The position numbers and the translations under genes are program-made. A stretch of DNA of 64,000 nucleotides. Source: Tubiluchus corallicola (taxonomy: Eukaryota > Priapulida > Priapulimorpha > Priapulimorphida > Tubiluchidae). The notes below the pieces were generated by a model. That model saw only the letters and a list, made by a program, of their open reading frames with translations. It did not search any database and had not been told where the DNA came from. Below are positions 1-64,000 of the stretch, in pieces. Within the stretch, counting starts at the first letter, position 1; each line of letters begins with the position of its first letter. The stretch covers positions 1-64,000 of the forward strand of contig JAQGDQ010000108.1 in NCBI GenBank assembly GCA_030141605.1, in the 5' to 3' direction.

Positions 1-77
1 AGAGAGAGAAAGAGATAGAGAGGGAGGGAAGGAGAGAGAGAGAGGGAGAAAGAGAGAGAGAGAAAGAGAGAGAAAGG

Positions 78-112
<35 letters not shown>
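1..112. repeat. (GA)n purine microsatellite
   Basis: An uninterrupted purine tract of GA and GAAA/GGGA units runs from the window edge to about 112, so its true start is not visible. Such tracts can bind GAGA-type factors in arthropods (inference) but are also common simple repeats. Confidence 0.95.
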
Positions 113-113
<1 letters not shown>

Positions 114-141
114 CGAGGACCAGGTCGTACCTAGCACCAAG

Positions 142-483
142 ATGACTGTGACAGCACCAGCAGCAGCAGCAGCAGTGCTGCCACCGCCGAGATTGCATCA
201 CCTTCCAATCGTCACTGCTAGAATGATGACTAGAACAGCAGCTGTACCTAAAACAGCGTCACCGACGCCACCACCACCACCACCGTCGAGATTACAGCAG
301 CAGCAGCAGCAGCAGCAGCACAATGTCAACGTTCGGGTCGCGTCTGCTAGCAATATGCCACCACCGCTAACATCAACAACATCGACAGCAACAACAACAA
401 CAACAGTGGCGTCATCAACGAGCATGGGTCCCCCACCCAACATCGTTTTTTGTCAACCGGAAGAAAGCATCCGACCAGGATAA
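142..483 (+). CDS. low-complexity ORF, uncertain
   Basis: An ATG frame of 113 codons directly after the GA tract. The peptide is built from Ala, Pro, Thr, Ser and a run of nine Gln, with two Met-Pro-Pro-Pro type segments, and ends FCQPEESIRPG. The open frame is helped by CAG, CCA, ACA and GCA triplet repeats, which also keep the opposite strand open (198-443). No convincing splice donor in phase 1, as needed to join the first recognised NAV exon, lies within it. It might be an exon of an unseen isoform or a chance frame in repeat DNA. Confidence 0.2.
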   Translation: MTVTAPAAAAAVLPPPRLHHLPIVTARMMTRTAAVPKTASPTPPPPPPSRLQQQQQQQQHNVNVRVASASNMPPPLTSTTSTATTTTTVASSTSMGPPPNIVFCQPEESIRPG

Positions 484-550
484 AGATAAATGAATATTTT
501 TTAAATAGTAAGGGTACACCCCATCGGGATAAAGATAAATGAATATTTTA
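478..550 (+). repeat. 49-bp spaced duplication
   Basis: GATAAAGATAAATGAATATTTT occurs at 479-500 and again at 528-549, separated by TTAAATAGTAAGGGTACACC-type sequence. It is a local duplication immediately after the low-complexity ORF. Confidence 0.75.
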
Positions 551-967
551 AAAAGTAAATACACTTCAGTCTCTGGCAATTTTAGTCTAATAGTAAAGCG
601 CCTCAGTTTTTTTTCTCTTTGTACATCTAGTCTAGATAAAAGTAAAATTTTAAATACCCTATTGTCAAAAAAGAAATCTTTCAATAAAAATGTGGCTAAT
701 GCAACTTGTGAGTTTTTGGGATTATATATATATATCCTCACCTAAAAAAATACTGACTCGTTGAAAGCGTGCAGACTAGAAGGCTGCAGGCATTCAATTT
801 TATCTAGACGGCAGCTGTCCTACTGTCTGCTTGCTGTATATTCCAACGGGCTTTTAAAAAAAACAGGTACACGCACTTAAATAGCCGTGGGTGTCACGTC
901 TAGCAAGTCAATTAACGGATTAAGTCCTCATTAGCCAGGTAGTCGAGTCAATTACCGGATTAAGCAA

Positions 968-1153
968 TAGACGCGTGCCTGCCTTGGCGTCTGATCAGAT
1001 GAGTGCATTCGTTGCGGGTTTAAACATGCGAGTTAGTACAGATAGAAAGATTTTACAAAATAGACACGTGCCTGCCTTGGCGCCTGATCAGATGAGTGCA
1101 TTCGTTGCGGGTTTAAACATGCGAGTTAGTACAGATAGAAAGATTTTACAAAA
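968..1153 (+). repeat. 93-bp tandem repeat, two copies
   Basis: Two adjacent copies of a 93-base unit (968-1060 and 1061-1153) differ at only two positions. The unit length is a multiple of three and both copies are open in one frame, encoding PALASDQMSAFVAGLNMRVS-type sequence, with a stop at 1200-1202. No protein family is recognised and no upstream coding context was found, so it is called a repeat and not a gene. Confidence 0.9.
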
Positions 1154-1199
1154 TGAAAAGATAATTTTAACTAACATTAGTTATTATTGTTCTGTCGGA

Positions 1200-1990
1200 T
1201 AAAAAAAGTGGATGACGACCAAAGATCAGACTCTGCTTTAGGTAATACCGCGTCATCATCATCATCATCGTCGTCGTCATCATCATCATCGTTGGATACA
1301 GTTGACAAAAAATAAAGAAACCCAGAAATTAATCATGCTCGGCGACGAGTGAGTAGACTGTATGTTACACGCGGTAACGTTCGTGCTAATGGTCGGCCCG
1401 TGCTAACAATCGTGCTCGGCGGTGTGTGCGCGTGTGAGTAGACTGTATGTTGCAATTTAGACTCGCATAAAAGAACATCCTGTAGAGAAATCTTTTAGCC
1501 CATTATCTAGCTAGCTAGCTAGGCGGCGAGGCGAGAGTCGATTACCGGATTAGCCACAATCAATTAGGGTGGAGCAAGCAAAGTGCGCAGCGAGCGCGCG
1601 TCGAACGGACGACTGCATTTAGCGCGGAGGGGGGGGGTGTTCTCGCCGGGCGCACCCCCCCCCCCCAAAGCGTGCGGGAGTTCCAACCGTCACTCCTAAT
1701 CCTTAAATCGAGCACTTAACTAGCGCAACAATAGACCCGCTTCACTTTTTTTAGGGGGTGATTTTTGTTCCCACCCCCGGCAGCCGAGGGGGGCGTGGCC
1801 CGTCGACCAACCGTCACTCCTAATCCTTAAATTGGTCACTTAACTAGCACGACAATAGAGCCACTTCACTTTTTTAGGGGTGTTTCCGGATTTTCGCACT
1901 TTTTTAGGGGTGTTTTTCCCCACCCCCCCGGGGAAATCCCCACCCCCCCCGGGAAATCGGCCAGAGGTGTAACATCTAACCTACTGTCGT
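1200..1990. repeat. mosaic of local duplications and GC-rich simple sequence
   Basis: This stretch contains a (TCA/TCG)n tract (1253-1291), two copies of a word ending GTGAGTAGACTGTATGTT (about 1336 and 1413), GCTAGCTAGCTAGG, poly-G and poly-C runs, and two diverged copies of a 124-base unit starting AACCGTCACTCCTAATCCTT (1685 and 1809). Short repeats of CACTTTTTTAGGGGTGTTT lie at 1866 and 1897. The related words CAATTAACGGATTAAG, CAATTACCGGATTAAG and CGATTACCGGATTAG occur at 908, 950 and 1539. It resembles a complex satellite or degraded repeat, and no gene is visible. Confidence 0.7.
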
Positions 1991-3380
1991 AATAATGCAT
2001 ATGAAATATTAATGAGGGTGGTTATAACGAAATGACTGAGCGTGATGTCATGACTGGATTAGTGAACTGAATTTTTTTGTGTTACATAATAAATTCAGTA
2101 TAAACAACAATAAAAGTTATAAAATTGCAACATCCTACGATCACATTCGCTCTTTGTACTGCTCTTGCCTTACGTTTTCGGTTATCGTGTATACAATATC
2201 GCGTATTCGGTATTAAAATTGGGTAGTTGTGGCAGTCAAATTTAAAATTTAACTTAAAACTGAATTCACTGTTAACTGTTGCTGATGTCACTACGCTATC
2301 ATAAGCAAGCAGCAATTCAGATTTGAAAGAAAGTTGTCCGTAGAATTCTCTTCAGTTTTCTTGATTTCCGCATTTCTCCCGTCAATATGCGCTCTAATCC
2401 GATCTTAATACTTACTGCATTATCGTACATTCATCTTTTATCATTTTCAATAACTGTTTACTTTAGTTTTTCTAATCTTAATCTTCGGATATTGCTTAAA
2501 GGTTTTACATAGGATTTATTGACTTACAGTTAAAATGTGTTTTCAGTGTCTGCATTGTGTAAGGTTAGGTTAAATCAACCCATTGAATAAGTTTACCTGT
2601 CGTGACTTGCTGAAGAAAAAAATCCACTGTTAACTTCAATCTGTACTTTGGGATCACGCACTGAATAGAAGCAGACATGTTAGATAACAACCTACTTTAA
2701 CATTTAGCATTTCAGTAACTGTAGGTTGCATTTATAATTATTTAAAAGTTTTACTGAGTAAAATATTCTCAAATCAATCACGGTAAATGTTGTTCTTTTG
2801 ACAAGTAGCACGATGAACAAGATCTCATTTGCTAGTTTCTTTTAATAGTAGCCAATATATAGATGCAGGCATACCTACAATAATGAGCTCCTTAGCCACA
2901 ACAATTTATGCATGACATTGACAGCACAAGGTTGGGTAAGCCCTGTTAATAATTATCACTGACTTGCAGGCTGTTCTCCCCTCTATCAAGCTACCTCTTG
3001 TCAAAAGCACAAGTATTATGGGTCTTACAAGTCAGTGGAGCAAATGATTACAAAATGCATAGACTACAATAACTAAGAGCTTGTGCGACGCTGTTGTTAA
3101 ATATTATGAAATCGGATATTTTTCTGTTCAAGAGCTCAAGTAAAGACAAGGAGGAAACAAAGCTTGCATGTGCATTGCTTGATTAATTTTACTGAAACGT
3201 CTTTGCTCCATTGTGGGGCCATTTAATCTATTTTCTGTTTGCGTGTGTGAGTGTACACAAATCGTTTCATGTATCGGTAAGCACATTGTGCTGTATTGCT
3301 CTTTATTGATTGTGGCTGTATTTTCTTCTATTATAAGCTAACTATGTGAGATTTTTCAAAACTCAGTAACTTTAAAGAAT
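1991..3380. other. non-coding, nothing recognised
   Basis: AT-rich DNA without a convincing exon or element. A GGTTAGGTTA word at about 2563 resembles two units of the arthropod TTAGG telomere repeat but is too short to mean anything. Confidence 0.6.
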
Positions 3381-3988
3381 TTTAAAGCAAAATTGGACCC
3401 AAACTTAAACTGTAGCTCAAAACAATCTACTCTTTAAAATATTGAAAGGGAACATACTATTTTTTCATGACTTACTTGAAAGAATTATTACCACATAAAC
3501 ACAATTTTCGCGTTCGCGCCACTAGTTCTTAGCTGTTATATGCATTTCGCCATTTGCTAGTGAGAACGGGCACTAGCGCCTGCATTTCGGAAACGCATTG
3601 CACAAAAATAGGTGGTGTACTTCTGAATTCGTATGTGTTAGTTTCTGACGAACTACACACGTTTGACGGCTCATGCGTGAGCACAGCGGTAAACTTGAAA
3701 TTTGAATTTTTATCTTAAAACGTGCCTAGTTTTAATGTAACACTCTGAATATCTTACAGTACCACTGTTCTTCAATTTTCGCTTTCGCAAACATATGGAA
3801 CACGCTCGTGGAATTTTATGTTAGTGTGTGATGTCATCAATAGTTGGGCTCGCCCGCCGTTAATTAAGATTTTAATCAATTATTTATCAGAAACGCTTTT
3901 GCAGTGTCATTTGTGTTAAAATGTATACTTTTTATCGGACTTGAAAATGGGTTAGTATATCAAAAATCATCCTGTCTTCCTTTAAATA
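3381..3988 (+). repeat. dispersed repeat family, copy 1
   Basis: About 610 bases that align along their whole length, in the same orientation, with 39600-40238. Identical runs include AATCTACTCTTTAAAATATT, ATGCATTTCGCCATT, GATGTCATCAATAGTT and CGTGGAATTTT-like sequence, separated by scattered substitutions and small indels, roughly one difference in seven bases by eye. No long open frame and no reverse-transcriptase or transposase similarity is visible. Both copies start TTTAAAGC and end near CCTTTAAATA, which could be a very short inverted terminus. The class of element is unknown. Confidence 0.85.
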
Positions 3989-6529
3989 ATTAAACCTGCC
4001 TGTCTGTCAACATCTTTAAACAAGTCAAATTAGTCCACATTTTACCCTACACTATAAACTACCAATTTTCTTACAGTCAAGTTCTTGACTATCGTATTCC
4101 TTTTCTGTGGACTAAATCTGTTTCAACGACACCATCAATTCCTCTTCGAAAGTCTGAATCCAATTATAGGGATCTTTAGCTATCCTGTCTGTCTGTCACA
4201 TCAATGTAATTCCCTGTAGGAGTATCTTATCTGTGCCACTTTCCTTGAATTTGACGGGAAGAGTAGAGAGCGATTAAACTTCTCTAGGGCAGCATTATTC
4301 GAATCATGTGGATATAGTCTTCTCAATGTTTGTCCGACTTAAGGGGCGAATTAGCTCTCAGATAGTAGCCTATAACCTGCAGCCGTTTGGCCTCCATAAA
4401 TAGTAATCCTTGTTGCATATGAGTCTACAAAAATAATTGCCTGTTATCATTTGAGTATTACTAATTGTATTTGTTGCAGTAGTGATAATTTGTTTAATTC
4501 TAAAGAAACTGTTTCATGAATTTTTTAATGATTTTTATGTGTTTTACCTTTGCTTTGGAAAAAAGCCACGTGAAACAACCGCAGTTTGAAAAGATCTATA
4601 CAAGGTCGTTTAAGAATGATTGTAGATTATGAAAATGTGCAAGAACGATAGCAGAATATTATAGTTCAATTCAATGTGATTAAACATTATGACAAACAAT
4701 TACGTATTAATTAGATACGCACGTCCTGTATTCGTAGACCAAATTTGTGGATTTTCCCGGACAGTTATAGAATCTCACGAATCCCACGAATGGCGGTCGG
4801 TCGTTCTAATTTACTCCTGTGACTTATGAATCACTGGCGAATGGGATTGTGCCGGAATGCATAATGAAGTAATATGACTTTCACTGTAATTAGTCAAATA
4901 TGGTTAGCTTTAATAATCTGCCTAGCTTGAATGCAAGATGTAGTCGTTAGTAAGTCTGAGCCACCTGGTCGAATTTTGCAGGTTTTTCTTGATCTAGTTT
5001 CATCGAGTCATCGATCTGTAGAAGCTGCGATTGAAAATTAGCCTTTTTCTGTTTTTATGATGATTGTCTTTGAAGGACCTTCGGTTCAATTGTGATTGGA
5101 ATGTGTTCGAGTGTTGTTGTAAAAACCGTGTGCTGAGGTTTTCTAGTAAGACAGGTCAGCACTTGAGCTAATAAAGAAATGCTTCTGCATGATGAATGGG
5201 GCAAAGGCATTCCTTGTTCTTGCCGACTGTCATCTTTGCGAATAATACAAGTTCACCTGTCAGGTGGGCATGAAGAGGGCAAACACGCCATAACAAAGCA
5301 AAACAAAACCGGTGAAAAATTGCTACACTGCACGCACAAGCGACCAACCTCATTGAAAATCATGCTGGAGTCATCCATTTTGGAGGGGTAATGTTCTTGA
5401 CGGGAATGCTATGTACAAATGTTTTTATGTTAATGCAGTTGATAGAAAATATTCGAATTTATATTTTAATTTTCGCTAATTGTTTAAAAGTTATTGCTTA
5501 TATGCTCATGAGAATTGTTTTGCTTCGGTGGTACGTTGTTGTGTAATTGTTATGGTATATAATAGCTTTGGTTGTTACGGTATGCATTATGCTAATAATT
5601 AAGTGAAGCTAAATGTATTGGCAGTTCACTGGATGTCATGGAATCATTCGTTGTGATGTTGTGAGGTATTCCGTGCAAGTCAAGGTATTTCCTATATTTT
5701 CTTGCTGGACCAGAGACCTATAGCGTTGCTTGTATCAGCTTTTGCGCTCATAAAGGACCAAGAAATATCCAAGTTACATTGCTTTAATTTTGGCAAGATT
5801 TAAGATGGCTTTGCGTGACCTTCTCTATCTGGATGCGCCCTGGCGGAGAATCTGGGAAGGAGTGACTCATACCGTTGGTGAGGCTTGGATCAATAGTGAT
5901 TCATGAGAGGACAACTGATGAAAACGTGCAATAAGCGAACCAGCTTCTGCGCCTCGATTTGTTTACCAATTCTAAATGGCTTCGTGTTATATCAAAATGA
6001 ATTGCGTTTGATGTGAGGAACGCAGGGGCTCGTTAACTCTGCCTGGTTAGAATCACACTCCTTTGTAATGCTTTTAAAGGAGTTGTTGATGAATGCTTTC
6101 CAAAAACGGTATTAAATAGGGTTACCTTTCTAGCATCTGTTTTTGGGAATGTGTTTGTGATTAAAAAATTGCTTATTGGCATTTCTTTGTGTGGTGTAGG
6201 CCGTCTGAACGAAGAATTGATCATACATATAAAGAATATTTGTGTTGTTCGCCAAGCGTTATTCCACCCTTCTGCGTTAAACACTTTCCCATAGTTCTGT
6301 TATCTAGATTCAATAGTTTTGATATAATCAGCGTGATTTAAGATAGTGTATTTTTCCAAAGCAGGATGTCTTTTAAACTCTTTTTTACTTTGAGCCATCC
6401 ATGTTTTGTCAGGAGTGCCCTTTTGCCACTGAAGCAGTATTTTCACAGTTTTGGTCATCATATGCAGAAGGGATCATTTGTAGTAGTTTGTGTCGCCTAG
6501 AAAAAACTCTGTTGCCCTGGTCAGATAGG
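3989..6529. other. non-coding, nothing recognised
   Basis: AT-rich sequence with only short chance frames (for example 5179-5391 plus and 6033-6284 minus). No repeats, RNA genes or splice-framed coding segments were recognised. Confidence 0.55.
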
Positions 6530-7534
6530 TACCGTAAAACGGGGTGAGTTCGCCACCCGAGGGTGAGTTCGCCACCCCTTACGTAATGGCCATTGTAGGT
6601 TTGCTGTAACGGTTGTTCAGTGTTTAATGAACAGATATCATGATCACCGTCATTATAAACAGTTTGTGACAGTCATCTTCTTTCAATTCGCACTAGAAGT
6701 ATTCCATTCTGCGCTACATATTATTTGTCTACTATTTCTTGCTACTTAACATGCCACGCGCCTGCACCCCTGTACCGGGTCATAGATACCAAAATTATAC
6801 CCCAGAAGCTCTGGAAGTTGCCCTACATGCCGTCAAGAATACCAACAGGACAATCAACGCAGCGGCGAGGCAATTCGGAGTTCCAAGAAAGACCCTTTCT
6901 GACAAACTCTCAGGAAGTCATCCGCGGAAGACCTGAGGTCAGCCAGTGTTCTCCGCCGCCGAGGAGCACGAAATCGCCAACACTCCAAGTGGCCGTTGTG
7001 TGGGGGTTCCCAATGACTGCCATCGATCTCCGACTACTGATTAAGAGCGTTCCTGACGCGAAGGGAATCCAGGAACGACGATTCAAGGCAAACACCCCTG
7101 GAATAGACTTTGTCAAATCATTCGCCCGAAGGAACAATCTGGTTTTCAGAGTGGCTGGCAACATTAAGGGCGCCCGCGATAAGATCAGTGCACAAGACGT
7201 TCAAGCCTTCCTTGCCAACGTAGGGCCCCTTATTGAAAACGTCCCACCATCGAACATTTTCAATAATTCGGCTAAAACTAGACATTTTTCATAATTTTTT
7301 CATAGGGTGGCGAACTCACCCCCAACCAGCCAATCACAACCAGTTAACTTCAGCTGCCTAGAATGGCATTAAACAGTGTTAAATTGTTAGTGGCGAATTC
7401 ACCCCACGATAGTGTTTCATTCGAAAGGCAATATAAAGTTTGAACTAAGAAAATCGGTTGGGTAATTCTCTTGCTATGGCAGAAAATGTAAAAAATACCC
7501 CTAAAAAGTGGCGAACTCACCCCGTCTTACGGTA
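6530..7534 (+). mobile_element. deleted pogo/Tigger-like DNA transposon with pipsqueak-type HTH
   Basis: Twenty-seven-base terminal inverted repeats, beginning TACCGTAAAACGGGGTGAGT at 6530-6556 and repeated inverted at 7508-7534, differ at one position and include the TA target duplication typical of the Tc1/mariner/pogo group. The terminal motif is repeated in degenerate form just inside both ends (about 6561, 7307 and 7391). Internally, 6751-6936 encodes a pipsqueak-type helix-turn-helix (YTPEALEVALHAVKN, INAAARQFGVPRKTLSDKL), interrupted by a TGA and a frame change. The second DNA-binding helical domain (about 7015-7270) follows in another frame. The DDE catalytic region is absent, so it is a non-autonomous internal deletion derivative. 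Confidence 0.88.
6751..7293 (+). pseudogene. broken transposase amino-terminal region
   Basis: The frame from ATG 6751 encodes MPRACTPVPGHRYQ and then a helix-turn-helix of the pipsqueak/CENP-B class, with the conserved AARQFGVPRKTL recognition helix. It stops at TGA (6934-6936). Homologous sequence continues, then changes frame near 6985, after which an open stretch covers PDAKGIQERRFKANTPG and FVKSFARRNNLVFR, the CENP-B-like second DNA-binding domain of pogo-family transposases. No catalytic DDE domain follows before the right inverted repeat. The stop, the frameshift and the deletion make it a pseudogene. A longer open frame starting at 6725 reads the first part out of frame. Confidence 0.8.
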
Positions 7535-10500
7535 TATCATATTTGTCATTCCCTGGTCTTCCATCAGTGTTATCTCGTTTTGGTAAGGCACTTTTATCGT
7601 GGTCTGCAGGTTAGTATCCTTTAATCTAGATAAATAATTTTTGCCAAAGTTTGGGACAGCTTTGTTGGATAAAGCTTTTTCAAATACATATATATAGCAG
7701 TATGTGAAACGAAAATGCATCATAAACTCCGTCAGTAGCACCAACATCAGCATTTTTTAGCAATCAGAGCGGTCTAGCAGCTAGCTAGCGAGCTTTATGT
7801 TTATAAGGTAATCTGGTTAGTAAATACATTTATTTATCTTGTTTGCCCACTATTTTGTTGCCACTTAATTTATTTTGAAATAGTTTGAAGACTTTGAACT
7901 GATTTTCTATTATACTTTACATAGTCAACTTGGAAAAAAGAGTGAAAGGAATGACTTATATTAGTTTTTTGCTTATTGTTTAGTGTTTATTGTTTAGTCT
8001 TTTGTCACCAGCTATCTTGAACTGGTGTTATTTTGTTGTCACCAGCTGTCCTGAACTGGTGTAATTTTTTGTTCATCTGTGATGTTGTTTCAGGCATCAC
8101 GTCCATATTTCTCGTAATCTTCCCACTTGTTCCCGTTTCCATGTATCCATTTCGTGTAAGGTTAGACTCGATTATGTTGTTTTAGCTTAACCACAAGAGC
8201 GATGTTGATCAGAATTTTTTATCTCTTTCCCAGATTGTTTATTCTAGCTTGAAGAAATCAGATGTCCCCCGCCCAGCAGCTGGGCCCTGTGTGTTTTCAG
8301 CTAATAACCTCATCTGTTGGTTTATTTGTCCTGTTAATCAGAGGCGTTTGTTCAAATTAGATTTATTGCGAGGCTCATCACGGACGCTGCGTGTAATTTT
8401 GATGAAGAAACAGAAGTCCCAGCATCCGTTTGCCCTAGCGATAATGTGAAACAATTGATGTTTGTTTCTGCTTTCACGGTGGAAGCTATCATCAATGTAA
8501 TGAATGATGTAATCGTATTACAGTGTGTTGCCTTGAGAGGGATGTTATCTTTGGTAAGGCAAACTTACTATTGTCAGCTATAGTAGACAGTGACTGTTCA
8601 TGAACGACATTGCCCTAACAAACTAGCGAGTCATCGTGGTAGCGAGTAATCGTAGCATAATAAGTATACCCAGCCCTACTATAATATTCGTTAGTGATTT
8701 TTGACACATTTAGACTAAATAATGCAAAAACAGCAACAGTAGTAAAAATTTAGCTTCTTGTTTTCATCCCAGGCTTTTTCGTATTAAAATGTGAGCTCCG
8801 TATACGGAATGTGTATAAGACCTGGTACTTAGCCTATATGTATAGTGTGCAAAAGTTTGTTCCGAGCCTAATAAATTTTAGCAAGTTGCCTAATAGAGTA
8901 ATGAAGAGTTTTTTTAGTAATTATTTAAATAGTGTGTCTAACCAAAAAGGCGTGTTGCATTTCACAGTTTATCATTATAGACAGACGTAAAATAATATAA
9001 AACATAACTTTTTAACAAAAAGTAATCATAATTATAAATAGTTCGCGATTCGTATGACAGTTTGATTATAATTTTAAATTGCATTCGTTATCATTGTCAC
9101 TCGAACTGTATCATAAATGTATCCCGACAAAAATGTATCATAAACTTTTAGACAAATTTCAAAATATTTATGATGTGTTTTGTTTTATGATGACTATTGT
9201 TTTACGATGACGAAGTTTTATATTAAAGAGCAGAGATCTTAAAAATCTTGTTCGATTGTCCCTCGCCCGATTTTCCTCGCTCCCTCCCCTGACAGCGGAC
9301 GACTCCATTTCCTCAATGAATGAAGCGTGATGATGAATACACACTCTACTACATAGAACAGCGTTGCGCTGTTGATGCACATAGCAGACTGAACGCTTTG
9401 TGTTGTGAATGTTTTTCTCAAACGACTGTCTCACGTGTACAAGATTTATGCAGGAAAACAGTAAAAACATTGGCTGAATGTATCAGTTCTTTCGTGCTTT
9501 CATGACTGGCAGTGTAGTGATTTTGTTCTGCGTTAGCAAAGGGATTAACGTACAAAAGGCTCTCCTCTGATATCAGGACTGACTTCTGAATCAAGCTGAT
9601 AACAGTGTTGGAAGCTGTGCTAATACTGACAGGCAATTATCGAAGGACTAAAATCTTTACGAATAGATGCATTTGAGGTGATTAATGATTAGAAGTCTTT
9701 TCGTTTATTAATACATTATTTTGACTGGTGACCGCGATCAGTTGACTTAGATATATTCGGCAATGTTGCAGCTTTAAAGTTTTACTTCCATCCAAATCGT
9801 TGGTGGAATTCTTTTATTTGTGGACTTAATTTCACTTTAATGGATCCTTACATTATGGTTATTGATCCATTGTTTTAGTTAAACATTTAGTTGCTAATTA
9901 ATAGCAATATACACATACATTGCATTTTACTTTTTGCCATTTAGCATTTGTATAAGAGAATTAATTATGTATCTGATTTTAATAACATGAACTGTGAAAG
10001 TACTTTTCCTCTTTTACAAAACTTTGACCATCCATTGTGTAACTTTGAACTCTGTATGATTAGCACCGTTTTTGAAATTATACATTATTTTGTCAATTGA
10101 AAATTCTCTGTGCATGCAAAGAAGCATTAAATACAATATGCAAATGTTACGAAAACTTATCAGTTTTGCGTTAACAACAGAAAATCCCAAACAGTTGTTA
10201 TTCACGGCTTCCAAGTCTATAGACGTATATCCAGATATCTTCAGTTGCGTTAGGTTATCAAGTTATGTACTATCGTATCTTTGACGTGCCAGTTTGAGTC
10301 TTTGTAAACAAAAACATGCAACATTCGTAAGATAAGTAAATATTCAGTGAGTTAAGCAGTCTGAGTGTAATAATTTTAGTTATATGTGTAAAAGGTAAGC
10401 ACCTTCGTAGAAATGTATGATCGATTATTCTACTGGGACACTCATAGTAGCGAACTAGCTATGCATGTTTCCCATTGCCCGGGCAATGCATATTAATTAC

Positions 10501-13352
10501 TGAAGCAATAGACACGTTTGCGCAGTTAAACGTTGTTATAGGAATTTGATATGATCTGTGCTATTGATGTTGCAAGCCAAGTTTCATTTCATAGCCTGAT
10601 GTCTGCTTAACTAATATGTGTGTAGACGCAATATTCTCAGTACAGCTGGAGACATGCGTCCCATTCCGTTACTTCATGAACTGCTGCACAAAACATGATG
10701 TTCATTTTTATTGGCAATTTATAATTGAGCGTTTTCTTAATTTTTGTTTGCGCATGCTAAAAAGAATTTGCCTTCGTAGAAACAGTTTGCAAGTTATGGA
10801 GTCTTTGTCGTTACATCTGCAGCTGTTTTATTATTTGCCACAAATTCTGCGTCTGTTTCTTTTTATCAAATTTGTTATTATTGTACTACCTATACTTAAC
10901 TTTAACTTTATCAAGAATTTTGAAATTGCCAATAAGATTAACAGGTTTCGTTGGCACGCCTTCCTGCTATCGTTTTCTAATCAAAATAGTTCAAGGTTTT
11001 TACCAGCACAAAACCCTCAAGTCCCGCCAGTATAATACGCATTAATTGTACGCGTGGAAGTTCTTTCTCGGGCTGCATTACATATATGTGTAGTATTATT
11101 GGCCTGTAAATTAAATGTAGAACTGTTGTGTAATTATAAACCCCGCCCGCCTTTTGCTGCAGGGCAATTGCGCATTGCTTAATTTGTTTCGCATAATACA
11201 GTTCTTTGTCAACTGTGTGGTGGGTCCATAACGCACGAGCAGTCTCTCTCGGATATTTAAGCACAGCTTTTAGTGACACATGGCGTTTTTCGACAATCGA
11301 TAAATTTGGTGATGATTAAGTAAGACATGATTGTATGAAATTATTATGATAATGTGTTTCGCCTACAATGAGCTTAATAAGACACAGCCCTTTGTTCTGA
11401 ATATAACATTGATTAATAGAGGCTGATGCTTGCTATACTATCAGGCCTGCTGTTGCCCGCCTGCTGTGGGTTTCTTTAATAACTAATAGAGTAATGCAAC
11501 TGTGTTCAGGTGTCTAGATTTTTTTTTATCGTTGACGTGTTTTCTTTCAAAGACTGAAGTCTCAAGCCTAGTTCTTTTATACTATATTACAACATTGTTA
11601 CTGTCTAATTAATGCGGTCAGTGCGATCATTCATTTAAATTTAGATTATTTTAGTGTAGCGATTGCGAAAAACTGAAAAACATCTCGTTTTAGTTTGAAA
11701 AATCTTGTATACCCCCTGTTTATGAATTAGTTTGTGCACAGGTGAATAAAGACGCGGTTATATAGAAGGATGGTTGTTACAGGGGACTCTGATTCAAGAT
11801 CCTATCGTGTCAGTCACCCCCACCATATTCTGGTCCCTCCCAATATTTTCATATTCAATGTGTACTTCAGTCATCACAAGTAATAGACTAGCGATTAATC
11901 TTCCTTGTGTGCTATGTCTAGTCTAAGTCACCGTCTAGTCTAATGCTTCTTTAAGATTCATTTGGAAAGGAACATTGTGGGTGTCTTTTTAAAAGATTTT
12001 TCAGAAATTTTTAGTGATTCCTAAAATAAACAAGACGAATATGTAGAAATGAATCGTAGAAGTCAGATATTTCAAACTATAGAACAAAATCTGTAGTTGT
12101 TCAGATTCCACAGCTGTTGTGTAGCAGGGATATATATAGGTAATTTATGGTACACGAGGCTTACGAGGTACCAGTATCTATACTGATGGGACAAAGTGGA
12201 CTGGGCGTCCTTCGCAAAAGATGCCTTGGAAGAATGTCTGATGGTCTGTTCAGCGGAACTATCTAGAGCTAAATCACCATGCTGGTCCATTGTGTTCATT
12301 TTACAACTTCAAATGTTTGGAAAGATTGTATATAGCGTTTCTATTTAGAAGTCTTAATTGGCGTCATCTGGTACCTGAATTATATAGCTACCGCAGGTGT
12401 TGTATTTTGTGAAATTTGACTTGCTGCTAATATACCCTTCAAAATGTAGTTTGGCATATTCAGTATTTCGATCCACGAGCACCCTGCGGCGTTAACATCT
12501 GAAGTCTCTGAACTGCTCTTGGTCTGTGGGCATGAATGTACGCATAAATCAACAGAACTATTGTCAGCGAATGCATTATCACTTACATTTACAAGCTCTG
12601 AATAAATTATCATTTGTATCGGATGTAGGGCTTTTATGTGGAATTAGTTAGCTCATTAGTTAACAATGAAATTCGGCGGCTTCCTTTGGCTTCAGCGATG
12701 ATTATCCCCTAATCTCCAGGGAGCTGATATTAGTCAGTTATGAGTAATACGGTCAAGTACGCACAGTCAACTCAATCTTTTTTCCTTAGAGCTGGGAGCT
12801 TTTTTCCTTTGAGAATGCCCTGTTCCTGTCACACTAATCATAAATATCATTAAAGATTTTAAGTGGTCGAATATATAAATTAAGCTTAATTAATATTGCG
12901 GTTTCAAACTGTATAAATGGGTTTAATTGTCTAAACTAATTTAGTAATGTACGACACTGTACATAGTCATTTGGATTTTTGTTTTATGCTGACATTTCAG
13001 CGTTTCATCTAATCACTGTTCTCTGCGTTACTTGGGGGAAATCCGTGATGTTATTACGTGATATTATACGAATTAATATTACGTTTTATGGGCAATAAAA
13101 TATAGGCTGTGTTTGCATTCTGGTGACTATTGTAACTCGATAAGGTTATTCTGTCAGACACCGTCTCTGCATAAAATATTTATGAGTTACGCGGAGCGAT
13201 GTACGTGTCTTCCTTGTAATACACCCATAGCTACAGTCTTAGAAAATCTATAATTGTACAGATTTTATAATTGTTGGCACTCTTTCAGCTTTACCTTCAA
13301 TGTTAGTTAAAGTATGTGACTATTATATCATATTGATCATCATGAATGAGAA
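7535..13352. other. non-coding, minor repeats only
   Basis: AT-rich DNA. A 34-base tandem duplication at 8004-8071 has a small CACCAG/CTGGTG hairpin in each unit, and an ATTGCCCGGGCAAT palindrome lies at about 10474-10487. A 139-codon frame at 10616-11035 is rich in Phe, Leu and Ile and looks like chance. Confidence 0.5.
8004..8071 (+). repeat. 34-bp tandem duplication with hairpins
   Basis: Two adjacent copies of GTCACCAGCTATCTTGAACT-GGTGTTATTTTGTT differ at three to four positions. Each can fold a six-base CACCAG/CTGGTG stem. Confidence 0.8.
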
Positions 13353-13530
13353 ATGAGAATTTGGTTGTTTTTGCACTACAAAATACAACCACAAAATATT
13401 CAATTTTTTGGATTAGCGAAGCAGGGTTTTTCAAAAAAAGCTTTATGCGTGTTGTCACATAGGTTGGCTGCTCAAAGAATTTCGACATTTAACGCACCTG
13501 TTGACAAATGCGTACCTGTCAGCTGTCCAA

Positions 13531-16420
13531 GTAAGTAATCCAGGTAAGTACTAACGAATTTCTCAAAAGCGAAAGTCAAGGCGGTCCGCCAACGGCACAG
13601 AAGCTGTTCATATCAACAGCTTAACTGTGCATTAAGTAGCTCAAACTGCTGGTTAATTGATGTTCTTTAATTCTACTGCTAATTACGGCCAATCATTAGC
13701 GGTGCAAGTCAAAGTGGTCAGTCCAGGGCTCAATATACTGCCAGTTGAAGTAAATTGAATAGTCCAAGTCTCACGATAGATACCAAGAAACCATCCTGCC
13801 AGTCTTGCCTTTTTGCCATTAACTTACATCTGCAAAGTCTCAATCAATCGTGTTGATTTATTTTAAGGTTTATTTAGTTGTTAGTTTATTCCTTAGCCTG
13901 TGTATTAGTAAAATCAGTTTATTGAAAAAGTATCAATAAGGATACGTAGAACCAAGTTCAGTGATCATTTACTTCACAAGCAAATACAACAGAGACAAAA
14001 TACATTAATTACATTAGATTTAATTAATTACTTAGTTCGGTAATTACAGTATGAAACAGTATTTAAAAAGACATGCCTGTTAAAAATGAATGACTTTGAC
14101 TTAAACTGATAGTCAGTTAGTAAATACTGAACAATTTTCCTGCAAGTCTAAACTGTGTTTTTTTTGGAAACAAAATATACTTACTTTGTGAATCTCCAGT
14201 TAAAATAATGCATACTAGTCTGCCTAGTACTGTTTCTTTTGTCTTGCAGTAAATTGACGTAAAAGTTTTGTACACTTTATAGCAGGTACTCAATGAGTGT
14301 AAGTGAATACTACATAGTTACTAGCGAAGCAGTAGGTACAGTATTGGCTATTCAGTAAATCAGTTCAATAGTAAGTAATAATAATTCCTACCAAACCTCA
14401 TTCTCCAACATGATGTTGTTAGATTGTTACAAAATTGTGTACGTGCCATGTATAATTAACATGGTGGTGTAGATTTGGCTTTTTGTTGCTAATGCGTTTT
14501 CTTTTGCTTACTACACTGATCGAATGCTATATGTACATTTTGCAATATTAAAAATCCGGTTTTTGAATTGGAAAACCAGCTAATAAGCCTTGCAAATTCC
14601 TGCTATAGAGCAAGTTTACCTGTGTGGTATGTAATAATTACAGAAATTACCTTGGCACTTGGTGCTGTTGGCATTTGCTCTGTCGCGTGCAGCGGATGTA
14701 CTTGGCTCAAACTACGCATGATTTTTTTCAAAGTGATATTTTAGTTCATTAGCAACCTTTCTTCAAATCCCACAGGCAATGATGGAATTTCCATCGCAGC
14801 TTGTTGGTCTGATTCAGTCTGTCTGCCTCAGCAAGACTATTCACGTCTTTTCACGCCGCAGAGCTGCAATAAGGATCCAATGTAGCCACTGTATAATTCA
14901 TGGATTCCTTATTAAAATGTACGACATGTTTACAGAAATTATTTAACTTTCGTCCTTTTTGGTAAAGCAGTTATATTGTGTTAGCAGTTACCCATTGAAT
15001 TTGTTTAATCGTTTTAATCGCACCCTCCCTTATGGAAAACCACGCTGGAAGAGGGATGAGGTTCTCCGGGATGTCTCTCATTCTTAAACTCAAAAAGTTA
15101 GAGAGATGAGCCCGCTTAAGAATCTTTATATTGCTGCAGTATTTGCAGCGGTTACCCAACTCTAATTGTGAGCTTATTATCCTGGCACATCCTGTAATAT
15201 TAGACACGAGAACCTTCAATTTTCTTTTTATTTCTAAATTCAATACTGAAATGTGCAAGTGCGCGTAGACATTACAATTACAATTTGATTATTGTTACTG
15301 TAGAATCATAAATTGGTATATAATATCGTTGTGATTTTGTAATTCATGGTTTTCTTGTCTGTAACTTACAAACGTGTGTTGCGTTAGCTGTAAAAGAGGA
15401 TCCAGCGGGAAACGGGGAGAGAAAGTGAGAGAGAAATTGTAATGTGCTTCAGAGAGTAAAACAAAGAAATTAGGGGACTTTCTATTTTCTTTTCTGATTA
15501 GAGGACTTTGTGTTTGTGGTTAAAAGCCGCATAAGAATCTATCACTGTCTGACCGGAAAGCCGCTCCTAATCCAATTCTTGTTCGTGCCAACGATTAAAG
15601 TTAATCTTTGTAGGTCTAGACTAACCTTGCCTACTCTTCTACCGCTAGTTAGATAAGTGAATTTATCTGTTGGTTAGGGAATACTTCGATCGAGGCAATT
15701 TGTTTAAATGGAATTGCTAGAAGCGTCTGAAGCGTTCATCGTTGTTGCAGGTTGTCAAATTGCTGTGTAATTTGTTCCCTATGCTATCTCTTGGGTGCTT
15801 AAAAATTTCTAAAACTCCCGAGCGTATTTCGTTTGTGCACTCAAACAGCAAATACTAAACACTTATAAACAATACCATCGTCATCACCACCATCGTCATC
15901 ACCACCGCCGTAACTAAACTGGTTACCACTGGAAATTCGACAGCATGTGCATATAGCTGCCTTATGTATAAAATACTTAAAAGTGATCAAAATCCTTTAA
16001 GTCAGCACTTTTTTGAATAGTCGCATCAGTATCGAACCAAGTCAGCCACAAGAAATGAATTACAAATACCCCGAATATGCCGAATACAAGCTGGGCAAAA
16101 ATCTCTAAACTACGGGGGGAGGGGGGGGGGGTAAAGTATAGAATTCTTTGACAACTGAATTAAGGAGCAGTAGCAATATTAATTTGTTTAAAGGACACTT
16201 AAAGCTCTTTATCATGAGTGTTATTGTAATTAATTGTATTGTGCCTTTTAAATTTCGTCTTTCTCAACTGTTTTTAAATGTTTATGTTTTGTTTTTGTTG
16301 AAAAATTATGTTTTTTGGTATTAGCCTGAATATTGTTTGCAAACTGTGCACCGATCAGGGACCTTGTTGTAAACGAGCTTTGCTCAATTAAGCTATCCTG
16401 AATAAATATATTTTCTTATC
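13531..16420. other. non-coding, nothing recognised
   Basis: AT-rich DNA with a (CATCGT/CACCAC) simple repeat at about 15876-15910 and a G-run at about 16115-16131. A 95-codon minus-strand frame (14971-15258) matches nothing I recognise. Confidence 0.5.
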
Positions 16421-16424
16421 TTGT

Positions 16425-16573
<149 letters not shown>

Positions 16574-16620
16574 TGGTTGCTATTAGCAGTTTTGTTTTTG
16601 TTTATGTATTTTTTATGAAT

Positions 16621-19600
16621 TTACGTAATTCATATGCCAGACACGCAACTTAAGACAGGTAGACGACAGGTAAAAAGACAACGAGAAAAAGTCGATACAC
16701 AGAAATCAAATTTAAAAAAGGCAAGAGCAAAAACACAAAAAGTAAAAAAGGTAAAGGAAGGATAAAGAAATAATAGTCAAAAAGGCAAACTACTATGACT
16801 TAGTATTAATATGACTTAGTTTCGTCCTTTATCTTTGGCCTTAGATTAAATTAGTTACTAATTATCGGATTTCAAGCGAACGTGAACTTTTAAAAATGTG
16901 TAGTGATACGTGAAATTGAACGGGAGTAATCTATGCTATTAATTAATATTGAAAAACGTTGTGAAATCCAAAGTAAACATCAAAAGGCATGGATTCTTAT
17001 TTATGCGGAATTAATCACCGAAACGCTGCAAAAACAAATGTGCATCTTTCACGTTTCCCATTTGGCTAGCACCCTCATCTTTGATGTCTGTAAACTCACT
17101 ACACGCACATCATCAAAGAACGCGACCTCAACTTCATTACCTCCAACCTCAGCACTCGCAGCGAGGAACGTCACAGTTGGCGCATCCGTTCATGTTGTGT
17201 ACTCATTTGTGTATAAGTTCCTTAAATAAAACCTCAACGTGCTTTTAAATGTACAATGTTGTGATCAAGCACTTTTGTAGACCAGGAGAAACTCGTGTTT
17301 TTCCTTTTTGCGTTTTTATGGCTTTGGGCACGGCTTTAATGGCCTTTGTTTAATGGATTTTTTGCAAGACTCTACTTTTCGTTAATTACTTTTTATTTGA
17401 GTAATGGTAGTAGCCGTTTTTACTAATGTTTCAACTTGTACGTGTAGTTAACATTGCCCCGAGGAGTAATGGCATGTGTTCATATTATTCTGTAGATGCC
17501 ATTCAATTTTCTGGTTATTTTCCAGCTCACAAGAAACGTTGCCGCCGGAAAATCGATTACTCAGTCAAAACGATCCTGTTTTCCCTGCCAAATCGACATC
17601 CAGAAGATTGTTATGAAATAATAAGTTTGGCTTCTTTGTATGCCCAACGAGGCGTGACGCTAGTTTTTCTGTTGGTAATTTGCTCTGCGTAAATGGCGTA
17701 CTATTGAGTTACTCTGCATGGGTACGCTATGTGAATGAACCTTGACGTTCCTTGTTGTGGCTAGAATTAAAGGTTTTAACCCCAGTTGGACATCAAGTAA
17801 TAGTTTAATTAATATACAATTGAAGAGGAAGACTGAAATTTTAGAAAACACGTTGCCACAGACATATTGTTTTGTCGCAGATATGAAAAACATTGTTTTA
17901 GATAAAGATATAAGGTAAAGATATAAAACACGTACATTGCTGATGAAGGACTTAAACTGTTCAATTCTTCCGTCATGGTTCGATGCCGTGCATTTCTACT
18001 TAGTATTCTGCTAAATATTATAAGTAATCAGTTTATTTTCCGTCACGCAACTTTTTTCCAGTGAACGTGGCCTAATTCCGTTCTTTGTCGCAGCCCAATG
18101 AGCGCATTCATGCGTGGACACACTCCACATGAACACGTGTCTGACTTCTCGTCTTTCTTCCCGATGAGTTTGACACTGAAGCCACACATCCTGTCCATTT
18201 GAAGATGCATACTATCCAGAGCTGTTTCAAGACTTCGGGGCGTTTATACGTGTTTTTAGCTGATGTTTGTATTGGAACGGTGTGACAAAGTTGATAAGGA
18301 TAAATCTTGTCAATGCACAAATTCATTCATGTTGTCAATGCACTCCATTTGCTTCCGTCATGATGTTGTTGTCCTTATCCCATTTGCATGCCATTACGGG
18401 AAGTTGTGGTTCTCCTTTCAGGCGTTTCTCCTGTTACCCTCCTCTGGGAATTCGGGAGTCTGCCCTGTACACAATAGACGCGTGTTTTGTAAACGTAAAC
18501 CTTCGCCACGGCCCGGCTGGCATATAGTTTAGTGCAATATTTGTTTCCAAAATAAAAGCACTCGTGCTTATTTTTGTTTGATGACTGGTTACAGTCGTGA
18601 CAGACTGTAGATTAGAGTGAAGGAACAGATGTGTGCAGGTCTCGTGGGCCCCTTACGGCTGTCCTTTTACTTTGGGCTTTTCCTTGAAAACGACGTTTTA
18701 TGTTTCAAAACACTGAGTTTGGTTTTCAATATTTAATCATGCCGTGGTAATTATGGTTTTTTAACTTAACCAGTTTTCAGGGTGACTTTAGGGGTTCTAT
18801 GACCAGATCTCAAGGTGGTTGTAGGGGCTCATGCATCTTGTGAGCCCAGAAATAATAATTCTAGAGACATCTGGGGTTTATTTTCAACGAGATTACTGCC
18901 AAATGTGCTGTTCTAATGTATGTTAAAGAAATTCTTGATGTTATTTATGTTTTGTTATATTTTGATCTCGCATTTATTTTCGAACTATTCGATAACCAGG
19001 TAAACCAACGGGCAAAAAGGCAGCACACTGTTGACTGGGATATAAATGCCAGCACACATCTGATTCTGCCAGTACTAACATATTTTAGTCTAGCCGTGAA
19101 ACATTTACAGGGGAAACACAGAACTCCTGCTGCCAGACAAGCAAACAGACATGTCTGTTGCTGATCAGTGAATTCCCGCCAAACAGAATTACTGAAGCCA
19201 AGGTTTTCAGCCCGCCCACCTTGCAGAACTGGGTAAGATCTTGATTGAATCCAAGGAGGCATAACATTAATTCCCTCATGAATGCAGGCTTCATCGTGTA
19301 TACTTCATCCCGCTGCTGATGTTGCACTAAAAAATTCCGTTTCATTTAATACATACGTGGCTCAGCAGTTGACGTCTTATTCCTTCGGCTACGGGCACGT
19401 AACTGTTGAAATTTCTATTTTAGTATCATTCCAGTAGATGGCACCATGTAGGGCCCTGTACGGTTCGTTCACCTATACTGTTATCAGCAGTTTTTTAATC
19501 GGATTTCTGTCGCTCCACAACGTAATCTCGAGTAGCGATGTTTTCCTGTCCAAAATCTTTAAGTAAAGACATACTTGCGCAGATTTTCTTATGTTACTTT

Positions 19601-22600
19601 TTCTTGTTTAAATAAAGAATTACAGATTCTTACAGTATCCATGCCTAATTTGAGTAAGCGATTTACTGCTTAGTTTAGTCTTCAGTGTAACGCACACATG
19701 TGGTTGTTCAAGAAATAGAAGTCTAAAAAACAGCAAAAAGGTAACTTTCTAAACTGCGTAACGTGTTTACATCTACATTGAAAAAGGCCTCTTAGAAAGA
19801 AATAGTTTTTGTAAATTTGCTTACTTCGCATTATATAAGCTTATACCCTGTAATTTTTATTTTTAAACCGTCCATTTTTACGTTGCCTACTGCCACTGTG
19901 CCTTACCTTTCCAGTTCCTGCACTTTTTTACGATTTGGCACCTTTCAAACCGATACTAAGGGTCTTTCCACAGTTTTCAGCACTTAACGCCTCATTACCT
20001 AAGGTAGTCCTTTCAGATGAGACGCTGAGCTGGCAGGTGTGTTCTAGCCTTAATTACATGCCTTTGCATCCTTTAGTAAATGAAATCACTCAGAATCAGT
20101 TTTCCCAGCGGCCATCCATCCATTTACTGACCTGGCTTGGCGTTGCTTAACTTCAGTCGCTCATCGCTGTTGGACTAAGTCACTCCATGCTTAAACGTCA
20201 AAATCTCACTCACCCGACCATTTTCTTAGCCGATATTTGTACTAAGCTTTGTCGAGTTATTCGTGACAATGAAAGCAGATTTAAATTGTGTTGAGAACAT
20301 CCTTGTAAACTGTTGATGGGTCTTTGTTTCATCCTTGTAAACTGTTGGTGGGTCTTATACAAACAAAGTAATAAAGTTCTGATAGCGTAAGTCTCCATTG
20401 TTATGTTGTTGTTGTCTGATTTTGTGCAAACTTAATTACAAAAATCTGTAAGCCTAAGTCGTTCTTCACCCAAATAATTTTACATCATCATCCGCAAGCA
20501 TATTAATTTTGGTGATGTATTTAGAACACAATTTCTTGAGAAAAATTTCTAACAAGTTTTTGTCTTGGTTCACCGAGATTTAAGTGGCTTTTACAGTAAA
20601 ATGGCACAGATTTACGTTGCTGTTTTAGTTCGAATACTTTGCTTATACTGAAATTATTTCGCTTTGTAAAATGACTTCAACAGCACCTACAACTTGTTCT
20701 TTGCCTTCTTGAAAAATTATTTGTCTGTTTATAAGTAATCCCTGTGACCTTTTCACGAGATCAAGAGGCACAAAATTATAATAAATCTCGTAATTTCGAT
20801 CTAAACGTATGATAAAAAGTTCAAGACTCTAGACTCAAGAGTCAGTCTGACGGTACCATTTGAAATGCAGTGGCGGAGTCGGGCGGTATTGTGTAATGGC
20901 GCTGGCAGTTAGATCTGATTAGATATTATAATTGCGTGTGCCTATTTATTCACTGTTAAAGATTTCAAGATTAGCATCCATATTACTCTGGTAAAGATTA
21001 CGTGACTCAGACGTTACGCGTGCAGTAATTCGACAGTCAGTATCACTGTTAGGATTATCAAAGATCTTGAGACATTCATTCAAGAGAGAGCTGCGTCGAT
21101 GGTTGAATATGCCAGAATCGACCGAAGAATAACTTGAGTGTGGTGCTATTATTGTAAGCTATAAGTGTGCCAAATTCTCAAAGTATACTAATGTGCTGTG
21201 CTGTACTAGTAGAGTAAAATTAAAATTTCTCACTAGTGTAAGCACTGTTGTGCCAGACAGTATTTCGGTTAATACTGCCAGCACTGACTGCCAGATTATT
21301 GCCAGACAATGTCTCAGTTAATACATTTTAGTGGCGTACTTCCTTGAAGTGTTGCTTGCATCACTGCTAACGTCAGTGTTACTGTCAATAATCTTGTGAA
21401 TTTTTGTTACGTTCTTGTATTTTCAGTGTTCAAACAAGCGTTGTTTCTCGGAAGTAGAACATTTGTGGATTCAGAGTAAATTCTACGGTTATAGAGAATG
21501 TTGACTAGAAAGAGGTGTTGGTTTCTTATCGAGTTTGTAGGTTTCAAAGTATTGCTCTGGCAGTATAAAATTGTAATTAAAGTCTAATAGCATGGTCTAT
21601 CTGATCGGACAGCAAGCAAAACTTAATTAAAATTGATCGAGGCTCCGTCTACGTCTTCAAATTGTTCAACTGCAGATAGCTGCTAGTGTGGTGGTGTAAA
21701 GGCTACGAGCTTGCGATTCCTGTATGTATCTGTAAGTTATAGAATTTGCTATGTAGTTATCTACTTTTTACGCTGCACTATAGTTGGAATTCGCTAGAAA
21801 ATCACATGATGCAAGGTCGTTAGAAAAATCGTAATGGTAAACAACATTTTATACGCAGTTTGCGTGTGACCTATTGCCAGGTAAATAAAAAAGTCGGGGC
21901 TGAACAAGTGTAAATCTACAAACAGGACAGCAAACAGCCAATTTGTCTATAGTGCTTGTTGAAAAATGTGTGACTTGCATACTGTTGTATGCTGTTGTTT
22001 TACTGTTTCTTTTTCACAACAGTTTCAATAATGAGGCGCAACTTGCATTGTGCTTGATATAAGGTCTCGCAGCCTCCTCTTTCCCGAGGCCTTCTTTCTT
22101 GTGGGACAGCTTGACACCATTAAGTTTTAACGATTTACAGCATTTCTGGATTCGAGCTATTTGGTAGAAAATTATCAGGAATTTACAGGGTAAGCATTTC
22201 TCCCTATTTGCACACGCAACTGGTGGCAAACAGATTGTCAATGTGCCTGCGTGTCCCCAATCTCCTGTTTTAAGTAGCTTTTCGTGTTTCCTGGCAAAAT
22301 TTCTCACGTTCCTGTGCTTGAATTTACTGAGATTTCGTGAAAATTAGCTGAACACGCAAATGACAACCCGAATGGGGTAGTTAAGTGCATACTCAGCACG
22401 ATATGTGTTTCAGTAAATGTCGCTAGATACAGTGTATTTAAAGTTATAGTTGTTCGCTATATCCTCGCGTACTTATTTATAAGAAATTGCAATTTTTCAA
22501 GGCTTTTGTCACGTTTGAATATTTCTTTATTTATTAACTAAATTTGCTTTTGTTTTTCTCTAGTTCCAGTAAGAATATTGCAATTGAAAGTACATGCACA

Positions 22601-23186
22601 AATTTTTTTTACATGGTTAGAATAATAACTGTATTAGTGTAAAGACGGTTACCACTTCTATGTATGAAGTAAATGATTTGTGAAAAGCAAAAAAATTCTT
22701 TCACCATTAGAGCTGTTGTGATATATATCTATTAGGTAACTCCCAGTCCATTTACTTGCACTGTTGCATTGTGGCATTTTTTAGCTTTATCTTACACAGA
22801 TCTTTCATTTGTTTGTTGTTTTGTATAACTCTGCTCGCTACTTTTCTTTAACCTTTTTAAACCTTTATATCAGGTAGCAGCCTTCGTTCGCAAAGTACGT
22901 TATTTTATACATTATAAATTATGTTTCTATGTAACATTTACTTTATCTTTGTTATCATATTTTTAAATAATTGGCAGACTAGATGACTTTTCGGTGTTTT
23001 CACCACCGTTTCTCTTGGTTGTTGACGTCATGCTATTGAAGCAAATAAACTGTTCTGTGTTCTAGGTTGTGGCTGTGACGTCGATTGCAGTATCACATAC
23101 GCATACCATTTCTAAATAGGCATAAGTAAAAATGTAAACGATTATTGATTTTTAACTAAATTCTGACTTTTTTCTTTACTTTCCAG
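16621..23186. other. non-coding, probably NAV 5' intron or upstream DNA
   Basis: AT-rich sequence up to the acceptor of the first recognised NAV exon. A 32-base tandem duplication lies at 20298-20361 (CATCCTTGTAAACTGTTG). No exon with NAV similarity was recognised, and short frames at 17426, 18263 and 19935 show no family features. Confidence 0.5.
20298..20361 (+). repeat. 32-bp tandem duplication
   Basis: Two adjacent units beginning CATCCTTGTAAACTGTTG and continuing with ATGGGTCTT or GTGGGTCTT, with few differences. Confidence 0.8.
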
Positions 23187-23322
23187 GTTCTGGTATCCCC
23201 ACACCACGTAGCAATGCGTCCTCCCGCTCAACTAGTCCAAGCAGTTACAGTTCACTTTCTACAGGGTTGCCACAGCCAAAGGTCTCTCGAAGTAACTCGT
23301 TGACTGAGAAAACAGTGCACAG
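23187..23322 (+). CDS. NAV: NAV exon, SxIP-containing Ser-rich segment
   Basis: The exon follows a polypyrimidine tract ending TTTCCAG and ends before GTAAAT. It enters with two bases of a split codon (phase 1) and leaves two bases of the next (phase 2). The peptide begins SGIPTPRSNASSRSTSPSS and ends SNSLTEKTVHR. SGIP followed by Pro, Arg and Ser fits the (S/T)xIP signature by which plus-end tracking proteins bind the EB1 homology domain; NAV proteins are known to use such motifs. It is the most upstream NAV exon I can identify. The split first codon must be completed by an exon not recognised in the preceding 23 kb. Confidence 0.85.
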
Positions 23323-23383
23323 GTAAATTTTTACATAGATGGTGAACTTTTTTATGTATAGTGTTACGTATCTGAAAGCAGGC

Positions 23384-23814
23384 TAAGGCCGACCTTGCAA
23401 CGCAATGCAACTGAGAACAACTGGAGGCTGGGTACCTGGCAGTAAATGCCGGTATATGATTCGCCACTAGTTCCGAGTATATCCATTCGACATAAGCAGG
23501 CTTACGACGCAAGTCAACCCAACGCAACTCAGTTCCGACGAGTTGTTCTTGTTCTACTCGCGGCATACGATATGCACCCAGTTCCAAGTGATCGCAGCAA
23601 CCTGTGCATTGTTCGTCGATGGTTATGCTCTGGTCAGAGACTTTTTTCGTTTGCGTATAGTAAGTCGTCGTCGACTTGAGTAGTATTGCGTATCTTCGTA
23701 GTTGCGTGCAGCTGCTTGAAATCAGTCGTAGTCGAAATGAGCGTGTGTCAACAACTGTTTCTCGTCGGTTGAGGCGAGATGCGTTGCGTCGCTAGTTGAC
23801 GCAAGCTTAGCTTA
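23384..23814. mobile_element. possible MITE-like element
   Basis: The segment is noticeably GC- and CpG-richer than the rest of this intron and contains several CGCAACGCAAC-type words near its left part and the reverse form (TGCGTTGCGTCG) near its right part. The outer words TAAGGCCGACCTTGC and GCAAGCTTAGCTTA are only loosely inverted. Such CGCAACG-rich blocks occur in non-autonomous DNA transposons of arthropods, but no exact inverted repeats or target duplication could be established. Confidence 0.3.
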
Positions 23815-24392
23815 ACTTTTTTCTGTTTGGTGCCAGTATTAATTTTATCAACTAATTCAAATTTTCTTTGCTTGCTCGTTGTCTTAACGTTAGGAAATTA
23901 ATAGAGGAAATTGTTTCTGGGTGGTCTCATTTAGCTATCTCTGGATTTCTTGTTAAGAAAAGGGAATGCATCTGCAGTGGTTAAGAGTCTAAACTTTGAG
24001 CTTGTAAACTTTTATTTCTTATACCCACCATTTAATCGATTATATTATAATTAGCTAGATTTTGGTCCCGCCACAAGCGTTGACGTTTGGTAGTGGGTCC
24101 TGCCATTGAGTGCTCGATTTTGACTTGCACAATTGTATAAAATTAGATATTTTGTGTTATTAGTGTTACACTTTTTTGAGTTTATTGCATACTCAAAAAT
24201 AGATAGGTATACACACTTTCATATTATATGTAGCAATTTTATATGTGCTCTTGCCTTTTAGATTATTTTGCAGAAATAGGGGTAAATCTCTTTACAAAAT
24301 GTTCAGATTGAATATTTGTTTAGATTTGTTTCACAGTAGATAATAGTCCTATTTCACTGAACATGTTGTAATGTTGTTGCATATTTTTTCAG

Positions 24393-24602
24393 GGTAATAC
24401 AGAGCCCGGGTGCATCGTCGACTAGTTCCAATTCTTCCTCAAAGGGGGCAGCTACGACGAAACCCTCAAGTATTGCACAAAACAAAAACAACTCAATGCT
24501 AGAGAAGTTTAGATTTTTTAACAAAGAAAAGGGCCACAAAGCAGGGCCAGTCACCACTGAAAATGGACAGAAGTCTGCTGCTTCCATAGCTGCAGTTAAT
24601 GG
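24393..24602 (+). CDS. NAV: NAV exon with MLEKFRFFN block
   Basis: The acceptor is TTTTTTCAG and the donor is GTAAAT. One base completes the Arg codon begun in the previous exon, and two bases of a Gly codon are left. The peptide starts VIQSPGASSTSSNSSSKG and contains MLEKFRFFNKEKGHKAG. The LEKFRxFN block is a strongly conserved short motif of NAV proteins and is the best single recognition point in this part of the gene. The surroundings are Ser/Thr/Ala-rich and probably disordered. It ends in SAASIAAVNG. Length is 210 bases with no internal stop. Confidence 0.92.
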
Positions 24603-25309
24603 GTAAATTAAGTTTGAAAAATAATACATTAGATGAATTACAGACTAAGTAAAGGAATGAAAAGCAGAATTTCTTTGCTCTTAATTTAAATATTTGAATG
24701 GCTGCTAGTGTGATACAGAACAGATATTATAACTTAGTGGATCTTAGTGAATCTTAAAATTCCAATAGTGTATGTTATTTTGTTTCTATGTTCAATGTTT
24801 TTAGTATGTTATAATTGTTAGGTATATCTGAATCACATTAGGGTGGCCCAATTTGGTCCTAAAACATATTTATACAAAATTTTAATATCAATTGTCAAAT
24901 TTGAACTAAAATAATGTGGTGACACACCATATTTATAACCACATCAGTGTGAATGAACACTGAAGGCTGTTTTTGAGCCAGCCTTAAGGCAGTGTGCTAG
25001 ATTTTCCAAATAACTTTTGTAGTGTTTCCTCAACTTTTGCATATCTCTGACATATAATAAGATAACAAGAATTCAAATCACAACTACATAGTATTAATAT
25101 TCAACAGTAAATTTCAGTAAATTTCCAATATTAATTCTCTATGTTACTGTACAACTGATTGAATTATTTGTGTTAATCTCCTTGTTGTAATTACTTACTT
25201 ACTTGCTTATTAGTTTTTAAAATGTAATATATTAATTTTAGACCTTAATGTATTTTATTGTCATGTATTTAGAAAAGCCATGCTATATTTCCCCATTTCT
25301 TTGCAATAG
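24603..25309 (+). other. NAV intron
   Basis: AT-rich intron between two recognised exons. Nothing else was recognised in it. Confidence 0.8.
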
Positions 25310-25455
25310 TAATGATGTAAATAGTAAAAGCAGTCCAGCTTTCACTACTGAAAAGCATCTTAGTGCATCTACACCTACACCCAGCCAAGAAGCAAATGCT
25401 AGTGGGAGAAGCAGCCCAAAAGTTGCAGTGAAGTCATTGGCAAAGAAAACTTTTG
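25310..25455 (+). CDS. NAV: NAV exon, Ser/Pro-rich linker
   Basis: The acceptor TTTGCAATAG and donor GTAAGC frame 146 bases that complete a Gly codon and leave one base (phase 1). The peptide runs NDVNSKSSPAFTTEKHLS and ends VAVKSLAKKTFG. It is low in hydrophobic residues, rich in Ser, Thr, Pro and Lys, and has several SP/TP dipeptides that could be proline-directed phosphorylation sites (inference). Nothing in it alone would identify the family. It is assigned by phase match on both sides and by its position between two recognised NAV exons. An open frame also extends upstream of the acceptor, but those residues lie in the intron. Confidence 0.85.
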
Positions 25456-25774
25456 GTAAGCTGTGTCCTTGGTAACCTTTATGGAACTTTGCATTTTAAC
25501 ATTGCTTCTGTTTTTGTGTTTTATTAGTTTCAAAGATTGTGAAACTGATTTATTACATTACATTTTTTTTCTTGTGTTAAATATAGTAAAGTTTTTATTC
25601 AGAATTTATTCGAATTTGCAATGCAATTATTTTATCAATTTAATAAAGAAGTATTGCTAAGCACATAAGGTGCAAATTTCAATAACAATTAAACTCATGT
25701 AGCATGCATTTTATTACTCGGTTCTTTTTTTTCTTGAAAAAATAAATTTGGTGTTATAATTGCTTCTCTTACAG
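25456..25774 (+). other. NAV intron
   Basis: Short AT-rich intron with a good donor (GTAAGC) and pyrimidine-rich acceptor. No other content seen. Confidence 0.85.
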
Positions 25775-26520
25775 GTTCAAAAAAGGAGAAGAAGGAGGGC
25801 AGTATTTCACCGAAATTATCGACTAAAGGACTTCAGGGTACACCAGAAGCTCGTGTGAATGGTGATTACCGCTTAGAAGAAGAAGCGAAAAATTTTACAG
25901 CATCTGCAGCCAAGAATCGTGCAAAGGGTAGTCTTCCTCGAGAAGCTGATGAAAAAGAGAAAGATACTGTGATAAAATATCAAAAATCTGACCACAAAGA
26001 CCCTCCTAAGGTGCCAAAAAGAGATGACAGTTTGGTAAATGGTGGTGGCACACAAAAATCAAAGAAATTGGAAACACGGTCGTCATCGCGGTCCGATCTG
26101 CTAACCATTGAATCAAAAAGTGAAAAGCAAAAAAGTGATGAAGCAAATGGTAGTGAAGCCTCATCACGGACTAAAAGTGTTAAGTCACAAAATCTAGCTG
26201 CAGCAAAATCTGTCTCTCCTACGGGAAAATCTGTGATTAAAACGAAGGGACAAATGGAGGACGTGGGTATCGCTAAAACACCTGTTTTCAATGGGACTGA
26301 CCAGTCAGATGACGTCACTCAGATGTCAGTGTCAGACAAGGGTTTGTTGCCAGGATCAACTGGCATACCTAAACCAACAGCAGCTGTAAAAGGCACTTCT
26401 AAAGTGATGAAGGATGACCGTAAGGCAGGCATTGTGGCTGCAAAGGAATATCGTGCCAAATACGATGCACTGAATAATAAGCGACAGCCGAGCCAAGAAA
26501 AAATTGAGAGTACCATTCAG
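25775..26520 (+). CDS. NAV: NAV exon, long basic disordered segment
   Basis: The acceptor TTCTCTTACAG and donor GTATGT frame 746 bases, phase 1 in and phase 0 out. The peptide starts GSKKEKKEGSISPKLS and is dense in Lys, Ser and Asp/Glu, as expected for a microtubule-binding disordered region. Near the end it carries STGIPKPTAAVKGTSK, which contains a TxIP-type EB-binding sequence inside a block typical of NAV proteins, then KEYRAKYDALNNKRQPSQEK, which looks helical, and finally IESTIQ. Several shorter open frames on the minus strand across this exon reflect the Ser/Lys codon composition and are not treated as genes. Confidence 0.93.
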
Positions 26521-27214
26521 GTATGTTGCACACATACATGCCGTTTGAATATGCTTGCACAATATGGTTTGAAATGTGGTTTTTAAAGCCTGCTAAATGA
26601 ATTGTCACAAAACAGTATCACTTCATTCATGTTTCTATATATAACTTGACATAGCACACAGTGATACAATAGCTTGAGATGGGACTAAAAATAGAAAATT
26701 TTATTGCAAACCATTGTTTTTTTGAGTCTTATCTGAGAACTCTGATAGAATACCATATACTACTTTGTAAGTAGGTATGTAGACTTCTGCTATTAGCCAT
26801 TAAAGTCTTTTTTAGTGGTAAACATGGACTGTATGTAATAGGTTATGCGCGATTTGTAAAACTCCTGTGTTTATGGAAGGTGTTTGTTTATAGAAGGTGT
26901 TTAATGTGAATGTGTTTATGGAAGGTGTTTGTTTATAGAAGGTGTTTATAGAAGGTTTTGTATTTAAACAAGATATGATTCTGTGCCTGTTACTTCAGAT
27001 TAGCAATATTATCTTTGAATTAATTGAAATTAAATTTTATTTGAAGGATTAAAATTACAATTATATAGATATTTTATTAGTTAGCACCTTTATACTTTAA
27101 CTAAAATATTCCTCAATAAAGAAGTTAATTACTCGAGAGTTACTGATTACGTCATTAATTTGTAGACATTCCAATATAGCGATTTTACCTTCTAATGATG
27201 ATTTTATGCTCCAG
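26521..27214 (+). other. NAV intron with minisatellite
   Basis: Intron between phase-0 exons. It contains the GTTTATRGAAGGT minisatellite listed separately and is otherwise unremarkable. Confidence 0.85.
26867..26957 (+). repeat. GTTTATRGAAGGT minisatellite
   Basis: A 45-base higher-order unit beginning GTGTTTATGGAAGGTGTTTG is present twice (26867 and 26912), itself built from 15-18-base subunits of GTTTATGGAAGGT or GTTTATAGAAGGT. A fifth partial subunit follows. Confidence 0.85.
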
Positions 27215-27437
27215 GATCTGAAGAGAGTTGAGCATCTCGTAACAAAACCTACACCTCTGCCTGCTCATGCCTCACAGCCTCTTCCAAACTCCAAGGGTGA
27301 CATGCCAAGCTCACCTGTACACGTTGCTAAGGTAACGCCGATGACACACACTGGAACAACAACTCAGTGCAAAAATCGCCGCGAGAATAGCAACTTGAGT
27401 ACAAACAGTTCTCGGTCGGACTCGAATGCCAGCACAG
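27215..27437 (+). CDS. NAV: NAV exon, Pro/Ser-rich segment
   Basis: The exon opens directly after ATGCTCCAG with the codons for DLKRVEHLVTKPTPLPAH and closes before GTAATT, with phase 0 in and phase 1 out (223 bases). The short helix-prone start continues from STIQ of the previous exon, so helix QEKIESTIQ/DLKRVEHL is split by the intron. The remainder is Ser/Thr/Pro-rich and ends NSSRSDSNAST plus a split Gly codon. The reading frame continues past the donor for twelve codons before a stop, so retention of this intron would truncate the protein. Confidence 0.88.
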
Positions 27438-28663
27438 GTAATTTTTCGATCAAAATTAGTGATCTACAAATGTAATTTCAGAAAGTAGGCTGCTTATTGT
27501 TCACTAGTACATCTACAAAAAGCTTCATTTTGTTCTAAATAATGAGCAAATTAGCTGAAACTTTCCCAAAGCTTGAGTTTTATGAAAAAGCATAATGCCT
27601 GCACTAATGACGTAACTTCTAGGTGTCTTTTGTGTTATTTTCAGTGTCCATGCTTGTAACCTTAAATATTTGTTAAGAAACTTTTGAAAATAGTCGTGCA
27701 CAGAACATTTTATTGCTCTCAAAATGTAAAACAGTCGTCAATAGTGTTGCCAAGAAAGTAATTATAACTATAACTGCAATTTTCATTCGCATTTTATTTC
27801 ACATTAATCACGATATTTCTGTAAATTGTTATCAGTCAGCTGACTCGAGTGGGTTTGAATTTTCTCAATCATGGTTTAGTCACTTGATGTTGAAAAATGA
27901 CTGTGCTACATTTGCTAATTACTGTAAAGAGATCTTGTCAGAAGGAAATTTATGGTTGTTGGCACAAGTTTTTATCTGGAAGTTGTGTCAGATTATTCCA
28001 TGTCTTTTACAATGCTGTTATTTGTGTGGGAGCTGAGTGCTTTATATGTGAACATATAATCTAAAATTGGCATGTTTACAAAAGACTCAAAGCTAAGTAA
28101 GTAGCTAGGGTTGTTATGTTCGATAAATTAAATGAAATACTTCTGCCCGAAAACCTTAATATAGCTGCCTTAGGAAATAATGATCTGTTGAAGTTGTTAT
28201 TATTCGGAAAAGATGAATTTTACTATGTTGCTAACTGTAAAATATTCCAATGTATACATGACTTTATATTACGTACTAAACGCTTCCATTAGTTTCTATC
28301 TGACATAAAATGCATCAGTCTTAAATATTCGTACATTAATATTTTCTAACCGTCATTTTCTACTAATGTCTAATGTATTCTTGTAGTAAAATTTGTCAGC
28401 TTGTGTAGTTATAGTCTATTCTTACTGTAAATGTTCTTGTAAATAGTGTATAAAGTCTGTTGTGGTGAGGATCCTAAATCTCGTTGTTCAAACTGTCTGA
28501 TCCAATCCTAAATAAATTATGTTTAAACTAAGCACTTTGTTGGTAATTGGCAAATTATTCAATCATTGATACTATATATAAAACTAATCAACACCAATTT
28601 AGTTAATGCATGAAACTATACTACAGTAAACTGTACTGTTATTTAAAATCCATTTTTGCATAG
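27438..28663 (+). other. NAV intron
   Basis: AT-rich intron. A 107-codon frame at 27713-28036 shows no family features and no matching splice phases, so I take it as chance. Confidence 0.8.
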
Positions 28664-28866
28664 GATCTGGACATAGTAATAGCAACTCCTCTGGCGATTC
28701 GGTCATCCTCCGTCCATCGGACATAATCAACGATGCCTATTTACACAGTGCTACCAAAAAACTGACCAGTGATAGCCGTCAAGTGCCTCAGACCAATAGC
28801 AAACGGTCCAAACAGCCATTGGGCATTATCAGTAAACTGGAAACAACTTTTGATAGTTCGGACCAA
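28664..28866 (+). CDS. NAV: NAV exon with SVILRPSDI block
   Basis: The acceptor TTTTTGCATAG and a weaker donor, GTGCGT, frame 203 bases, phase 1 in and phase 0 out. The peptide contains GSGHSNSNSSGDSVILRP, then SDIINDAYLHSATKKL, and ends ISKLETTFDSSDQ. The donor departs from the GTAAGT consensus at positions +3 and +4, so exon skipping or alternative use is conceivable. Skipping would shift the frame, because the length is not a multiple of three. The assignment rests on phase agreement with both neighbours. Confidence 0.88.
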
Positions 28867-29494
28867 GTGCGTAATATCATAAAAATGATCTAACTAATAA
28901 AAATTCAAAGCCAGCACTTGACAGTTTTCTTTATTTTATTAAACCCGTTTTGAAACTGACAAACTATCAAAACACTGACAAAAACACCAAATCTTACTTC
29001 TTTGTGTATTTTATACTGCACTTTATTAAGCTTAAATGCCATTTACAAAAGAATTCATTTGAGATTTTTATATTTGCTTTGAAATTTATTTGAGGATTTA
29101 GAATCATAATTTTGTGAAGATTTTGGTTAATGTTATGTATGTAATGTTCTGATTTAGTGCACATTTTTGTTATTCTTGAAGAAATAACCCATTTAGATGA
29201 AAACAGATTACTTGAATACATTTGCACACATGAATTATTGTTATATGATTAGTGAATTAGTGTGCCAACATCTAACAACTCTATAAATCATTATTTGAAA
29301 GATAATTAATCGTAAAATTATACAGTCAAATCTAATCTTACGGCAAAGGTAATCATGTACTAAACATCCTAAACATCATTAATCACTAAATTTTGCCAAA
29401 AAATCATTAAGAAAATTCCTCATTAGATCTGTAATGAATAATAAATGATCTTTTAAATTATAGCCTGAATGTTAATGGTTTTCTTTCTTGACAG
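28867..29494 (+). other. NAV intron
   Basis: Very AT-rich intron following a weak GTGCGT donor. Nothing else recognised. Confidence 0.8.
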
Positions 29495-29680
29495 GTAATA
29501 ACCCAATCGGTGCTTTCTGAGAAGCCCAAGCTTGAAACCACATTCGGCGAAGAGGCCGACGAAACAGTGGTCAATATTAAACCCATGCAGCCAATCATAC
29601 GTGCATCTCCGTATGCTTATATGCGAAGCCTTGGGACAATCTCTGGTAACAAGTACCCATTCTCACCACTTAGATATCAG
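29495..29680 (+). CDS. NAV: NAV exon, 62-codon symmetric exon
   Basis: Strong signals on both sides, TTTCTTGACAG and GTAAGT, frame 186 bases, phase 0 to phase 0. The peptide begins VITQSVLSEKPKLETTFGEE and includes MQPIIRASPYAYMRSLGTIS, ending PFSPLRYQ. LETTF here repeats the LETTF at the end of the preceding exon, a small internal echo suggesting a repeated motif. Because the exon is an exact multiple of three with phase 0 borders, it could be included or skipped without changing frame. No direct evidence of skipping is available. Confidence 0.9.
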
Positions 29681-30375
29681 GTAAGTTTGATATCTGCAGA
29701 ACAACGTGGAGTATCTAAAGTATCACTTGATCCTAAAGAACCATTTTTCATAATAAACTCCTAATAACCGTTCTGAGTTACTTTGCAAAGTTGTCAATTG
29801 AAATATGATGGACAATAGTCTTGGGCAGTGTGACTTGCAGAATCAAACTACTAGTTGTGCTGTCTTTATTTCACTTAGGCCGTATTCACTTATTGCATTA
29901 TTTTAGAAACATTTTAACAACTTTATGGGCACGAAAGCTGTTTTGCAGTATCTTCGCCAGTAGTCTAAGGCTTTGGCTCTGAGGAATGCTTAATACTGTG
30001 CTTGTCATACTGCGTACTTTGAAGGAATGGTTTTTTTTGAGATTTTAGTTAGTTTAAAGGTTTAAATTCCTAAGCAATCCTTCCTTGTTCTAACAGGAAT
30101 TAAGAAAGTAATCTGGTCTTGTTGTAAGAGAAAAAGAATAGCACAATAGAAGTAGAAAAAGAAAAAATTGTCTCAAACTAATCTTGCTACTTGTACCTTA
30201 ATTCCTACGTCACGCATTTGAAATACTGTTGGTTGTATTCATACAACTCTTTTATTTTATAAGAATGCATTTTGTTGCTTGAATTGAGTCTCTATGAAGT
30301 TATGCATGTTTTAAGCCAGCAACATTAGTATGAAAAGTTTCTTAGAGAGTTAATATCCTGTTTTAATATTTATAG
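29681..30375 (+). other. NAV intron
   Basis: AT-rich intron bounded by strong splice signals. The coding frame stays open for about 27 codons past the donor, without meaning. Nothing else seen. Confidence 0.85.
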
Positions 30376-30596
30376 GATGCGCAGTCAAACCCTCGTATAA
30401 CAGCTAGTCGCCATTTATTGACCTCGGAGCCACTGAAGAGCTGTCCATCCAACATAAAGCGAACTGTGTCCAGCGGTACATCCATTTTGGATGCGGATTA
30501 CAGCTCCGACGTGGAAGTGGTAGATGTAGCAGAGGGGTACATGTCTGATGGCGGAGTATTGGGAGACAATATGAGAAATGAAGATTTGCTAAGTGG
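30376..30596 (+). CDS. NAV: NAV exon with DVAEGYMSDGGVLG block
   Basis: The acceptor ATATTTATAG and donor GTAAGG frame 221 bases, phase 0 in and phase 2 out. It carries SILDADYSSDVEVVDVAEGY followed by MSDGGVLGDNMRNEDLLSG. The GYMSDGxVL signature and the run of acidic residues in front of it are hallmarks of NAV proteins just ahead of the DDSSSISSG block. It joins the following short exon through a split Gly codon, giving a second GYMS motif straight away. This pair of GYMS repeats is also typical of the family. Confidence 0.95.
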
Positions 30597-30858
30597 GTAA
30601 GGAATAGATTTTATACTTAAAAATATAGTGCAGACAATTGTTTATTTAATTTCCATGTTCTTGGTTTACTGTTTTATTTTACTAGGCATTAGAAATGTTC
30701 ATTAGTTAGAGTAAACTAACTAGAGAGAAACTGTATTAGTAGTGTGGTATTGGTGAATTTCCACTTGCTTACGTCAGAACTTTACATTTTTTTGTGAGTG
30801 AAGCCATAAATACGTAAATACTGGGAAGCTATAAAATTATGTGCAATTCCTTTTGTAG

Positions 30859-30981
30859 GTATATGAGTGAGTCGGGTGCTGCTTACTACTCGCGAAGGTT
30901 TCAGGCTCGTTTTCAAGAGGGAATGGCAGCTGTAAGAGAATGCATGCAGAAAGGCGGAGACCTCTCATTGGATGACGATAG
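30859..30981 (+). CDS. NAV: NAV exon, second GYMS repeat
   Basis: The acceptor CCTTTTGTAG and donor GTAAGA frame 123 bases, phase 2 in and phase 2 out. The peptide reads YMSESGAAYYSRRFQARFQE followed by GMAAVRECMQKGGDLSLDDD, with a split Ser codon at the end. The GMAAVRE segment after a tyrosine/arginine-rich stretch is a conserved NAV element. The exon is symmetric in phase, so it could be skipped in frame. It is followed by the 6.7-kb intron that holds the possible internal promoters described separately. Confidence 0.95.
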
Positions 30982-33900
30982 GTAAGAGATGCTGCTTATA
31001 AATTTCATTATGTAAGATTTTAATGTCTTGAGCTAAATGGAAAACTAGATGAATGAAAGCTTTGAAGCAGGCATTATATAAAACCACTTTTTATTTTATT
31101 TGTGACCGGTTCCATCAATTTTGAGAGTGCTTCATTTGCATCACATAATTGCTATTTCTTATGCTGAAGCAGAATGATCTTTCATGTCTAGCAGCTGTGG
31201 GAGCTATGAAGTTTATAGAATGGATGTAGTGCATTCTTAAATACACGCAAGAGTGTCTTAACATGGAAATCATTTTGCCAGAATTTAGGACGGACTCTAA
31301 TTGAGCGGACTGGCATATGGCAGTTATAGTTATCATGGGAGAATTTAAATGTTGTGAGAGCTATCCGACAATCCGTATTCTGAATCATTGTTTTTTGGAA
31401 ATTTTAGTTCTGTCTTCAATATTGAACTTGTACAGTGCCGTAATTTTAGCTTCCAGACTGGGTTTCATTCACTTGTTTGAGGATAAGCTATTTTCCTTTT
31501 GTCATCACGTCTTAATATCTGTTGTAATTATCTTTTTCTTGAATTTGAATTGATCTGTAATTTTTGTGTTCACTGTCTGAGAGTTCACTGTAAGTTGTAA
31601 ATCTTCAAAGTTTCATGAGAAGCTCTTATGACTCATTGTTGAACAATATTGACTCTACCTCTTCTTAGAAAAAGTATTACAAGATGCAAGGGAAAGTGCT
31701 GAAATGCACATAGCTTTCATCTAGGATTGGATAGACTCAAATAAAATCAGTGACTATATATTAAAAACATTTTTGTTTAACCTTCAACTTCAATGAGAAA
31801 TAGGGTTTACTTGAGAGGTTTGAAAAATGGCTGTCTTTGAATTGAAACTTCTGCCAATGATATAAATCCAACAGTTGTTTAATTGAGCTATGCAAAAGAA
31901 GTCAGAAACTTGATTCAATTTGAGCTGAGTGAGCACACACATAATATGGGCGATTTTAGTTGAAAAATTGTAAATGCATCACTTGAATTGAATGTATGCT
32001 AGTGCCATAAAATAGCAGACTTGGTTAAGCTTAAACTTACATTTAAATGTCCGATTTTACAGTTAGTGATATTAGGTACTGTTGGCCGGTCTGATAGTTG
32101 CAGTGGATGGCAAGGGGTAAATCTTTGAAAGTCGAATTTCTTTGACTGCTGACAAAGTTCACTGCACCTAAGAGAACTAGATACTGGCTCATAAGACTAT
32201 CTCAGGTCTTGTCACCTAGCAAAAGATTTCTCTTTGCATTGTACTCCACTTCTGGTGTTTGATTGTAGTAACTAATTCTGCTGCCATAATGTATAAAACA
32301 TTTACCGCTATCTGTGGCAGCTAACAATAACACTTTGAAAAATACTCATATTAAATGAATTTTCTTAGCTGTTTAGTTTTTACTTGTTTTCCAAGCAAAG
32401 TCAATGAACACAGTCCAGGTTATTACCACGCCTCACACCTTCTAATGAATTTACAATTAATAATTGATTAAAACAACCTTTGATGTATTTAAAATAATTA
32501 ATTATGCACAGAATAATGAGTTTGACATTTGAATAATTAATTGAGCACTCTTAAGTAAACATAAAATTTAATAATTTAGCTAGCACCATTTTCGTGAAGC
32601 GAAGATTAATCAGTTAATGAAGAGGAATACATAATGCTATATTTCCAGCAAATTTTATGATTATGTTTTCATTTTCATAGTTCATAGTTTATACATACAA
32701 ATTCTGTGTCTTTCAGATACCTGTATTGAAATTTTTCATATTACGACATTACAGAAAAACGTATTTTTATGTTTGATGTTTGTTAAATTCCCACATAAAT
32801 TTTGCTAAAATGTAGTTATCTAAATGTAATTTGTGTTTAATGACAGATTGCATGTAATTTTTCCATTGTTGCTTGAACAATCATGTAAGAATCCACAACA
32901 CTAAATCTTAATGCTTTCAGTCTTTGCGTTAATGGACCGCGCTACCTATATGACATTTTAAAGCATTAGAGCATGCTGAAATATTTATTGGACTATTCTG
33001 TTATCTATAAATAACAATGGAGTAGTAGAAAATTGTGCGACTTTTTAAGATTTTGGTTTCCACATTTGATAAATTGAAATTTGCTGTAAATTTTAATATC
33101 GAAATAATGAATTTGCAAGGGGTAATTTAAAAGAATTATAATTTTTGCCCCTCACTGTCTGCCACATTGCTAGCAAAACAAATCTACCACGCAAGCTAAT
33201 TTCGCTGCCCATTGAATTTAGCCTGGTTTTATAATTGCTTACTACCGAAGAATTGATTGCCTGCTGTGTGCTATTGTACTACCGACGAACTAGCTACCTG
33301 AATTCGTTTATGCTCTCCCAGTGAATATGATTAAATTTCTCATTGTAAAGAAGCCAGGGATACCACCCAGCCAGGCATCGATTTCCTCCCTTGATGACTC
33401 AGCGCGCGAAGCCAAACACGAGCTCGCTGATGATTATCTCCCAAGGGTTATGCAGATTACAGGGTAATTTGCAGGATACGGTTTGTAGTAAAGCACAGCT
33501 TCCGTACGCGCACCACAAATGATGCTCAATGGGTTTCGTCTGCCATAAATTTTTATACAACGGGCGATTTGTGGAGAGTGTGTGTAGTCGTTGAAGCGAA
33601 GCAGACGTCACGAATTATTCATGGCGTTATCTTAATTCTTGCTTCTGACGCGCATGCGCCTTTTTGTCCACAGTAGAAGCCAGTAACAGCTTGCCTGAAA
33701 TGTATGCTGATTTCAGGTGAATTAACTAATTATAACGTTTACCTTACTGTTTCTCACGGCTTTATTTTGTATACAGAAAAATAGACTGATTAATTATTAA
33801 TGTTAATTCCTACTCACAGTGCATTGCACAATGATCTTTATATAAAGTTTTGTTTGCAATAAGAACGCATGTAAAAACAATTTAAATATGACACATAATA

Positions 33901-36900
33901 TACAAAAATTACACATAGTACGTAATGTTATATTAAAAAAGGGTTTATGTTATTCTGATTTGATATATGATTTTGGAAATTTTGTTTATAACATGTTATA
34001 TTGCACGTGTATTTAACGTGATTTAAACACCGACTCTTGATTTGTAAGAAAAGTAAACAAATTACTTAAAAAAGATATGATAACTACAAAACGAGAGCAC
34101 CCAGCATAAGCAGTTATGTAGAAGGCTTGTCGTCTGTGCTGTTAAAAAATGAAACGTGCCATGAATTTCGGCATCCTAATTTAGAATACTGAATTTTGTG
34201 CTTTAGCAAGCTATGACAAATGATGCTGGACATTTCAGTTTGCCTCATTGTGATTTTTAAATGATGTATTCGTAATGGAGTGATAGCTAGCGGGGGGCTT
34301 CATAAAAATATAAAGACTGGCCTTGCGACACCTTGTGCCAAAGATCGAAGCCTTAACTGGGAAGCTGTTGTAACAAATGGAAAATAAAAAATTTAAGTAA
34401 CGAATCGCGTCATTATTCGAAGTCACTGAAAAATAACTTATCCCCCAACTCCCAATTTTCGCTAAGGAATCTCCCCAATACTCTCCTCGTTTCATGATAT
34501 ATATTTCGTTTACGAAAAGACGTAATGCATGCTTTCAAGTTTCAGTTGACTTTCAACACAAATCTTATTTTTATCTTGTAATTACTTTATCGTGTATCTT
34601 GATGGTTTCAACCAATGCTCGTCAATTTCCCACAGGACATCTTTTATTGTTGCCCGTAGATGGCGCCATTAGTTCAATGTGAACTTCAAACGAAACTATT
34701 TAATTACTTGTAGCTTCGGATTAAATTTTATCCAACTGGTGTCACCTCTAGTATTCCCTAGGCTTCTTTTATGCAGTGTAACACTGCTTTCATTGCGTTT
34801 ATGCTTCATACGCCTTATATTTATACATTTATAAAGTCCATAAACCTGCACCGTATAGCTTACCATATAATCTAACACTTCAGTATTTCGCGAAATTAAT
34901 AGTTTTTCTCATTTTCATTTACCGTTGTAGAGGTGTAAACTGCTTAGCGTGTTTTGTCCTTCATAATTGTTTTAGGCAGAGAAACCATGAAAGTTTAATT
35001 CTTGTGACCAATAGCTGAGTTTCCGTGGGATGTTCATTAGATAAACTGAACGCAGCGGAGAAAAATTGCTAGCCCAATTATATCTTTTTCGTAAAATTTG
35101 TTTAAAGTATATTAGTTCGTCTCAAATTTTTATTGACCACCTAGTGGTAATAACGTCGTAAAGATGTATCTTATGAAATAAATAAGGGTAGCCTAGGTTA
35201 GCCAAAATTTTGGACGCTTGTTAAGTTACAAGTTGCAACAGGTGTATAGCTTCTTCTTACACAAAATACCAATTTGACCTACTTCATATAGGTCTTCACG
35301 ACCTTTCCAGGCTTTGTCGGAATCCATTCGTTTGCCATTCTTTGCTTCTTGTCCCCTGCCAATTTATCCGCTGCGCAATAATGTCTGATAGCTAATCACG
35401 GAAAACCGTAAAAGCTAATCAGAAAATGGCTTCTGTTTGACATGGTTGGAGGAGAGTTTTAACTGATGCTATTACCACATGTCAATTGATGATATGTGAC
35501 GTCTACTGTAGTTTTCTTCTCCCTAATGATAACAGCTTCCCCGGCGCAGATGATTTGCCACAAACCGCGATGAGTCATCCAGGAGGGCGGCTGCAATTGG
35601 GAAAGTGCTACGCAAAAGAAGAGAAAGGTTCTTGTATTTTCTTCGCAAAAATGAAACGCATTTCTATGTTCCGATTTTCTCAAGTCACTTCTACGAAAAA
35701 AAAAACTTTTTGTAGAAGCTGCAGGAGGTTGCAGGAGTGTGGTGTTCCAAATTAGTTAGAGGCGCCACCTGTCGTACAACTTCACGCAGGCTTCACCGCT
35801 TTTTACTCTCGCTGCCTCTTTCGTTTTCTCACAACGTGATAGTGGAGTCAATAAATGTCAGCAAATCTGCAGTGTTGCAGTACGCAATGTGTTTGTGGTT
35901 ATTAGAACCTACTTGCTCTCTTTCCTGACATGTTGTTTACAAAAATGGGGTGTAGCCGTCGTATTTGTGCTGAAATTTCTTTGGATATGGCGTCCTCAAC
36001 GTTTCAAATTTACTGAAGGCTCCCAAGTAGCTCTCAGGTCCAGCTGGTGTGACTAAGATTCACCTCACGTAGCTTTTTCTGATTTATAATTGACTGATCA
36101 ATTCATAGAGTAGCGTACAGATTGAGCTATAATTGTCTATTACGTCATCGTAAATGCGGAAATGTTGTACTTTATGAACAGAAGGTGAGTACGGTTGAGG
36201 TTTCGTTTGGAGTTGCCTGTTTTTGTTCTTACGTAAAGTACTTAGTGTACATTATAAATTAAAAGTGTATTTTTAATATAAGCCACCTAATTGTGTTGTT
36301 AATTACTACTTGTATAAATACTAGTTTGATTTACCTGCACGGCTTTTGGCTCTCAATTATGTCTGAAAGAAGAAAATAATCTTTTGAAATTCTGATACGT
36401 TTTTTGTCATTTTTTATGTACAATACTGAACTGCAGAAGAGCTGTTAGTGGGTTCAAATCTCCTCCAAACTATTTATTATCTCAATGTTAATTTTAAATG
36501 CAGAAATTAGCTTCATGATTGTTAATCAGCTTTTCTGCGTTTTAAAGAAGGGCCTAAAAAGTTTCTTCTGTCAGCGGTGCATGAATTGGTTCTTATAGTT
36601 AAAAGTCCATGTTTTGGTTCATTAGGGAATTAAAGTCTTTTGCAGTTTATTGGTAACATTTGGTATTAGTTTCGAGTTTTTGCTAAAAGACGGTTTTAAG
36701 AGTTATATACGTTTGTCCACGTATTTCCCAACTTAGTAGATAATTTACTTATTTCTGGACAAAATATTGTGGAAACATTTCTCTTCTGCCGATATTTCGG
36801 GTCTTTAGGCCTACTATTTTTGGGATAAAACCCATTTGTAGTTATAGTGCCTGAGGAAATTTTTCCAGACCTAACTAGAGTTATTACATTAGCCGGAATG

Positions 36901-37685
36901 TATGCCTGGCACACACGTGTATCAACATAATAGTCAATCCCGGTCCCATATGAAGCCAGAACATGTATATTTACTCAGATGGGCTTCATCAACTGCAGCC
37001 GCCCCTTGACGCCTGGAATGTGAACTGTTTTGGCCTAATCTTACACCGTCTGATTAACTGACTGATCTGCATGCAATATTCTAGTTATACTTCAGACATT
37101 TTGTTAGTCATTCGTAATTGGCAAGTAAGTTGGCTGTTTTGTTTTACATGGTTGCGTGTAGGTTTGTCCAAATTATCCAAGAGATAGATGAAAAATAAGC
37201 AGAGCATTATTCTTGTCTTTCTGATTCAAAATACGTTAGAAATCGTGTTTATTAATGCTTTTTACAAAAATTACTTTTTGCTTTTTTAGGTCAAGTTCAA
37301 TTTTTTGGCCACAAGTAGTCCAGTGGCATGTTACAAAATTTTAATTTTGTGGTTTTTGCGTAAAAAATTTTGAAAATAGGGCAGCACTGGGTTCCTAAAA
37401 ATAATACAGGGTCAATTCTTATCTGTGTATCAGACTATTTTATGTATGTAGTAGTTGTTTAATAAATGATTATTAGTTCGTCCTTGCTCGAGTGGTCTTT
37501 AAAGGGAGTAGTTTATCTTTTTCAATACAGTTCGCCACTCCAGCATTCAGTGACGGGGCCTGCTTATCTTGGATGAGTTGTAGTGAGAATGGAATCTATT
37601 GCAATAGTACAAAAATAGCATCATTGTTCTGTTTTTGTCAGCTACTACTCTTACTAGTACTGAATCACACATTTCTGGTTTGCAG
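30982..37685 (+). other. large NAV intron with possible internal promoters
   Basis: A 6.7-kb intron between the second GYMS exon and the DDSSSISSG exon. Most is AT-rich without features. A CpG-richer block at 33380-33720 and an ATG-plus-donor unit at 36162-36184 are possible alternative starts. A CTCF-like core GCGCCACCT lies at 35762-35770. No repeats or nested genes were recognised. Confidence 0.75.
33395..33716 (+). promoter_or_regulatory. possible internal NAV promoter with short first exon
   Basis: This block stands out from the AT-rich intron by its CpG content. It contains an AP-1 consensus TGACTCA (33395-33401), a CRE-like ACGTCA (33605-33610) and a perfect palindrome GCGCATGCGC (33650-33659), the known NRF1 binding consensus. 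Forty bases on, ATG at 33700 opens MYADF and reaches CAG/GTGAAT at 33717 in phase 2, the phase of the DDSSSISSG exon at 37686. That combination suggests an internal promoter producing an isoform that starts just before the DDSSSISSG block. All of it is inference from motifs and phase. No in-frame stop lies close upstream, and a short out-of-frame ATG overlaps the palindrome. Confidence 0.25.
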
Positions 37686-37845
37686 TTTTGATGATAGCAG
37701 CAGCATCAGCAGCGGAATCTCAGATAACTTGGGCGAACTCAGCACCGATGACAATCTCATCTCGGAAACGCCTAGTGCCATCTCTGGTCAACTAGGAAAA
37801 ACGTACAAGATAGGCATGCAAACAGTTGGTTCTCGTAAAAACGCA
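37686..37845 (+). CDS. NAV: NAV exon with DDSSSISSG signature
   Basis: The acceptor TGGTTTGCAG and donor GTGAGT frame 160 bases, phase 2 in and phase 0 out. The peptide opens FDDSSSISSGISDNLGELST and then DDNLISETPSAISG, ending MQTVGSRKNA. This DDSSSISSG-SDNL-STDD block is the most recognisable sequence of the central region of all NAV proteins. An open frame extends upstream of the acceptor into the intron, so the true exon start is set by the AG and by phase with the previous exon. Confidence 0.97.
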
Positions 37846-38394
37846 GTGAGTGTTGAGCTAAGTTACTTCGAGCTGTAAAATTGAACTGAAATACTTTTTT
37901 AAATTTTGCAGAATTCTGAATTGTAATTGAGAATTCTGTACCGAAATTCCTTCATTTCTCAAACTAACTGTTATACAAATTCATCTCTGGTTATGTGAAT
38001 TGCTGCTGCTGTTTTTTTAGCTATAACTTTTGTCTCACTTGTTTTATTCTGTTGTTTTAAAATCTAGCCATAGCTCTAGTTCACGAAACTTCACTGTTGT
38101 GTATTAATACGCTATCTGCATTTAAATTTATCTGACTGGGTGAATAATCACTTGCAATTGGTGCAACTGCCCACACTTGCACTGGTCAACATTTTTATCT
38201 GATTCATTTATTGTTATAATTTCTGTGTAAGGTCTTGCCATCCGGAATCTTTATTTTATTATTTTCCACAGTAAAAAACAATCCCCAAGTTTATCCCTGA
38301 ATGTTTTTCTAATTAATATTTACTTGTCTAATAATATGAATAGTGTTTTTGCATTGAGATTTCCTACTCATGCTTGATTTTTGAACTTTGTTAG
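37846..38394 (+). other. NAV intron
   Basis: AT-rich intron. The upstream coding frame stops eleven codons past the donor. Nothing else recognised. Confidence 0.85.
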
Positions 38395-39530
38395 ACTGTG
38401 GATGGAAATGAAAAGTACAGGCAAACTTCAAACACAAAGCTTCACTCATCTGGTGATTCAGGAAGAATGACTGGACAGGGATCTATGCGAAAACCTGAGG
38501 AGCTTAAACAGCAGAATGCAAAGAGCAATAAAACTCAGCAGTCGCAGGCTGCTAAATCAGGAGATACGAAGCAAAAGAAGAAGCTGAATAAAGCAGACAC
38601 AACAAAGCTTAAGGGTTCAAAAGACAATCTAGATGATAAGATCCAAAGTAATACGAACAGTCCGAAGACCGGTTCAAAAAACACCTTAGAAAAGAAGTCT
38701 CCTCCTGGTAAAACTGAAAGTAATAAGTTCGGTTTTAACCGACCTACAAGTTCCATTAGTAATGCTTCAACTAGCAGCAACCGGAGTACTCTGTCTACTG
38801 GTAGCAACAGAAGCACTCCACCTTCCTGTAGGATTCCAGCAGTTGGCGTTCGTAGACCTAGTACGGAGCCGCCATTAAGCGGAGTAAAGACAGAGGATCC
38901 ACGCCGCTGTGCCACGAGCTCTCCGCGTGTTATTCCCACATTTGGTGGATATGGTGTACAAGGGCTTGACTCGTCTTCAAGCTTGGCTTCAAGTCAGTAT
39001 AGTTCAGGGTATGTAAGTGGATCGAGCACCTTAGACAGAAAACAGAGAAGAATTCCTTCCAATCTCCCATCTGGTGCTGATGGTAGAAGTACTAGTCCGG
39101 CACACAGTGACATAGAGTATGGTCGTGGATCTTTGGGACGTTCACGGCGTGCTGTCTCAACAAACACCTCACCAGGCATCACAAATCAAAAAACAACTCA
39201 CAACAGTAATATCATTGCTACAGATACAGTGATAATCACAAATCCACATGCGTCATATGGTAAAGACGCATCTCCGCGACGATCGCCTGCTGCTGCTGCC
39301 GGTTTAACAATGGGAACTTTCATACCAGGAAGTTCTGACCTGTCACGAGCAAGATCTCAGAGTCCAAATCGGTATGTGTATGCAAGGACAGAGGCATCTC
39401 CAAAGATCAGTGTGCCCTCGAGGAACTGCATGACTGAGGCTGAGTCCATGGAAAGTATTGCATCAGCTGCATCTAAGAGCATTCATGAGTCAATACAGCA
39501 TGCAAGAAGTAACAGCTTGACTAATGCAAG
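38395..39530 (+). CDS. NAV: NAV large exon, basic Ser-rich region and TEAESMESI block
   Basis: This is the largest NAV exon here at 1136 bases, phase 0 in (TTTGTTAG acceptor) and phase 2 out (GTATGA donor). It begins TVDGNEKYRQTSN, passes through a Lys-rich stretch (KQKKKLNKADTTKLKGSKD), then long Ser/Thr/Arg-rich sequence with many SP sites, and ends with MTEAESMESIASAASKSIHE and ARSNSLTNAR. The TEAESMESI and ARxNSL motifs match the NAV family. The composition indicates a disordered, positively charged region suited to binding microtubules. The exon is followed at once by a dispersed repeat inserted in the next intron. Confidence 0.95.
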
Positions 39531-39599
39531 GTATGATTTTTGTTGTTTATATATTTCATAGGAAAACGTGTTTCGATGTAATTGCATTAGCAAAATATA

Positions 39600-40238
39600 T
39601 TTAAAGCAAAACCGAACTCAATCTTAAACTGTAGGTAAAAACAATCTACTCTTTAAAATATTGAAAGGAAACATATTATTTTTTCAAAAATGACTTACGT
39701 TAAAGAATTATTACCACACAAACACAATTTCACATTTGTGCCAGTAGTTCTTCGCTGTTACATGCATTTCGCCATTCTCTAGTTAGACGGGCACTAGTGC
39801 CTGCATTTTGGAAATGCATTGTACAAACATCAGGTGCTGTACCTCTCAGTTCAGATGTGTTAGTTTGTGATGAACTACACATGTTTGACAGCTGATGCAT
39901 GAGCACAGCGGTAAATTTGAAATTTGAATTTTTGTCTTGAAACTTGCGTAGTTTTAGTTCAACACACTGAATATCTTACAGTAGCACTGTACTTCAATTT
40001 TCGCTTTTGCAAACACATGCAACACGCTCGTGGAATATTTTTGCTGTGGAAAATTATGTTAGTCTGTGATGTCATCAATAGTTAGGCTTGCTCGCCGTTA
40101 ATTAAGTTTTTAATATATTTTTAAATTATCAGAAATGCTTTTGCAACATTAATTGTGTTAAAATATATACTTTTATCAGACTTGAAAATGGGGTGGTATA
40201 TGAAAAATCATCCTGTCTTGAGTGTCATCCTTTAAATA
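39600..40238 (+). repeat. dispersed repeat family, copy 2 (in NAV intron)
   Basis: The second copy of the repeat found at 3381-3988, lying in the short intron between the large NAV exon and the exon at 40293. It carries a few insertions relative to copy 1, for example near 40050 (TTTTTGCTGTGGAAAATTA) and 40220 (GAGTGTCAT). The CpG positions of copy 1 are often TG or CA here, consistent with decay of methylated CpG. It ends about 50 bases before the acceptor. Confidence 0.85.
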
Positions 40239-40292
40239 GTAACTACTATAAGAGAATGTGTGTCATATATAACGATTTGCAATGCTTTACAG

Positions 40293-40482
40293 ATTGTTGC
40301 TGCATCAGAAGGAACAAGCAGGTCGAGGAAATAATGTCAACCGTTCAGAGAGCCTGAAAAGTTCTCGCAGTGAACGGTCATACCCTACGAACTTTTCCAC
40401 TGCTGAGAAGGATGATACAAAGAGTGAGAAGTGCTATCCCTCCATGTTGCAGCGCAACTCTGATTATGAGTGGCAGAGCCCA
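40293..40482 (+). CDS. NAV: NAV exon, LLLHQKE segment
   Basis: The acceptor ATGCTTTACAG and donor GTAAGT frame 190 bases. One base completes an Arg codon from the large exon, and it leaves in phase 0. The peptide reads LLLHQKEQAGRGNNVNRSES, continues through SSRSERSYPTNFS and ends SDYEWQSP. The first residues extend the helix-prone end of the previous exon (SIQHARSNSLTNAR/LLLHQKEQ). The acceptor lies only about 50 bases downstream of the inserted dispersed repeat in the intron, so the repeat has approached but not damaged the splice site. Confidence 0.9.
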
Positions 40483-41005
40483 GTAAGTTGACCTTCTAAG
40501 GCTAGCTAAGGCTAAGGAATTGATAACGTTTAGTTTTTTCTGAGTTCATCTGTATCAGGATTTCGTTGGGCTGTATAAACTTGACAAATTATGCAGAATA
40601 TACATGTGGACATTGTAAATCTACATGTATATTTTGTGTGGATATTGATTTTTTGCACTGTATGTACATTGCATGGATTGGTGCTTGGTGGATTTTGAAA
40701 GAATAGTCTAGAAAACTTTGCTACCCTAATCATTGTTAAGTTGTTAATAATTTGATTGATAATAATTTCTTAATCAGCTTTTTTCTCGTCCATTGAAATT
40801 GGAAAAATTGTGAGAATATTTCCAAAGTTTTATATGAAACTTATATATTAGATGTGGGTTTTCTTAATTGCGGACTTAAGCATTTTCATACAGCCCAGTA
40901 TTGTACTGATCAATGTGCTGATGAATTTAGTTTCACACATATATTTTTGCTTAAAATTTAATTTATGTGCTGGTTACAATGCGACATTTATGTCTCATTT
41001 TACAG
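40483..41005 (+). other. NAV intron
   Basis: AT-rich intron between a GTAAGT donor and a pyrimidine-rich acceptor. Nothing else recognised. Confidence 0.85.
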
Positions 41006-41264
41006 GTGTTTGTAAATACAAGTGCAGCTGGTTACTACAGTGCGCATGCATCTCCTGCCCCCAGTCCGGCCCATCACCACAATACCCGGTTTATTTACCC
41101 TCCGTCTCACTATGCTGGCAGTCAAATGAGCCACAGTTTTACTGGGACTGGAATTCCTGGCTCTGGCAGCAGTAACAATCTCAACAAGACTCCTAACAGC
41201 GGAGGGTATTCTCCTTACACCCCAGGATTACTCTCTAGGCTCTCTGGATCTCACGATGATGAAG
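41006..41264 (+). CDS. NAV: NAV exon, Ser/Gly/Tyr-rich segment
   Basis: The acceptor TCATTTTACAG and donor GTATGC frame 259 bases, phase 0 in and phase 1 out. The peptide starts VFVNTSAAGYYSAHASPAPS, has a His triplet, and ends PYTPGLLSRLSGSHDDEG with a split Gly or Ala codon depending on the next exon. It is rich in Ser, Gly, Tyr and Pro. No distinctive NAV block is present, and the assignment depends on phase and neighbours. The downstream splice can go either to 41706 or directly to 42367, since both accept phase 1. Confidence 0.88.
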
Positions 41265-41705
41265 GTATGCGATGCTGCCTCAGTTTTTTAAGACAGCCTA
41301 AACTTGCTAATATAGATGCTATAACTAACAGCTTCGCTTGCCTGGGAATTATAAACTTTCTCACAATTAAAATATATCTGTATTTGATTAAACAAGTTTA
41401 ATTCTATAATTTACATTTGCAATAAGTCATTTAGGTGGTACCATAAAAAAATAAGCTTTTCATATTGAGTCAACATATCTTTCTAGCTGTAGAATGCATG
41501 GCAGGCTTATTGCACTTTTATTCTACTAAGTAATTAATATTTTGTTTAAAAATAAGGTTTAGATTGTGAGTTTATGTCGCTTTATATGTTAATTTGCATA
41601 TGATTATTTTGTATACTTTTACGTATTTTTGTTAAATCCTTAGCTGTGTTGCTTATGTAGATGACACAATGATAAATTTTGTGTTGGGTTTTGGTTTTCT
41701 TTTAG
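41265..41705 (+). other. NAV intron upstream of cassette exon
   Basis: AT-rich intron between phase-1 borders, preceding the skippable 129-base exon. Nothing else recognised. Confidence 0.8.
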
Positions 41706-41834
41706 CCCACCAGGTTGCAGCACCGACCCGTAACAGTTATAGCTTTGAGTCGCCCAAATTCTCTGTACATCCGTGTGAGTTTGCTGACTTGCAAACGAAT
41801 GATCTTAATGCCCTAAGTGATCCTGCTGGCTTTG
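41706..41834 (+). CDS. NAV: NAV probable cassette exon (43 codons)
   Basis: A polypyrimidine tract ending TTTCTTTTAG and a weak donor, GTACTA, frame 129 bases, phase 1 in and phase 1 out. The peptide is AHQVAAPTRNSYSFESPKFS then VHPCEFADLQTNDLNALSD and PAGFG. The exon is a multiple of three with identical phases, so it can be skipped cleanly. It also begins with the same Ala-His pair as the following exon. Donor positions +4 to +6 are poor. I infer alternative splicing. It could also be a fortuitous frame, but stop-free phase agreement makes that less likely. Confidence 0.7.
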
Positions 41835-42366
41835 GTACTAAAAATTTACTTAATTTGATTCTCTCTCCTCTAATCTCTTGTAACATGAATTAACCTCTTC
41901 ATTTTTCCTTCTTGGCTTGTTCATATTTACCTTTTCTTCACTAGATGTGCAATTTATACTAATGAAATTGAACTTGAGATAAAGATAATCTTCTGTCTGT
42001 TAACTGATGGCGGTTCATCATTCTTTGCTTCAGTCAAATATTTAATTGTGGAATTGTAAACAATTGAATACATTGGGCTGCTAACTTGTATCACTGTTTT
42101 TGAAACATTTTCCCAAGTAGTCCTTTCTAGACTAGCATTTATTTTGAGCATGCATGGAAGAAGCTGCTAGCATTTCTGTATGCTTCAAATCTTTTCCTTT
42201 GACTTGGAACATGAATTTTTGTTGTTTCGTCTGCATGTACACTTAATGTTTTTAATTTAACTATAATTGTAGCAATATATAGCTTTCATAATTTTAATCT
42301 GTATATTGCTGGCCCAAAGCATATTGAATAAACTGCACAAATATATAAATTTATTTTGCATTTCAG
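41835..42366 (+). other. NAV intron downstream of cassette exon
   Basis: AT-rich intron starting with a poor donor (GTACTA). Nothing else recognised. Confidence 0.75.
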
Positions 42367-42419
42367 CTCATGGATCATCATTATCTTTGGGATCCACCTC
42401 ATCGTCACTGTATTCTACA
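42367..42419 (+). CDS. NAV: NAV short exon, AHGSSLSLGSTSS block
   Basis: A 53-base exon with a TTTGCATTTCAG acceptor and GTAAGT donor, phase 1 in and phase 0 out. It encodes AHGSSLSLGSTSSSLYST. The AHGSS-SL-S-SSLYST string occurs directly before the coiled coil in NAV proteins, so this tiny exon is secure despite its length. It is too short to be found as a stand-alone ORF. Confidence 0.93.
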
Positions 42420-42825
42420 GTAAGTTTATGTTAAAAACTGCTAATAATAACATCCAAATATTAACTAAAGCTACCTTTTATAATGAATAATAACATATAA
42501 ATGCTATCCCTACTCGCTGAGACAATTTATTCCATTTGAAGTTAGCTCTCAAGAGTTCAGCTGTCTTCTACCAAACAGTGATACTAAAACACCTATAATT
42601 TTTGCATATTTCTAATATCTTTCATTGCAGTTATTGTTTTTTTCATTGAAATTTTGAACTTTGAGCAAATATTTCAATTATTACAGTGTGCCAGAAGCTG
42701 CTGTGGGTATTTCTACTTTCAACCTTTAGTATTGTTTACATTTTCATATATATAATAGTAACACACGAGCCAGTAAAGCAAATGAATTGAAACTTGTAGC
42801 ACCTTTTAATTAAAAGAAAGTATTT

Positions 42826-43112
42826 ACCGATTTGGGATTTTCAAGCATTACTCCAATGTGTTGGAATAAACTAACAACTGAAACTAGAACTTGCACAAAT
42901 TTAAATTCTTTTAAAAGGAAACTAAAAACTCTTGTTTTTAAGCAGTATTTTAATGTATATGTGGTGTATGTTTTGCAGTTTATTTATGATTTATAGATAG
43001 GTCTATTTATCTTATAGTTTATTACAACCTTTACCTAAATATTTTTAATTATAAAGTGCCTTTGACAAAGTTTGTATTGAAAGAGTGCTTTATGAGTAAA
43101 TACAATATTATT
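42826..43112 (+). mobile_element. non-LTR retrotransposon (LINE) 3' end remnant
   Basis: In one frame, 42829-42975 reads GFSSITPMCWNKLTTETRTC followed by NLNSFKRKLKTLVFKQYF. The pattern S-x-x-P-x-x-WN-x-L, then FKR-x-LKT-x-F, is the usual carboxy-terminal end of LINE reverse-transcriptase ORFs. It is followed by an AT-rich tail with a degenerate AAAGTGCCTTTGA-AAAGAGTGCTTTATGAGTAAA motif resembling the 3' tail repeats of such elements. Only the extreme 3' end is present, as expected from 5' truncation at insertion. It ends about 80 bases before the NAV exon at 43194. The clade cannot be assigned. Confidence 0.6.
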
Positions 43113-43193
43113 TTTGTATCTTTTGTGACACACTTTCACCTTTAGCATAAGTGACATACGTTTCTAACGATATAACATTGTTTTTTCTGACAG

Positions 43194-43292
43194 CCAGAGG
43201 AAAAAGCAGCTGCAGAAATCAAAAAGTTGAAAGTGGAGTTGGAAAATGCACATGACAAGGTGTCAACTCTCAGCTGTCAGCTGAGTACTCAG
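43194..43292 (+). CDS. NAV: NAV exon, start of coiled coil
   Basis: The acceptor TTTTTCTGACAG and donor GTAAGT frame 99 bases, phase 0 to phase 0. The peptide is PEEKAAAEIKKLKVELENAH followed by DKVSTLSCQLSTQ. The heptad-like spacing of Ile, Leu, Val and Leu and the match to the family pattern (EEK-x-EIRKLRRELE-x-x-x-DKV-TL-x-x-QLS) mark the beginning of the NAV coiled coil. The exon is too short to stand out as an ORF. A 19.6-kb intron follows. Confidence 0.95.
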
Positions 43293-44379
43293 GTAAGTGG
43301 ATTGATAATTAACTTTTTTGTGCACAAAAGATGGCGCCAGCTGCCAGTTCTTTCAAGTAAAACACACGTATAGATTCCCTGATGATTTCATATGCACCGA
43401 CTTTATCAATCAGCTGCCCAGCCTAGGGAGGTGTAAATCTCCTGTCCAAACTAATTTGGTAGTTAAGTAAATAATTACTTCTGACAGTTACAAATTGCAG
43501 AAAGTGTTGTGTAAAGTGCATTAGATTCATAGATTGCTTGTATGCCACTGCCAGGATACATTCTTAGAATTTGTTTAGATAATAAAAAATCATTTCGTTG
43601 TTACGTCATCAGTTAAATGCCTCTACGTAACAATAGTGCCAATAATTCATCATTTCCAGACGAAGAATGAAACGTGTCGTGCTATAACAGTGGAGCAAGG
43701 ACGACACCCATTTTGTAGTCCCAATAAATAATAGTAACACACTAACTTCGAATGGCACCACAATAAATTTTCACTTACTGTATCTAAAGTACAGTATGTT
43801 ATTTAGTTTTCATTTGAGAATGGCAGTTTAATGAAAAATTGCCAGTTTTATGTGTTTAAATTGTACTGCCGCAACTGCTGCTTGTCACACACATAGAATT
43901 TAAACAATAAATAAGGGCTTGTTCATCAATAAATCGATAAATATTCTAGTTTTGTCTGTGAGGAAAAAGGAAACTACATGGAAGCTGTATCAGGTATAAA
44001 ATGTAATTAACTAACTCTCCTAACATACAAGAGTTTGATCATGGGGGGCGTAATTATTGCTGCGTCTGTTGAACTCTATGCTGGGAGCCTTAGCAGCCAC
44101 CCAAGTGCCTGAATTAACACCCTTGAAAACCCGTTGTTACTGTCTATACTACTATGTGACTTCACTTGAAGGGGGGGGGGATTCTATCTCGTTTGGTTCT
44201 TTTGCTACTGAGAGTTAATAAGAAGAATGTTAAGTTAATCAGAAGTCGATTTTTTGCATTTGTGTTAATTGGGCTTGTTGATTTATTCAACGTGGGAATT
44301 TTTAATACTTTGTTGAACCTGATTTGTTATATAAACGTAGAATTGTCCTATCTGCATAAATTGCATAGATTGGGTTTTG

Positions 44380-44462
44380 TTGGCACCTGCAGTCGAAATT
44401 AAGCAATGATGACCCAGTCAGTAAATGGATGGGTGACCACCTAGAAGATTGCTATGTTGGCC
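44380..44462 (+). pseudogene. 5S rRNA-derived fragment
   Basis: The stretch reads GAAATTAAGCAATGATGACC followed by CAGTCAGTAAATGGATGGGT, GACCACCT and later GCTATGTTGGC. This follows the 3' two thirds of eukaryotic 5S rRNA in order (GAAGTTAAGCAACGTCGGGCCC, then TTGGATGGGTGACCGCCTGG, then GTGCTGTTGGC) and retains the internal control boxes for RNA polymerase III. The 5' part of the gene is missing and several paired positions are changed, so it cannot be a working 5S gene. It is either a truncated pseudogene or the head of a 5S-derived SINE; the sequence after it shows no tail I can identify. Confidence 0.65.
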
Positions 44463-47400
44463 CTGGCTATTTACCTCAGTAAGGGAGAATGTACACATGT
44501 GGAAACATGGGCCTCATCTTAGAGAATTATACGTAATAATGGAAATAGGTTCAGATCTCTGTTAACTTTCTACATTAAGTAAGCTCTGTCACTGAGTGCT
44601 GTGTAAAACATACATAAGAATTGTGCATAACTGCTATCAAAATAGTTTTCTTTTTGTCAAGTTTATTGTCACTTCCTTGTTGCTACAAAAGCACAACTAA
44701 CACCAGAAAATTCCCGTTTTCTGCACTTCATAAATGATATTCTAGGCTTCTGTTTGGTAAACAAAAGACTCGTATTAGTGAAGTTGAGGTTTTTTGGAAT
44801 TTCTGCAACCTGATATTTAATGTCAGTGAACCACGTTGTTTTGGTAAAGAAAATGACCTATTAAGAAAACAGTCGATTATTTTTTGTTCACTCCTCCTAT
44901 TGCTAATCACGTCCAGATTTCCAGTTTGCCTCTGTTTTCGTTGAACCGTTTGGTGTTATCGTCAGCATCACACTGAATGCTTTAGAACCTTGACTAGGAA
45001 GACTTTATTGTGTTGCAGAAGTTTCTTTTTGTTGAACTGAGTCTGTTTATTATCCCATTATACAGCTTTACTGCGACGAGAGTTCTATGAGGCAAGTTAT
45101 TATTTGCTCTAAGCGTGTTGAAAGCATTTATTCTTTCATTAGACAGCGTGAGTTGCAAGTTGCTGTAGCTAGATACCCCCTGTAATTTGAAAATGAAGCT
45201 ACCCACGTAATTAGCAGTCGACCACTGTGCAGTAGGCCTGCCCCTAGCCAGCTACTGATTGGCAGCCGGTTCACGTGGTGGCAGCTACTCGCGCTGAGAT
45301 GCGTGAGATTTACTTCTCTATTTACAAGTGCTACGAGTGACCTCTACCTTTCATCCGTTTATGTGGATATTTGCCCAACTTTTAGTGTGTCGTGTAGTTG
45401 AACTTGCAGATAATTCTGCTAGTGCAGTGATTTTGAATTAACTCAAGAAACAGCATTATTTTTGTGATTTGCAGAATTTACAGTTTGTGCTATTGATGAT
45501 TTTTTTATTTTGTGTTTTATTGGTATCACCTAAGTAGGTAAGGATGCTGTGATGTGAGTGAGCCTAACTTTGTATATGTATCTGTAATGACAACAGTGAA
45601 GCTTATTTAGTACTAAGAATAAAGTTGTGGTTTTTTGTTTGGAAAGTTGCGAAATGTGTGGAATACTGTGTATCGCCGGGTAATGAATGCTAAAGCATGA
45701 GAGGGTAATGTTAAATTCTAACTGTGGCGATGCTAAAAGTGTGAACAGGTCTTCTTGAGGTCACGCGTGAGAGTTTTGCCCATTTAAGCAGTTTTGGAGT
45801 AGTAGATGAATATCGAAAAATTAAATTTTATTCATATTAATGGTCGGAATTGAATTAACGCATGAAAAGTATCTGCTAGGTGCTGGTTGTTGGATTCATC
45901 GTGGCTTCATGATTACATTGCTATTTTTAATTTTTGCTATTTAACTCGTTTTTCTTATTTACCGTGGTTTTGACAAAGCGTCCTTCAACCTTTTGTCGGG
46001 TTTCTTTACCGAGTATAAACGAAAATGTTTTTCACATGTTGTTGCCAAGGTGTATTTGGTGGTAATTTAATACTTTTAGTCTCAGTTTTCCGGTTTTTTG
46101 CCTATTTTAATGACTCTGGGCATCTCGAAACTCAGTAGTTTCACAAATAAAAAAAACATTTCACTGGGTTCTTTGATAATTGACGTGAATTAGGAATTCA
46201 TTATAAACAGGCTGAAAGGCATGCTTACAATTTTCACCTCTATTCTTGGGGAAACTATTGGAGACTGCATATCTCCTAGGCATCAAAACAATGGCTTGTA
46301 ACCACTGTGTCATTTTTATCATGGTTGTTACCTCAACAATTTCCTTTGCCTTAATCTGAACTCAGCTCATCTGCATACACAATGCATTCCATCCTGTTTC
46401 TCCCTTTTGTCTGTCTAGTCCGGCGAAACGGTCAGTTTGTCTGGTCAACCGCGAACCTCAAGCTTTGCTGTATAGTGTAAATTATGGACAGCTGGTCCCC
46501 TGGCCGGATTATGTCTGAAAAAAGATGGGCTCCTCTTTAGCACTTTGCATTGTCTGTCGCCTTTATCGTGTCATATTATAGAATAGCTCTTGCTTTTATT
46601 AGAGGGGCTTACTTCTAGCTGCAATGTTATGGCATTTGGAGGTTTAAGTCTGGTTTATAATTTTCGTTATATTTATTGAAAATGTTTATACTGAATTTTA
46701 ATCAGTATTTCAAACATATGTTTATTATTATTTCGTGTTAGAAATTTCTTGATATTTTAATCAAGTCCTCCCATGAATTTTCCGTAGCTCATCTAAGCTT
46801 TCTTGGTTTAAATTTTGGTATGGTTTGGTTTAAGCTTTGTCATTGAAACGAACAGTGCCTGTAGTACCCAATAGCCGCTGGTCAGCATTGACTGGTCATT
46901 TGCAAAACCAGTTAATTAGAGCTGTTGTATTTACCTGCTGAGTTGGGTACATAAATTACTTGTTAGTTCCAGACAACGACTTTAACTCTATCAGTAATGT
47001 GATTTCGAGTTCATTTTATTCGCTCCAAATTTTCTCTGCTCTACACTAATAAGGTCATTGGTCCATGGTGCCCACCCACCTGCTGGAAGACGCCCTGATT
47101 TGCTGATAATATGCTCTTTTTTATTATAATCTTCTAAACTGTGATGAACTCTAACAATCATACAATTTGCATGAAACATGATCCTTCGTAATTATGCAAG
47201 TAATATTTTCATGCTCTCTTTGGCATTTCTGTTTTTCCATGTTCACTCGCCCATTCTGTGACATACCTCTATGGTTAATTACATAGTCAACATTGCCTTT
47301 TCGAATAGGTATCGTTTTCACTTCTGGTTAGCCAAGTACCTCAGTCTGACAAAGGCCTGGAACCCTTTCATTTGTGTTGGAAAAGAACATACAACATTTG

Positions 47401-48902
47401 CTTTTTCTCGCTCTCTGACAATTATTGTGAATTTGAATAGTGACACTGCCGTGGGCTGTTGCAATGCACGTGTCCAGTAGTGACCATCGGTCATCTGTCA
47501 GCTTGGGTACTAATTTATAAGAAATGATATTTATCGCAGTACTAATTTTACCTGTTGATAATTATGAGTTGTTCTGATTGTCGGCAAACATCAAACACGC
47601 ACTATTTAACCGCTTAAAGGTATTGAGATTAGTCGATTACTGACTTAGTACTCACAAATACTCACTGCAATAATATTCATCTCTTTGTTAGCAAAAATTG
47701 TTCCTTTGCGCAGCGTTACACCCTAACTTTCTAAAATGTAATACCCTGTATAACTGAAGGACTGGTAAATGCTTTGACCGCTCGTTTCCGATGCATTAAA
47801 ATTTGTTTTTGGAGCTCATAAACATAACGCTTTGTTTAGTACTACAGCTTTTACGTGACTTGAATTTGAATGGTTTATTTAAATATTTAATCACTGTCTC
47901 AAGACAAATGAATTACAAGCTTATAATGGCATTTTGCAGAACGTCACTGCTATTATATTATAAATCTTCTCTATTATATATTATAACTTCTCTTTATACA
48001 TGTTCGGTTACTCTATAAATCGTATCAAGCGCTTCATGCTTACACTTGTAGAAAGACCGGAACCTGTCGTTGTCAAGGATTATCCTCTAGGAGGAGTTAC
48101 TGAACCGACTGAGATTACTTTACCACTCTCAGCTGCATACATCCTCCCCCAGCAAGAACTGGAATATTTAGATACGATTTGTTACGTTATAGTTAAAAGC
48201 CATTGAGGATGTAAAAACTGAATCTTCTTTAAATGAACTTGTGCACAAATTTGCAGATGCGCAGATGTCAAAATAAGTATTTAGACTGTTAAAAACCCAT
48301 AAACTAAGACGTTAAACCGCTCTGTAATTTTTCGCATTACTAAGCGTGTATGCTAATTCACTGTTATGGGAGACTGAGAGTTATTCTCTCTTTTTCTGAG
48401 AGGGTGTGTTTTACAAGTCCTGGTGGTTATACCCTTGGGCGGCATTGCGCAGCTAAATTCTTTCTTATTAGTTTTCTGGAATGCCGGTATTTTTCGAATA
48501 TGAAGTTACACGCTCTTTGTTTTGGGTAGGTCGATATTCCATTCAGATGCAGTCGCTGTCGCTGTCGTGTTAGTACTGACATGGGATGATGTTCACTGTG
48601 AAGTTTGTAAAAATTGGGTCGTTCATTGCTGTTGGGAATGTGTGCCAGTTGCAAGTTCACAGCACGAACACTGTTTTCCTTAGAATCAGTTTTATCACCT
48701 CCTTTAATCTTCCAGAGTCTCTGTAAACATTTCATTTGATCTACGACCAACGTGCCAAAAAACGCAATCCATCTGGTGTCGTTTTCAGCATTTACATAAT
48801 TTGAAAGCGAAGACATCAGCAATACTTTTAGAAAAGCTCAATCCCTCGTGTAAAAATTGATTTAACAATGGGTAACTAAGGCTTGAGAGTATTGTGATAC
48901 AG

Positions 48903-48926
48903 ATTATTATTATTGTTGTTATTATT

Positions 48927-48958
<32 letters not shown>

Positions 48959-48963
48959 TATTG
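48903..48963. repeat. (ATT/ATC)n trinucleotide microsatellite
   Basis: An ATT/GTT tract passes into a pure CAT run of about eleven units. It reads as poly-Met on the opposite strand, without coding meaning. Confidence 0.95.
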
Positions 48964-51900
48964 TCATAATAATGCATTAATAATATTTTAATAGTTGCAT
49001 TATTGGAGGGCCGCAAGTATTGTCAGTGCACATATTCTACGTGATAAATTGTTGGATTTTATGCCTGCAGCAAAAGCCTATATCTACTACAGAAAGAGCC
49101 AATCACTGTTTCTGAGTTAACATGTGTGTTTTTCTTACGTTTGAAGGTGCGAAGCAATTGCTGTTCTCCCGTCTCTGCAGCCGACTGTTGGTAAATATTA
49201 TTCTAACCATGACTCGGTCGTCCGATGTCCAAAGCCAGCTTTTCGTTGGCATCTGATTCCAAAATATTTGCCCGCGTGTGCGCCGGACGAAGTCATGTTT
49301 TTTGTCGGATTTGACTCAGGTGTCGACTTGTTGGCGACTGGAATGTAAGCTAGTGCTTGTTAGAGTAAGGCTTGTAAACCGCAATTGAATATTGTGCGAT
49401 TCTTGCATATGCTTACATTGTTTAGATGCGTGGCCACTGAAAGGTCTTTGGTTTTATAACATAACAAAAGCTTAGTTAAGTATTATTCAATTAGCTAAGT
49501 AACACTTATGCTTACGAGTTTTTTCGTCTTTTCTATTTTAAAAAACAATTGTACATATTGTCAGACGATCTTTAGAAAAAAATAGGTCCAAAACATTACG
49601 CTGTGCTGTCTTCATATGTGTCCTTGCAATTAAATTCTCTATGATTTTAACGGCTAATTGAGACTTGTGGTATTGAAGGAAAACAGTTTGCGTTACTCAA
49701 CAAGAAATATCAAAACGAGTCTAAACATAATTCTAGGACGCTGATTATAGCTCATTACATGCGATCAGTGCACAGATCTGCTGCAGAGAATGATTTGGTT
49801 GCATCAGCGACTGATAACGGTAACGGCTACTGTTGAGAATATATGACTACTGACTGGGTAACGTCAGATATACAAAACTACAGCTGTTACGTAATGTTAG
49901 GATGTCTGTCACTCCCGGCTCATAATAACTCGTCTGTCTTGAACAGCATGGAGTCGAGTCACTAATGTCAGTTTAGGGGGTGGCTGTTAATGGACCTTTT
50001 GACATCTTAATTTACAACGCACCCAAGACTTCTTTTCTATATACATAATCATTTTCCTTATTATACGTACTGTTATATGGTCATCTGTTACCAGTACTTT
50101 GGCCCACCTTTCCACATTTATAAAAAGCATTTCATTTTGGTAAAAAGCATATATTACCATTTCGTGTCTTTTGAGATTTGAATTAAGTTGAACGATCATT
50201 CATATTGATAAGTTCAAGGTTCCATTTTACTCTAACTTCAGTTGAATGGATATTCGTGCCGTACAGGTAAATTGATTAGTTGTTTATTTACAGTAGTGTG
50301 TAAACAATAACAACGTGTGTACGTGGACATCAGTGTAAATACTGGCAGTATTGCAGTGACCAGGATTCCAGGAATAGCATTAATAGTTGTTTAGTCAAGT
50401 GGTTCTCGATTTTCAAACTGTCTTTGCAACGAGGAAATGATATTCGTACATAATGTTTATATTTCACGATTCTTATTCACTCAGACTGGATATATATTTC
50501 ATGTGTCTAACCATAATATGTACCAGCCATATGCCCACGCTTCAAGATTAACCTCTCTGGTGTATGGAAATGCGTGGTTAAGGTCTTGTGAGATTTGGTA
50601 ATATACTGTGTCCTATATTCCATGAAGCCGTCTTCTGGTTCAATTTAATACACGAAAACATGTTAAATATTACACAGGTTTCCAGACTGCGTATCGTTTT
50701 GGATATCTCTTTCTCTTGTTAATGGCAATTTTTTCTATTGTTATTAATGCGAGGTCAAGTCAGATATCATCATTGTTGATCTCAAAATGTGTTTGACTTT
50801 TATTTGCCTAACTTGCATGATTACCTCCTTGCAATCCTTGGACATTCTGATTGCACGCGTATAGCTATCTGACCCATATGACTTTTATACGTAAATGATT
50901 TTTTATTTAGAGGAAAAGTATATGGTACACGCACTTTTTGTTTGCTATTAGCTTAAAGTTTAATTCTATTACCTGCCTAGTAGTTTTGTAGTTGCATAGT
51001 TTTGCAGTTACAGTTCCGCTAACGTGAGCCGCGTTACCCTCTTATGTACTTGAGACGAATAGCATTTAGCAGTTTCCTTAATTCAGAATAATTCAGAATA
51101 GTTTCATAGTTCAGAATGTGGCAGCTCAGGCTTGGCTTCGTGTCAAAAAAGACTGTATCATTTGAAGCTATTAAAAAATTCAATAAGTATACCGATGATC
51201 TACTGACTTTTAAAACAAGAAAAAAACGAGAATTGCCTACATTACTGTAAATCAATGTTGTAGATGGCTAAAGCCAAAAATGCCATATACGCATGTGCGT
51301 ATAATGTGCAAGTCGTTCGCGTGGTACCCGTTTCAGCCAGGAGAAGAACTGCAAACAACACTGAAAACGAATTCTGTTTGATTTCAACATCCATGTCCGC
51401 AGAGATTTGTGGTTTTTAATTTCGTGTGAATGTTCTAGTCTGTCTGCTCTCGGTGCTATATGAGTTTGAACTGGTTATTGTTGTTCTGCTTACGGAAAGC
51501 GATACAAGCGCAAATAGCCGTAGTTGTAGGTGGATGGAAATTGTTAGGAGACGGAATAAGAAATTCGTTACCATCGGGCACTGTTCGTGACTTAGATATG
51601 ACTCGAAGGATAAAGTTTGTCTCTTATTTTCTTCTTGTACAGACTGAGTGAACTTGTATGATTGACTGGTATTTCGCTAATTCACAATATCATCTCGGCA
51701 TTTCCATTACAGATTGTTAAAAAGAATGCAGAACTACCATTGAAACTAATGTTCTTTCACAACGCCACACAGGTGGCGCTAATATCAGTTTGCCGGTAGT
51801 AATTGATGAGCCCTACAAAAATTATACTAGCTACTTGTCAGAAAAATCACCCTGAACAGGCAATGATAAACTCTTTTAGGCAACAAAAACTGTTACTTGA

Positions 51901-53062
51901 TAGGATAATGTTGTAGTTCATTTTGACTCGAGTGGTTCATTTTAAGTTATACAGATTAGTTATTGACTCGTTCGTGCTGTTTCTTACATTTTTTCAATCA
52001 TTAAAGAATTGAATCCTTTGCATCGTAAGTCTTTCTACAGGCAAAGTCTTCCCAGTGCTGAAAAGGATATCAACAGCTGTTGCATTTTTCTTCCTCCTAG
52101 AATTCCTCGGGTTCAAATTAGCCCGCACGTTTTACTGGGATGAAAATCATCTGTGCCTCTTTACACCAAACGTATGAAATTGCGAGACAAAAACCAGAGC
52201 CGCCGGTCTGTTCCGGGTGTTGGCTTCCTTTATGTTAAAACATCACAACTATTGAAAATATTTGTAGGAAAAGATCATGTATCATGCTATTCGAGGGCGA
52301 GCTTCTTTTCACCGTGAGTTTTATACGTGGATGGAATCTGGTGTTTCTTTTCAGCAATTCCCCCCCCCCCTTCTTTATCTTGGTAGTGTCGTTGACAGTG
52401 TAGACTTGCTATAGAATCATGCAGATCATCTGTTTTTGATGATTTTCAGGCGAGGATCCGCAATCAAGGCAATTGTTGACTGTTTAGGTAATACACGCCG
52501 TGCCCCTCGCGGCCAGCACATCTGCGGTCATCTTTTTCGCCATAATTTTTCAATTATTTTGTTTGTTTTTTGCGACTGGCTGCAAGATGTTGTGATCTCA
52601 GCGATTTTTGTCACTTGGCTATTTTCCTTTGAGTTCTGTGTGACGTCAGTAAACTTGATGTCTTGTGTGGCTGCTGTGCTTCAGCTGTTTTTGGTAAAAG
52701 TGAGTGGATGCATTATTGGAAGCTTGACATCAGGAAAACGATGTTTATGTCTTAATGTTAATTGGTGCTGGTTAAATAGTGTAATATAATATCCGTACAT
52801 GCACATGGAGGCCTGCGTACTTACGATCATTCGATTCTACTTTTTACTGTGATGAATAGAAGTGGCAGAGGTGAAGAGGGACAGAGTTTGAAGAAGTGCA
52901 GTTTAGTGTCGCTGTTGCTAGTGTAGACCCTGTGTATATGAACTGTACGGTTGTGTTAACTACCCGTCGTGTGACGGTGCATTTGATCCTATTGCGATGA
53001 CGTAGTGATTGCGGTCGGCGTGGGATTTCACAGGTGTGAGTTCTAGTGTGAGTAATCAGCAT

Positions 53063-53069
53063 TATATAG
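53063..53069 (+). promoter_or_regulatory. TATA-like motif upstream of alternative first exon
   Basis: TATATAG lies about 300 bases before the ATG of the Asn/Ser-rich exon, and an initiator-like CCAGTT follows about 22 bases later. The spacing is shorter than the usual 30 bases, so this is only a weak candidate core promoter. A CRE-like TGACGTAG lies at about 52997. Confidence 0.15.
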
Positions 53070-53368
53070 CTCACTAAACACTCCAGTTGTGTTTGCTGAC
53101 TTGCTAAATGTGTATGCAACTTGGATGTGAGTAAAAATAGGAACTCCTTTAGTAGGGTAAATTAGAACTGCGCGTTGAGTCATACGTGAACGGTGTTATG
53201 TGTGCTTGAAGTGAAACTGGTAAACCAGTTGGTTTGATGCGTGTGATTTAGTTCATGATAAATCACTTTACGAGGTAATGGTTCGTTAAATGCGTTTTAT
53301 ACATTCTTTACTTTATAGCTGTCGACTGTGGGTGCGTAAGTAGTAACACCCAGTTTAATTGATCAATC

Positions 53369-54112
53369 ATGAGTTTTTGGCTGAATTGGGACCTCAAGAA
53401 TAACCAAAAACTTCCCTCTGGAGAAGAAACGTATTACAACTATAATAGTGTCCCAACTGTTGTGCACAATAGTGATACTAAATCTGTAAAAAGTGTGTCG
53501 GTTGTTGTGCACAATGCAGAGAAATCGTGTGAAAAGCACAGTAATCGTGGAGCGTGCAATGGTTTGCTAAATAACGGCCCTGTGCTGAACAACAATGTAA
53601 ATAAAGCCACAAGCAATTACGGGTCGCTAAACAAACGCAATGGTTCAGTTTACAACAACGATTTGTGCGTCATTAACACGTTCAGTAACAATGATCCGTT
53701 CAACAATGCATCTCTTGGCAAGTGTTCACAGTATAACAACGGAATTTCTAATGACAGAACTTCCAGCCCCAGTGGCAGCTTGTCAAGTTTGAGTAGTAAC
53801 GGTTCTTCTGTAAGCAATGGTCTTTCGAGCAACAATGGTTCTTCTACATCCAGCAACAACGGTTACTATGGTAATGGTATTTCAAGCACTAATTCAAACA
53901 GTAGTTCGGGTTCCTCGTGGCTTAGTAATGGATATGGAACAATATCTCGTTGTACCACAAATGGATATTTCAACGGGCGAAGTATGGCGCTATTGCCAAT
54001 GGAACCCATATCGGAGCTTACGGTATATGGTTCGGAACCAACAACACCTACATGCAAAGACCCAAAGGAGTTGGCCAAGCTAAAGCATCGTTCTTGCCCA
54101 AATCCATTTGAG
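53369..54112 (+). CDS. NAV: candidate alternative NAV first exon, Asn/Ser-rich
   Basis: An ATG-initiated frame of exactly 248 codons inside the 19.6-kb NAV intron. A stop codon (TGA at 53360-53362) lies in frame just upstream, so this ATG can be the true start. The peptide begins MSFWLNWDLKNNQKLPSGEE, then becomes extremely rich in Asn, Ser and Gly, and closes with the more ordinary PKELAKLKHRSCPNPFE. It then meets a donor (AG/GTAGCT) in phase 0, exactly what the acceptor at 62935 needs. Without splicing the frame ends four codons later. Direct observation: a long open frame, its start and the donor phase. Inference: an alternative promoter yielding a short NAV isoform. It might instead be a nested single-exon gene. 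Confidence 0.7.
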
Positions 54113-55768
54113 GTAGCTATAATATAATTAATAACATAATCAAAGTCATAGTAATATCATACATACAATTAAACATTAATTGGTTGATAGATTATTCCAT
54201 TGAAACTCAACATGCAGTAGTGCAGGCAAAGTTTACTCACAAGAACCTTTGTGGTTTGACATGTCTCACAAATTTAAGCTTGTTTTCTTTTTCTTGGTTA
54301 TGCGGCCAGACGTTATATTAGACAGAGGACTATAGTTTAATGTGAGAAGTGTTTCGAAAAACACAGATCTGCTTAATTTGGCATTTTGAGAACACGCAAC
54401 ATTTTGCTGTACAATATATGTGTAATACTCCTAGAAAAACGATCATCAAATTGATGGTAGTTCCTCAACAGTGTATCAAGGTCAATCTCATAAACTCGTG
54501 ACAAAAAACAACATTAACTGATAAAGGAGTTGGATTTTTGGACTATCTTTGTTCAAGCAGTGTGTTTTTGTGATGAATTTAGTGTTAAAACAACTCAGAA
54601 AATACAAATATTTGTTTAATCTGCATTATTTCATTGTCCTTTACGTGTCACTGTATGACTTTGTGAAACGTGCAAAATAAAGTTCATAACGTGTGTTGCA
54701 TACTAAAATCTAACCGACAAAAACATAGCAGACCCTATAAACGTACGTAGGGTTTCAATAAAATACCTCTTAAACTGATTATTAAACTACACCTAAAATA
54801 GATAAACTTTGTGAACTGTTATGCCATAAAATAACTGACATGTAGTTATTATAAACGTTGAGACTATAAAAGAGCACGTAATGCCTAGTGAATAAATATA
54901 TCCTACAGTTTTTGAATTGCTAACAATTCCTGCTTTCGGTATTGAAGGTGTTCACGACATTATGTACACCAAACGGGAATACTCGAGTATCCTTTCGACC
55001 TTGCTCTATAATGGGCTAGAGGTATCAGTTTCCAAAAATGGCTGTTCCAGTTCCACCATACACTGAAAAGAGGACGTGTACACATATGACCCGTTTAAGG
55101 AAAAAGTACGTTTTGATAGATGGAGCCCATTTTTGATAGTTACGAAAACAGTATAATGTACAAGCTGACAGGGACAGGTGCTCTCTAAAAGAGCTGATAA
55201 AGCTAGCAGATTTAATGTTAGTGCATATCCCTAAAATTCCTTATTTACTTAGGTAAGCGTTGTACATTCATTTACATTATTTACATTGTATATTTTTTTA
55301 CATTTATTTAGGTAGGCGTTGCTTTTTGGCAGAATTGAATGCGCACGTCTTTAATGCCTCGTTATCATGCAGTCATTAAAAAGCAACGATTTTTAACTAC
55401 ATAAACTGCACACGAACTGTGTCACGTAACTCTTTACCTGCGTACGTTGAAGGTTATTTATTTTGTTGGGTAAACAGTGTCATTGTTGGCAAATATTTGA
55501 ACGGGTTTTTTTTTGTAATCGCCTAGTCTATGCATAAAACTCTGAATCATTTCGTATTTCCAGTACGGAATACCCTTTCACATCAAATACAATGACGTCA
55601 TCAGTTTTGTTGATCGGAGTAGTAATAACACTACTTTCTCCATTGCGGTTGCATGGTGTATTTACTGTAAGTTTAAGAGCTTTTATAGTAAAAAAACAGA
55701 AACGAATTTCTCCCGGTATTGAACTGGCATTTGTATAACCACAATATAGTGTATGCTGAACAGTGCAA

Positions 55769-55900
55769 TATCCAATGTATGATGCTGACGTGACATAGTT
55801 CTGAATGTTCAAATAAGACACCGTGACGCACCTTGATGGCCTACGTGACCCTGTAAACGCGTGTATGATTCACACAAAAAAGAGTTCACTGTTCCTACTG
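55769..55900 (+). repeat. 132-bp direct repeat, copy 1
   Basis: The unit beginning TATCCAATGTATGATGCTGA and ending AGTTCACTGTTCCTACTG recurs at 56199-56330 with three substitutions only. The two copies are 430 bases apart in the same orientation inside the large NAV intron. High identity indicates a recent duplication. It is not a recognised element. Confidence 0.92.
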
Positions 55901-56198
55901 AAATTTGAAAAGCAATGGTTGGCGTTTATCTAACGTACGCGGACACCTGCACGTGTAATGCCTTTTTCAAAAAACATCACAGAAAATTGAGGCTGAGTTT
56001 ATTATATGTAATCTATAAAATTAAATCAAAATAATTAAGTACGTTAGCCTGCAATAGTTTTTGTGGAATAAACTTGATAGCATGAAGTTTTGTCAAGTAT
56101 CAGCATCAGTAATAGGGCGCATAGACGTTATGAAAAAAGACATAAGAATTGCAGACAATATCTGCTGGATTGAGATGTTTTTAACATTCGTTTTTCTT

Positions 56199-56330
56199 TA
56201 TCCAATGTATGATGCTGACGTGACATAGTTCTGAATCTTCAAATAAGACACCGTGACGCACCTTGATGGCGTACGTGACCCTGTAAACGCATGTATGATT
56301 CACACAAAAAAGAGTTCACTGTTCCTACTG
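56199..56330 (+). repeat. 132-bp direct repeat, copy 2
   Basis: The second copy of the unit at 55769-55900. Its end is followed by an extra TTCCTACT, a small tandem extension of the terminal GTTCCTACTG, which looks like replication slippage. Confidence 0.92.
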
Positions 56331-59300
56331 TTCCTACTTTTCTTAAGAGCGTCTCTGAACTGTAAAAAACAGATGGACGAAGGAGAGTGTATTTATTCCC
56401 CCATGCCTTGATGTCACTTCCCTTCTTGATGTTTGTTATTATATTACTCTTTGCCTACTTGTACAAATACACGTAGTATTTATGCATGAAAACATGTGCA
56501 CGAAACCATCAAATACGAGTGCATTCTTAGTTTTAGTCTGAATCCATTACACATGCGCGCTCACGCATACACGCGCCCATAATTTTGGACGACACATAAA
56601 TGTATTAATTTTACCGGGCTGCACCATTTTTTGCTCACACGTTTTTATTGAAGTTGAACTACATTAATCATGCTAAGCAATAGAGAGGGCGACTTCAGCA
56701 GAATTTGCAATTGAAGCTGTAGTTAATATCTAGTTGATGTGTCGTAATCTGCTACGAGGGGACATTTCAGTTGATTCAGTAAATTGCTGCTAGAAGGATT
56801 TAATTCTTAGTGTAAAGTTTAGAAATTAATTTTGTCAAAGTTAATACATGGAGCATTCAAGATTGACTACTTTTTGCTAAGGATTAAAACTTGAATCTTC
56901 ACAATTATAGAGATCAATGAATGTAGTATTGCTTTCACTTCGATTCACGTATCAGCTGTAGCTTGTGCTACAGATTTAGGAAAAACAAAACTGTGATTTT
57001 ATTCATGCTTTGCTAAGCAACAAAACGAGCACAGTTTTTCATTTAACCATTCCGTCATGCGCAAGTAAGATCCTAAATCAAAAGACAGCTGCATATACGC
57101 GCCTATATGCGTGAATGAATGCGCGTGCATATTGTGTGCACGCGTAAAATTTGTGTTTGGGTGGTCTGCATGTCAAGGACCCGAGGCGTCCGTAACACGT
57201 GGCGCACTTGCAAATACCCCCGCATTTTCGACTACTTCAGTATTTTTATGAGGTTTTTGTGTAATAGACACATCGACTAACTACCTCTTTGCGTAAACTG
57301 TCGAGATAATACGACTCGCCGTCCAGATGCGCTTGCATAAATTCTTGATCCGGATGAGAGGAATTGGTTTTTATAGTCCCAGGGGAATATATTTCAAGTT
57401 TACAAGCCAGTGGCTATAATAATGTGAAAATATCTTTTGCAGATAAAAAATGTTAGATGCCTCTACTGGTTATATTAACAGCAAAACCTCTTGTTCGCCT
57501 CTGTACAGCTTTTGTCACTGTATTCGTGCCATACGATTTTTGTCAAACAATTTGCAGCATTTTTTCACATTCTCAATGCGCGTTCTAATTGTTTCGCAAC
57601 AAACTTTAGTTGGATAATTAGTTGTTTGTGTGTCCAGTCTACCAGCGTTCAGAAGTAGTAATTCTAATTTTGCGCAACTTCATCGCTAGCTTCAACATGG
57701 AGTTAACAACATTTTCTATTGTTGAGATTTCTTTTTGAAAATGGGTGGACCCAGGATGGCGTAGAAAGATTTGATTATTTGTAAACAAGCCTGTCCAAAT
57801 AAAGCGTGTTTTTCTGCGTTTAAAGCATTCAATAGAATCAAGATACGTGAAATGTTCTCGATATTAGTACAATTTGAAGATGAAGATTACTTAAAGGCGA
57901 TGCCAGCTTTCTTGTTTTGCTCAGAATGATCATAAATGCTTTCTTCAAGTTTCTTGTTTTTGGCGAACATTTTAAACCCCCATTTGTTTGGAGACATTTT
58001 CGACTGTTTGCGCGGATTATGAAGCTGGGATTATTTTACGTGTCAAGGGTAACCGCCTAATGGATTTAGCTACCTGCGTGATCTTCGAGTTACCTCACAC
58101 CTGAGATTCAAAAAGAGATTTTTATCGTGACTTCCTAGCCAAAAAGTGAAAACGTGGATGGCAAAGGTGTGTACAAGGTCATTTGTGTGGTCTTGACTTT
58201 GTAATTCTCAGTAAGTGGGCTGACTTTCCATTTTATTGCAGATTCCCCCACTTTTAACAAGTTTGAATGTCGTTGATAACCTTAATCTTGACGACCAAGG
58301 AATTTAAACGCCTTATCCCAGCATGAAAGTGTCTCTAATGGTTTGAAATGTGTGTGTTGCATTGTAAGCTCCCATAAGCGTCGCTGATTTGACGTTATCT
58401 TTATATTCCATCATTTTAAGGGGAGAGTACTTTTAAAGTTTTCGTTTCACCTCTTAAAATTCTAGTCTGTAGAGCATTTTTTGTTTGGGAATACAAGGCT
58501 TAACATTGTTTTGATTTATATGCGCCATACTTGTCTTTTTTACAAGCATTTCACTTCAGGATTCGGTTTGCATTAGATGTTCATCTCCACTGTCACCCGC
58601 CAGCATGTAACTAAACTATATAAAATTTCCAGACAACTTTTTCGTGTACTAGCTAAGCTCTTTAAATTGCGTCTGATAGGATCTACGGGAGTGCTTAAAA
58701 TTCCCAAGGGGATGCGCCAGTGTTTAAAAATGCGTTTAAACAGTAGATATGCATCTGTAAGTGGTTCGTCCGTTAAGACTGTTGAGTACTACAAACTTCT
58801 TTAAAAGTTGCGAGATGCTTGTCAGATGTAGTTTAAAAATCAGTTTCAAAATAAGTTCACTGACAGGGTGTTTCAGAAGTCGCTCACTAATTTGTTTTTC
58901 GATTGTTAATCTTTTGGTAAACGACGACGTTCATATTGTAGTATAAAAAGCTCTTACACCCAGTAGTTGAAGTTTTTTAGTGCACAGTTGAGGTTTTGGG
59001 GCCGATTTCTTCTGCATATTGTGCATTCTGACTCTTAGACAGAGTGTAAAATCGCTGCATGACTACAGAAAGAGCATTAAGTAGGTGTAAATTAAAATCG
59101 TTGCAATAGACTTATGAAGCCAAATTTCATACCAAGTATCGCAGGCTCGGTAAAAAAAATGCCATTTGAGTAATTTCTGTTGACTATTGTAACTGTTGTT
59201 TTAATAATTGATTAAAATAATGAGAAACTTTCAAAACAGTTGATATATATATAGTGGTATTAATGCTTTGAGGAATTAAATCTAGCTATTAGTAGTTAGG

Positions 59301-59339
59301 ATTATGTATCTGTTGCGTCATGGTCATTCGGAAGATTAT

Positions 59340-59387
59340 TTACACACACGCATGCACATTGCACACCCTCACACGCATGCACACAAC
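59340..59387. repeat. CA-rich microsatellite
   Basis: An imperfect ACACAC/GCATGCAC repeat with two CACACGCATGCACA-like words. Confidence 0.8.
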
Positions 59388-61513
59388 TACTGCTTTGACA
59401 GCGGAACTTTATTAGAGTTGAGATACCGCTAGGTCAATAACGTTGATTTTCATTTTAACTACTTTGGTCACAGTCGACGTATCTTAACTGCTCACATTCT
59501 CATAAAACTGTCTGCGCCATGAAGCATTCTGGTGGGCTTCTGATGCACACGCCGTATGTTTACCCATCACATGATGCCATTTACATTTGCAGTTTTTGGG
59601 TAATTGCTGCATGACTGCGGAGCATTTACAGACCGATGACCGACATATTTTCGTGCCAAACGGTGATCAGAATGTTCAATGACAGTGATAAAACTTCGTA
59701 ATTTTTGGTTGTGACTTTGTTTCTGTTGTTGTTGTTTTTGTTGTTGTTTTGCGAATTACTTCCTTGTTTGTGTCGCTACACGAGTAAGGGCGTCTAGAAG
59801 ATTAACAAATTCTGCATTAATCGCATTTTTTTCAATATTGAATGACAACATTGAAAGCGTTTCGCGTATCGCAGTTATACTGTCAAAACTGATCAACTTC
59901 AGTCCATTTACCTGTGCCACATAATTAACGACCTTAAAGAAGCGTTAATGATTCGTTGTCTGCCCTACATTCCTGCCGGAATTTTAGTTTTTCAATGCCT
60001 TTCCTCGACATGTTTACTGTTTAAAGTCGAACTAGAAACTTGATTTTCGATCACTGTTTAGTCTTAATTGATGTGATTTGTGGCAAAGCCACCAGTAACA
60101 CATTAAAACCCGAGTTAAAGCTCGTTCAGTTTGTTTCATAAAAGCGTTTGACGTGACTCATATTTTAGCGACGAGCTGATTGAATTTTAACTGTGGGTCC
60201 CACCTTGAAAGCATTGTCCAAGAAAACTATTAAACTCGCGTTTTTGTACCTGTTGCCCGGGGTGATGCAAGAAAAGCAAAATGGCCAAGTTAATTTGAAG
60301 AAAGTGAATGGTGCCGTCCATCAGTCTGTGAAGTGACGCGCATTTCGCAAAACGTGTGAACTTGAATTGGTCAGTCAGTGTATCTGCATCACATGTGTGA
60401 TTATCAAATTAAATACTCTGATGCGTGAAGTGGAGAAAATGCTAAGCAGAGTTTAATGATTAGTTACAACTTGATACTTTGTTCGTAGCACTATAAAACT
60501 AGTAGCTTGAGTTAATGTTGTCATTCCGTTCTGAACAACGTGCGGTTATGGTTATGCACTGTCGGTTAAACTTTAAAATCTTCAATCGTGATTTGAAGAT
60601 TGTCAGTTACTTTTGCCGTATTTTTGTTTCACAAGTTTCTTGCAGTTACTGTTGAAGTATTTTGTTTCTGGAACAAAGGTTGCTCGCAATTTTCGTATTT
60701 GAAGTTATTGTGAAAAGTTGAAAATCAAAAAGTGATTTATGAAACTTCGTGTTTTGTCTAAATTTTGCAACTGATGTATGATATTAAAGAAAAACAGTCT
60801 GTAAAGCTGTTTTCGTTTTACTCTTCTTACATTTGCGCTCTTAAGATGCCTTTTAATACATCATAAGTTCATGGTCATTAGCTAACTGGCTTTTCCTTAC
60901 TTTCATTTTATGTAGAACCTTCGAGTAGAAATTTCTTAGCTTGTGTAATTATCTTCGTCTTTTATGGTAGTATAAGAAGAGTCCTTTGTTCCTAAGAAAA
61001 GCTGCAGCTGGGTTGCGAAAAATATGTGCCCTAGAAAGTGAAAATCAATGCGAAGTAAGTTGGTGTTCTAAACTGAGAGGTAAACGAATTATTAGCATGT
61101 AGGAAAACCAAGGATTATTGCTAATGGGAGGGAAGAGATTTCCGAAATAAAACATCATCGATATTTTCATAATTTTCTCTAAGCCTCAGTGGCAGGTTTT
61201 CCCTCTAAGGGACTAAACTAGGACGCAACGATTGCTGAAAACCCCCTCTCCAGGCGAATAGATGAATCGCATGTTTGCTCCAGCTTCGAGCTTCGTTACA
61301 ATGGATGTCTGTTCACTGTTGTTTACATTCCTGCGTCTGTGACTTGGTTTAGAACGCATTTGGACATAAGGACATTCGCAACATCTGCCGTCTTGAGCGT
61401 TGAGGAGCTTGCATCTAGTGTCAAAGTGCAGAACTAGGTTTACGCTGGGATTTTGGGAGTAAAACAAGCGAGAAGCTTTAGCATAAATGCATCACATTGT
61501 GTGAGCTGCAGTG

Positions 61514-61594
61514 ATGAATGCAAGTTGGGATAGATTTGGTTCTTCTATTAGCGATAGGAGTATGGAGTATAATAATTGGGAGAAGATTTGCATG
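61514..61594 (+). CDS. NAV: candidate alternative NAV mini first exon
   Basis: A 27-codon frame reads MNASWDRFGSSISDRSMEYN followed by NWEKICM and then a perfect donor (ATG/GTAAGT) in phase 0, compatible with the NAV exon at 62935, 1.3 kb downstream. An in-frame TGA lies four codons upstream (61502-61504), so the ATG can be the real start. The 300 bases before it look less AT-rich than the surrounding intron, as expected of a promoter and 5' untranslated region. The peptide is not recognised. The evidence is splice-signal quality, phase and base composition only. Confidence 0.4.
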
Positions 61595-62197
61595 GTAAGT
61601 GCGCATGCAAAAATAAATTGTTTACATAGGAGACGACTAATTTTCCTGGTGTTTAAATAAACCGCTGAGCGCCAAAAATTTACTTCCCTAAAATGGCCGC
61701 GAAGTTTGAAAATAATGTAGTTGAACATTGCCATGATTAATGTTTTGACACAATTTGTCTACAAACTGTGATTTCATCCGACTAGTACGCGTGTCTTCTA
61801 CGTGTCAAGTAAGCTAAAAATGATCGCAAAAGGCATTTTTAAAATACTCAGCTGCCAGGTGCTTAATAACTGTTGATTAATGATCATTTGAACTTGGCAT
61901 TCAATTGATCATTTGTCTTGTTGGCGCGCTTTCTGTGGGTTTTCCTAACTGATAGGGATGGTTCACTACTAACACAAATAACTCAGGAAAAGCAAACAAA
62001 TCTACTAGGATAATAAACGTGCATGCGAGCAAAATGTGCGGGATATCGGGATTGTTTTTCCCGCGCTTCCTGTTTAACGGTAAAGAGTTAATCCGCCCTG
62101 GATTAAAAGTTAAATCTCTTACCCACCGCATTGCTATAATACAGCCACTGTGCCTGCACGTTTTACTTGATTTATCTTACGCAATAAAACTTTTTGT

Positions 62198-62367
62198 GAT
62201 GACGAAAATTTTTATAGTTTAAAGCTATGTTAGTAATCTGGCTGCTTTACCCGAATTTGTATTCTGGTTTTTTAACCTTTTATGATGATGAAAAATTTTA
62301 TAGTGTAATTTAAAACTATGTTAGTAATATGATTACTTTACCCGACTTATATTTTGGTGTTTTTATG
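62198..62367 (+). repeat. 85-bp diverged tandem duplication
   Basis: Two adjacent units start TGATGACGAAAATTTTTATA (62198) and TGATGATGAAAAATTTTATA (62283) and share CTATGTTAGTAAT and CTTTACCCGA further on. They lie between the candidate mini first exon and the exon at 62935. Confidence 0.8.
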
Positions 62368-62934
62368 TTATGCACACGTTTAATCTCTATTTTAATTTAA
62401 TTACGAAAGGCTCTAATTTTAAACCAGAAAGTCGCCTACCACGTTAGTCAAGATTACGCCTGACACTAGTCTTTGTTTGTGAAGGCGCTAACCCTTTCCA
62501 TTCGTTTGAGTCTATACTGGGTTCAAGTCATCCACAGTGTTTAATTTTTTTGACCTGCAATTTTTATGTTGGTTACTAAGACTCGTAGACCAGTTTCCCT
62601 CAAGCCGCTGAGGTTTGTTAACGAATGAGCATTCGTATAACAGTAGTGTCACTTCACACAGGACGCCTGGAAAGTTTATTTAACGAAAGTTAATTCATGG
62701 TGGCACAGATGAAATTGTAGTTGATTAATTAGATAATCACATGCCTGCACCTTGCCATTAATTCATGTTAACCCCTAATATTTTTTACGTAGGAAACGTA
62801 ATGTTATTTGTCTAAGGATGTTTTTACTCTGAGGCACAGTTTTCGACTTAAGATTTACTTAGTGCAGGCGTTTTTAGGGCAATCTGAATTTTACTGGGCT
62901 TGTTTTACTATTTCAATGTTTTTTTTTATTTCAG

Positions 62935-63018
62935 GGTCACGTTGTATCAGCATTTGAACAGAGCTTATCCAATATGACCACACGATTACAACAACTGACA
63001 ATGACTGCAGAGATAAAG
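62935..63018 (+). CDS. NAV: NAV exon, AFEQSL coiled-coil segment
   Basis: A long pyrimidine tract ending TTTATTTCAG and the donor GTAATG frame 84 bases, phase 0 to phase 0. The peptide is GHVVSAFEQSLSNMTTRLQQ followed by LTMTAEIK. AFEQSL-NMT-RL-L is a highly conserved NAV coiled-coil element directly after the segment encoded by the previous exon. The exon is a shared acceptor for the upstream chain and, by phase, for the candidate alternative first exons at 53369 and 61514. It is the last exon in the window. Confidence 0.96.
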
Positions 63019-64000
63019 GTAATGTTACTATTTTTCCTTTGTGAAATTGTCATATCTTCTAACTACTTTTGTTTTTCTGCCTTCTGGCATAATTGTTTGC
63101 AATTACCAATAGCAACGCCAATCCTGTGTATCTCTGCCTGAATAATAGATTTTATATTACATTTAGTACTTTCCGTGTGTATGTGTGATAGTTGGGATTT
63201 ACGTTTTTCTCACCTTTTACCATTAAAAACATATATTCTGCAGCTACATGCGTCTCTTACTGTCAGCAAATTGTTTTCTGTCGTGTAGAAACACGATTTT
63301 ACAGTAATCACAAAAAGTGCGTGCATCCAAATCTATTTTAAGATGGTTTCAAAACTTTGATTTTGTGCTATTGCCTCAATGTAATCTGGGAGCTTCTTTA
63401 GATTTTCCTTAGGAGTTTTTAGAAAAACATATAAGTATATTTTGCTTATTTGTATGGGCTAATATGTTTGATGAGTTCCTGTGGGCTTGCATGGTTTGTA
63501 TAATCTTGTGTTCTGTCCTGCATAAAGCAGAGTTCTAACCCCCAGGCTATTTGGGGAGGAGGGGTGTGGAATGTTTGAGCATCCCTTCTCTTCACATGTT
63601 TCATTAGTGTGGTTGAATCCTGAGCTTATTTTGAAAATGTTTTGAAAACATTTGTGGCATTTTGATGCCAAGAGAACAGAAACATTCAAACTGTGACTTT
63701 CTTGTTCCCGGCTAAGCTGCCTAAATGATATGCAAATAATAGAAGCTCTGCGTGCTCAGCAAAATTGGTCAGCTAAGAAAAAAGTCAAATAATAATTTGC
63801 AAGGTTAGAAAATGCCTCTGCACTTACAAAGTTTCTTGCAATAAGTTGCACAACAAAAAGAAATGTGTCTTTTTTTACTGCCTTTTTTAACTGTTTTTTA
63901 ACTTTTTATTACTGTCTTTTTAGTACAAATTGTACACTTGGTCTTTCATGCTTTGTATTTGTATCATTTTTGTAACCAGAGGTCAGTTTCATAGCAGTGT
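63019..64000 (+). other. NAV intron, continues past window
   Basis: Intron after the AFEQSL exon. No further exon is recognised before the window ends, and a 76-codon minus-strand frame at 63459-63689 shows no family features. Confidence 0.8.

Follow-up and report, generated by a model that had tools for sequence, protein, structure and literature searches.

A candidate alternative first coding exon for a short Navigator isoform in a large intron of a Tubiluchus corallicola gene

Does an Asn/Ser-rich open reading frame (ORF) lying inside a large intron of a Navigator gene begin a second, shorter form of the Navigator protein? The question is raised by a 64 kb stretch of DNA (hereafter the window), which forms the start of a 615,738-base contig in the 343.5 Mb source genome, and for which an alternative first exon had been proposed within a NAV gene (hereafter the original prediction). 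The features that define the proposed exon and its surroundings are the following.

43200 to 43292, forward strand: Navigator exon preceding the large intron, EKAAAEIKKLKVELENAHDKVSTLSCQLSTQ, donor CAG/GTAAGT, tblastn E 0.005; presumably the start of coiled coil 1, by comparison with NAV1
43293 to 62934, forward strand: large intron of the long transcript, 19.6 kb, placed from the exon ends
53319 to 53368, forward strand: possible 5' untranslated region; an acceptor-like TTTATAG before 53319 ranks in the top 5.9% of 3532 AG sites
53369 to 54112, forward strand: proposed alternative first coding exon, 248 codons, Asn/Ser/Gly-rich
54113 to 54118, forward strand: donor of the ORF, GTAGCT, PWM score 6.24, top 2.8% of 4291 GT sites
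54125 to 54127, forward strand: TAA in the frame of the ORF, 12 bases past the donor; the end of the protein if the donor is unused
62935 to 63018, forward strand: shared Navigator exon, phase 0, GHVVSAFEQSLSNMTTRLQQLTMTAEIK, tblastn E 3.7e-04

The layout given in the original prediction was borne out. A TGA lies in frame at 53360-53362, upstream of the ATG at 53369, which has an A at position -3, and the 248 codons close with GAG (54110-54112) directly ahead of the GT at 54113, which is the phase-0 donor that had been claimed. From stop to stop (53363-54127) the open frame has 254 codons and ranks third in length on the forward strand. The description of the amino terminus as Asn/Ser/Gly-rich was likewise accurate, with 41 N, 47 S and 21 G counted in the 248 codons. 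A 27-base direct repeat (78% alike, copies 45 bases apart, 53444-53515) is also present, and reads NSVPTVVHN and KSVSVVVHN in the frame of the ORF.

By its similarity to known family domains, the host gene is a Navigator (NAV/Sickie/UNC-53), in agreement with the original prediction. On the contig beyond the window, a downstream exon frame matched the NAV ubiquitin-like domain PF23092 (E 6.6e-18; 65 bits, cut-off 27), and two downstream exon frames matched PF25408, AAA_lid_NAV1, above its cut-off (1.5e-11 and 3.4e-21). Together with a downstream exon encoding the P-loop GPSGTGKS, for which general AAA/NTPase models were matched only below their cut-offs, these matches place the expected ATPase further along the same contig. 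The best PDB relatives of the P-loop exon were McrB proteins (7.3e-05), which agrees with the assignment of Navigators to the McrB family in the available part of a review (PMC9877351). A human NAV1 sequence, used as a tblastn query, matched the window at 43197-43298 (E 0.005) and 62938-63051 (E 3.7e-04) and located further exons beyond it at C1717:64473-69688, including C1717:65088-65249 (E 2.1e-14). The assignment of exon parts to coiled coil 1 (CC1) and coiled coil 2 (CC2) is assumed by comparison with NAV1. Many tblastn rows fell on a Ser-coding (CAT)n array at 16.4 kb (43 units, window 16443-16572) and were set aside as low complexity, as was a match of the Ser-rich part of the ORF (53753-53926) to NAV1 at E 0.31.

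Upstream of the large intron, ten exon pieces comprising 1136 residues were assembled, with ends set by eye and with the frames at 42369, 30376 and 19-483 left out. SxIP-type motifs (TGIP, SNLP, TFIP and TGIP, with TxLP falling outside the pattern) were found in three of the ten pieces. Any N-terminal CH domain of the host gene would be expected upstream, perhaps beyond the end of the contig. Several other stretches of the window were noted. Frame 19-483 (forward strand, 154 codons) contains Pro/Gln/Thr runs and has a strong codon score of 0.421, and no Pfam family exceeded its cut-off there. Either a further N-terminal exon of the gene or low-complexity DNA at the beginning of the contig could account for this frame. 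Frame 30376-30600 (forward strand, 74 codons, ...YSSDVEVVDVAEGYMSDGGVLGDNMRNEDLLSG), which seems, judged against human NAV1, to be a conserved Navigator exon, overlaps the beginning of the stretch with the highest GC skew in the window, at 30501. Frame 6659-7294 (forward strand, 211 codons) had no Pfam match and by eye resembles a mobile-element protein, and two near-identical tandem copies of 93 bases occupy 966-1154.

The frame 53369-54112 looks coding-like. Simulation of 240 sequences of 64 kb, with 60 for each Markov order from 1 to 4 and the intron as training set, never gave an ORF as long as 254 codons on either strand; the longest had 243. The two longer forward-strand ORFs of the window, at 38395 and 25738, are tentatively taken for Navigator exons from their position and reading frame and from tblastn matches that are weak (E 0.009 and 6.1). 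The period-3 score of the ORF was 7.99; 163 overlapping windows of the intron averaged 1.1 and did not exceed 3.56, and the two ORFs at 38395 and 25738 scored 9.81 and 10.59. A codon model trained on three Navigator exon pieces gave 0.033 bits per codon in the frame of the ORF, -0.216 and -0.448 in the other forward frames and negative values in all three reverse frames; none of 510 intron frames of equal length matched the score of the ORF, a result somewhat favoured because the same intron also provided the background. Among 510 intron frames of 186 bases, the score of the last quarter of the ORF, with its tail, was reached by one and that of the first quarter by four. The coding signals disagree in places, since the codon score is slightly negative for the first quarter (-0.069) and for the second (-0.169) by themselves, and the last quarter has a low period-3 score (1.05). 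Asn is encoded by 22 AAT and 19 AAC codons, Ser by all six of its codons, and no trinucleotide run of at least three units occurs in the ORF; this mixture of synonymous codons, with triplet runs lacking, fits a selected protein and not the growth of a repeat.

Splice sites were scored with weights drawn from general knowledge and not derived from the source species. The exon ...LSTQ, for which 43194 and 43198 are acceptor candidates at the 5' end, ends at 43292 in phase 0 with a strong donor (score 12.76). At the other side of the intron, the acceptor at 62935 opens GHVVSAFEQSLSNMTTRLQQ / GHVVSAFEQ in phase 0 and had the top score among the acceptors scanned at 54161-63000. The pairing of the ORF with this acceptor, as originally proposed, was upheld: both sides are in phase 0, and 62935 is the best-scoring acceptor downstream. 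The donor of the ORF is the highest among those listed within it and is only moderate (GAG/GTAGCT, with no G at +5); the other exon pieces have donors, chosen by eye, with scores from about 4.5 to 12.8. When 630 other ORFs with 40 codons or more were taken as a control (both strands, Navigator exons included), equally good donors near the ORF end were found in nine cases in phase and in 41 cases in any phase.

From the features described above, a short Navigator isoform probably has its first coding exon at 53369-54112, and this isoform would lack both the SxIP-type motifs and the beginning of CC1. Transcription, we infer, would start within the large intron, close upstream of the ORF or at an additional non-coding exon that is spliced to 53319. 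The ATG at 53369 would be the translation start, and the donor at 54113 would be joined to 62935 in phase 0. The resulting protein would carry a disordered Asn/Ser-rich N-terminus, followed by the remaining part of CC1, CC2, the ubiquitin-like region and the AAA+ region; the SxIP-type motifs would be missing, as would all else encoded before 43292. The likely effect would be that the same ATPase core is released from EB-dependent microtubule plus ends and redirected by the new N-terminus. The coding-like frame, the Navigator host and the phase-0 ends of the original alternative-first-exon reading all stood; its statement that the coiled coil is kept held only in part, as CC1 would lose 31 or more residues, those encoded by the exon that ends at 43292, and retain the rest. 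Its claim that the SxIP region would be dropped is in line with the present analysis, in which the motifs found sit in frames that the isoform would skip, and no [ST]x[IL]P motif occurs in the ORF. AlphaFold, run on the single ORF sequence, gave a mean pLDDT of 32.3, with 243 of the 248 residues below 50; this fits the disorder proposed for the N-terminus but is uninformative.

For the short isoform, a spliced 5' untranslated region using the acceptor before 53319 and a start site just upstream of the ORF are equally plausible. With eight ATGs at 53001-53368, a leader that is not spliced would be burdened; one spliced to 53319 would meet no ATG ahead of the start codon and is attractive for that reason. 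None of the promoter motifs upstream of the ORF convinces. Inr was not enriched there (one match, where 80 background stretches averaged 3.15), Inr+DPE pairs were absent (background mean 0.24), CpG showed no rise near the ORF beyond intron values, and one TATA-like site, counted with no background comparison, lies at 53063. A GC-skew peak at 52701 was second of 634 windows, with similar values at 30501 and 45301.

The chief rival to this reading is a separate gene nested in the intron, with a single coding exon that runs to the TAA at 54125 (252 residues) and a transcript polyadenylated near 54690. The signal on which it would depend is the following.

54676 to 54681, forward strand: AATAAA then GTGTGTTG, a possible polyadenylation site for a nested gene

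We regard a nested gene as unlikely. In its favor, the frame closes only 12 bases past a donor that is not strong, and the follow-on of the AATAAA at 54676 is the most GT-rich among the 14 AATAAA/ATTAAA listed at 53000-60000. However, a nested gene would need a promoter of its own as well, the donor that it would leave unused is the best listed in the ORF and is in phase with the best downstream acceptor, and a nearby AATAAA is not striking where 18 occur across the whole 19.6 kb intron. It is improbable that the ORF is instead a first coding exon whose donor joins another intronic exon, giving a different or longer isoform. Fair acceptors do exist at 57925, 58242 and 57509, and an exon shorter than the open stretches behind them is possible, but all three score below 62935 and the phase-0 frames that they open close after 16, 21 and 49 codons, respectively.

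A non-functional remnant or a chance open frame is very improbable given the length and coding signals of the ORF, even though no relative was found in the collections searched. Those collections included no other animal genome and could hardly contain a relative; a pattern search returned five stretches in viral contigs and 37 in genome contigs, none of which was confirmed. A single PDB match at E 1.8 was taken as chance. Origin from a simple repeat or a transposon was rejected, with no tandem array found in the ORF, no second copy of it found in the source genome and no Pfam family at E up to 1. Duplication of the CC1 exon was also considered, as ELAKLK resembles EIKKLK by eye, and was rejected when BLAST of the tail against the 43200-43292 exon gave no match at E up to 1000. 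Finally, a coding cassette exon of the long transcript is scarcely credible, for although phase 0 is shared by the ORF end and both flanking exons, the frame is stopped at 53360, entry through the acceptor before 53319 runs into a TAA when continued in phase 0 from the upstream exon, and the three internal acceptors listed in the top 10% (53520, 53779 and 53854) are out of phase.

The short isoform favored here can be compared with what is reported for the Navigator family (human NAV1-3, Drosophila Sickie and C. elegans UNC-53), which is the same gene as the host and has in common with it the NAV ubiquitin-like domain and the AAA+ lid, with exons like the coiled-coil region of NAV1. In the available part of the review, low-complexity disordered stretches and several isoforms are described as usual for Navigators, and the isoform pairs hNAV1 1/2, hNAV2 2/5 and Sickie B/J have unaltered coiled-coil and AAA+ domains (PMC9877351). 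The proposed isoform differs from these pairs, as its CC1 would be truncated and all that precedes CC1 lost. A Navigator core that lacks the CH domain is likewise seen in NAV1 and in the Trichoplax sp. H2 NAV-like protein (CC1-CC2-AAA+), and hNAV1 has two SxIP motifs, according to the same portion of that review (PMC9877351), whereas none was found in the new N-terminus. A late internal promoter that yields an N-terminally changed protein is described for intron 17 of BAI1/ADGRB1, with transcript variants reported, in the accessible text of PMC11711277; the Navigator exon, by contrast, is predicted here from its sequence. No isoform starting inside CC1 was found in the partial texts that made up the Navigator literature searched, and animal databases may well annotate such isoforms. 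Nor was the exon 53369-54112 described in the literature searched, which was available in part and whose scope did not extend to most subscription papers or to annotated animal transcripts.

Two short motifs bear on where the new N-terminus might direct the protein.

53693 to 53701, forward strand: DPF triplet, ORF residues 109-111
54101 to 54109, forward strand: NPF triplet, ORF residues 245-247, just ahead of the donor

Neither triplet occurs in the ten upstream exon pieces. DPF binds the AP-2 ear. In 20000 shuffles of the ORF, DPF and NPF occurred together in 0.02% and NPF alone in 3.9%, and since the triplets were picked after reading the sequence this result is only a lead. The accessible part of one study describes the binding of NPF by EH domains and the association of the EH domain of POB1 with Eps15, which bears DPF triplets (PMC2238750). 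NPF also has non-endocytic partners, with a subunit of DNA polymerase epsilon named as an NPF receptor in the portion available of another (PMC12808100). Nav1 promotes macropinocytosis and TrkB uptake, as stated in the part of the review consulted (PMC9877351). A new N-terminus with DPF and NPF could tie the isoform to endocytic adaptors. It is doubtful, and offered as speculation, that an internal promoter swaps the SxIP-containing, plus-end-targeting half of the protein for a disordered Asn/Ser-rich N-terminus with DPF and NPF, giving microtubule-tip and endocytic-adaptor forms of one AAA+ enzyme. If true, a dedicated isoform would stand behind the role reported for Navigator in macropinocytosis and in the uptake of receptors.

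Navigator's AAA+ domain is described as having no defined activity in the available part of the review (PMC9877351). A natural isoform consisting mainly of the coiled coils and the AAA+ region, behind a different N-terminus, would split microtubule targeting from the enzyme core, and given such an isoform the role of the core would be testable alone. The endocytic motifs, if real, would provide a route from this gene to membrane uptake.
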